From: Peterkaempfera griseoplana | GTDB lineage: Bacteria; Actinomycetota; Actinomycetes; Streptomycetales; Streptomycetaceae | Length of the DNA stretch: 34,581 bases | Direction: 5' to 3' | Assembly (NCBI RefSeq): GCF_001418575.1 | Contig: NZ_LIQR01000365.1 | Coordinates: 1-34,581 of the forward strand | Shown here: one piece after another, positions 1 to 34,581 of the stretch | Numbering within the stretch: the stretch's first letter is position 1 | How the letters are laid out: each line of letters starts with the position of its first letter | Translations under genes and position numbers: made by a program | Notes under the pieces: generated by a model | Told to the model about the DNA's origin: nothing | The model's database searches: none | Seen by the model: only the letters and a program-made list of their open reading frames with translations

Positions 1-1471
1 TCTCGCCGACGCCACCACGCTGACCGGCGCGTTCACCGACGCGCTGCACAGGCTCCGACCGCGCGGCACCGGGCACGACCCCGGACGGATCGCGGTGGAC
101 CTGGCGGTGATGCTCGCCGACGGAGGCGAGGCCATCGCCGACCTGGCCCTGCTACGCGACCAGACAGAGGTCTTCGGTCCGGTCGCCTCCACCCCGACCG
201 CCTGGCGTCTGCTGGCCGGCATCGACCCGGCCGCACTCGCCCGCCTGCGCTCGGCGAGGGCCGCCGCCCGGGAAGTCGCCTGGCTGCAGGCCGCCGAGAC
301 CACCGGCGGCATACCCGCGGCCCGCGCCGGCGGGCGTGACCTGCCCGGCCTGGTCCTGGACCTCGACGCCACACTCGTCACCTGCCACTCCGAGAAGGAA
401 CAGGCCGCCGCGACCTACAAGCGCGGCTTTGGCTACCACCCGCTGCTGTGCTTCCTGGACAACACCGGAGAGGCCCTGGCCGGAGTGCTCAGGCCGGGCA
501 ACGCCGGCGCCAACACCGCCGCCGACCACATCACCGTCCTGGACCAGGCCCTCGCGCAGATCCCCGACGCCCACCGCCACGGCACCCCCGTCCTCATCCG
601 CGCCGACAGTGCAGGAGGAGCCAAGGCGTTCCTGGCTCACCTGCGTGACCTGCGCACACGCGGCATCCAGACGTCCTTCTCCGTCGGATACGCCGTCACC
701 GAAGCGGTCCGTCGCGCGATCCGAGCCTTGCCCGACCGCGTCTGGCACCCCGCGTTGGAACAGGACGGCTCCCTACGCGAAGGGGCGGAGGTCGCCGAGC
801 TGACCGGCCTGGTCGACCTGTCCGGCTACCCCGACGGCACGCAGGTCATCGTCCGCCGCGAACGTCCGCACCCCGGCGCCCAGCTGTCCCTGTTCGACCT
901 GGACGAGGGCATGCGCCACCAGGTCTTCCTCACCGACACCCCTCACGGCGACGGCTCCCTGCAGCACCTGGAGGTCCGCCACCGCGCCCACGCCCGCGTC
1001 GAGGACCGCATCCGCTGCGGCAAGACCACCGGCTTCGGCCGCTTCCCCTCCCGCCACTTCCACGTCAACGCCGCCTGGCTCGAGCTGGCCCTGACCGCCG
1101 TCGACCTGCTCGCCTGAGCCCGAGTCCTGCTGCTGGACGGCGAACTGGCATACGCCGAGCCGAAGAAGCTCCGCTACCGGCTGCTGCACGCAGCCGCCCG
1201 CCTCACCCGCGGCGGCCGCCGCCTCCACCTGCGGATCTCCGCCACCTGGCCCTGGCGCCGCGAACTCGTCAACGCATTCGCCCGCCTCACAGCACTGCCG
1301 CGGCCGGCCACCTGACCGGCAGCACCATCCCTGCCCACCCACGACCCGAGGAACCGGAGCACCCGACCCGAGCGTCGGGCCCCAGCCACGCCCTCCCGGC
1401 GACCAGCAGGCAAGCCCACCGGTCCATCGCCGTCAGCCCAGCTCAGCCATCCGAAGTGAAACGTGCAGGCT
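1..1471 (+). mobile_element. IS1380-family element, right-hand part
   Basis: The element comprises the transposase remnant and about 155 nt of non-coding sequence after it. The right boundary is placed near 1471 because the terminal inverted repeat of the next element starts there. The left end is outside the window, so terminal repeats and target duplication cannot be checked. Confidence 0.6.
2..1315 (+). pseudogene. IS1380-family transposase, 5' end outside window, in-frame stop
   Basis: This is a DDE transposase of the IS1380 type (transposase DDE domain group 1), which cuts and pastes its own element. The frame is already open at nucleotide 2, so the start lies upstream of the window. 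Visible catalytic-type blocks are LDLDATL (near 360), RADSAGG (near 600) and ARVEDRIRCGKTTG (near 1000). The frame stops at TGA 1115-1117 and then stays open in the same frame to TGA 1313-1315. The continuation (LLLDGELAYAEPKKLRYRLL and beyond, ending in an arginine-rich stretch) looks like the normal IS1380 C-terminus. A single TGG-to-TGA change would explain the early stop. The family assignment is firm; inactivity is an inference, because a protein lacking about 65 C-terminal residues might keep some function. Confidence 0.85.
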
Positions 1472-1489
1472 AGAGCCCGTAACGCGATC
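1472..1489 (+). repeat. IS5 left terminal inverted repeat
   Basis: AGAGCCCGTAACGCGATC. It matches the reverse complement of 2355-2372 at all positions but one. Confidence 0.85.
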
Positions 1490-1512
1490 TTGCGAATCGG
1501 TGTCGGTGGGCC

Positions 1513-2356
1513 GTGACCGGCTGGGCTTTGAGCCGTTCGTGGAAGCGTGAGCCGTGGATCGTGGACGACGAGCTGTGGTCTCTGATCGAGCCGATCCTGC
1601 CGCCGTGGCCGGAGCGGGCACCGGGTCCCCGCCCGGTTGACGATCGCCGCTGTCTGCAAGGCATCCTGTTCGTGCTGTATACCGGGATCACCTGGCAGCA
1701 GTTGCCGCTGGAGCTGGGCTTCGGCTCCGGGCAGACCTGCTGGCAGCGACTGAACCGGTGGTAGGAAGCCGGCGTTCGACGAGTTGAACCGCCTGCTGCT
1801 GGCCGAGTTGAACGCGGCCGGTGGGCTGGAGGGGTCCCGGGCCTGCGTGGACGCCTCCCACATCCGCGCGAAAAGGGGGGTGCGGCGACGGGCCCCTCGC
1901 CGGTCGACCGCCGCAAGACCGGCAGCAAACACCACCTGGTCACCGACGGCCGCGGTATCCCGCTCAAGGTGATCACCACGGGTGGGAACATCCCCGACGT
2001 CACGCAGACCCTCGCCCTGGTCGACGGCATCCCGCCCGTCGCCGCCCGTCGCCGGCCGGGCGGGACGACCACGCCGCCGCCCCGACGCACTGCTCGGCGA
2101 CAAGGGCTACGACAGCAACCCCAACCGCCGCGAACTCAGGCGGCGCGTCATCCTCCCCGTGATCTCCCGGCGCGGAGAACCCGACATCCACCACCTGGGC
2201 ACACTGCGCTACGTCATCGAGCAGACCTTCGCGCTCCTCCACCAGTTCAAGCGCTTGGCCGTCTGCTGGGAACGCCGCCTGGACCTGCACAACGCCCTCG
2301 TCTCACTTGGCTGCGCGATCATCTGCTGGCGTCGGCTGAAGAAGCGCACCCAGTGA
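1513..2356 (+). pseudogene. IS5-family transposase, multiply disrupted
   Basis: This is the DDE transposase of the surrounding IS5 element. The N-terminal part (1513-1764) contains the DDELWSLIEPILPPWPERAP block typical of these proteins and ends at TAG 1762-1764, where a CAG (Gln) codon is expected. Coding similarity then continues in other frames. CVDASHIRAK (near 1850) carries the first Asp in one frame. KTGSKHHLVTDGRGIPLKV and NIPDVTQTLALVDG follow in another frame, and LLGDKGYDSN plus the RYVIEQTFALLHQFKR block (final Glu) in a third. The last switch lies at a repeated gtcgccgcc unit near 2036-2055, suggesting slippage duplication. With at least one nonsense codon and three frame changes, the gene cannot encode the full enzyme. 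Confidence 0.85.
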
Positions 2357-2372
2357 TCGCGTTACGAGCTCT
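2355..2372 (-). repeat. IS5 right terminal inverted repeat
   Basis: On the minus strand it reads AGAGCTCGTAACGCGATC, pairing with 1472-1489. It begins just before the stop of the transposase reading frame, as is common in short insertion sequences. Confidence 0.85.
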
Positions 2373-2373
2373 T

Positions 2374-2809
2374 ATCAAACAAATCGGACATCCGGGTCAG
2401 TTGCAGTCGTAAATAGATAAGGGGGCGTCAACTCGTCACGGGGCAGTGAGCTCGCATTCGTACACCTCCTTGACAAACTCCGAGTGATGGCTTGATGATC
2501 GATTCGCCAAAGACTGGGACGAGCATTCCAGATGCTGAGATGCGAGGGTGGGTCGCCCGCGAACGATGTATGAGTGCTCGGCGCTGGCCCACGGATCGTG
2601 CAGGCCGGTCGTATCCCGGGTCGAAGTCGTAGGAGATGGACGATTCACTGGGCGGCAATCGGTGCACTCAACGACGAAGTGTGACGGGAAGTGGACCGAA
2701 TCATTTTCAGAGGGCGGGCCCCGGGGCGGAGTCGAGGGTACCCGACCTGCTTTCCGAGGATCTTGAAACGTCAGCAAAGCGGTCCCGCCGCGAACTCCTC
2801 CAACTCGCT
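2374..2809. other. Non-coding stretch upstream of the ACP gene
   Basis: No convincing plus-strand gene precedes the ACP. The composition is more A/T-rich than in the IS elements. The only notable element is a perfect minus-strand Shine-Dalgarno sequence with a nine-codon reading frame at 2428-2471. TTGACA occurs at 2470-2475 on the plus strand, but I see no good -10 at the proper distance, so the ACP promoter is not located. Confidence 0.4.
2428..2457 (-). other. Nine-codon reading frame with perfect Shine-Dalgarno
   Basis: On the minus strand AAGGAGGTG (2463-2471) sits five nucleotides before an ATG at 2457, which opens a frame encoding MRAHCPVTS and a stop. The ribosome site is unusually strong for so short a product. 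It may be a leader peptide, or the start of a gene whose remainder was removed when the IS5 element to its left arrived. No known leader-peptide family is recognised. Confidence 0.25.
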
Positions 2810-2823
2810 AAAGGAGAACCTCT

Positions 2824-3072
2824 ATGACCATCGACGAAAAGGTGACCGAAATAATTGACTCCTTTGTTTCCCAGGGGATGACCGCAGGCCGGGTCGAGTA
2901 CACTGATGAATCAACACTCGTCGGGGACTTGGGATTCGACTCACTCGTCTTCGTTACGTTTGTGGCCGCCATCGAGGACTCCCTGGGAATCGTCGTGCCG
3001 GATGAGGACTTCTCTATTAAGCGGTTCGCAACAGTCGGCGTGGTTCGCGCCTACATAAAGGCCAAGATGTGA
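2824..3072 (+). CDS. Free-standing acyl carrier protein
   Basis: An 82-residue carrier protein that would hold acyl groups as thioesters on a 4'-phosphopantetheine arm. The modification motif is GDLGFDSLVFV with the acceptor Ser at residue 40, and the length and acidic helical pattern are normal for a discrete ACP. AAAGGAGA (2810-2817) lies about six nucleotides before ATG 2824, which fixes the start. The carrier is followed by a condensation-domain gene and, further on, a LnmK-type acyltransferase. In leinamycin biosynthesis LnmK acts on the discrete ACP LnmL, so this protein is a plausible LnmL-like partner, but that is inference from context. A peptidyl carrier role with the condensation protein cannot be excluded. 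Codons such as ATA, ATT and TTT make it more A/T-rich than the ABC genes, which suggests transfer. Confidence 0.88.
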   Translation: MTIDEKVTEIIDSFVSQGMTAGRVEYTDESTLVGDLGFDSLVFVTFVAAIEDSLGIVVPDEDFSIKRFATVGVVRAYIKAKM

Positions 3073-3094
3073 CTGGTGTGAGGGGAAGCAGGGT

Positions 3095-3123
3095 GCTGCC
3101 TCGATTCCTGAAATCGAGGCAGC
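3095..3123 (+). terminator. Perfect 12-bp stem-loop after the ACP gene
   Basis: The arms 3095-3106 and 3112-3123 are exactly complementary, with a five-nucleotide loop, starting 22 nt after the ACP stop. There is no T-run, so it may be an actinomycete-type factor-independent terminator or an mRNA-stabilising hairpin. It would let the small ACP be made in excess over the downstream condensation gene. The remaining sequence up to 3350 shows no gene. Confidence 0.6.
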
Positions 3124-3362
3124 CAGGGCGTGCAGCAGTTGAAACTGGGCAGGCGCGTCACCATCCAGGAACGCCGTCGTTCATCCCTGAATGGCGCCCG
3201 ACTGTCCGGCCTGGCTACACCCCAGGGCCGGCGGCTGGCTCCATCGACTGCTGATTGGCCCGGAGCGGGCGGCTGCGGTACTCGTCTGAGATCGGCGGGG
3301 TCGGCCGCGGCGGGGCCGAGAGGTGCCGATTTCCTTGTCTGCAAGCGATTGCTGGAGAAATG

Positions 3363-4754
3363 ATGTCAACGGTCCCAGAGCGAGACGATATTCTGCCCCT
3401 CATGCCTAGCCAGGCATGGTTCCTGAAAGGCCATCAGTACGATCTGCTGAACCCTAATCGATGGAACCTTCGCAGGGTCATCTTCCTGCCGGACGGGTGC
3501 AGTGAAAAACTGGCCAGATCGGCGGTGGAGTTTGTTTGGCGAGCGCATGACGCTCTGCGGGTTACATTTTGTCGAAGCGGGAACGATTGGGCGCAGCGCA
3601 TCTCCGGAGACTCCGATAATCCACCGTTTCGAGTGGTCGATGTTTCGCGTGTCGAGGCAGACAGGCAGCCGGATGCAGTTGGCAGGATCGAGGAACAGCT
3701 ACATAACACTTTGAACATAGAAACCGGTCCACTGGTTCGGTTCATGTATGTTCACGGAGGGGTCGGTTCGCCTCCGCGCCTCATCATTGCCGTGCATCAT
3801 CTCGTCTGTGACCTGCATTCAATGGACTTGATTGTTTCGGATATCGATCATTTCTTGGACTGCGCTCAGCTGGGCAGGGAGCCGAGGCTCCCGCGTTCCT
3901 TGCCCTACGGTGAAGCGGTGCTGGCTTTGGCTGATTATGCGCGGTCGGCTACGTTGCGGGCAGAACTTGACTACTGGCTGTCAAGGCCCTGGGCGGATGT
4001 TGTTGATCTGCCCAGGGATCGGCCGGATTACAGTGGTGAACCTTTTCGTCAGTTGACTTCTCTGTACGTTAAATCCGGACCACGCGACACGCGCGCCGTC
4101 ACCTCCAGAGAGGGAATTCAGCCGGTCCATGTTGTGCTGGGCGTTGTGGCCGATGCCATTACAGCGTGGGCCAATGGGCCGGTCTGTGTAGAGATGCTGT
4201 GGCACGGTCGGCAGGTGACACGCGGATCTGACGGTCCGCCTGTACTGTCACCCCGTGTTTGGCGCACGGTCGGATGGTTCGCCACGTCCGGACTGGCTGT
4301 GATCCCGCCGCGGGGATCTCTTGACCCGGACACTTATCTGGAAAATCTTAGTGAGAGCCTGGAATCAGTTCCTAACCAAGGGATCGGGCCGGCGCTTCTC
4401 CGCGGTATGGCTCTGAGGAGTCACGATGTCGACGCAGCCAACCGGATGTTCGCCAGGCGCACATTCCAATTTGGCTATTTTAGTTCGGCCAACCAGCGGC
4501 GCATGAATCTTCTCAAGGTGGTACGTCCATCAGGTGGTGCGGTCCCCCTTGAGGGCGATGTCCTGGAGCCGCGCCTGCCGATGAACGTACGAGCGAGGAT
4601 ACGTCCGGATGCCCTGAAGTTTTGGCTGGAATATGATTCAGGGATTCACTTCGAATCGACGGTGGCGAAGGTTGCTGAGTCGATTCTGGGAACTCTCTCA
4701 GATTATGCAGAGTTCGTTGATGTCCCAACCGATGATGTCATGGATCCAGCCTAG
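3363..4754 (+). CDS. Free-standing NRPS-type condensation-domain protein
   Basis: A 463-residue protein of the condensation/CoA-dependent acyltransferase fold, which joins a carrier-bound acyl group to an amine or alcohol acceptor. Landmarks in order are the N-terminal LPLMPSQAWFLKG (11-23), the catalytic HHLVCDLHS (His145-His146-x3-Asp150), EMLWHGRQV (277-285, the EGHGR-type motif) and TVGWFATSG (302-310). The Gly that usually follows the motif Asp is Leu, so this is a variant. The length equals one condensation domain; no adenylation, carrier or thioesterase domain is attached. ATG codons lie at 3360 and 3363. I chose 3363 because GGAG at 3354-3357 then has five-base spacing. The acyl donor is probably the ACP upstream; the acceptor is unknown. 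Base composition is A/T-richer than neighbouring IS and ABC genes. A wax-ester-synthase-like or phthiocerol-transferase-like (PapA) role is the main alternative. Confidence 0.85.
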   Translation: MSTVPERDDILPLMPSQAWFLKGHQYDLLNPNRWNLRRVIFLPDGCSEKLARSAVEFVWRAHDALRVTFCRSGNDWAQRISGDSDNPPFRVVDVSRVEADRQPDAVGRIEEQLHNTLNIETGPLVRFMYVHGGVGSPPRLIIAVHHLVCDLHSMDLIVSDIDHFLDCAQLGREPRLPRSLPYGEAVLALADYARSATLRAELDYWLSRPWADVVDLPRDRPDYSGEPFRQLTSLYVKSGPRDTRAVTSREGIQPVHVVLGVVADAITAWANGPVCVEMLWHGRQVTRGSDGPPVLSPRVWRTVGWFATSGLAVIPPRGSLDPDTYLENLSESLESVPNQGIGPALLRGMALRSHDVDAANRMFARRTFQFGYFSSANQRRMNLLKVVRPSGGAVPLEGDVLEPRLPMNVRARIRPDALKFWLEYDSGIHFESTVAKVAESILGTLSDYAEFVDVPTDDVMDPA

Positions 4755-4959
4755 TCGACTGACGTCCGGCTGCCGTATCGAACGGCGATGGCGCCATTAT
4801 TCCAGTCGCACTGAGCGTCTTACCGGCGTCGGCCGTCATCGGCTGCTGGTCGAGCAGCGGGCCCCATGTCAAGTGCCACCTGCTGGCAGCGGGTTAATGC
4901 CAAAAATCGCAGGGTCAGATGAGCAAGTAATACGGGATCTTTTGAGGTGATCTGTCGCG

Positions 4960-6825
4960 GTGGCGTCTTCTCTTCGCATACGCGGGTTTCTCAGCCGAAG
5001 GCTGCGGCTGTTCACGCTGCTTCGCGCGGCGGGGCGCGGGGTCGTGGTGGCGCTGGTGCTGATCGGCCTCGTGCAGTGTCTGATGCCGGCGGCGTTGGCG
5101 TTGGCGCTCTCCGAGACGGTTGGTGGTTTGCGGTCGCTGTCGTCGGGCTCGGGGGCGGCGTGGCTCGGGTTCGCGGCGTTCGTCCTGGTGATCACGGCGA
5201 GCCATGTCCTGAGCGCCTTCATTCAGCCGCTGCAGCAGTTGGCGAAGGAGCGGGTCGACGGCGCGCACCGGGAGCGAGTGGTGCGTCGCGTTCTGTCGGC
5301 AGCGACGCTGGACGCGGTCGAGGCGGGTGAGGTTCAGGACGCGATCCGGCTGGCCGCCGCGGAGCCGCAGAACTGGACGGAGAAGACACCCGGCGACGGG
5401 GCCGTCTCCCAGTTGCAGATGCTGTTCCTCTACGTCACGGGCGTCGCGTCGTGTGTGGTGGTGGCGGTGCACTGGGCGTGGCTGGTGCCGGTGCTGGTGG
5501 TGCCCGCGCTGCTGCAGCGGTTCCTGCGGCGCCGGGCGTGGCTGGAGCTGAACCGGATCTGGGCGGGGCGGGCCGACCGGGGTCGGCGGGCGGAGTACTG
5601 GCGGGGCATGTTGACCTCCCCGGCGACCGGCAAGGAGGTGCGGCTGTTCCGGCTGGGTGAGCACGTCATCGGAAGGGTACGCGGTCATGTGCTGGACCAG
5701 CTGGCGCCTGTGTGGCGGTATAGCCTGCGGATTCCCCTGTGGCAGTCCTGGGGGTTCGGGCTTACGGCGGTTCCGCTGGCCCTGGCGTACGGCTGGGCGG
5801 CGACGCAGGTGATTCACGGTCATGCGTCGCTGGCGGCGGAGGCGGCGGTGCTGAGTGCCGCCGCGTCGGTCTACGCGCTGGGCGGCATAGCGGACGCGTT
5901 CGGCATCGAGGGCGCCCGGCCTGGTCTGGCGGCGCTGGACCTGCTCGACGACCGCCTGAGCCCCGGCCTGTCGGACGCGCCCGACCCGTCCGACGGAGCG
6001 GAGGCCGAGGTGGCGGACGGCGCTCCGCTGGTGGAGCTGCGCGACGTCACCTACCGGTACCCGCGGAGTGAACAAGCGGTGCTGGACGGTGTCTCGCTGA
6101 CGATCGCCCCCGGTGAGCGGGTCGGCATTGTGGGCCTGAACGGCGCCGGCAAGTCGACGCTGATCAAGGTGCTCACCGGGCTGTACGAGCCGGACGGCGG
6201 CACGCTGCTGGTGAACGATGCCCCGGTGACCCGCGCTGGCGGCGGTCTGGAGCGTTGGCGGTCCCGGGTCTCTGTGCTGTTCCAGGACTTCGTGCGGTAC
6301 CAGCTGCCGGCCGAGGAGAACATCGCGCTGGGCCGGCCCGGCGTACCGGACCGGGAGCTGGTGACGGCCGCCACACATGGCGCGGGCGTCGACGCCTTCC
6401 TGGCGGGGTTGCCGAACGGCGTGGAGACGCCGCTGTCGCGGGGCCTCACCGGGGGTGTGGATCTGTCCGGCGGCCAGTGGCAGCAGGTGGCGCTGGCGCG
6501 CGTGCTGTACGCGGCTGAGCGCGGCGCCGGGCTGCTGGTGCTGGACGAGCCGACGGCGCATCTGGACGTCCGCAGCGAGCAGGAGTTGTTCGAGCGCCTG
6601 CTGGCACGGCCGCGGTCGGCGTCGGTGGTACTGGTGTCGCACCGGCTGGCGACGATGCGGAAGGTGGACCGGATCGTCATGCTGCACGGGGGGCGGATCA
6701 CGGAATCCGGCTCCCACGAGGAACTGATGCGGTTGGACGGGCGGTACGCGGAGATGTTCCGCATCCAGGCGCGGCGATTCCAGGAGGGGTTCGACGACCG
6801 CGCCAAGGAGGGCGAGCTGGTATGA
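4960..6825 (+). CDS. ABC exporter half-transporter (membrane plus ATPase), first of pair
   Basis: A 621-residue fused exporter subunit. The N-terminal half contains about five or six hydrophobic segments (for example VVVALVLIGLVQCLMPAALA near residue 30). The ATPase half has Walker A GLNGAGKST (near 391-399), Q-loop FQDFVRYQLPAEENIALG, signature LSGGQWQQ (near 502), Walker B LLVLDEPTAH (near 524) and H-loop SHRL (near 559). All catalytic residues look intact. The start is GTG 4960, preceded by GAGGTGA at 4944-4950. The FQDF/ENI type of Q-loop is common among exporters in peptide and siderophore clusters (general knowledge). The stop overlaps the start of the next ABC gene by four bases, so the two are translationally coupled and probably form a heterodimer. 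The gene is far more G/C-rich than the condensation gene upstream, hinting at separate origins. Confidence 0.92.
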   Translation: MASSLRIRGFLSRRLRLFTLLRAAGRGVVVALVLIGLVQCLMPAALALALSETVGGLRSLSSGSGAAWLGFAAFVLVITASHVLSAFIQPLQQLAKERVDGAHRERVVRRVLSAATLDAVEAGEVQDAIRLAAAEPQNWTEKTPGDGAVSQLQMLFLYVTGVASCVVVAVHWAWLVPVLVVPALLQRFLRRRAWLELNRIWAGRADRGRRAEYWRGMLTSPATGKEVRLFRLGEHVIGRVRGHVLDQLAPVWRYSLRIPLWQSWGFGLTAVPLALAYGWAATQVIHGHASLAAEAAVLSAAASVYALGGIADAFGIEGARPGLAALDLLDDRLSPGLSDAPDPSDGAEAEVADGAPLVELRDVTYRYPRSEQAVLDGVSLTIAPGERVGIVGLNGAGKSTLIKVLTGLYEPDGGTLLVNDAPVTRAGGGLERWRSRVSVLFQDFVRYQLPAEENIALGRPGVPDRELVTAATHGAGVDAFLAGLPNGVETPLSRGLTGGVDLSGGQWQQVALARVLYAAERGAGLLVLDEPTAHLDVRSEQELFERLLARPRSASVVLVSHRLATMRKVDRIVMLHGGRITESGSHEELMRLDGRYAEMFRIQARRFQEGFDDRAKEGELV

Positions 6826-8642
6826 CGACCAAGGGACTGTCTGTTCTCGGCAACTACGCGTGGCTGTGGCGGCGCATGTTGGGGATGTGCTGGCGGCGCC
6901 ACCCGGTGCTGTCGAGCGCGACACTGGCCGTACGGCTGATCGGTGTGGCCGCGTTCGTCGGCTCCGGCCTGGGCATGCGCGCCGTGATCGCCGACTCGCA
7001 GCTCGGCGTGCTCGGCGACGCGGTCGCCGCGGCGGTGGCTACCGCCGTCGCCTACGCCGCCAACTCGGTCGTCGGCCTCATCGCCATGAACCTGCGGATG
7101 CAGGTGGTGGAGCGGGTCGGCCTGATCGCGGTCGACGGTGAGATCCTGGGCGACATCGCCCGCGTCGACAGCATCGACCACCTGGAGCTCCCCGAGTTCC
7201 TCGACCGTGTCGAACTGCTGCGCGGGGCCTCGGCCAGGCTGGTGGACGTGGCCTGGGCAGGGCTCGAGGCCGTGCTCAACGTCCTGCAGCTGGCGCTGGC
7301 CATGCTCGTCCTGGGCACCGTCAGCCCGTGGCTGCTGCTCCTGCTGGTGATCGGGGCGGTGCCGCTGTGGTTCGACGGGCGGGGCCGTGCCGTGACCGTC
7401 CGCGCGGAGAAGGCCACCAGCGAGGACCTGCGGCTGCAGCGCCACCTGTTCGAGACGGCCACCCGACCCGGTACGCACAAGGAGGTGCGCGTCGCCGGCG
7501 TGGGCGAGCAGTTGGTGGAGCGCCAGGTGGCGCTGCGCGAGAGCGTGCAGGTGCGGCGCTTCCGCGCCCGCATGGTGGCCGCGTGCTGGCAGGCGGGCGG
7601 CTGGCTGGTGTTCACCGCCGGCTTCGCGGGCGGACTGGCGTACCTGATCGCCCTGGCGGTCGACGGACGGATCGGCGCCGGCGACGTGGTGCTGGCGGTG
7701 ACCGTCGCAAGCAACCTGCGCAACGCCATCGCTGCCGCCGTCACCCGCAGCACCGACGTTGCACGCAGCGGCACCCTGCTGGAGCCCTACCTGTGGCTTC
7801 GGGACTACGCCGAGACACACACCGTCCCCACGGGCGACCGGAAGGACGTCCCGTCCCGTCTCACCAACGACATCCGGCTGGAAGGACTCGGTTTCACCTA
7901 CGCCGGCAGCAACCGCCCCGCCGTCCGCGACGCGGACCTCGTCCTGCCCGCAGGCAGCGTCATCGCCATCGTCGGCGAGTACGGCTCCGGCAAGACCACC
8001 CTGGCCAAACTGCTCTGCAAGTTCCACGAGCCGACCGCCGGACGGATCACCATTGACGGCGCCGACCTGGCCGACCTCGACACCGACCGCTGGTGGGGCT
8101 CCATCAGCGGTACCTTCCAGGACTTCGGCCGCTACCACACTACCGTCCGCGACGGCATCGGCTTCGGCGACCTCGACCACCGCGACGACGACGAACGGAT
8201 CGCCCGGGCCGTCGAGGAAGCCGACGCCTCCGCGCTGATCACCCGGATGCCGCAGGGACTCGACACCCCGCTCGGCGTCGACGCTGGCGGCATCGACCTC
8301 TCCGAGGGGCAGTGGCAGAAACTCGCCCTCGCCCGCTCCTGCATGCGCCGCGAACCGCTGCTGTTCCTGCTCGACGAACCCACCGCCTCCCTGGACGCCC
8401 CCAGCGAACAGGCGATCTTCGAGCACTTCATGCGCCGCGCCCGCGACGGAGCCGCCCGCAACGGCGCCGTCACCGTCGTCATCAGCCACCGCTTCTCCAC
8501 GGTGTCCGAGGCCGACCTGATCATCGTCATGGCAGATGGCCGCATCGCGGAACACGGCACCCACACCGAACTCCTCGCCTCCGGCTCCCTCTACGCCCAG
8601 CTCTACGACATCACCCGCACCTCCTACTCCGCCACCCACTGA
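6822..8642 (+). CDS. ABC exporter half-transporter, second of pair
   Basis: A 606-residue fused membrane-ATPase protein, paralogous to its neighbour. Membrane segments occupy roughly residues 20-310. The ATPase part shows Walker A GEYGSGKTT (near 384), FQDFGRYHTTVRDGIGFG, signature LSEGQWQK (near 493; Glu replaces the usual first Gly), Walker B LLFLLDEPTAS (near 513) and ISHRFST (near 555). ATG 6822 overlaps the preceding stop (ATGA), which decides the start and implies coupled translation of equal amounts of both subunits. The altered signature motif suggests one of the two ATP sites may be weaker, as in asymmetric heterodimeric exporters. The substrate is unknown; the neighbouring ACP, condensation and LnmK genes make their acylated product the natural candidate. 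Confidence 0.92.
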   Translation: MTTKGLSVLGNYAWLWRRMLGMCWRRHPVLSSATLAVRLIGVAAFVGSGLGMRAVIADSQLGVLGDAVAAAVATAVAYAANSVVGLIAMNLRMQVVERVGLIAVDGEILGDIARVDSIDHLELPEFLDRVELLRGASARLVDVAWAGLEAVLNVLQLALAMLVLGTVSPWLLLLLVIGAVPLWFDGRGRAVTVRAEKATSEDLRLQRHLFETATRPGTHKEVRVAGVGEQLVERQVALRESVQVRRFRARMVAACWQAGGWLVFTAGFAGGLAYLIALAVDGRIGAGDVVLAVTVASNLRNAIAAAVTRSTDVARSGTLLEPYLWLRDYAETHTVPTGDRKDVPSRLTNDIRLEGLGFTYAGSNRPAVRDADLVLPAGSVIAIVGEYGSGKTTLAKLLCKFHEPTAGRITIDGADLADLDTDRWWGSISGTFQDFGRYHTTVRDGIGFGDLDHRDDDERIARAVEEADASALITRMPQGLDTPLGVDAGGIDLSEGQWQKLALARSCMRREPLLFLLDEPTASLDAPSEQAIFEHFMRRARDGAARNGAVTVVISHRFSTVSEADLIIVMADGRIAEHGTHTELLASGSLYAQLYDITRTSYSATH

Positions 8643-8706
8643 TAGAACTCGGCCAGGACTGTTGCCCGTGACCTGCGGCGAGGGTCTACGCGATTTAGAA
8701 GTCATC

Positions 8707-8778
8707 TCATTTGGCGAGTCAGCGGTAGCAGATGAGAGTGGCGGCGATGCCGACGAGCGCGCGGTCGCGAGCGTCATC
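8707..8778 (-). pseudogene. 3' scrap of an IS5-family transposase
   Basis: On the minus strand the sequence encodes RDRALVGIAATLICYR followed by TGA (8719-8721), then LAK and another TGA (8707-8709). RALVGIAATLICYRRLAK is the usual C-terminus of one group of Streptomyces IS5 transposases, so the first TGA probably replaced an Arg codon. Only about 24 codons remain. The scrap lies between the ABC pair and lnmK, showing that this intergenic space has been invaded and partly deleted. Confidence 0.7.
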
Positions 8779-8904
8779 CCTGGCTAGTCTAAATGAATCC
8801 TGTGACCTATGATCATCTCCGACTGTTCCTGGACTGACCCTCTGCAAGGGGTGGCGGTCGGGTGTCGGATGATTGTGACGACTGTGACATCTGTGGGAGG
8901 GCCC

Positions 8905-9918
8905 ATGCGAGAGCGAGCGTATGAAGACCGTGCGGTCGGAGCGCGGATGAGCCCGACTACGCTTGACGATATCTCGGCGCTCGATGGCGCGGACACCTTG
9001 ACGAGGCGGGTGACCGTGTCGCCGGCGATGTGCGGCGCCGGTTCACTCATCTTTGCCCAAATGGGCGACTGGACCTGGGAAGCGGTTAATGCCGCTTGCG
9101 GAACAAACGTCTACAAGGCGCGTAGTGCGGCCGGGCTGCCCGCCTACCTGTCGTTCTATTACTTTAGAGTGAGTAGTAGCGGTCGATTGCATCCGCACGG
9201 TCTCACCTTCGGTGACGAGCTCGACGTGACGTCGCGGGTGTTCGACGTTGGCAGTCAGTCGGCGCCGCTCACCGTACACCGCATTTCTCGGGCCGACGAG
9301 GTGGCACAGCCCGGGCTGTTGGAGGCGGTCGAGGTATTTGAGCAGCCCCGGCCTGACTGTATTTATGTCGAGAACTTCAACCGTTGGATCGTACGAAGCG
9401 ATCCCGACTCGAATGTGGGCCTTGTTGCCGCTTCGCCAGTCGGCTACCAACACAAGCACCTACCGCGATTGCCCGCAACCTATTTGCCGAGGATAGCCGC
9501 TGGAAGTGCCAGGAAGAACCAGACCTTCTTCCCCTCCGGACTTCCGGGATTCTCCCCGGCGGCTCCGCCGTTCACGACAATCTATGAATTGGATGTTGTG
9601 AGAGATTTGAACGGCGTAGGGCTGCTTTACTTCGCCTCCTATTTCTCGATCGCCGATACCGCCTTGTTGCGCGCCTGGCGCGCGATGGGTCGGGAAGACA
9701 GGAAGTTCCTCGACCGCACCGTGCTCGATTACCGGCTTGGTATGTTTGGGAATGCTGATCTCGATTCCGTTTTTAATATCACGGTACGAATCTGGCAGGA
9801 CGAACGCGAGGCCGGGCATGAACTTGCGGACATCGTAATAAGCGAGCAGGGTACTGAGCGGATCCTGGGCGTCGTAGGAATCCGAACGCTGCTGAACAGT
9901 AAGCATTCACGAGGCTGA
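8905..9918 (+). CDS. LnmK-family bifunctional acyltransferase/decarboxylase
   Basis: A 337-residue double-hotdog-type protein that I recognise as LnmK-like. In leinamycin biosynthesis LnmK takes methylmalonyl-CoA, forms an acyl-O-tyrosine intermediate, decarboxylates it and delivers propionyl to a discrete ACP. Family-typical blocks are PAMCGAGSLIFAQMGDWTW (40-58), AYLSFYYFR (80-88, containing candidate catalytic Tyr residues), a FNRWIVRS block and RDLNGVGLLYFASYFS near the middle of the C-terminal half. ATG 8905 is chosen because GGGAGG (8895-8900) precedes it by four bases; an upstream ATG at 8809 is in frame but lacks a site, and 8947 is a possible later start. The length is close to LnmK itself. 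No PKS or HMG-synthase-like gene is nearby, which is unusual. The likely partner is the ACP at 2824. Composition is A/T-rich relative to the ABC genes. Substrate choice and decarboxylation are inferred from the family only. Confidence 0.82.
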   Translation: MRERAYEDRAVGARMSPTTLDDISALDGADTLTRRVTVSPAMCGAGSLIFAQMGDWTWEAVNAACGTNVYKARSAAGLPAYLSFYYFRVSSSGRLHPHGLTFGDELDVTSRVFDVGSQSAPLTVHRISRADEVAQPGLLEAVEVFEQPRPDCIYVENFNRWIVRSDPDSNVGLVAASPVGYQHKHLPRLPATYLPRIAAGSARKNQTFFPSGLPGFSPAAPPFTTIYELDVVRDLNGVGLLYFASYFSIADTALLRAWRAMGREDRKFLDRTVLDYRLGMFGNADLDSVFNITVRIWQDEREAGHELADIVISEQGTERILGVVGIRTLLNSKHSRG

Positions 9919-9957
9919 CGCTGACGTTGTAGGTGCCGAGAACCACGTCCGCGCTGG

Positions 9958-10150
9958 TCACGCGGCATGTTGGCACTCATGGAGAATGCCGCCGAGGCGG
10001 TCGCGTCTGCGAACGTCGAGGTGGACGAGTTGGTCCGATTCGAGCGGTTCCGGGAGTGGGCGTAGGGGAGCGGCGCCTGCGAGGGTTCGGTGGGGGCGGT
10101 GTTGGTTGTGGAAGGTCTCGTATTCGCGCAGGGCGTGTAGCAGGTGGGAT
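9958..10150 (-). pseudogene. C-terminal remnant of an integrase-core transposase
   Basis: The minus strand encodes HLLHALREYETFHNQHRPHR, then a stretch containing APLRPLPEP and RRRDRLGGILHECQHAA before the stop. This is the C-terminal tail of rve-type (IS3/IS481-like) transposases, with the last part of the DDE fold around NQHRPHR. The upstream part is missing because IS5 sequence is fused at about 10150. The sequence just left of the stop runs up to the end of lnmK, so the insertion landed immediately after that gene. Confidence 0.7.
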
Positions 10151-10415
10151 TGATGGCGGCGATCAGCACGGCGCTTCATACCGCACGGCCAGCTTCTCGT
10201 ATCGCGTGGCCACGGCGCGGTGCCTCTTCAGGCGGTTGATCCAGCACTCCACCGCGTGGCGCTCGCGGTAGTCGATCTTGTCGAACTCCGGTGGTCTGCC
10301 GCCGCGGAAGCCGCGCTTCTTCCGGTTGCGGATCTGGTCGGTCTTCTCGGGGATGGTGCAGCCAATGCCGCGTCTGCGCAGGTAGGCGCGGTTCGCCCGG
10401 GAGCCGTACGCCTAA
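10150..10415 (-). pseudogene. C-terminal remnant of an IS5-family transposase
   Basis: On the minus strand one frame reads [20 protein letters not shown], then [20 protein letters not shown] and [20 protein letters not shown], followed by [11 protein letters not shown]. This is the characteristic tail of an IS5-type transposase, with the final catalytic Glu in [12 protein letters not shown] stop lies just before AYGSR, and a one-base loss after RYEA shifts the frame so that the final VLIAAIN is read elsewhere. The fragment is fused to an integrase remnant on its right-hand coding side and has no visible terminal repeats. Confidence 0.75.
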
Positions 10416-10420
10416 TAGGC

Positions 10421-10752
10421 ATCAAGGTCGGAGCTTCCCGACCGTGGCAGGGGTCGGGCGAGACGTCTGATCTGTATGCCGCGCTTCGAGCGCTTCGACA
10501 AGAGGGACGCGTGTGCGGCCCCTGCCGCTTGGGACTCGGCCGCCGTAGCGTGCCGTGGTTCGAGCCGTTCCCAGGGCCACCTCTTGATCAGCCGGAGCCG
10601 TGGAGCTCTTCACGAGAGCGAGGACCCTGAGAACAGCTGGGGCCACGAACGGCTGATGGGGTGGTGCGCCAGCGAGCGCTTCTATTAGGTCGCCGAGTGG
10701 TCCTGCCGCGGCTCGACGCCGACGGACATCGGAGCATCGAAAAGAGGCGGGC
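10421..10752. other. Non-coding stretch between IS remnants
   Basis: I see no convincing gene. A short palindrome (ggtcgg, six-base loop, ccgacc, near 10427-10444) occurs at the left edge. The right edge, just before 10753, resembles the usual leader of an IS110-type transposase gene. Confidence 0.35.
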
Positions 10753-10783
10753 ATGCACGTGACCTGCGGAATCGACTGGGCCT
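10753..10783 (+). pseudogene. First ten codons of an IS110-family transposase
   Basis: ATG 10753 begins MHVTCGIDWA, the usual N-terminus of IS110-type DEDD transposases (the Asp of GIDWA is the first catalytic residue). The frame is cut at 10783 by the left end of the IS630 element, and no continuation is found on the other side. Confidence 0.6.
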
Positions 10784-10784
10784 A

Positions 10785-10808
10785 GTGCTGCATCAGGCAA
10801 CGTTCGCC
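10785..10808 (+). repeat. IS630 left terminal inverted repeat
   Basis: It begins GTGCTGCATCAGGCAACG and is preceded by the TA at 10783-10784. It pairs with 12260-12283 apart from three mismatches, and the transposase stop codon (10793-10795) lies within it. Confidence 0.85.
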
Positions 10809-11926
10809 CTGCTGACGACCTCGCATAGGCGCTCGTCATGGGCGTGCTTGTTTCGCCAGATGATGTAGCGGCGGATCATGCTGCCCTGCTCCTTGTGGCT
10901 GGCGTGGTCGGTGCCGTCGAGGGTGAAGTAGCGCAGGGCGGTGAACTGGGCCTCGATGCGGTTGAGCCAGGAGCTGTTGGTCGGGGTGTAGGCGATCTCG
11001 ACGTTGTTGGCCTCGGCCCAGTCGGCCACCCGACGGCAGCGCTTGGTGGTCAGGTGTGGGGAGTAGTTGTCGCAGACGATGGCGATGCGTATGTCGGCCG
11101 GGTGGAGGCTGCGCAGGTAGCGGCAGAACTCCAGGAACCTCGTCCGGTTCTTGGTCTTCTTGATGTGGCCGTAGAGTTTGTCCTTGCCTAGGTCGTAGGC
11201 GGCGAACAGGTGTCGCACGCCGTGCGGGCGGGTGTAGGTCGCCCGCCGCCTCGGCCGGGGTTCACGGTCGGGGTCCTTGTGCTTGCCTCCTCGTTCGGCC
11301 CACTGCCGCCCGGGGTGGGGCTGGAGGTTGAGCGGCCCGAACTCGTCCATGCAGAAGACGACTTCGGGCTCACCGGGCTCGGGTATGACCTCGCCGTCCG
11401 CGATCGCGTAGAGGTGTTCGACCCGGGCCTTCTTCGCCTCGTAGTCCGGGTCGCGGGAGACCTTCCAGGTCTTCACGCGTTGAAAGGAGACGCCCTCCTC
11501 GCGGAGCAGGACCCGCAGGCCCTCGTGGCTGATGTCGTCGACCACCCCCTCGGCGACCAGGAAGTCGGCCAGCTTGGCCAGGCTCCAGGTCGAGAAGGGC
11601 AGACCGTGCTCGGCCGGCTTGGACTTGGCGATCTTCTTGATCTCACGCCGCTCGGGCAGGGTGAAGGTTCTCGGCCGTCCGCCCTTGTACTTCGGGTAGA
11701 GCGCCTCGAAGCCGTCGGTGTTGAAGTCGTGGATCACATCGCGCACCTGGTCCGGGCTTGTGAACGTCACCTCGGCGATCTTCGCCACCGGCATGCCCTG
11801 CGCGGACAGCAACACCATCTGGGCGCGCCGCCACGTCACCACCGAGCCGGTGCCTCTGCGGATGATCCGCAGCAACCGCCGACCCTCGTCGTCATTGATC
11901 TCACGAACCCGCACCCGTTCAGCCAT
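10793..11926 (-). CDS. IS630-family transposase
   Basis: A 377-residue DDE transposase. The N-terminal helix-turn-helix region includes VAKIAEVTFTSPDQVRDVIH, followed by a linker with KYKGGRPRTF. Catalytic blocks are VFCMDEFGPL (first Asp), IVCDNYSPHLT (second Asp) and LNRIEAQFTALRYF (Glu). All three acidic residues are present and no frameshift is seen. ATG 11926 (MAERVRV) is preferred over an ATG two codons earlier and over the longer upstream extension, which reads as non-coding and would overlap the neighbouring small gene. The stop lies inside the left terminal repeat, as usual for compact insertion sequences. Expected activity is cut-and-paste into TA dinucleotides. Confidence 0.9.
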   Translation of the reverse strand: MAERVRVREINDDEGRRLLRIIRRGTGSVVTWRRAQMVLLSAQGMPVAKIAEVTFTSPDQVRDVIHDFNTDGFEALYPKYKGGRPRTFTLPERREIKKIAKSKPAEHGLPFSTWSLAKLADFLVAEGVVDDISHEGLRVLLREEGVSFQRVKTWKVSRDPDYEAKKARVEHLYAIADGEVIPEPGEPEVVFCMDEFGPLNLQPHPGRQWAERGGKHKDPDREPRPRRRATYTRPHGVRHLFAAYDLGKDKLYGHIKKTKNRTRFLEFCRYLRSLHPADIRIAIVCDNYSPHLTTKRCRRVADWAEANNVEIAYTPTNSSWLNRIEAQFTALRYFTLDGTDHASHKEQGSMIRRYIIWRNKHAHDERLCEVVSRANVA

Positions 11927-11973
11927 GCGCATAGCCTGGCAGCGACCGGAACCAGCAGACGGCTTCAACTGCG

Positions 11974-12240
11974 TCACATCGTCCGGCGTTTCCTCAGTTC
12001 GGCAAGCCATGCGTGCACCTGCTCGTCGTCGTGCAGGTAGCCGCCGCTCTCGTCCGCAGGAAGATCGATTCCGTAGAGGAGGCTCAGCGCCCACCAGGAC
12101 ACGTCGTCCCAATCGAGCTTGTCGACGGTCACCCATCGCCCGGCCCAGCGGTCGACCTCATCCCGGGTCAACCGACCCTCGACAAGTGCAACGAAGCGGT
12201 CTTCGATCTCATCAAGAGTCGGTTGGCGGCTGGCGTCCAT
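11974..12240 (-). CDS. Small hypothetical protein carried inside the IS630 element
   Basis: An 88-residue acidic protein (MDASRQPTLDEIEDRFVALV onward) with a central RDEVDRWAGRWV and a WWALSLLYGIDLP block, ending in a charged HAWLAELRKRR tail. I know similar small hypothetical proteins from actinomycetes but no function for them. It lies between the right terminal repeat and the transposase start, on the same strand, with the stop about 50 nt before the transposase ATG. It is therefore a passenger or accessory gene of the element. ATG 12240 fits the conserved-looking N-terminus; an in-frame ATG at 12264 would fall at the edge of the terminal repeat. No membrane segment, signal peptide or DNA-binding motif is evident. 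Possible roles include a transposition modulator or a captured host gene. Confidence 0.65.
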   Translation of the reverse strand: MDASRQPTLDEIEDRFVALVEGRLTRDEVDRWAGRWVTVDKLDWDDVSWWALSLLYGIDLPADESGGYLHDDEQVHAWLAELRKRRTM

Positions 12241-12259
12241 GCCCTGACCGTACAGGCAG

Positions 12260-12283
12260 GGCAAACGTTGGCTGATGCGGCAC
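12260..12283 (-). repeat. IS630 right terminal inverted repeat
   Basis: On the minus strand it begins GTGCCGCATCAGCCAACG and is followed by TA at 12284-12285. Confidence 0.85.
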
Positions 12284-12302
12284 TAGGTCCAATACCGGTG
12301 AT

Positions 12303-13728
12303 TTAGGTTGATTTCCGGCTTGTTGAGCTGGCTCTGGTTGGCCCGACGAGCTGGACCGTTGGGGTGTCCGGTGGTGGCGGGTTGTGGTGTTCGGCGCGTT
12401 TGAGGGCCCAGTTGGACATCTTGCGTTTGATCACGCGGGGGTTGGCCCGCAACCGCCGTGCAGGCAGCAGGCGTTCGGTGATCTCACGCAGGCTCTGGGC
12501 GGTCGCCCGGGTGAGTCGGGAGGGGGGAAAGCGCCGCCTGCCCGGTGACGTGGCGGCGGACGATGCGAAGGGTGCGGGTGAAGGAGAGCCGGTCCGGGTC
12601 GTGCCCGCCCTTGAGGGCGGCCTGGTGCATCAGGTCCCGCAGCGCGTGGTGGACCAGCAGGAACGCGAAGATCTCCTGCTCGACCCCGCGCGGGTGTTGT
12701 GAACGCAGCACGAGCCCGGGTCCGCCCTGATGGGTCTTGATCTCATCGAGGGTGTTCTCGATCTCCCACCGCTGGGCATAGAGGGCCGCAAGCTCCGCGG
12801 CCGGCGCCTGAGCCGGGTCGAGGATGGTGGTGATCAGTCGGTAGACGGTGCTGTCACCGCCGCTGTGGCTGCCAAGCGTGTACTCGATCACCCGCACCCG
12901 CTCCGGGTCCGCGCGCCGGTAGTTGTCCCGCGCGGCAACGATCTCGGACAGGTAGGAGCCGTCGGCGAGGGTTTCCAGGACTGGCAGCACGATCACGCTC
13001 CGCACCCGCCACAGCAGGTCGGCGCCGCCCACCTTCGCGGCCCGCCACAGGTCGAAACCGCAAAACCCCCGGTCCGCCAGGACGAGCATGCCCGTGACCA
13101 GGGCGGGAAACAGCCGCTCGGCCAGGACGGTCTCGTGGACCGTGAGCGGGCCGACCTCGGCCGCGAACACGGCGTGGGTACCGCACTCGGCCAAGGCTGC
13201 GACCCTCGCCTGCGGATAGGCACTACGACCCTGCCCGCGGCTGGTTCCCGGGCGCCCGAAGAACTCGGCGTTCGCCACTGTGTCGGGGGTGTCGAAGACG
13301 GTGCCGTCCACGGCGACCAGCCGCCACCGTCGGTACCAGGCGCCCTGCGTCTGGGCGACCGCAACCGGACGGCAGACCCGGGCGAACAGGGCCCGCAAGG
13401 GCTCTGGGCCCAACCGCAGCCTGGCCCGTCCGATCGCCGCCGTGGTGGGCACACGCCAGGCCTTCGCCCAGCGACCCTCCCGTTCCAGGCCCTGGACCAG
13501 GAGCCGGGCCACCTCTTCGTAGCCCTGCCCGAAGAACAGGCACATCGCCAGGACGAAATACACCACCACCCGTGCCGGCAGCAGCCGAGCCCGCTGCTCG
13601 ACCCGCCCGCACTCCGCGACCACTTCGTCCACCAGCTCCGGCGGAAACGCTCGCGTCAGCACCCCCAACGCGATCCGATCCGAAAACCGATCAACCCCTG
13701 ACGACTTCAACTGACCCGGCCTTGGCAC
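12303..13728 (-). pseudogene. IS4-family transposase with C-terminal frameshift
   Basis: The minus strand from ATG 13728 encodes an IS4-type DDE transposase (MPRPGQLKSSGVDRFSDRIA start). The insertion-domain context DGTVFDTPDTVANAEFFGRP carries the first Asp, ADRGFCGFDLW the second, and YAQRWEIENTLDEIKTH the YREK-like Glu region. The open frame ends early at 12484. Removing one base within the run at 12521-12531 restores a frame that stays open to a stop at 12303-12305, with a basic tail (RRLRANPRVIKRKMSNWALK) that looks authentic. I therefore infer a one-base insertion. The catalytic core is complete in the truncated product, so some activity is possible. The right end of the element is close to 12286, next to the IS630 target; the left end could not be placed. 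Confidence 0.75.
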
Positions 13729-13920
13729 ACCACACCCAACGAACAGAACCCCGCCTGATTGTGAGGAAAGCGGTGTCGGCTACTTGGACTGTAGCTTGAA
13801 CGCCGCCGCGATGGTCGAGGATGGAGTCCGCCCTTTTCGTCCGACTGAGCGGATCGGTGTCGGTGCCCCGTCTCGGCGGGGTATCGCGACAACCAGGGCA
13901 GCGCTCCGTGATCGACTGCG
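13729..13920. other. Spacer left of the decayed gene
   Basis: This should hold the left end of the IS4 element, but no inverted repeat matching its right end near 12286 was found. No gene is seen. Confidence 0.3.
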
Positions 13921-14508
13921 GACGGCTCCACCGAACTGCACGAGTTCCGCGACCATCTGATGACGTTCCACAGTCCGTCAGGGGTCGCGGTGGTTCCCGA
14001 CCGGTACGTGGTGCGACGGGCTGTTCCGGACGATCCGAGCACGTTGGAATGCTGGCTTGAGGCTGCGACGGCACAGGGGGACGGGCGACGGACGAAGGAC
14101 CCGTCCCCGTCGGATGCCCGAGAGGAAGCGATCAGCCGGATATTCACCCGATATGACCCCGGTGGCCAGGTCGACATGAATCTCAGCTACGCCGGGAACG
14201 GGGGGACGGTACCTCCTCTGTCAAGCCGTGCTCGCGGACCTGGAGGCCTCGGGACTCCTGGTGTCACGGCCGGAACTGCTCAGCCTCCGCTCAGGTGACC
14301 GGCGGCCGTGCTGTGCTGGCCGCCGGGTGCCGGGCGCCTCAGTGAGGAGGACCAGGCCTGGGTCGACGCCTTCTTCGCCCCACGTCGCCGGATCAACCGT
14401 ATGCATGCCGCGGTCAATCTGCCGTGCTCGCCCCGCCCGACCGTTCTGAACCGTTATGGAGAACGCGTGGTCGGCGCCATAAGGTGCACCTTCTTCTCCG
14501 GCTGGTGA
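13921..14508 (+). pseudogene. Decayed unidentified gene
   Basis: A frame containing ELHEFRDHLMTFHSPSGVAV and SDAREEAISRIFTRYDPGG runs to about 14200. Around the G-run at 14198-14205 natural-looking sequence shifts to another frame (RYLLCQAVLADLEASGLLVS), then to a third (RLSEEDQAWVDAFFAPRRR). I do not recognise the family. The succession of protein-like stretches in three frames argues for one gene with at least two frameshifts rather than several small genes. It is adjacent to IS debris, which fits decay. Confidence 0.35.
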
Positions 14509-14541
14509 GGAGGAGCGCAGGGACTCGGGCGGTTCGACCGC

Positions 14542-15714
14542 TCAGCGGACCTGGCCGCGGGCGAAGTAGGCGATCAGCTCGGGGTCGAGCGGCGGTACGT
14601 CGTACGGAGTGCCGCTCTCGCGCAGTGAGCGGGTGGCGAGGGCGCCGGCGGCGACGCTCATCCGGGCGGCGACCGGGGAGGTGTCGGTGGTGCCGCCCTC
14701 GCGGACGAAGCGGCAGAACTCCGCCATGATCCGTGTGTCGCCGCCGCCGTGGCTGCCGTCGGCGTCGGGGACGCGGTAGGTGATGTCGGCGTCGGCGCGG
14801 TAGCCGCTGGGGCCGGTGTTCCATAGCTTGACCAGGTCGCCTGGGCTGTCGCCGAAGTTCTCCAGCCGACCCTCGGTGCCGATCACGGTGTAGTTGCGCC
14901 AGTAGTCCGGGGTGAAGTGGCACTGCTGGTAGGCGGCGATGACGCCGTTGTCCAACTGCATGTTCATCACCGACACGTCCTCGACGTCGACGATGTGGTG
15001 CAGGTCGCGGCGGGCGGTCGGCGGCCAGTCGAAGTCCCGCAGCCAACCCTCCGGGCGGGGGGTGCCCGGCTCGCGGCGCGGCAGGTCGCCGTAGACCAGG
15101 AGGTCGCCGAGGGCGTTGACGCGGCGGGTGTAGCCGCCGGCAAGCCAGTGCAGCACGTCGATGTCGTGAGCGGCCTTCTGCAGCAGCAGTCCCGTGGTGC
15201 GGCGGCGGTCCGCGTGCCAGTCCTTGAAGTAGTAGTCACCGCCGTAGCCGACGAAGTGGCGCACCCACACCGCCTTGACCTCGCCGATGTCGCCGCGGGC
15301 GATGATGTCGCGCATCAGGCGCACGACGCCCATGTGGCGCATGTTGTGGCCGACGTACAGGCGGGTTCCGGTCTCGTACGCGGTCCGCAGGATGGTGTCG
15401 CAGCTCTCGACGGTGATGCCGAGCGGCTTCTCCACGAAGACCGGTTTACCGACGCGCAGCGCGTCGCAGGCGATGACCTCGTGGGTGTCGTCCGGGGTCG
15501 CCACGATGACTGCGTCGAGGTCGGCGCGCTCCAGCAGCACCTTGTGGTCCTCGACGGCGACGTGGGTGCCGAAGCGTTCGGCCTCGCGCTTGCGCACGTC
15601 CGGGTCGAGGTCGGCGATTGCGGCGATCACCGAGCCGTGGCCCGGGCGGTGGGCCGCGGCGGCGATGCTTCGGCGCAGGCCGAGCCCGACCGCACCGATG
15701 CGGAGGTCTGACAC
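14542..15714 (-). CDS. Gfo/Idh/MocA-family NAD(P)-dependent oxidoreductase
   Basis: A 390-residue sugar or polyol dehydrogenase-type protein. The N-terminal Rossmann region starts IGAVGLGLRR (6-15), with DLDP after the second strand. The family hallmark EKP is at 95-97, and AAHDIDVLHWLAGG carries the usual catalytic His/Asp region of the C-terminal domain. GTG 15714 is the start, preceded by an AAAGGA site at nine-base spacing. Members oxidise or reduce carbonyls on sugars, inositols and uronic acids, or hydrolyse glycosides in a few subfamilies; the substrate cannot be told from sequence. It stands alone at the edge of the carbohydrate locus, so a role in uronate or amino-sugar handling is plausible but unproven. 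Confidence 0.85.
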   Translation of the reverse strand: MSDLRIGAVGLGLRRSIAAAAHRPGHGSVIAAIADLDPDVRKREAERFGTHVAVEDHKVLLERADLDAVIVATPDDTHEVIACDALRVGKPVFVEKPLGITVESCDTILRTAYETGTRLYVGHNMRHMGVVRLMRDIIARGDIGEVKAVWVRHFVGYGGDYYFKDWHADRRRTTGLLLQKAAHDIDVLHWLAGGYTRRVNALGDLLVYGDLPRREPGTPRPEGWLRDFDWPPTARRDLHHIVDVEDVSVMNMQLDNGVIAAYQQCHFTPDYWRNYTVIGTEGRLENFGDSPGDLVKLWNTGPSGYRADADITYRVPDADGSHGGGDTRIMAEFCRFVREGGTTDTSPVAARMSVAAGALATRSLRESGTPYDVPPLDPELIAYFARGQVR

Positions 15715-16500
15715 GTGAAGCAGTCCTTTCGGACGAGGAGTGGGATTGCGGCGTCAGGCGATGGCAACCGACGGCCGCTGGCCGGGCGTCAGGCAGGAGG
15801 AGGGCGTGGCGTAGGCCAGTGGCAGGCCCGCGTTCCAGGGGCTGCGAATGACGTTCTGCACAGTCGCCCTTGCGTCTCGTGCCATTGCGCCTCGCGACTC
15901 GATCGCCGAACGTCCAGGCCGGACGGGTGCCGCCGGCGGATCCAGCGGGTCTTCAGGCGGTGGGGGGACCGCGGCCCGTGTGTCCGTCCATGCCCAGGTC
16001 GTGGGCTGGACCGACCGCTTCTTCGGGCCTGACGGCAGGTAGCGCTCAGGTGCCCAGGGCTGCGGCACCGGCCTTTGGGCGCATGAGGCCGGTGCGTCCG
16101 CTGTCGACACGTGCACCTCCAGGCGTGGTGGGCAATCGTGCACCGCCGCGGGACGGGAGACAGCTCCGCGGTGCGGTCCCGTCGGTTGCCCGACGACAGC
16201 CCACATGGTTCATCACGTGGCGTCTCCTTGGCAAGTGTTGTGCATTTCCTGGCCCTAACGAGCATTCTCAAGCAACTGAGTGAGGAGGCCGGTCGTATGA
16301 CGCGCCTTGCACCGGAACGCTGCTGCCCAATCGGCAGCGTCGGCGGAGGCCTTGCTAGGCCGCTGTCCACGCGCCACACTGCTCGGCACTGCTCGGTTGA
16401 GCACTCCATAGAGCGTCGAACAACATCGCCGATCAAAAAGGTGCATCACATGACCTCCGGTCCACCCGGGACGGCCGTCCGCCGACGCGTCCGCACCGTG
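15715..16500. other. Long non-coding stretch
   Basis: No credible gene on either strand; the open frames are short with irregular codon use. It should contain the promoter for the dehydrogenase gene on its left. A tandem pair of CACTGCTCGG units lies at 16377-16396. Its length and lack of coding suggest a decayed region between the dehydrogenase and the deoR unit. Confidence 0.4.
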
Positions 16501-16506
16501 ATCAAG

Positions 16507-16549
16507 AGCGGGGCGGACCGACCTCCTGTCGGGGTCGGCCCCGCCCGGC
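16507..16549 (-). terminator. Stem-loop after the deoR gene
   Basis: Immediately downstream of the minus-strand deoR stop lies a G/C-rich imperfect hairpin. CCGACC pairs with GGTCGG at its centre, extended by GGCGGG/CCCGCC-type pairing with a small internal loop. There is no T-run, typical of actinomycete terminators. Confidence 0.55.
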
Positions 16550-16552
16550 GCG

Positions 16553-17353
16553 TCAGACGGCGACGACCGTGATGCCGCCGTCGCGCAGGCGGTCGGAGAC
16601 GTCGGAGGGGATGCCGGTGTCGGTCACCAGCACATCGATCCGCCCGAGGTCGCACACCCGGGCGAAGGCCCGCTTGCCGATCTTCGAGGAGTCGGCTGCC
16701 ACGACCACGCGCTGGGCCCGCTCGGCCAGCAGCCGGTTGATGGCGGCCTCGCCCTCGTGGTGGACGTAGGCGCCGCGTCCGATGTCGATCGCGTTGACCC
16801 CCAGCACGGCGACGTCCAGGGTGATCTCCTCCAGGACTCCGCTGGCCAGGGGCCCGGTGAGCTCGTAGGACTGAGGGCGGGCGACGCCGCCGGTGACGAC
16901 GATCTTGATCTGCGGCCGGATGACGAGCTCGTTCGCGATGTTGAGGGCGTTGGTCACCACGGTGAGGGCCGGCAGCCCGCCGCTCGCGGCAGCGGTGTCG
17001 CCTACGATGTCGGCGCGCACCGACAGGGCGCGGCCCACCTCGGTGATGGTGGTGCCCCCCGTCAGCCCCACCACCTCACCGACGGACACCAGGTCCGCTA
17101 CGGCGCGGCCGATGCGCTGCTTCTCCGGGGCGTGTCGCGCCGTCTTGTAACGCAACGGCAGCTCGTAGGAGACCCCGTGTGCGACCGCGCCGCCCCGGGT
17201 GCGGGTGAGCATGTGCTGCTCGGCGAGCTGGTCGAGGTCGCGGCGGATCGTTGCGGCGGAGACGTCAAGTGCGGCCGCGGCCTCGTCGACCTCCACGCGA
17301 CCGTTCTGCGCGACCAGCTCCAGCAGTGTGTTCCACCGGGCATCCCTGGACAC
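16553..17353 (-). CDS. DeoR/GlpR-family transcriptional repressor, AgaR-like
   Basis: A 266-residue sugar-phosphate-responsive regulator. The N-terminal winged helix-turn-helix includes AAALDVSAATIRRDLDQLAE. The C-terminal DeoR sensor domain has GLTGGTTITEVGRAL, VVTNALNIANEL and VVVAADSSKIGKRAF, the usual sugar-phosphate pocket blocks. I chose GTG 17353 because GAGGAGAG lies five bases before it; an ATG at 17368 in the same frame overlaps that site and has none of its own. The gene diverges from the SIS/ROK/PfkB/aldolase operon, so it most likely represses that operon and is relieved by an amino-sugar phosphate or tagatose phosphate. The effector identity is inference. Confidence 0.88.
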   Translation of the reverse strand: MSRDARWNTLLELVAQNGRVEVDEAAAALDVSAATIRRDLDQLAEQHMLTRTRGGAVAHGVSYELPLRYKTARHAPEKQRIGRAVADLVSVGEVVGLTGGTTITEVGRALSVRADIVGDTAAASGGLPALTVVTNALNIANELVIRPQIKIVVTGGVARPQSYELTGPLASGVLEEITLDVAVLGVNAIDIGRGAYVHHEGEAAINRLLAERAQRVVVAADSSKIGKRAFARVCDLGRIDVLVTDTGIPSDVSDRLRDGGITVVAV

Positions 17354-17469
17354 GGGCTCTCTCCTCATGCATGAGCGGTGTTGATCTCTACGGCTGCATA
17401 AGAGCAGGCATTGAACAGGCGCAAGCGTGACACATTGCGCCGATCGGTCGCAGTCGGCTCTGGGCGTGC

Positions 17470-17499
17470 TTGAAATTGATTGGAGAACGCGTGTAGCGT
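17470..17499 (+). promoter_or_regulatory. Candidate promoter of the amino-sugar operon
   Basis: TTGAAA (17470-17475) and TAGCGT (17494-17499) are separated by 18 bp and point to the SIS gene start at 17539. Two similar A/T-containing units, GAAATTGA (17472-17479) and GAAATCGA, overlap or follow the promoter and could be DeoR contact sites in this 185-bp divergent region. Confidence 0.45.
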
Positions 17500-17538
17500 G
17501 CGAAATCGAGCATAGACCTCACAGTTTGGAGCATAGGC

Positions 17539-18423
17539 ATGACATTCGTGGACACCGAGATCGCAAGCCAGCCGGAGTGCTGGCAGCGCGCAGCAGACCT
17601 GGCCGCCGAGGGGGGCGCGGCTCTGCCCGACCCCGGTGAACGGATCGCCGTGGTGGGCTGCGGCACCTCCTACTACATGGCGCAGTCCTATGCGGCGCTG
17701 CGCGAAGGCACAGGCCAGGGCGAGTCGGACGCCTTCGCGGCCTCCGAGTTCCCGCTGGACCGGCCGTACGACCGGGTGCTCGCCCTCACCCGCTCCGGCA
17801 CCACCACCGAGGTGCTGGAACTGCTCGGCCGCCTCGACGGCACCACCCGCACCACCGCCGTCACCGCCGACCCCGACACCCCGGTGATGTCGGCCGCCGA
17901 CGACGTGGTCGTCCTGGACTTCGCCGACGAGCAGTCGGTGGTGCAGACCCGGTTCGCCACCACCGCGCTCACCCTCTTCCGCGCCCACCTCGGCCTGCAC
18001 ACCGACAACGTGGTCGAGGACGCGCGGACCGCGCTGGCCGAGCCGCTGTCGCAGGATCTGGTGGACGCCACCCAGATCGCCTTCCTCGGCCGCGGCTGGA
18101 CGGTCGGCCTGGCCAACGAGGCGGCGCTCAAGATGAAGGAGGCGTCGCTGTCCTGGACGGAGTCCTACCCCGCGATGGAGTACCGCCACGGCCCCATCAG
18201 CATCGCCACCACCGGCACCGCGACCTGGATGTTCGGTCCCGCCCCCGCCGGCCTCGCCGAGCAGGTGCGCGCCACCGGCGCCCACTGGGCCGAGAGCCCC
18301 CTGGACCCGCTGGCCGACCTGGTCCGCGTCCAGCGTCTCGCGGTCGCCCGCGCGGCCGCCCGGGGCCTCGATCCCGACCGGCCGCGTCATCTGACGCGCT
18401 CGGTGGTCCTCGCGGACGCCTAG
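17539..18423 (+). CDS. agaS: SIS-domain sugar isomerase/deaminase, AgaS-like
   Basis: A 294-residue cytoplasmic protein with two SIS sugar-phosphate domains. The first has VVGCGTSYYMAQSYAAL (38-54) and ALTRSGTTTEVLE. The second has GRGWTVGLANEAALKMKEAS and SYPAMEYRHGPIS, where Glu and His of this kind act in ring opening and isomerisation. There is no glutaminase domain, so it is not GlmS. AgaS enzymes convert galactosamine-6-phosphate to tagatose-6-phosphate with loss of ammonia. The neighbouring PfkB kinase and class II aldolase are the next two enzymes of that route, which supports the assignment; glucosamine-6-phosphate deamination is the main alternative. ATG 17539 has a GGAG site seven to eight bases upstream. 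It starts a four-gene operon with very short gaps. Confidence 0.78.
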   Translation: MTFVDTEIASQPECWQRAADLAAEGGAALPDPGERIAVVGCGTSYYMAQSYAALREGTGQGESDAFAASEFPLDRPYDRVLALTRSGTTTEVLELLGRLDGTTRTTAVTADPDTPVMSAADDVVVLDFADEQSVVQTRFATTALTLFRAHLGLHTDNVVEDARTALAEPLSQDLVDATQIAFLGRGWTVGLANEAALKMKEASLSWTESYPAMEYRHGPISIATTGTATWMFGPAPAGLAEQVRATGAHWAESPLDPLADLVRVQRLAVARAAARGLDPDRPRHLTRSVVLADA

Positions 18424-18427
18424 CGCC

Positions 18428-19351
18428 ATGGCCTACCTGATAGCCCTGGACGTCGGCGGGACGGGCATCAAGGCGGCCCTGCTCGACGCCACCGGCCGCG
18501 CCATGGAGCAGTACTGGCGCCCCACGGGTCGGGAGCAGGGGCCGGACGCCGTGGTGCGCCGGATCGTCACCTTCACCGAAGAACTGCAGCGGCAGGCCGC
18601 GGGGGCAGGTATGCCTGCCTCGGCCGTGGGTCTCGCCGTCCCCGGCATCGTCGACGCGCCCGCCGGCGTCGGCATCCGCTCCACGACCATCGGCTGGCGG
18701 GACATCCCCTTCGGAGAACTGGTCCGGGAGCGGACCGGCCTCCCGGTTGCTCTCAGCCATGACGTCCGCGCCGGGGGAGTGGCCGAGGCCCGTCTGGGAG
18801 CCGGCCGTGCCCACCGCTGGTTCCTGTTCGTCGCCGTCGGGACCGGCATCGCGGCGGCCCTGGTCAGCGACGGCCGGGCGGTGCCGGGAGCCCAACACCG
18901 CGCCGGGGAGATCGGCCACATCCCGGTACGGCCGGGTGGGGAGGAATGTGTGTGCGGCGGCGCCGGATGTGCCGAGGCCTATGCGTCCGCAGCTGCCGTG
19001 GCGCGGCGGCACACCGCCCTCACCGGCACGCACTCCGAGGCCTCACAGGTCGCCCGGCTCGCAGCCGCGGGCGACGTGGCGGCGGGCGGGGTGTGGGACG
19101 AGGCGGTCACCGCCCTGGCCGATGCGCTGCTCATCGCCTGCGCCGTTGTGGACCCGCCGCTGATCGTCCTCGGCGGCGGACTCGCGGAGTCCGGCGAACT
19201 GCTGCTCGCCCCCCTGCGGGCCCGCATGGCCGAACGGGCCACCGTCCAGCATCCCCCCCTGCTCGCCCGCGCCCAGCTGGGCGACCGGGCGGGCTGTCTG
19301 GGGGCGGGCCTGCTGGCAGCCGACCTGACCAAAGGGGGAATCCGCCGGTGA
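18428..19351 (+). CDS. ROK-family sugar kinase
   Basis: A 307-residue kinase. DVGGTGIKAALLD (8-20) is the ATP phosphate-binding loop. LSHDVRAGGVAEARLGAG holds the catalytic Asp and FVAVGTGIAAALV the second phosphate loop. The Zn-binding ROK signature is GHIPVRPGG...CVCGGAGCAEAY, with His and three Cys present. No DNA-binding domain is attached, so it is an enzyme rather than a NagC-type repressor. ROK kinases phosphorylate glucose, GlcNAc, ManNAc or GalNAc. Position between AgaS-like and PfkB genes makes the 6-phosphorylation of a hexosamine most likely. It starts four bases after the SIS stop and overlaps the next gene by four bases. Confidence 0.88.
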   Translation: MAYLIALDVGGTGIKAALLDATGRAMEQYWRPTGREQGPDAVVRRIVTFTEELQRQAAGAGMPASAVGLAVPGIVDAPAGVGIRSTTIGWRDIPFGELVRERTGLPVALSHDVRAGGVAEARLGAGRAHRWFLFVAVGTGIAAALVSDGRAVPGAQHRAGEIGHIPVRPGGEECVCGGAGCAEAYASAAAVARRHTALTGTHSEASQVARLAAAGDVAAGGVWDEAVTALADALLIACAVVDPPLIVLGGGLAESGELLLAPLRARMAERATVQHPPLLARAQLGDRAGCLGAGLLAADLTKGGIRR

Positions 19352-20256
19352 TCGTCACCCTGACGCCCAACCCGGCGCTCGACATCACCTACACCGTCCC
19401 CGGCTTCCGCCCGCACGCCACCCACCGGGTGGCCGAGGTATGCGCGCAGGCGGGAGGCAAGGGCGTCAACGTCGCCAGGGTGCTGCACACCCTGGACCGT
19501 CCGGCGATGGCGGTGCTCCCCCTGGGCGGACGCACCGGAGCCGAGATTGCCCACGACCTCGCCGCCTGCGGAATCCCGTACGCCGGCGTGCCGATCGACG
19601 GAGAGACCCGCCGCACGGTCGCCGTTGTCGACGGCACCGACACCACCATGCTCAACGAGCCGGGCCCGGAGGTGGACGGGCGGCAATGGGCCGCCGTGCA
19701 CCAGCGGGTGCGGGAACTGCTGCCGTACACTGCCGTGCTGGTCGTCTCCGGCAGCCTGCCCCGGGGGTTGTCCGAGGACGCCTGCGCTGCGCTGATCCGG
19801 CTCGCCCGCGGGCGTGGCGTACCCGTGGTCCTCGACGCGGACGGCCCGGTGCTGGCCGCAGGGCTGAGCGCGCGGCCCACCGTGGTCAAGCCCAACGCTG
19901 CCGAACTGGCCGCGGCCACCGGCATCGAGGACCCTGTCCGGGCCGCGGTCGCCCTGCTGGCCGCCGGAGCCCAGGCGGTGGTCGCCTCGCTGGGCCCCGA
20001 CGGACTGCTGGCGGTCACCCCGGACGGCAGCTGGCGGGCCCGCCCGCCGCAGCACCTCGCCGGCAACACCGCCGGCGCCGGCGACGCCGTGGTCGCCGCC
20101 CTCGCCGTCGGCCTCGCCGACGGCACGTCCTGGCCTGATGTGCTCGCCGACGCGGTCGCGCTCTCCGCTGCGACCGTCCTGGCACCGCGCGCCGGGGTGT
20201 TCGTCCCCGAGGCGTACCGGCGGTTCGCCGCGCTCGCCTGCGCCACCCGTGTCTGA
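19348..20256 (+). CDS. PfkB-family kinase: tagatose-6-phosphate or fructose-1-phosphate kinase
   Basis: A 302-residue sugar-phosphate kinase of the LacC/FruK branch. MIVTLTPNPALDITY is the typical start, AGGKGVNVARVL the substrate-binding PfkB signature, and NTAGAGDAVVAA the anion-hole motif with the catalytic Asp. GTG 19348 overlaps the ROK stop (GTGA), with AAAGGGGG about ten bases upstream. In this operon it most likely makes tagatose-1,6-bisphosphate from tagatose-6-phosphate for the aldolase that follows. FruK (fructose-1-phosphate) belongs to the same branch, but no PTS gene is nearby. Confidence 0.85.
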   Translation: MIVTLTPNPALDITYTVPGFRPHATHRVAEVCAQAGGKGVNVARVLHTLDRPAMAVLPLGGRTGAEIAHDLAACGIPYAGVPIDGETRRTVAVVDGTDTTMLNEPGPEVDGRQWAAVHQRVRELLPYTAVLVVSGSLPRGLSEDACAALIRLARGRGVPVVLDADGPVLAAGLSARPTVVKPNAAELAAATGIEDPVRAAVALLAAGAQAVVASLGPDGLLAVTPDGSWRARPPQHLAGNTAGAGDAVVAALAVGLADGTSWPDVLADAVALSAATVLAPRAGVFVPEAYRRFAALACATRV

Positions 20257-20296
20257 TCCCTGCCCGCCTGCTTTCCCGGCTCCCCCGGAGAGACTC

Positions 20297-21172
20297 ATGC
20301 CCCTCGCAGCCACCGGCGTCCTGGTCGCCGCCGCAGCCGCCGAACACCGCGCTGTCGCTGCGTTCAACATCATCACCCTGGAGCACGCCGAAGCGGTCGT
20401 CGCGGGCGCCGAGCTCTCGGGCACCCCGGTGATCCTCCAGATCAGCGAGAACGCCGTGGCCTTCCACAACGGCTGCCTGGCCCCGCTCGCCCGCGCCGCC
20501 GCCGAGACCGCACAGCTGGCCGGTGTGCCGGTAGCCCTCCACCTGGACCATGTGCAGAGCACCCGGCTGCTCCACCAGGCGGCGGACTGCGGGTTCAGTT
20601 CGGTGATGTACGACGCCTCCGGCCTGCCGTACGAGGAGAACCTGGCCGCCACCCGCGCCGCCGCGCAGTGGGCCCACCGACACGGGCTCTGGGTGGAGGC
20701 GGAGCTCGGCCGGGTCGGGGGCAAGGGCGGCGGGGCCCCGCTCGGCGCCCACGCGCCGGGCGCCCGGACCGACCCCGGCGAGGCCCGCGCGTTCGTCGCC
20801 GCCACCGGTGTGGACGCCCTCGCCGTGGCGATCGGCAGCTCCCACGCGATGACCTCCCGTACGGCCCGCCTCGACCACGGCCTGCTGGAGCGGCTGCGCG
20901 CAGCCCTGGACCTGCCGCTGGTCCTCCACGGCTCCTCCGGGTTGCCCGACGCCGAACTTCGGGCGGCCGTCAACGGCGGGATCGCGAAGATCAACATCGG
21001 AACCGCCCTCAACACCTCGATGACCGGTGCCATCCGGGGCCATCTCGCCGAGCGCCCGCACGCTGTGGACCCTCGCGACTATCTCGCGCCGGCCCGCAGC
21101 GCGATGAGCCGAACGGTCGCCGCCTACATCACCACCCTGAACGGCGCCGCCGAGGAGGTGCCCGCGGGCTGA
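20297..21172 (+). CDS. Class II ketose-bisphosphate aldolase (tagatose/fructose-bisphosphate type)
   Basis: A 291-residue zinc aldolase. AFNIITLEHAEAVV is the typical N-terminal block, HLDHVQS carries Zn-ligand His and catalytic Asp residues, VEAELGRVGGKGGG holds a further conserved Glu and the K-binding loop, and LHGSSGLPD and KINIGTAL are the phosphate-binding motifs. It splits a ketose-1,6-bisphosphate to DHAP and glyceraldehyde-3-phosphate, completing the route begun by the SIS protein. Start ATG 20297 has GGAGAGA just upstream. The gap to PfkB is 40 nt. Tagatose preference (KbaY/GatY) is inferred from context; fructose bisphosphate would be the alternative. No terminator is evident after it. 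Confidence 0.85.
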   Translation: MPLAATGVLVAAAAAEHRAVAAFNIITLEHAEAVVAGAELSGTPVILQISENAVAFHNGCLAPLARAAAETAQLAGVPVALHLDHVQSTRLLHQAADCGFSSVMYDASGLPYEENLAATRAAAQWAHRHGLWVEAELGRVGGKGGGAPLGAHAPGARTDPGEARAFVAATGVDALAVAIGSSHAMTSRTARLDHGLLERLRAALDLPLVLHGSSGLPDAELRAAVNGGIAKINIGTALNTSMTGAIRGHLAERPHAVDPRDYLAPARSAMSRTVAAYITTLNGAAEEVPAG

Positions 21173-21174
21173 GG

Positions 21175-21564
21175 TTTGATCGGCGCCCGCACGTCGCGTC
21201 GCTCTGGGGCATGGTCGGGACGGCTGTCACCAGCCGCATCTCAGCCCGACTCGGGCTCCGCGGGGCGATCGCGCCGGCCGGTCTCCTGGTCGCCGCAGGA
21301 TTCGCCGCACTTGCGGCGGCACTCCACCCAACTCCAAGTCGTCTGCACCGCGGCGTCTTCGGCTTCGGGTTCGGTGTACTGCTCGCCGCCATGGCGGCAC
21401 TCGTCGCGGAAGCGGCCCCGGCTGGCTCGAAGGGCATCGCAGCCGGGATCTGCAACACCGTCCGGGTGCTCGGCGGAGCCGTCATGGGCGGCGTCCTGTC
21501 GGTTGTCCTCGGAAGCACGGTGCTGGCGCACGCCGAGGTCGGCGGTGTGCCGGTGGCGCCCGAA
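21175..21564 (+). pseudogene. Internal fragment of an MFS transporter
   Basis: A frame with VTSRISARLGLRGAIAPAGL, GFGFGVLLAAMAALVAEAAP and GIAAGICNTVRVLGGAVMGG, followed by VLSVVLGSTVLAHAEVG, reads as late membrane segments of a drug-type major facilitator. The N-terminal two-thirds is missing and the C-terminus is cut where the oppositely oriented DUF2264 gene ends. No start or ribosome site is present. It probably marks the join where the lyase operon was placed next to the amino-sugar operon. Confidence 0.65.
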
Positions 21565-23475
21565 TCAGGAGCGGAGCACCGTACCGTCGGGGAACCGCAC
21601 GGTCACGGTGCGATCCCCCTCACCGCTGAGACCCTCGGCCCCGTCGAGCGAGACGGTCACGGCCTCACGGATCTCCTGGGGGTGCACGGCGTCGCCTGAA
21701 AGGACGATGAGGCTGACATGGATGCTGCTCCCACCCGGGTGTGCGGTGCGCCGCAGGAAAGGCACGGCGGAGTGCGGCCCGTAGGCGTTCGCCTCGATGT
21801 CGCGGTCCACCGCAGCGGTCTCGTCCCAGCCGTACAGGCCGATGGCCGCGCTGGTCAGACCGTCGCTGCGGCGGGCGAGGGCCCAGCACGGGCCGGTGGC
21901 GGTGACAGGCTGCTGCCGGCAGCCGAGCGCATGGCCGCCCTCGCGCACGGTGATGCCGACCGGTGCCTCGACGCGGTGGACCCGGATCTCCCACGGTCCG
22001 TGGAGCAGCGAGGTGGTTTCGATGCGGTAGTCGGTGTCGTCCCCGGGGACCCGGGCGGTGTGCCAGGAGGCGGCTCGGCGGTCGTCGACGGCAATCGGAT
22101 GGATGCGGGTGCGGCGGCTCGCAGTGCCGTCGGCGCAGACGAGGGCGATGTGGTTGTCCACAGCGCGGGCCCAGGCGTGCGGAGCACTCTGCGGGGCCGT
22201 GTGAGTCGAGTAGGCGAGCTTGGCGTAGTGCGGGTCGTCGTCGGCCTTCGCGGGCTCGGGGGGGTTGTGGTCGCTGCCGTGGTTGACCAGGCGCACGATG
22301 CCGTCGTGGCGGGTGCCGTGCAGAAGCCAGCCCGGCACGGGCAGGGCGGTGTACTGGTCGGCCGTCTCGACGGGCAGCGGCTCCTCCCGCGCCGTCCAGA
22401 CGTCGTGGTCGGGAGGCAGCAGCAGTCCGAGGAAGGCTTTGCTCGCCCAGTACGGGGAGGCGGGTCCGGAGTAGGGCTGGGTACTGGGGAGAAAGGTGTC
22501 GTACCAGCCGAGGGTCAGAAGTCCTCGCTCGTCCGGGACGCCGCGTTCGGTGAAGTGCCTGACAGCACCCGAGGCCAGACGGCGGCTCAGCCCCGGTGGG
22601 TACGGGGTCGCACCGGTGAGCGCGCCCAGCCAGATCGGAGCCGTGGCCGCGTATCGGTAGCTCAGTGAGCGGCCCTGGTGAACGGGGGCGCCGTCACCGC
22701 CGAAGAAGTGGACATAGGAGCCGAGGAACGCGTTGAGGCGCTCCTGGTAGACCTTGGCGCGATCGCCGGACTCCTCGCCTGCGATCCTGGCCCACAGCAG
22801 CGGGTAGAGGTGCAGGGCCCAGCCGTTGTAGTAGTCGAAGTTGCGGCCGTCGCCGTCGGTGTACCAGCCGTCGCCGACGTACCAGTCCTCGAGCCGGTCC
22901 AGGCCGCCGTCGATGTCGGCCTGGGAGTACGGGGCGCCGACGGAGGCCAGGAACTGTTCGGAGACGACCTGGAAGAGGCGCCAGTTGTTGTCCCAGGTGC
23001 GGTGTCCGACGAAGCCGGAGAGCCAGTCGACGACCCGCTCCTTGGCCCCGGGGTCGAGACGGTCCCAGATCCATGGCCGGGTCTCGTGCAGGCCGATGGC
23101 GATCGAGGCAGCCTCGACCATCTGCTGTGAGCAGTCGGTGAGCTTCGGCCAGGCCTCCCCGGAGGCCGGATCGGTGCCGGCCGCCAGGCCCGCGGCGTAC
23201 CGCTCGATCAGCCGCGGGTCGACCTGGCCGCCCGCGCCGGCGATCCGGAAGGCCGCCAGCAGGAAGGTCCGCGCATAGCCCTCCAGGCCGTCGCAGACCA
23301 CTCCGGACCAGCTTGTCCGTCCCGGCAGCCGGTACTGCGCGAATCCGGGACTCCCGTGCGGCGCCACGCCTGCGAGCAGCACGTCGGCGAGGGCTTCCCA
23401 GTGGGCACGCGTCCACCCGGTGCGCGGCGAGAGCAGCCGGTCGGTCGGCGGAAGCTGCAGATACGGTGCGGTCAT
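21565..23475 (-). CDS. DUF2264-domain protein
   Basis: A 636-residue protein that I recognise as DUF2264 (PF10022) from its N-terminal LLSPRTGWTRAHWEALADVL and DGLEGYARTFLLAAFR and the tryptophan/aromatic-rich helical repeats after them, which suggest an (alpha/alpha)-toroid followed by a beta domain. It has no signal peptide, so it acts in the cytoplasm. ATG 23475 (MTAPYLQLP) is preferred; an ATG at 23487 is too close to a GAGGA site. It is the last gene of the lyase operon. A cytoplasmic toroid enzyme beside a PL8 lyase and importer would be well placed to cleave the imported unsaturated disaccharide, the job GH88/GH105 enzymes do elsewhere and which no other gene here covers. That function is inference. 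Confidence 0.8.
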   Translation of the reverse strand: MTAPYLQLPPTDRLLSPRTGWTRAHWEALADVLLAGVAPHGSPGFAQYRLPGRTSWSGVVCDGLEGYARTFLLAAFRIAGAGGQVDPRLIERYAAGLAAGTDPASGEAWPKLTDCSQQMVEAASIAIGLHETRPWIWDRLDPGAKERVVDWLSGFVGHRTWDNNWRLFQVVSEQFLASVGAPYSQADIDGGLDRLEDWYVGDGWYTDGDGRNFDYYNGWALHLYPLLWARIAGEESGDRAKVYQERLNAFLGSYVHFFGGDGAPVHQGRSLSYRYAATAPIWLGALTGATPYPPGLSRRLASGAVRHFTERGVPDERGLLTLGWYDTFLPSTQPYSGPASPYWASKAFLGLLLPPDHDVWTAREEPLPVETADQYTALPVPGWLLHGTRHDGIVRLVNHGSDHNPPEPAKADDDPHYAKLAYSTHTAPQSAPHAWARAVDNHIALVCADGTASRRTRIHPIAVDDRRAASWHTARVPGDDTDYRIETTSLLHGPWEIRVHRVEAPVGITVREGGHALGCRQQPVTATGPCWALARRSDGLTSAAIGLYGWDETAAVDRDIEANAYGPHSAVPFLRRTAHPGGSSIHVSLIVLSGDAVHPQEIREAVTVSLDGAEGLSGEGDRTVTVRFPDGTVLRS

Positions 23476-23584
23476 GCGGTGTCCCATTCCTCGGCGGTGG
23501 GCTCGGGCCTGCTGGGTGCGCGGTCCGAGGGGGAGAACCGGGGTTTCCCCCGGCTTTCCGTCGGGTCGGAGGGCTGGTCGCCGT

Positions 23585-25999
23585 TCAGCCGGAGTTGCTG
23601 AGCCTGGCGGTGTGGGTGTGGCCGTGCGAGCCGGAGACGCGGACGGTGATCACGGGCCGGCGGCCGGTGGTCACCGTCACCGTGTCGTCGGCGCCGGCCA
23701 CGCCGTCCGCGGGCCAGGGCAGCTGGAAGGTGAGCGTGGTCGCCGTCCGGCCCGGGTCGGCGACGGCCACGGAGATCCCTTCGTCGCGGCGCTGGATCAG
23801 GATCGTACCGGGCCCGTCGGAGGTGATCCCCCCGGCGCTTCCCGCCGTCCAGAAGTGCGCTGCCGTCAGGCCGAGCCGCGGGGCGTGTACGGCCTGGGCC
23901 TTGGGGGTGTTGGCCTCGATGCGTACCGGCCGGGAGGCCGCCCAGGCTGCGGTGTGTGCCGCGTCGAGGCCCGGCAGCAGTACATAGGCGTAGTCCGCGC
24001 TGCTCGGCGAGAGGCCGTGGTCGAGCCAGAGCGTGGCGTAGCGGCGGGTCAGCGACTCGGGCGTGCCCCCGGTGTCGGCCCCGATGTTGATGTCGTGCCA
24101 GGAGCCGGTGCGTTCCTCGCGGAGTGCGCGTACGTCGGCCCCTTCGGGGAAGACGTACCCGCCGACTCCGTCCAGGTGCGCCCAGTGGATGCCGGGCAGC
24201 GTTGCGCTCCATCCGAGATCCGCCGGCTGGGCCTGCCCGTCGACGGTGAGTGTGTTGCTGCCCGCGGCATGCAGATTGCGGTTCTCGACGACCGTCTCGA
24301 CGGTGCGGCCGTCGGCTGCCGTGATGCCTGCGCCGAGCGCGATCACCGCGTCGTCGAGGAAGAACCACGCCTTGCGGGCCTGCAGCGTGCTTCCCTCCGC
24401 CATCAGCTCCATCGCGGCAGCGCCGTAGCGGCCGCCCAGGACAGCGCCGCCCGCCACGGCGTTCCTGGGCGTGTGGGTGCTCGTGCCGCTGCCGCTGCCG
24501 AGGTCCGCGCGCGGCCGGGTGTCCACGGTGGTTCCCGGCAGCCGGTAGGCGTTGACGGTGGGCCAGAAGCTGTCCGAGAACTGGGTGCGGTCCTCGTCGT
24601 ATAGGTAGGTCATGCCGTCGCCGGTGTACCAGCCGTGCAGGTTCTCGCCGTTGCCGGCCTCGTAGGCGGCGATGCGCTGGGACGACAGGCTCAGCGCCAG
24701 GGTCCACCCGGTGCCGCGGTGCACGACCCGGTCCATGTCGGCGAAGACCGTGTGGCCGGTGAGGGCGGGGGCCGCGGTGATCGCAGGGTCGGCGAGCACG
24801 GCGGCGGCCCGCTTCAGTGCCGGGATGCCGGTCAGCGACTTGTAGGGGGTGTCGGTGTTGCGCTCGATCCAGCCCTTGGCGATCGCGCGCCACCGGTCGG
24901 CGTACTCCGGCGGGGCGCCGGCTGCCAGCAGCAGCACGTTGCTCGTGGTCCCCGCGCCGGTGTCGAAGTCCCGCTCGCCTTCCCGGGATATCGCCCGGCC
25001 GCGGACCGCGTCCATCATCAGCCCGTCGACGGTGACCGCGGCGAAGCTGCGCTCGACGGCTTCGTAGACCACCGAGATGCCGCTGTCGGTGATCTGCCAG
25101 TCGGAGTCGGCGAGCAGCGCCACCAGATAGGCGACCCGGCTGAGCAGCACGTTGCCATAGGTGCCGGTGTAGGCGACGTTGCCGTGCTGGACGTACGAGC
25201 CGTCGCGGTAGAAGCCGTCGCCGGAGGTGACATAGGCGAACAGGCTGTACTTTCCGGCGTCGCGGGTGTCGGACAGCCCGTCGCGGGCGAGGGCCAGCTT
25301 GTCGGCGCTGCGGCCGACGATGCCGCGCAGGGCGACGATCGCGGCCTTGTCCGCGCGGTTGGCACCGGTCTCGGCGAGCGAGGGGCTGTTGGTACGGCGG
25401 TCGGGGTCGGCGCAGAACCGGTCGACGACCGCGCAGTAGGCGGCGATCCGCTCGGCGGGGATGCGGTCGTACAGCAGGACGCACAGGTCCATCAGACTGC
25501 GCGCGGCGCCGATCTCCCAGTACCACCAGTTGCCCGACTCGTACTTGGTGGGGTTGTAGGCGCGGTCGTTGAGGAAGGCCAGCGCGTCGGTGAGCGCGGT
25601 GGCCACCGTCTCGTCGCCGTACAGCGCGGCGCCGGGCGTGGCCCACGCCGTCGCCAGGGTGAGCAGCCGGCCGTAGCTGAGGCTGAAGTTGGCGGCCGCC
25701 GTGACGGGCGCGAGGTCCGGCCACAGGGCGGTGCGTCCGGCGGTGCGGTCCAGGGTTGCCCACTGCGCCGCGGCGGCGGCGTCGAGGGTGGCCAGCGCGT
25801 CGGCGAAGACCGGGTCGGCGGGGTCGATGGAGCCGCCGGTGGTGAGCTCGGCGGCACGGGCGCGCAGCAGGTCGAACGGGTCGGTCCCGGCGGGGGTGGT
25901 TGCGGCCTGTGCTGCTCCCGCTCCCGTGGTCAGCGGCAGCAGCAGGGCGCCGACGCCGGCGGCGAGCAGGGTACGCCTGCGGAGGAGGTACCGGTCCAT
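23585..25999 (-). CDS. Secreted polysaccharide lyase family 8 (hyaluronate/chondroitin/xanthan type)
   Basis: An 804-residue exported lyase that cleaves uronate-containing polysaccharide by beta-elimination, giving 4,5-unsaturated products. The N-terminus has a Tat-type signal (RRRTLLAAGVGALLLPL, cleaved near AQA). The alpha-toroid carries the family active site: aromatic patch NWWYWEIG (Trp158-Trp159), SLAETGANR (catalytic Asn214), SYVQHGNVAYTGTYGN (His272 and Tyr281). The spacings resemble Streptococcus pneumoniae hyaluronate lyase (W291/W292, N349, H399, Y408). C-terminal beta domains include HGWYTGDGMTYLY and the end GHTHTARLSNSG. All catalytic residues are intact and the length is normal. 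It is preceded by a strong hairpin and followed by DUF2264. Substrate choice cannot be read reliably; the adjacent GalNAc-type catabolic genes favour chondroitin, while many actinomycete members act on hyaluronan. Confidence 0.9.
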   Translation of the reverse strand: MDRYLLRRRTLLAAGVGALLLPLTTGAGAAQAATTPAGTDPFDLLRARAAELTTGGSIDPADPVFADALATLDAAAAAQWATLDRTAGRTALWPDLAPVTAAANFSLSYGRLLTLATAWATPGAALYGDETVATALTDALAFLNDRAYNPTKYESGNWWYWEIGAARSLMDLCVLLYDRIPAERIAAYCAVVDRFCADPDRRTNSPSLAETGANRADKAAIVALRGIVGRSADKLALARDGLSDTRDAGKYSLFAYVTSGDGFYRDGSYVQHGNVAYTGTYGNVLLSRVAYLVALLADSDWQITDSGISVVYEAVERSFAAVTVDGLMMDAVRGRAISREGERDFDTGAGTTSNVLLLAAGAPPEYADRWRAIAKGWIERNTDTPYKSLTGIPALKRAAAVLADPAITAAPALTGHTVFADMDRVVHRGTGWTLALSLSSQRIAAYEAGNGENLHGWYTGDGMTYLYDEDRTQFSDSFWPTVNAYRLPGTTVDTRPRADLGSGSGTSTHTPRNAVAGGAVLGGRYGAAAMELMAEGSTLQARKAWFFLDDAVIALGAGITAADGRTVETVVENRNLHAAGSNTLTVDGQAQPADLGWSATLPGIHWAHLDGVGGYVFPEGADVRALREERTGSWHDINIGADTGGTPESLTRRYATLWLDHGLSPSSADYAYVLLPGLDAAHTAAWAASRPVRIEANTPKAQAVHAPRLGLTAAHFWTAGSAGGITSDGPGTILIQRRDEGISVAVADPGRTATTLTFQLPWPADGVAGADDTVTVTTGRRPVITVRVSGSHGHTHTARLSNSG

Positions 26000-26025
26000 G
26001 GTGCGTCCAATCCGGGGGTGGGCAG

Positions 26026-26061
26026 CCGCCGGCTGCCGGGGGGAGGCCCGGCAGCCGGCGG
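26026..26061 (-). terminator. Perfect 15-bp hairpin between secreted-protein gene and lyase gene
   Basis: Arms 26026-26040 and 26047-26061 are exactly complementary with a six-nucleotide loop. It lies between the stop of the upstream gene and the lyase start. With no T-run it may be a partial terminator or an RNA-processing and stability element that sets different levels of upstream and downstream products in the operon. Confidence 0.7.
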
Positions 26062-26071
26062 TGAGGGGTGG

Positions 26072-26881
26072 TCAGCCGGCGCTCGGCTGGTAGGAGTCGC
26101 CGGTCACCGTGACCTGCTGCCCCTTGTCGGTGGTGACCGAGGTGGTGCTGAGGCAGCTGCCGGAGGCGGGGTCGGTGACGGTGGGCAGGCTGCCGGTGTA
26201 GTCGACGCCGAGTTCGGTGCCGACCGGCCTGCCGTAGGTCACGGTGACCTGTTGGCTGCAGCCCGCGGTGAGGTACGGCTCGATGAAGCCCTGGTCGGAG
26301 GCCTTGAACCGGCCCGAGGCGGCGGGCAGGCCGAAGCTGCCGATGTGGGCGACCGGAGCGCCGGTCGCGGTCTCGACGACGTCTCCCGTCATCAGCTGGG
26401 TGGTGTCGCCGGAGACGTAGTCCCGTTGCAGGACGAGCGAGTACATGGTGCCCGGGGTGTAGGCGAACCGCACCGAGCAGCTCACCCCCGCGCCGCCGTC
26501 GGCTCCGTATTGGCAGTTGGCGTCCGTCGTGGTGGCGTTGGCGTTGAACGAGCTGAAGACCGCCTGCAGCGTGTGGTTGCCGTTGGCGTCCAGCGGTTCG
26601 GGCTGGAAGCCCGCGTACGGCCGGGTGCCGCTCTCCAGGGTGGTGTAGTAGGCGAAGTAGATGCCGGCGGCGTCCGGCGCCGCGTCCACGGACAGCGGGA
26701 GCGTCAGCGTGGTGACGGGGGTGGGCGCGCCGGTGGTCCAGTGCGACGTCGGGGTCGACGCCCAGGACTGTCCGGCCACGCCCAGGCTGAGCAGGGCGGT
26801 TGCTCCGATGACCGTGCCGGAGCGCGCGAGCCGCCGCAGGGACGGGCGGGCGGTACGGCGTGCGTGGGGTGTCGCATTCAT
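26072..26881 (-). CDS. Secreted protein of unknown function
   Basis: A 269-residue exported protein. The basic N-terminus and hydrophobic stretch (SGTVIGATALLSLGVAGQSW, followed by ASA-like AST) form a Sec signal peptide. The mature part is beta-rich and aromatic (YFAYYTTLESG, GFQPEPLDANGNH, MYSLVLQRDYVSGDT, GFIEPYL), with paired Cys residues. The pattern recalls DUF3472-type beta-sandwich proteins, but I am not confident. A carbohydrate- or host-glycoprotein-binding role would fit its place between the M60 peptidase and the PL8 lyase genes, 40 nt and 72 nt away. The start ATG 26881 is preceded by GAAGGAG. No catalytic motif was recognised. Confidence 0.7.
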   Translation of the reverse strand: MNATPHARRTARPSLRRLARSGTVIGATALLSLGVAGQSWASTPTSHWTTGAPTPVTTLTLPLSVDAAPDAAGIYFAYYTTLESGTRPYAGFQPEPLDANGNHTLQAVFSSFNANATTTDANCQYGADGGAGVSCSVRFAYTPGTMYSLVLQRDYVSGDTTQLMTGDVVETATGAPVAHIGSFGLPAASGRFKASDQGFIEPYLTAGCSQQVTVTYGRPVGTELGVDYTGSLPTVTDPASGSCLSTTSVTTDKGQQVTVTGDSYQPSAG

Positions 26882-26921
26882 GCCGGGCTCCTTCCGAGGG
26901 GCCTTCGCGTCGGTGGTGGTG

Positions 26922-28259
26922 TCAGTCGCTGAGTGCGCTGGGGTCGACCGGCGGCGCGGGCAGCCGGAGTGCGGCCACTTCCGCCCTGCCGGTGTCGTCG
27001 ATCGGGAAGGCCCAGCGGTTGACGAAGAAGTCGGTGAGGTCGTAGCCGGCGATGCGGCTGGAGTAGGTGGCGAGCGCCCGGTAGCGCTTGGCCGTCTCGG
27101 TCCAGTCCGACTGCGGGTTCTCCTCGCGGACCAGCCTGTGCAGCCGCGGCCAGAAGTCGTCGCCGAAGGCCAGCTCCAGCTGGCGCAGCGGCACCAGCTT
27201 CTCGTAGGAGCTGAAGGAGGTCTCGTACGCCAGGCCCGCGGTGCCGAGCTTGGGCTGGGCGGACTGGAAGTAGTTGAGGCCGGTCTTGGCGTTCACCGTG
27301 AGCAGGTTGGACGACTGGCCGAGGGTCCGCTGGGCGGCGAGGGAGTAGATGTTCACCGTGACCTCGGTGAGCCCGGTGGGCTTGTACGCCATCTGCTGGT
27401 GCAGGTGGCCGAGTTCGTGGTAAAGGCCCCAGCCGCGGGTGCCCAGGCCCTGCACGGTGGTGGCCCGGTCCAGGTAGGAGCGGGGGAAGCCGTTGTAGCC
27501 GTGGGTGGCGTAGGCGCCCACTCCGGTGGGGACCTGGCTGACCTCGGTGAAGTGGTAGGGGCCGGCCTTGCGGACGTGCAGCGGCGAGGAGCCGTCGAGG
27601 CCGCTGATCGCCGCGTGCGAGGCGATGATGGTCTCCAGCAGCTCCAGCAGCGCCGTGTGGTCCTCGTCGCGGTAGAGCAGCGCGCCGTCCCGGGTGAGGG
27701 TGAGGATCGTGTGCGGGGCGGTGAGCTCGACGTACGGAACGTCGGTGAGCGCGTCCAGCTGCGCCTGGTACGCGGCCTCCGTGGTGGAGCCCAGGTCGAA
27801 CGCGGGCATCCGCACCGCCCCGGAGCGGAACTGCACCGCCGCCCGGTCCCCGTTGCCCGCGAGGGTCAGGTAGACCGGACCGCCGTACGGGTCGGTGACG
27901 CGGTTGGCGCCGGGCTTGAGCGGGTAGCTGCGCACCTCCTTGACCTGGCCGTACAGGTCCCACAGGCCGATCCACAGGGTGGGCACCAGCTCGTCGTACG
28001 GCAGGACGTTGAGGGTCAGCTCGGTTGCCGGCGGGACGTACAGGCCGGTGGAGTTGAACTCGCTGCCGCGCAGCGCCTGGGCGAGCCGAAGCCGTTCGCT
28101 TTCGGCGGAGGGGCGGGCGGTCACCGTGACGGTGGCGCCGACGTCCTCGGTGGCGGCGGCTCGCGCGGGGAAGGCGCCGAGCAGGCTCGCGGCACCGGCA
28201 CCGGCACCGGCCAGCCCGGCGAGGACGGTACGGCGGCTGACGGCAGGAGGATTGCGCAT
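26922..28259 (-). CDS. Secreted M60-type (enhancin/mucinase-like) metallopeptidase
   Basis: A 445-residue exported zinc peptidase. It has a Tat signal (SRRTVLAGLAGAGAGAASLL), a beta-rich N-terminal region, and the catalytic HELGHLHQQ (His281, Glu282, His285), followed at residue 299 by Glu in GLTEVTVNIYS, the third zinc ligand of the M60 motif HExxHx(8,28)E. M60 members cleave mucins and other O-glycoproteins (family knowledge). ATG 28259 has AGGGAG just upstream. It heads the operon M60, secreted protein, PL8, DUF2264, with LacI-type operator sequences in front. The combination of a glycoprotein protease with a glycosaminoglycan-type lyase suggests attack on proteoglycan, where protein core and glycan must both be cut. 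The substrate is not shown by sequence. Confidence 0.87.
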   Translation of the reverse strand: MRNPPAVSRRTVLAGLAGAGAGAASLLGAFPARAAATEDVGATVTVTARPSAESERLRLAQALRGSEFNSTGLYVPPATELTLNVLPYDELVPTLWIGLWDLYGQVKEVRSYPLKPGANRVTDPYGGPVYLTLAGNGDRAAVQFRSGAVRMPAFDLGSTTEAAYQAQLDALTDVPYVELTAPHTILTLTRDGALLYRDEDHTALLELLETIIASHAAISGLDGSSPLHVRKAGPYHFTEVSQVPTGVGAYATHGYNGFPRSYLDRATTVQGLGTRGWGLYHELGHLHQQMAYKPTGLTEVTVNIYSLAAQRTLGQSSNLLTVNAKTGLNYFQSAQPKLGTAGLAYETSFSSYEKLVPLRQLELAFGDDFWPRLHRLVREENPQSDWTETAKRYRALATYSSRIAGYDLTDFFVNRWAFPIDDTGRAEVAALRLPAPPVDPSALSD

Positions 28260-28309
28260 CCGGTCTCCCTGGGGGCGGGGTTGCGGTTGGTGTGCGGTCG
28301 ACTGCCGGA

Positions 28310-28339
28310 CAGCATGTAAGCGTTTGCTATGCAGGGCAA
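28310..28339 (-). promoter_or_regulatory. Candidate promoter of the peptidase-lyase operon
   Basis: On the minus strand TTGCCC (28334-28339) lies 17 bp before CATGCT. The spacer contains the operator-like sequence at 28315-28329. The arrangement mirrors the promoter-operator of the importer operon, although the hexamers are weaker. Confidence 0.4.
28315..28329 (+). promoter_or_regulatory. LacI-type operator-like site A
   Basis: TGTAAGCGTTTGCTA, about 55-70 nt before the M60 start. It shares GTAAGCG and the following TTT with site C in front of the importer. LacI-family proteins typically bind such pseudo-palindromes centred on CG. Confidence 0.6.
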
Positions 28340-28402
28340 GAGACTCGGCAAAGTTTCCATCAGTTTCTATGCATCAAGACGCGTTCATCAATCCGAGCAG
28401 CC

Positions 28403-28417
28403 AGTAAGCGCTCACAT
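28403..28417 (+). promoter_or_regulatory. LacI-type operator-like site B
   Basis: AGTAAGCGCTCACAT, 30 nt after the lacI stop. It is closer to a true palindrome (GTAAGCGCTCAC) than site A and lies about 88 bp from it, a spacing that could allow looping or a second repressor dimer. Confidence 0.5.
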
Positions 28418-28446
28418 CGGGGCGGGCCGGCGCAGAGCCGGGGCCG

Positions 28447-29547
28447 TCAGCCGCGACGGGCCCGGCCGGGGGTGCGGGGAGCCACCGACTCCCGAACCAC
28501 GATGTGGGTGCCGAGTCGCAGCACGCCGGTACTGGGCGCCCGCCAGTCGTCGTCGTCCTCGCTGGGCAGCGCCAGCCGCAGGGCCTGGCGGCCCATCTCC
28601 TCGAGGGGGATGTGGACGGTGGTCAGCCTCGGCCGCATCTCCTCGGCCACGGGCACGTCGTCGTAACCCACCAGTGAGACCTCGCCGGGGATGCGGACGC
28701 CCGCCTCCTCCAGCGCCTGGGCCACCCCCGCCGCGACGATGTCGTTGGCCGCGAAGACCGCGGTGAAGTCCCGTCGGCGGCGCAGCAGGTCGCGCATGGT
28801 GCGATAGCCGAAGCCCCGGCTGAAGGCTCCCGTGTGCACCAGGTCGTCGTCGGGTGCGACCCCCCGCAGCTCGTGGGCCCTGCGGTATCCGGCCAGCCGG
28901 TCGCGCGTGGTCGAGACCCCGGGTGGGCCGCCGAGGTACAGGATCCGCTCGTGGCCCTGGTTCAGCAGGTGGTCGGTGATGGCGAAGGCGCCGCCCTCGT
29001 TGTCGTACTCCACGGCGGCGGCCGGGACCCGTCCCCCCAGCGAGGGGCGGCCGCACAGAACCAGGGAGGCGCCGCCCGCGTGCAGCTCCTGCGCCCGGCG
29101 GGTGAGTTCCGCCGTGTAGGTGCGGTCGGCGATGCTCCCGCCCACCAGCACCACGGCGTCCGCGCGCTGCTCGTGCAGCAGGTCGACGAAGGCCAGCTCG
29201 CGTTTCGGGTCGCCCTCGGTGCAGCACACCAGGCAGAGCCGGCCGGTGCGGGCCGCCTCACGCTCGACGCCGCGTGCGATGAAGGCGAAGAAGGGGTCGA
29301 CGATCTCGCTGACGATGATCCCCACCGTGCGGTTGGAGGCGCCGGCGAGGGCGCGGGCGTGCGCGTTCACCACGTAGCCGAGCTCCCGCATGGCGCTCTC
29401 GACCCGCTCGCGGGTCTCCTGCGCCACCGGGTAGTTGCGGTTCAGGACCCGGGAGACCGTCGCCGTCGACACGCCGGCACGCTCGGCCACGTCCCTGATC
29501 GTGGCGCGCCGCTGTTCGATCGCCGCCTGTTCAGCGCCCCGGGGCAC
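28447..29547 (-). CDS. LacI-family transcriptional repressor
   Basis: A 366-residue repressor. The N-terminal helix-turn-helix and hinge are clear (TIRDVAERAGVSTATVSRVL, then AMRELGYVVNAHARALAG). The periplasmic-binding-protein-like sensor follows with VGIIVSEIVDPFFAFIARGV, ADAVVLVGGS and AVFAANDIVAAGVAQAL. GTG 29547 is preferred because AAGGAGGTGA ends five bases before it; the GTG three codons earlier overlaps that site. It lies between the 2-hydroxyacid dehydrogenase gene and the peptidase-lyase operon, all on the minus strand. Matching operator-like sites occur before that operon and before the importer, so it probably controls both, released by an imported oligosaccharide or its breakdown product. 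Confidence 0.92.
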   Translation of the reverse strand: MPRGAEQAAIEQRRATIRDVAERAGVSTATVSRVLNRNYPVAQETRERVESAMRELGYVVNAHARALAGASNRTVGIIVSEIVDPFFAFIARGVEREAARTGRLCLVCCTEGDPKRELAFVDLLHEQRADAVVLVGGSIADRTYTAELTRRAQELHAGGASLVLCGRPSLGGRVPAAAVEYDNEGGAFAITDHLLNQGHERILYLGGPPGVSTTRDRLAGYRRAHELRGVAPDDDLVHTGAFSRGFGYRTMRDLLRRRRDFTAVFAANDIVAAGVAQALEEAGVRIPGEVSLVGYDDVPVAEEMRPRLTTVHIPLEEMGRQALRLALPSEDDDDWRAPSTGVLRLGTHIVVRESVAPRTPGRARRG

Positions 29548-29598
29548 CGCGCTCACCTCCTTCCGTGCAGGAGCCTATTGCGTGTCGGCCGCCGGTGG

Positions 29599-30669
29599 TC
29601 ATGCGATGTGCCCCATGTCATCCGCGAGCACCGGGTGGCGCAGCGGCAGCCCCGCGGCGTACCGGGCGATCTCCTCTACGGCGGAGGCGCCGAGCCGGGC
29701 GACCTCATTGCCCTGGGCGCCGGCCAGATGCGGAGTGAGCAGGACGTTCTCCAGCTCCCACAGCGGGTGGCCGGCGGGGAGCGGCTCGGGGTCGGTCACG
29801 TCCAGGACCGCGTCCAGTCGGCCGGCCACCAGGTGTCGGGTGAGGGCCTCGGTGTCCACGAGCCGGCCGCGCGCCGTGTTGACCAGCAGTGCGCCGGGGC
29901 GCATCAGCGAGAGCCGTCTCGCGTCCAGCAGATGCCGGGTCTCGGCGGTGTCGGGCGCATGCACGGTGACCACGTCGCTCGCTGCCATCAGGGGGTCCAG
30001 ATCCATGGGGGTGGCGCCGAGGGCGGCGGCCTCCGCCGCGCCCACGTACGGGTCGTAGAGCAGGACCTCCGCCTCCAGGACCTGGTGCAGTAGCTCGATG
30101 ACACGGCGCCCGGTGCGGGAGGCGCCCACCACGCCGACGGTCAGCCCTGCGTTCCCCAGCCAGAGAGGGCGGGCCAGATCGGCCTCGATTCGGCCGGTGC
30201 GGCGGTCGGCGCAGCTGCGGGAGATCGGGAAGACGCGCTTGGCGCCCATGATGATCGCGGCGAGGGTGAACTGGGCCACGGGCAGGGCGTTGGCCGCCGC
30301 AGCGGAGGAGACCAGGACGCCCCGGCTGAAGGCCTCGGGTGCCAGAAAGGGCTTCACCGTGCCGGCGGCGTGCACGATCGCACGCAGCCCTGGCGACCTG
30401 TCCAGAACGGACCCGTCGATCCGCGGGCATCCCCAGCCGGTCAGCAGCACCTCGGTGTCGGCCAGCACGGAGGCCGCGTGCGCGGTGCCGAAGTCGTCGA
30501 GCACCTCCGCCGAGTGCAGCTCCGTGATCTGTTCGAGACGGGCACGCACGACGGGCGGGAAGAGGTCGTCCGGCAGGTCGGGACTCATGGCCAGGGCGGT
30601 CCGCGGCCGGCGAACGGGGCGCAAGGGTGCCCCCGTGGATCCGGATGACCCCTCGTCAGCGGTGGGCAT
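29599..30669 (-). CDS. D-2-hydroxyacid dehydrogenase family protein
   Basis: A 356-residue NAD-dependent dehydrogenase of the D-isomer 2-hydroxyacid family. The Rossmann motif is VGVVGASRTGRRVIELL. The catalytic Arg lies in VNTARGRLVD, the Glu in DVTDPEPLPAGHPLW and the His in LLTPHLAGAQG. ATG 30669 follows GGGAG with suitable spacing; the frame extends upstream to 30735 but without a better start. The stop is 51 nt before the lacI start on the same strand, so the two may be cotranscribed. Its substrate is unknown. Uronate breakdown after lyase action passes through alpha-keto acids, which such enzymes can reduce, but that link is inference. Confidence 0.87.
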   Translation of the reverse strand: MPTADEGSSGSTGAPLRPVRRPRTALAMSPDLPDDLFPPVVRARLEQITELHSAEVLDDFGTAHAASVLADTEVLLTGWGCPRIDGSVLDRSPGLRAIVHAAGTVKPFLAPEAFSRGVLVSSAAAANALPVAQFTLAAIIMGAKRVFPISRSCADRRTGRIEADLARPLWLGNAGLTVGVVGASRTGRRVIELLHQVLEAEVLLYDPYVGAAEAAALGATPMDLDPLMAASDVVTVHAPDTAETRHLLDARRLSLMRPGALLVNTARGRLVDTEALTRHLVAGRLDAVLDVTDPEPLPAGHPLWELENVLLTPHLAGAQGNEVARLGASAVEEIARYAAGLPLRHPVLADDMGHIA

Positions 30670-30843
30670 ATGAACTCCCGTAGTAAACGGATACTGCGAT
30701 GCTGCACGGTAGGGAGTCCCTGGCGGCAGCGTCAAGCGCGCCAGCGACGGGACCGGGCGGCCATGACCTCGGCATGCTGTGCTGCCACCCCCGGGTGGCA
30801 GTCGTCGTTGCTACCGGGGTTCTGGATGTAGCGACGAGAAGTG

Positions 30844-30872
30844 TTGACTTTTAAGAAAACGCTTACTAGCTT
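30844..30872 (+). promoter_or_regulatory. Promoter of the importer operon
   Basis: TTGACT (30844-30849) and TAGCTT (30867-30872) are 17 bp apart, good matches to the main actinomycete vegetative promoter. The operator-like site C fills the spacer, so repressor binding would block polymerase directly. Confidence 0.65.
30853..30867 (-). promoter_or_regulatory. LacI-type operator-like site C
   Basis: On the minus strand it reads AGTAAGCGTTTTCTT, sharing GTAAGCGTTT with site A and AGTAAGCG with site B. It lies between the -35 and -10 of the importer promoter, 51 nt before the first permease gene. Confidence 0.62.
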
Positions 30873-30917
30873 GCCGCATCAACTCCCGCAGGATTCCGCC
30901 GGAATGAGGAACCCTCA

Positions 30918-31922
30918 ATGGCTGACTCAGCGCCCGCTCTGCCGCGCACCGAACGGTCATCCGACCGCCAGGGCGCCTCAGCCCTGTCCCGGGCCCGTCC
31001 CGCCAGGCTCAGCCTGCGGCAACGTCTCAAGCGCGACAGGGTGATGCTGTTGCTCACCCTGCCCGGCCTGCTGTACTTCCTGGTCTTCCACTACGCGCCC
31101 TTGTTCGGCTACCTCACGGCGTTCAAGGACTACGAGGTGTATCTCGGGTTCGCGCAGAGCGCCTGGGTGGGGCTGGCGAACTTCCAGGCGATGTTCTCCG
31201 ACCCCGCCTTCTGGTCCGCGGTCGCCAACACGCTGCAGATCACCCTCACCCAGCTGGTCTTCTACTTCCCGGTGCCGATCGCACTGGCCCTGCTGCTCAA
31301 CAGCCTCGTCGGGGACAGGGTGCGGCGCTTCGTCCAGAGCGTGGTCTACCTGCCGCACTTCATCGGGTGGACGATCATCGTCTCCGTCTTCCAGCAGCTG
31401 CTCGGCGGCACGGGAGTGCTCACGCACGTGCTGCAGAGTCTCGGTCTGCCGGGGTACGACATGACCACCGATCCCGGGGCGTTCCCCTGGCTGCTCACAC
31501 TCGAGTCGGTCTGGAAGGACGCCGGCTGGGGCACGATCATCTTCCTGGCCGCCCTGCTCAGCATCGACCCGCAGCTGTACGAGTCGGCGGCGATCGACGG
31601 TGCGGGCCGTTGGCGCCGGACGTGGCACGTGACCCTGCCCGGCATCACGCCGATCATCATTCTGCTGCTGGTGCTCAACCTCGGCAGCATTCTCTCCACC
31701 GGCTTCGAGCAGGTCCTGCTGCAGCGCGACGCGGTGGGCCCGGATGCCGGCGAGGTCCTCGACACCTACGTCTACTACCACGGCATCAAGAGCGGGCAGT
31801 GGGGGCCGGCGGCGGCTGTCGGCCTGGTCAAGATGCTCATCGGCACGGCGCTGGTCCTCGGCGCCAACAAGGTGGCCCACTTCTTCGGCCAGGACGGGGT
31901 GTACCGTGGCGCTGCCCGCTGA
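30918..31922 (+). CDS. CUT1-type sugar ABC importer permease 1 (LplB-like)
   Basis: A 334-residue inner-membrane permease with six expected membrane spans, beginning VMLLLTLPGLLYFLVFHYAP. The first part FGYLTAFKDYEVYLG is typical of LplB/YtcP-type importers. The ATPase-contact EAA loop is YESAAIDGAGRWRRTWHVTL. GAGGA (30906-30910) lies seven bases before ATG 30918. It is followed by a second permease with overlapping coding and a binding protein. No ATPase gene is present, which is normal in Streptomyces, where one MsiK-type ATPase serves many CUT1 systems. Related importers take up glycosaminoglycan disaccharides in some bacteria (for example in Streptobacillus), consistent with the lyase genes nearby. 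Confidence 0.9.
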   Translation: MADSAPALPRTERSSDRQGASALSRARPARLSLRQRLKRDRVMLLLTLPGLLYFLVFHYAPLFGYLTAFKDYEVYLGFAQSAWVGLANFQAMFSDPAFWSAVANTLQITLTQLVFYFPVPIALALLLNSLVGDRVRRFVQSVVYLPHFIGWTIIVSVFQQLLGGTGVLTHVLQSLGLPGYDMTTDPGAFPWLLTLESVWKDAGWGTIIFLAALLSIDPQLYESAAIDGAGRWRRTWHVTLPGITPIIILLLVLNLGSILSTGFEQVLLQRDAVGPDAGEVLDTYVYYHGIKSGQWGPAAAVGLVKMLIGTALVLGANKVAHFFGQDGVYRGAAR

Positions 31923-32826
31923 GACCATGTCCGCACGCCGGTCGGGGAACGCCCGTCCGGCCTGGGTGGAGTCCCCGTCGCGGGTCGGCCGGGCGGCCAA
32001 GGCCCTGCTGCTGGTGCTGATCACACTCGCGGTGATCTACCCCATCGTGGGCGTGGTGGGCACCAGCCTGTCGGACCAGGCCACCATCTCCGTCAACGGC
32101 GGCCTGGTGCTCATCCCCACCCACCCGCAGCTCGACGCCTACCGGGAGATCTTCGCCGGCGGGGTGGTCTCCCGGGCCCTGCTGGTCAGTCTCGGGATCA
32201 CCCTGTGCGGCACGGCGGCGAGTGTGCTGGTCACCGTGGGCATGGCCTACGGCCTGTCCCGGCCGGAGGTCACCGGCTCCCGGGTGATCCTCATGGTGGC
32301 TCTGCTCACCATGCTGTTCAACCCCGGCATCATTGCCAATTTCCTCACCGTCAAGTCGCTGGGCCTGTACAACTCCTTCGCGGCTCTGGTGCTCCCTTCG
32401 CTGGTCAGCGCCTTCAACCTGGTCGTGCTCCGGTCCTTCTTCATGGGTCTGCCGGGCGAGCTGCTCGACTCCGCCAGGGTCGACGGCGCCGGCGACTTCC
32501 GGATCCTGGTCCGGGTCGTGCTGCCGCTGTCCAAGGCCGCGATCGCCGTGATCACCCTGTTCTACGCGGTCAGCTACTGGAACGCGTTCTTCAACGCGCT
32601 GCTCTACCTGCAGGACTCGGCCAAGAACCCGCTGCCCATGGTCCTGCGCTCGTTCGTCATCGGCGGCCAGTCACTTCACGAGGCCGCCGCGGGCGAGATC
32701 CCCGCACCACAGCAGGCCGTCCAGATGGCCGTGCTGGTGGTCGCGCTCGTCCCCATCCTGTGCGTCTACCCCTTCCTCCAGCGCTACTTCACCAAGGGCG
32801 TCCTCACCGGCGCCGTCAAGGGCTGA
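31906..32826 (+). CDS. CUT1-type sugar ABC importer permease 2
   Basis: A 306-residue second membrane subunit. Hydrophobic spans start with ALLLVLITLAVIYPIVGVVG, and the EAA loop is LLDSARVDGAGDFRILVRVV. The C-terminal PFLQRYFTKGVLTGAVKG is the typical end of these permeases. GTG 31906 overlaps the preceding gene by 17 bases and has GGGGT just upstream; ATG 31927, four bases after the upstream stop, is an alternative with a weaker site. It forms a heterodimeric channel with the preceding permease. Confidence 0.9.
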   Translation: MALPAETMSARRSGNARPAWVESPSRVGRAAKALLLVLITLAVIYPIVGVVGTSLSDQATISVNGGLVLIPTHPQLDAYREIFAGGVVSRALLVSLGITLCGTAASVLVTVGMAYGLSRPEVTGSRVILMVALLTMLFNPGIIANFLTVKSLGLYNSFAALVLPSLVSAFNLVVLRSFFMGLPGELLDSARVDGAGDFRILVRVVLPLSKAAIAVITLFYAVSYWNAFFNALLYLQDSAKNPLPMVLRSFVIGGQSLHEAAAGEIPAPQQAVQMAVLVVALVPILCVYPFLQRYFTKGVLTGAVKG

Positions 32827-32861
32827 CATCCCCCGCGCCCAAGAATCGAGGAGTCTCCGAC

Positions 32862-34520
32862 GTGTCCACCTCCCCTGTGCTCTCCAGAAGAGGTCTGCTC
32901 CGACTCGGCGCCGCCATCGGCGTGGCCGCCGCCGCCGGACCGGCGCTGACCGCCTGCGGCAGCTCCACCACCCAGGCCAAGGCCCACGGCCTCGAGGTCA
33001 CCCTTCCCACGTACCAGGCGATCAGCAGCACCCTCAAGCCCGACCTGCCGGGCACCGCAGCGGGTGTGCCGCAGGGCTTCTTCACCTACCCGAAGCAGTT
33101 GTTCCGCGCCGTGCAGAAGCCGCCGCTGAGCGGTCAGACGCTGAGCATCGCCGAGATGTCCTTTCTTCCGCCGCCGCCCGCCCGGGAGAAGAACGCCGCA
33201 TGGCGAGCGATCGAGGAACGGCTCGGCGGAAAGATCGACTGGACGGTCGTCGCGGCTGACGACTGGCCGACCAAGTTCAGCACCATGGTCGCCGGCGACG
33301 CCCTGCCGGACATGTTCGTGTACCAGGGCGGCGTCGACAACCTCCCCGCATTCGCCAAGGCCAAGTGCGCCGACCTCTCCCCGTACCTGTCCGGGGACAA
33401 GGCCAGGGACTACCCCAACCTGGCCAACATCCCGGACGCTATCTGGAAGCAGTGCCTGATCGGCGGCAAGCTGTACGGCCTGCCGATTCCCCGCAGCATC
33501 ACAGGGGGTGACGGCTTCTACCGGGCGGACCTGTTCGCGCGGGCCGGTGTCACCAGCCTGGACCAGATCGCCGACGCGGATGCGTTCTTCGAGCTGATGA
33601 AGGAGGTCACCCGTCCCAAGGACGGCGTCTACGGCATCATGACCGGCTTCACCAACATCGCGGTCAAGATGTTCGGCGCCCCCTACTACTGGCAGGTCGA
33701 CCACGCCACCGGGAAGTTCACCGCCGACGTCGAGACCGAGGAGTACCGCGCCGCGATCGAGTACGTCGCGAGGCTCAACAAGGCCGGCGTGTACTACCCG
33801 GGTTCGGCCGGCATGCAGAAGGCCAAGTACATCAACCTCTTCCAGGCCGGCAAGGCCGCGTACGTCTACGACGGCCTGCCCGGCTACCTCGGCCCCACCG
33901 GGCACCTGGCCACCATGAAGAAGATCGACCCGACCTTCGACGTACGGCCCTTCATGGCCCCGGGCAGGACTGCCGTCTCCTGGCCGGACAACGTGATGTT
34001 CGCGATGACCCTGATCAAGCAGGCGGGGGAGGAGAAGGTCAAGCAGGCCCTCGGTGTGGCCAACTGGGCCGCCTCACCGTTCGGCTCGGAGGAGTACACC
34101 CTCATCGCGTACGGTGTGGAGGGCGTTGACTACCAGCGCGACGACAAGGACAACCCGGTGCTCAACGACACCGGGACGCAGGACACCGCCGTGCCGTGGA
34201 AGTACATCGCCGCGCCCCCGCAGGCACTCTTCGACTCCGGCTCCGCCCAGGGCGTGCGCTACGTCCACGAGGCCCTGTCCAAGCAGATCGGGCGCGTGAT
34301 CGAGGACCCGACCGTGGGGCTGTACTCCCCGACCTGGGAGAGCAGCAACGGGACCCTCCTCACCCTGCGGACCGACACCGTCAACGACATCCTCGCCGGC
34401 CGCAAGCCCATGAGCGCCTTCGACGACATGGTCAAGCAGTACCGCAGCAAGGGCGCCGACAAGGCGCGCAGCGAGTTCGAGTCGGCCTGGGCCCAGTCGC
34501 AGAAGGGGTCCGCCAAGTGA
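32862..34520 (+). CDS. Sugar-binding lipoprotein of the CUT1 importer
   Basis: A 552-residue extracellular solute-binding protein (family 1, LipO/YtcQ-like, longer than the usual 430 residues). The N-terminus has a twin arginine (SRRGLLRLG) and a lipobox LTAC with the lipidated Cys at 32, so it is likely Tat-exported and membrane-anchored. The body includes VVAADDWPTKFSTMVAGDAL and DMFVYQGGVDNLPAF, typical of this class. GTG 32862 follows GAGGAG by eight bases; the long in-frame extension upstream is an antisense-like artefact overlapping the permease gene. It should capture the oligosaccharide released by the extracellular lyase. Confidence 0.9.
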   Translation: MSTSPVLSRRGLLRLGAAIGVAAAAGPALTACGSSTTQAKAHGLEVTLPTYQAISSTLKPDLPGTAAGVPQGFFTYPKQLFRAVQKPPLSGQTLSIAEMSFLPPPPAREKNAAWRAIEERLGGKIDWTVVAADDWPTKFSTMVAGDALPDMFVYQGGVDNLPAFAKAKCADLSPYLSGDKARDYPNLANIPDAIWKQCLIGGKLYGLPIPRSITGGDGFYRADLFARAGVTSLDQIADADAFFELMKEVTRPKDGVYGIMTGFTNIAVKMFGAPYYWQVDHATGKFTADVETEEYRAAIEYVARLNKAGVYYPGSAGMQKAKYINLFQAGKAAYVYDGLPGYLGPTGHLATMKKIDPTFDVRPFMAPGRTAVSWPDNVMFAMTLIKQAGEEKVKQALGVANWAASPFGSEEYTLIAYGVEGVDYQRDDKDNPVLNDTGTQDTAVPWKYIAAPPQALFDSGSAQGVRYVHEALSKQIGRVIEDPTVGLYSPTWESSNGTLLTLRTDTVNDILAGRKPMSAFDDMVKQYRSKGADKARSEFESAWAQSQKGSAK

Positions 34521-34581
34521 GCCGCCGGATCAGCTCCGCCATCGCCGTGGCCGCCGCGGCCGCCTGCCTCGCCGCCGCGGC
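34517..34581 (+). CDS. Start of a secreted protein, cut by the window end
   Basis: GTG 34517 overlaps the binding-protein stop by four bases (GTGA). The first 21 codons read as a signal peptide (MSRRISSAIAVAAAAACLAA). The protein belongs to the importer operon and would be exported; nothing about its function can be seen. Confidence 0.65.
   Translation, partial: MSRRISSAIAVAAAAACLAAA

Follow-up and report, generated by a model that had tools for sequence, protein, structure and literature searches.

A LnmK-family enzyme paired with a free-standing protein of epimerization-domain descent in a possible acyl-transfer cassette of Peterkaempfera griseoplana

LnmK of the leinamycin pathway is a bifunctional methylmalonyl-CoA:acyl carrier protein (ACP) acyltransferase/decarboxylase, and LnmL is its ACP. 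Enzymes of this kind were first found beside the enzymes of beta-branching and charge a carrier protein with a three-carbon acid. We take residue 62 to be the functional tyrosine of LnmK and, in epimerization (E) domains, the glutamate of the EGHGR motif to be catalytic. To our knowledge, no protein of the E-domain lineage is a free-standing acyltransferase. Free-standing proteins of the condensation (C) type do have precedents: OaaC uses an acyl-ACP together with a free amine according to a preprint (PMC13142362), and SgcC5 is described as a free-standing condensation enzyme in two further papers (PMC4425429, PMC10212144), the second of which places it near the LCL type. The ADH unit of cyclomarin is made from valine and pyruvate (PMC8401383).

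The locus described here lies on a stretch of 34,581 nucleotides (the window) that is an entire contig (C296) of a host assembly of 8.24 Mb in 802 contigs and 95.6% completeness. Five genes on the plus strand make up the cassette: an ACP of 82 aa with a GFDSL phosphopantetheine site (2824..3072; PF00550, 4e-8), a free-standing C/E-superfamily protein of 464 aa with the motif HHLVCDL (3360..4754; PF00668, 1e-25; the E-like protein below), two ABC half-transporters whose genes overlap by 4 bases (4960..6825, a permease-ATPase with a GTG start, PF00005, 9e-27; and 6822..8642, PF00005, 2e-24), and a predicted LnmK-family acyltransferase/decarboxylase of 337 aa assigned by family profiles (8905..9918, coding to 9915 with the stop at 9918). 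This last protein matches LnmK_N_HDF (Pfam) at 7e-75 and reaches 246 bits against TIGR04098 (NCBIfam LnmK_bifunc; cut-off 100, 4e-73, model positions 1-266 of 270), and its only solved relatives are four LnmK crystal chains at about 1e-90; sequence comparison thereby confirms the initial annotation of a bona fide LnmK-family member. Among the candidate starts, 8905 has the best ribosome-binding site (gtgggagggcccATG). The protein retains 43 of the 45 columns that are at least 95% conserved across 81 other family rows, the exceptions being Tyr181 (Phe in the others) and Gly322 (Ala in the others), while its Tyr81, the counterpart of residue 62 in PDB chain 6x7l, is kept in 81 of 81 rows. From its residues, the enzyme looks functional.

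With LnmK/LnmL of leinamycin, the window cassette shares the TIGR04098 family, conserved residues and a dedicated ACP, but it lacks the HMG-synthase LnmM, an enoyl-CoA hydratase (ECH) and an AT-less PKS, and its ACP has no detectable likeness to LnmL (no match at 1e-6). The best NCBIfam matches of this ACP are stand-alone ACPs, every one of them scoring under its cut-off. Probes for HMG-synthase-like proteins (HCS), ECH, KS, KAS, PKS, aldolase, acetaldehyde dehydrogenase, hydratase and aminotransferase had no match in the window at 1e-3, so the absence of HCS, ECH and PKS genes beside LnmK stands as initially noted; a match of an NRPS probe inside the LnmK gene was dismissed as a frame-shadow artefact. 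The host assembly encodes a single LnmK and has no match to PF01154 (HCS), and the best hit of an HCS protein search of it had an E value of 0.39.

This absence had at first been taken as odd in itself, which the family at large does not bear out. Of the 76 loci examined, all from named genomes, 39 have a homologue of HCS at an E value of 1e-30 or lower within the fetched stretch; the fetched stretch holds none in the other 37, five of which (L063, L078, L104, L113, L114) come from pieces of less than 15 kb, where absence is less telling. Since nearly half of the family thus lacks a nearby HCS, the argument from absence is weaker. A LnmK match occurs in 20 of 394 genomes of the host family. 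The survey also turned up several other arrangements. HCS-free LnmKs lie near a KAS-type ketosynthase at L028, L043/L105, L048/L123, L089, L097, L101, L102, L114 and L126, some of these loci also having an SDR, which makes up a further setting without beta-branching. Planctomycetota relatives (L112, L113, L117, L124) are 33-35% identical to the window protein and lie on HCS-free stretches. LnmK-family matches in open frames of about 2000 aa beside KS matches (L040, L044-L047, L049 and L050, in genomes G168, G341, G317, G141, G288, G296 and G007) may represent LnmK domains integrated into PKS proteins. At L051 (G098, 9558-10432), a LnmK beside an HCS is split over two overlapping frames by a frameshift in either the gene or the assembly.

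Phylogeny sets the window LnmK apart from the leinamycin type. An 82-row tree, which omits the duplicates L092 and L123, the partial or duplicate-like L078 and L127, the frameshifted L051 and loci that repeat named records, places it within a 23-row clade (100/98). Also in this clade are four HCS loci that have KS and ECH (L024, L057-L059) and a clade of 18 HCS-free rows (100/100). The window LnmK is sister to the HCS-free clade with support of 99/79 in this tree and of 81/54 in a 32-row subset chosen for testing its placement, and its branch is long (0.53 in the 82-row tree). This placement is weak: in AU tests on the 32-row subset, a group of the window LnmK and the four HCS rows is not rejected (p 0.25). 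Grouping it with the leinamycin-type rows (L025, L086, L093) is rejected (p 0.00037), and the window LnmK is therefore not of the leinamycin type. A leinamycin-like cluster with its remaining genes elsewhere in the host, which the initial annotation had named as the finding that would overturn its reading, was discarded on both counts, by this rejection and by the lack of any HCS in the host assembly.

The neighbouring clade turned out to have a cassette of its own. Its 18 rows represent 19 loci (L034 and L125 are identical; members include L026, L035, L038, L060-L072 and L128), and all 18 distinct loci carry a FAA-hydrolase-family protein, a DmpG-type aldolase with a communication domain and an acylating aldehyde dehydrogenase, as well as an ACP or an ACP-fused aldolase, with these partner genes all lying upstream of LnmK at a distance of no more than about 6.2 kb. 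A class-I aminotransferase match is found at 15 of the 18 and a methyltransferase match at 12, while aldolase, dehydrogenase and FAA-hydrolase occur in none of the 66 other LnmK rows probed. This shared aldol-type set means that LnmK already has a second setting that is not beta-branching. The set presumably resembles the individual enzymes of the cyclomarin ADH unit, and by this analogy we infer a route in which propionyl-ACP would be converted to propanal, which would undergo aldol addition with pyruvate; the adduct would then be dehydrated, in some cases methylated, and transaminated to aminohexenoate-type residues. The loci probably encode such a propionate-derived, cyclomarin-ADH-like amino acid route beside NRPS/PKS genes. 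An apparent LnmK-NRPS fusion at L060 was rejected, as the 3618-aa ORF is in a different frame from LnmK and the nearby NRPS_CA matches are frame-shadow. In the open PMC literature, we found no paper that places LnmK in an aldolase cassette or next to an E-type protein encoded as a free-standing gene.

The window LnmK is related to this clade as its nearest HCS-free one, and both have an ACP beside LnmK, but the window has no aldehyde dehydrogenase, aldolase, FAA-hydrolase, hydratase or aminotransferase. The host is likewise devoid of a clade-type aldolase: the closest match to the aldolase probe has 41% identity, compared to 72-100% among clade members, and with HCS also missing from the genome, the known LnmK partners are absent. 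Because the contig starts inside a transposase gene, genes farther left are unseen, and an HCS/ECH pair or an aldehyde-dehydrogenase/aldolase set could be imagined in that unsequenced gap, given that the window LnmK falls inside a clade of HCS and aldol clusters (100/98) and that the AU test does not reject its union with the four HCS rows. Such a hidden partner is scarcely probable at all when no HCS is present in a 95.6% complete assembly, the host aldolase is that distant from those of the clade and at least two insertion sequences separate the ACP from the contig end.

With these partners missing, the simplest guess is that the acyl group passes through the E-like protein (3360-4754). The initial annotation had considered this partner an ordinary condensation protein, a description that its ancestry contradicts. 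In phmmer searches, it scored 105-124 bits against EGHGR-carrying NRPS domains from four genomes, whereas no condensation domain from the host genome exceeded 28 bits, and on PvdL it scored 80 bits against the first C/E domain and 1 bit against the second. A profile of 8 E domains gave 180 bits, compared to 63.5 for a profile of 33 C domains, and in a tree with 25 C domains and 8 E domains it falls among the latter (100/98), with a long branch (1.41) and its composition flagged. An ordinary LCL condensation domain is excluded by the E profile and by this placement. The protein aligns over its full length (12-447 of 464) and retains both HHxxxD (as HHLVCDL) and RTVGWF, but it has a Leu at the Glu of EGHGR (Glu in 8 of 8 E domains) and SM in place of the SW that follows HHxxxD in E domains. 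Considering the retained HHxxxD, the full length and the change from Glu to Leu, it is probably active, yet not as an epimerase. AlphaFold2 models, made from the protein by itself and together with three E domains, were unusably poor (mean pLDDT 32 and 39). Elsewhere in the host, other short ORFs of about 460-560 aa with C-domain matches (contigs C595, C40, C591 and C589) are possibly further free-standing C proteins.

The lineage, RTVGWF, an HGR motif and HHxxxD are thus common to the window protein and the E domains TycA-E, GrsA-E and PvdL-E, but it is free-standing, with no A or T domain and with the ACP as a separate upstream gene. As its closest relatives are epimerization domains, it might instead act as an isomerase or epimerase on an ACP-bound alpha-substituted acyl group rather than as an acyltransferase. 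We consider this highly improbable, as the Glu and SW signatures described above are replaced and propionyl-ACP, the expected product of LnmK, has no alpha stereocentre. In a bolder version of the acyltransferase reading, somewhat doubtful to us, an E domain would have escaped from an NRPS and, after loss of the epimerase Glu, would now function as a stand-alone acyl-ACP acyltransferase with LnmK as its decarboxylative loader.

For an acyltransferase, the closest functional analogy to the window cassette is the fatty-acid-amide system OaaA/OaaACP/OaaC (PMC13142362). Both have a discrete ACP and a free-standing C-superfamily protein with no downstream carrier, and in both the residue after HHxxxD is not Gly (Leu in the window, mostly Ser or Ala in OaaC systems). 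The OaaA system is loaded by an adenylation domain, the window cassette would be loaded by LnmK, and no stand-alone adenylation domain was found among the window ORFs scanned. The acyl group would be C3 in the window and is long-chain in OaaC systems, and an exporter lies inside the window cassette, unlike in OaaA/ACP/OaaC. The C-type proteins also seem to differ in descent, with OaaC nearest to starter C domains (PMC13142362) and the window protein of E lineage among the E and C domains sampled. SgcC5 is likewise free-standing and works with a carrier-bound donor and a small acceptor, as the window protein would, but its placement near LCL (PMC10212144) would make it a different C subtype from the window protein.

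The pairing of LnmK with an E-derived free-standing protein is new and was seen once; the cassette is known from one genome and one contig riddled with insertion sequences. Neither of two other genomes of the genus has a LnmK, and the nearest LnmK that turned up, L057, shares 60% identity, with nothing closer in 394 genomes of the class. Close relatives of the E-like protein are absent from 394 genomes of the family and from 396 genomes of the phylum (overlapping samples), where only NRPS domains match, at 27-33% and 29% identity, respectively, and its best matches on plasmids are NRPS-type with less than 60% identity. Near LnmK, none of the 85 rows probed has an E-like relative at 1e-8, so the clade of LnmKs next to stand-alone C domains that the initial annotation proposed to look for has no further member among them; one match at 2e-7 comes from L067, a locus that holds NRPS E domains.

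Insertion sequences lie on both sides of the cassette. On the left are an IS1380-family transposase at the contig end (95..1117, plus strand; NF033539, 1e-60), with the contig boundary inside its gene, and remnants of an IS5/IS4-type transposase in two ORFs and two frames (1513..2356, plus strand; PF13340 on 1513-1764, and 1982-2356 recognized by eye). On the right are an IS630-family transposase (10793..12136, minus strand; NF033545, 3e-48) and an IS4-family transposase (12484..13728, minus strand; NF033592, 2e-68), followed by a carbohydrate locus with genes for a hyaluronate-lyase-like protein, DeoR, ROK, PfkB and a class-II aldolase. The hyaluronate-lyase-like protein (23585-25999) scores 487 bits against NF053732, below the cut-off of 1350. 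The DeoR/ROK/PfkB/aldolase operon (16619-21111) shares 75-83% identity and synteny with G001 of the same genus, and the equivalent of the G001 chromosomal site in the host (contig C223) is without the DeoR-to-aldolase operon. The right flank has therefore changed place too, and the point at which the cassette inserted cannot be read from it.

Base composition divides the five genes. GC3 is 0.71 in the ACP gene, 0.60 in the E-like gene and 0.69 in the LnmK gene, compared to 0.90 and 0.93 in the ABC genes and to a median of 0.91 (range 0.73-0.95) in 35 ORFs taken from other NRPS loci of the host. The unusually low GC3 common to the first three points to a joint history not shared with the ABC pair; they probably arrived together, and the ABC pair looks native by composition. 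Relatives about 50% identical to this pair are found in Streptomyces plasmids adjoining sugar and tailoring genes (49.5% identity for the protein of 6822-8642 and a member of one such pair), a context consistent with export of a small natural product. A search of plasmid DNA with the cassette matched the ABC pair, with otherwise unrelated short matches.

Such surroundings could also be those of a ruin, in which LnmK, the ACP and the E-like protein, left behind by insertion sequences from a larger NRPS/PKS-type cluster, now make nothing. Besides the transposases on either side and the contig beginning inside one of them, this would fit the failure to find cassette relatives elsewhere, and the low GC3 and long LnmK branch fit relaxed selection as well. 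Yet all five ORFs are open and co-directional, without stops or frameshifts, and good ribosome-binding sites precede the genes for the ACP (ctaaaggagaacctctATG, a strong one), the E-like protein (tggagaaATG) and LnmK. The near-invariant residues of LnmK are kept, and the E-like gene is, by its own ribosome-binding site and complete length, a whole domain and no slice of an NRPS. Occurrence in one genome among insertion sequences nonetheless makes this remnant explanation the main rival, if a somewhat doubtful one in our eyes.

Alternatively, propionyl-ACP and the E-like protein may serve an NRPS or PKS elsewhere in the genome, for example with a starter unit, the ABC pair exporting the product. 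The host has 30 PF00668 matches spread over many contigs of its fragmented assembly, and LnmK relatives adjoin NRPS/PKS genes in other genomes. Service in trans nevertheless appears unlikely to us, as the dedicated ACP beside the E-like gene suggests a closed set, the 34.6-kb contig carries no NRPS or PKS gene and nothing links the cassette to any particular host cluster.

We tentatively favor a compact acyl-transfer system free of adenylation domains, in which LnmK, the ACP, the E-like transferase and ABC export would together yield a propionylated molecule. As strongly suggested by its family, LnmK would transfer the methylmalonyl group from methylmalonyl-CoA to the cassette ACP and decarboxylate it to propionyl-ACP. 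The E-lineage protein may then hand the ACP-bound propionyl group to a soluble nucleophile; an amine, giving an N-propionyl amide, is the likeliest acceptor, and an alcohol, giving an ester, a less likely one; the cassette itself has no enzyme for making the acceptor. Finally, the product would be exported by the paired ABC half-transporters.

For the LnmK family, the strict association with an aldol-type cassette (18 of 18 distinct loci) predicts unusual aminohexenoate building blocks. For the organism, the five-gene set points to a small pathway of its own that would make and export a propionylated molecule, and if this is true, NRPS-like amide or ester synthesis would proceed without adenylation, with the activated acid coming directly from methylmalonyl-CoA. 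If the E-like protein is active in this way, the C/E superfamily would include acyltransferases descended from epimerases, and genome-mining tools would wrongly annotate these as epimerases or condensation domains.

Follow-up and report, generated by a model that had tools for sequence, protein, structure and literature searches.

The locus described here raises the question of whether a single LacI-family regulator, encoded between genes for secreted enzymes and genes for sugar uptake, controls both sides through one set of shared operators. An earlier note on this DNA had proposed this from three sites with a common GTAAGCG core, and it envisaged a small, local regulon that links the secreted enzymes to uptake. 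The window, that is, the whole stretch of 34,581 nucleotides of Peterkaempfera griseoplana DNA that was analysed, contains the following genes at this locus:

30918–31922, plus strand: sugar ABC transporter permease 1 (PF00528)
31876–32826, plus strand: sugar ABC transporter permease 2 (PF00528)
32868–34520, plus strand: extracellular solute-binding lipoprotein (PF13416), with an N-terminal lipobox-like ALTACGSS
29599–30669, minus strand: D-2-hydroxyacid dehydrogenase family protein (PF02826)
28447–29556, minus strand: LacI-family regulator of 369 amino acids (PF00356, PF13377)
26922–28259, minus strand: secreted M60 (enhancin-like) metallopeptidase (PF13402), first gene of the lyase operon, signal sequence with an RR motif
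26072–26881, minus strand: DUF3472-like secreted protein (PF11958, below cut-off)
23585–25999, minus strand: secreted polysaccharide lyase of family 8 (PL8; PF08124/02278/02884)
21565–23487, minus strand: DUF2264 protein without signal peptide (PF10022), related to beta-D-glucuronate dehydratase (former GH154)

The importer (30918–34520, plus strand) is divergent from the dehydrogenase-lacI pair (30669–28447, minus strand), whose two genes lie 42 bp apart and are probably cotranscribed, and the lyase operon M60-DUF3472-PL8-DUF2264 (28259–21565, minus strand) follows lacI after a gap of 187 bp. Signal sequences, judged by eye, are present on M60 and PL8 and absent from DUF2264. The regulator combines a helix-turn-helix domain (PF00356, 73.5 bits) with a periplasmic-binding-protein-like sensor domain (PF13377, 124 bits), both above cut-off; its nearest characterised families are GalR, CytR and RbsR, each below its own cut-off, and against the NCBIfam GalR equivalog it scored 221 bits and did not reach the cut-off of 557 bits. 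It may therefore work like GalR, but it is not GalR. The protein ends ...GTHIVVRESVAPRTPGRARRG without leucine heptads, and a lac-type C-terminal tetramerisation tail was not found in it by eye. As side observations on gene content, the short M60-PL8 gaps of most orthologous loci are too small for a gene such as the DUF3472-like one (26072–26881, minus strand); the importer operon of orthologs runs on into an M1 peptidase gene (L063:3448-4914, L081:3423-4907), followed in L063 by a beta-helix protein, and the contig of the window stops shortly after the binding-protein gene; and two adjacent transposase genes, of DDE_3 and IS4 type, occupy window positions 10793–13728 (minus strand).

The enzymes suggest what this locus degrades. 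The nearest solved structures to the PL8 protein are 2wco (a bacterial secreted lyase), chondroitin AC lyase and xanthan lyase, and DUF2264 matches the beta-D-glucuronate dehydratases of PDB 9o4u and 9nwf, a family formerly named GH154 (PMC12269599). Taken together, the PL8 relatives and the DUF2264 match make it likely that the polymer contains glucuronate, and by analogy the substrate is probably hyaluronan- or chondroitin-like, i.e. glycosaminoglycan-like. GH88/GH105 (PF07470) was found neither in this 95.6%-complete genome nor in the complete genome of a relative (G143), although PL8 and a GH154-type dehydratase homolog are present; another genome (G096) has one strong PF07470 match.

Four candidate operators and three promoters were delineated in the regions flanking lacI:

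28314–28329, minus strand: operator A, TAGCAAACGCTTACAT on the minus strand, within the -35/-10 spacer of the M60-DUF3472-PL8-DUF2264 operon
28402–28417, minus strand: operator B, ATGTGAGCGCTTACTG on the minus strand, an auxiliary site 88 bp upstream of A and 29 bp beyond the lacI stop
30853–30868, plus strand: operator C, AAGAAAACGCTTACTA, within the -35/-10 spacer of the importer operon
30681–30696, minus strand: operator D, CAGTATCCGTTTACTA on the minus strand, after the -10 element and before the ribosome-binding site in the dehydrogenase-lacI unit
28311–28339, minus strand: lyase-operon promoter, TTGCCC (28339–28334), 17-nt spacer, CATGCT (28316–28311)
30844–30872, plus strand: importer promoter, TTGACT (30844), 17-nt spacer, TAGCTT (30867–30872)
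30706–30735, minus strand: dehydrogenase-lacI promoter, TTGACG (30735), 18-nt spacer, TACCGT (30711), then operator D

The three sites of the earlier note, TGTAAGCGTTTGCTA (A, 28315–28329), AGTAAGCGCTCACAT (B, 28403–28417) and AAGAAAACGCTTACT (C, 30853–30867; reverse AGTAAGCGTTTTCTT), are all present where it had placed them, with GTAAGCG common to all. Its promoter reading holds as well, in that A and C fill 17-nt spacers (TTGCCC/CATGCT and TTGACT/TAGCTT, respectively) in the same orientation relative to transcription, the better-conserved half CGCTTAC facing downstream in both. Operator B, with a centre-to-centre distance of 88 bp to A, is not within a promoter. The fourth site, D (TAGTAAACGGATACTG, 30681–30696), was absent from that first list and was revealed by alignment of five orthologous loci. 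A generic promoter scanner reported no promoter at these sites, all of which are poor matches to the sigma-70 consensus; this null result reflects weak consensus rather than promoter absence, and what supports the promoters is that they are conserved in about 50 genomes. In orthologs of the lyase-operon promoter, CTTGC/CTTGAC and (C/A)ATGCT recur, again as a weak match to consensus; the A-type form TAGCAAnCGCTTACATGCTG is conserved across Streptomyces orthologs, and the -35 element TTGACG of the dehydrogenase-lacI unit is conserved on the opposite strand. An RNA element was not found in the window with Rfam.

The motif is rare, as genome scans with IUPAC patterns over the 8.24-Mb genome revealed. 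The pattern GTAAGCGNTNNC had 12 matches, three of them sites of this locus (chance of three within 2.56 kb, Poisson P about 4e-9), and WGTAARCGNWYDC, a pattern written from all four window sites A–D, had six matches, four of them here, while the same pattern written backwards as a control gave two. Matches at C60, C148, C220, C645, C791, C793 and C794 were discarded because of low matrix scores (about 4–14 versus 17–26 for A–D).

Both the locus and its sites are conserved. Orthologs of the regulator (59–83% identity) occur in Streptomyces, Nonomuraea, Kribbella, Catenulispora, Actinocatenispora and others, mostly with identical gene order: the importer divergent from 2-hydroxyacid dehydrogenase-lacI, then M60 peptidase, PL8 lyase and DUF2264. 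A position matrix from about 70 loci describes the site as an even palindrome with a central CG (GTAA-N-CG-N-(T/G)T-N-C, CG 0.99 each). It detected C-type and D-type sites in all 70 divergent regions (about 4 with permuted motifs; 0.25 on average for the pair with column-permuted matrices) and at least one A/B-type site in 62 of 73 lacI-lyase regions (column-permuted, about 1.5). Because the loci used to refine this matrix were also those in which the sites were then counted, a cleaner test not trained on the orthologs was added: of 68 divergent regions, 67 had at least two GTAANCG cores (shuffled, 0.75), and of 71 lacI-lyase regions, 55 had the 13-mer derived from the window (shuffled, 0.1), one of L045 and L099, apparently one genome, having been dropped. 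A-type sites are missing mainly in distant loci, where the next gene lies close behind lacI or the enzyme genes have moved (Kribbella, Catenulispora, L106). An alternative interpretation is that the sites are chance matches in AT-rich intergenic patches, since the GTAAGCG core is short and such regions are AT-rich in this high-G+C genome, but we consider the probability of this negligible because most matches to the four-site pattern are local, and the pair of sites kept throughout the orthologous divergent regions, as well as the shuffled controls, refute it.

A further question is whose operators these are. The best and sole strong match outside the locus, at C386, precedes a Gfo/Idh-DUF993 operon and was considered as a fifth target. 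It was rejected as such: orthologs of this operon elsewhere have related yet different sites, mostly of the type AGAAAGCGCTT(T/G)CT, also in genomes that yielded no lyase-locus lacI; several genomes have a LacI paralog (46–52% identity) divergent to the operon. These sites and the divergent paralog indicate that the C386 site most likely belongs to the paralogous LacI. This genome also encodes a paralog at 47% identity; on the paralog contig C498, a site of this motif was not found. One could thus suppose that A–D are operators of another of the many LacI-family proteins of this genome, the local regulator cross-binding or being uninvolved, all the more so as paralog sites (AGAAAGCGCTT[TG]CT) are similar and C386 might be read by either protein. 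We regard this as very unlikely because paralog sites have a GAAAG or GCAAG half instead of the GTAAG of the A–D type, because the site type travels with the local lacI ortholog from Streptomyces to Nonomuraea and Catenulispora, and because D sits on the lacI unit itself.

With four of the six genome-wide matches here, a conserved locus and conserved sites, we conclude that these genes very probably form a local, autoregulated regulon in which a LacI-family repressor controls the use of a glucuronate-containing polysaccharide. Phylogenetic footprinting in about 70 loci, together with how seldom the motif occurs in the rest of the genome, upholds the small regulon first proposed; the motif is neither common across the genome nor, with C386 explained by a paralog, traced to another regulator. 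Without inducer, LacI would bind four operators, each of 16 bp and of the WWGTAANCGNTTNCTA type; in the -35/-10 spacers at A and C it would block RNA polymerase at both the lyase and the importer operon, and at D, shortly past the start of the dehydrogenase-lacI transcript, it would limit its own synthesis, such that the presence of D makes the predicted regulon autoregulatory. The inducer would be a saccharide from the lyase/importer pathway.

Operator B coincides in part with the lacI stop codon in most orthologs, the TGA lying inside the operator, and part of its left half is therefore conserved for another reason; in the window B lies 29 bp past the stop. The distance between A and B follows a ladder of about 10.9 bp across species: among 41 loci with both sites it is 77–79 bp in 29, 88–90 bp in nine, 101 bp in one and 110 bp in one, with one weak pair at 56 bp, so that the values fall near 78, 89, 101 and 110 bp. 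In the LacI tree, L060 (79 bp) is the sister of the window (88 bp), their spacings being about one helical turn apart; L073/L077 (90 bp) and L071 (101 bp) form a clade inside the 79-bp group; L129 (89 bp), a partial protein, is sister to L086 (79 bp); and Nonomuraea and its kin have 77, 89 and 110 bp. The larger steps on this tree, 9, 11, 11, 10, 10, 12 and 21 bp, lie close to multiples of 11 (P about 0.001 versus random steps). Periodicity of about 10.9 bp among clade representatives was significant (Rayleigh R 0.86–0.89, P ≤ 0.0003), although we caution that independent spacing changes are few (about seven) and that clades were collapsed by the analyst's own judgement. C-D distances in the same genomes revealed no periodicity (R 0.30, P 0.49). 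The distance from the lacI stop to B was also tried as a control and proved uninformative, since B usually overlaps the stop codon. Extra operator pairs with the same helical spacing occur 77 bp apart near a second M60 gene (L081:3183-3275) and 87 bp apart beside a beta-helix gene (L111:2200-2302).

A repressor binding cooperatively across a DNA loop would be expected to leave such a ladder, and it points to A and B being helically phased for GalR-like cooperative looping. B would then reinforce repression at A, with the A- and B-bound dimers touching in fixed helical phase and closing a loop of about 78–110 bp over the upstream promoter region, as GalR does with the two gal operators. From the comparative spacing we consider an A-B loop somewhat better than an even bet. 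The same regulon and repressor could operate without a loop, A, C and D acting independently, B being no more than an upstream operator, or else a reservoir or a roadblock to readthrough from lacI, and the A-B distance being fixed by descent. We hold this to be possible if rather doubtful: a LacI without a tetramerisation tail fits it, about 14 of the 55 loci with an A site (roughly a quarter) have a B that is degenerate or not recognised, and the distance of exactly 79 bp in 27 loci, nearly all Streptomyces, is expected from descent alone, but the observed changes lie near whole helical turns in several lineages (the window, L071/L073, L129, L103, L105), whereas C-D distances drift freely. 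The loss of B does argue that a loop, if formed, is not indispensable. Five loci in which B is missing (L082, L088, L090, L095, L124) have an element of the form TGCKCRATTCTGCKCG roughly 67–70 bp upstream of A, which is possibly a diverged B.

A further element, E, lies between the two operators:

28353–28369, minus strand: element E, TAGAAACTGATGGAAAC, two YAGWAA copies in direct orientation, period 10 bp, at a fixed 40–42 bp from A in most orthologs

Element E is conserved about as strongly as operator A, and a third repeat is present in Nonomuraea loci. As a genome-wide regulator motif it was rejected, having at most two matches per genome and being nearly unique in each. Because the distances from A to E (40–42 bp) and to the -35 element (10–11 bp) are constant, the changes in A-B length fall between B and E. 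Element E could be an activator site, a contact for alpha-CTD or a case of phased bending. A fuller version of the looping proposal, to which we give slightly less than even chances, is that a dimeric actinomycete LacI-family repressor loops A to B, that the loop evolves by whole turns (about 7, 8, 9 and 10), and that the phased repeats of E bend the DNA or bind a partner, which would assist looping or promoter activation.

Among known systems, the chondroitin locus PUL25 of Bacteroides caccae (PMC12269599) similarly unites peptidases, a glycosaminoglycan lyase and a GH154-type glucuronate dehydratase in a single locus, but with PL35 and GH88, in contrast to the PL8, ABC importer and LacI control seen here and to a genome in which GH88 was not found. 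Literature searches found no regulator of PL8 lyases for Streptomyces and relatives, and no direct precedent for the motif, for DUF2264 or for a LacI protein paired with hyaluronate lyase; the locus offers a testable regulon for the breakdown of a glucuronate polymer, probably a glycosaminoglycan, in these bacteria. The local carbohydrate regulons of LacI-family regulators (Ravcheev et al. 2014, PMC4052901) share the even 16-bp palindrome with a central CG, an autoregulated lacI adjoining the controlled genes and operators overlapping promoters; a search of the survey's main text gave no mention of hyaluronan or chondroitin and just two of Streptomycetaceae. Its inter-site distances peak at 13, 22 and 32 bp, and the present ladder of 78, 89, 101 and 110 bp is longer. 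The type of regulon is well known, and what merits an experiment is the A-B pair with its helical phasing: about 40 natural whole-turn spacings constitute a ready series to test looping by a tailless LacI-family protein outside Escherichia coli.

The GalR operator consensus is GTGTAANCGNTTACAC. The E. coli GalR-gal system resembles the present one in its similar half-site, its phased operator pair and a repressor that here too would bind as dimers, and GalR is the best curated model for this LacI, albeit below cut-off; here, however, both operators are upstream of the start codon, A is in the promoter spacer, and the loop is proposed from comparative spacing alone. In gal, OE and OI form a 113-bp loop, repression occurs only at full-turn spacings and the dimers stack into a tetramer (PMC4693257). 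The E. coli lac repressor likewise uses a primary and an auxiliary operator, with repression set by helical phase and a fitted in-vivo repeat of 11.1–11.6 bp, above 10.5 bp (PMC1762422). Since Lac is a tetramer and the present LacI is without the lac-type tail, GalR is the better model.
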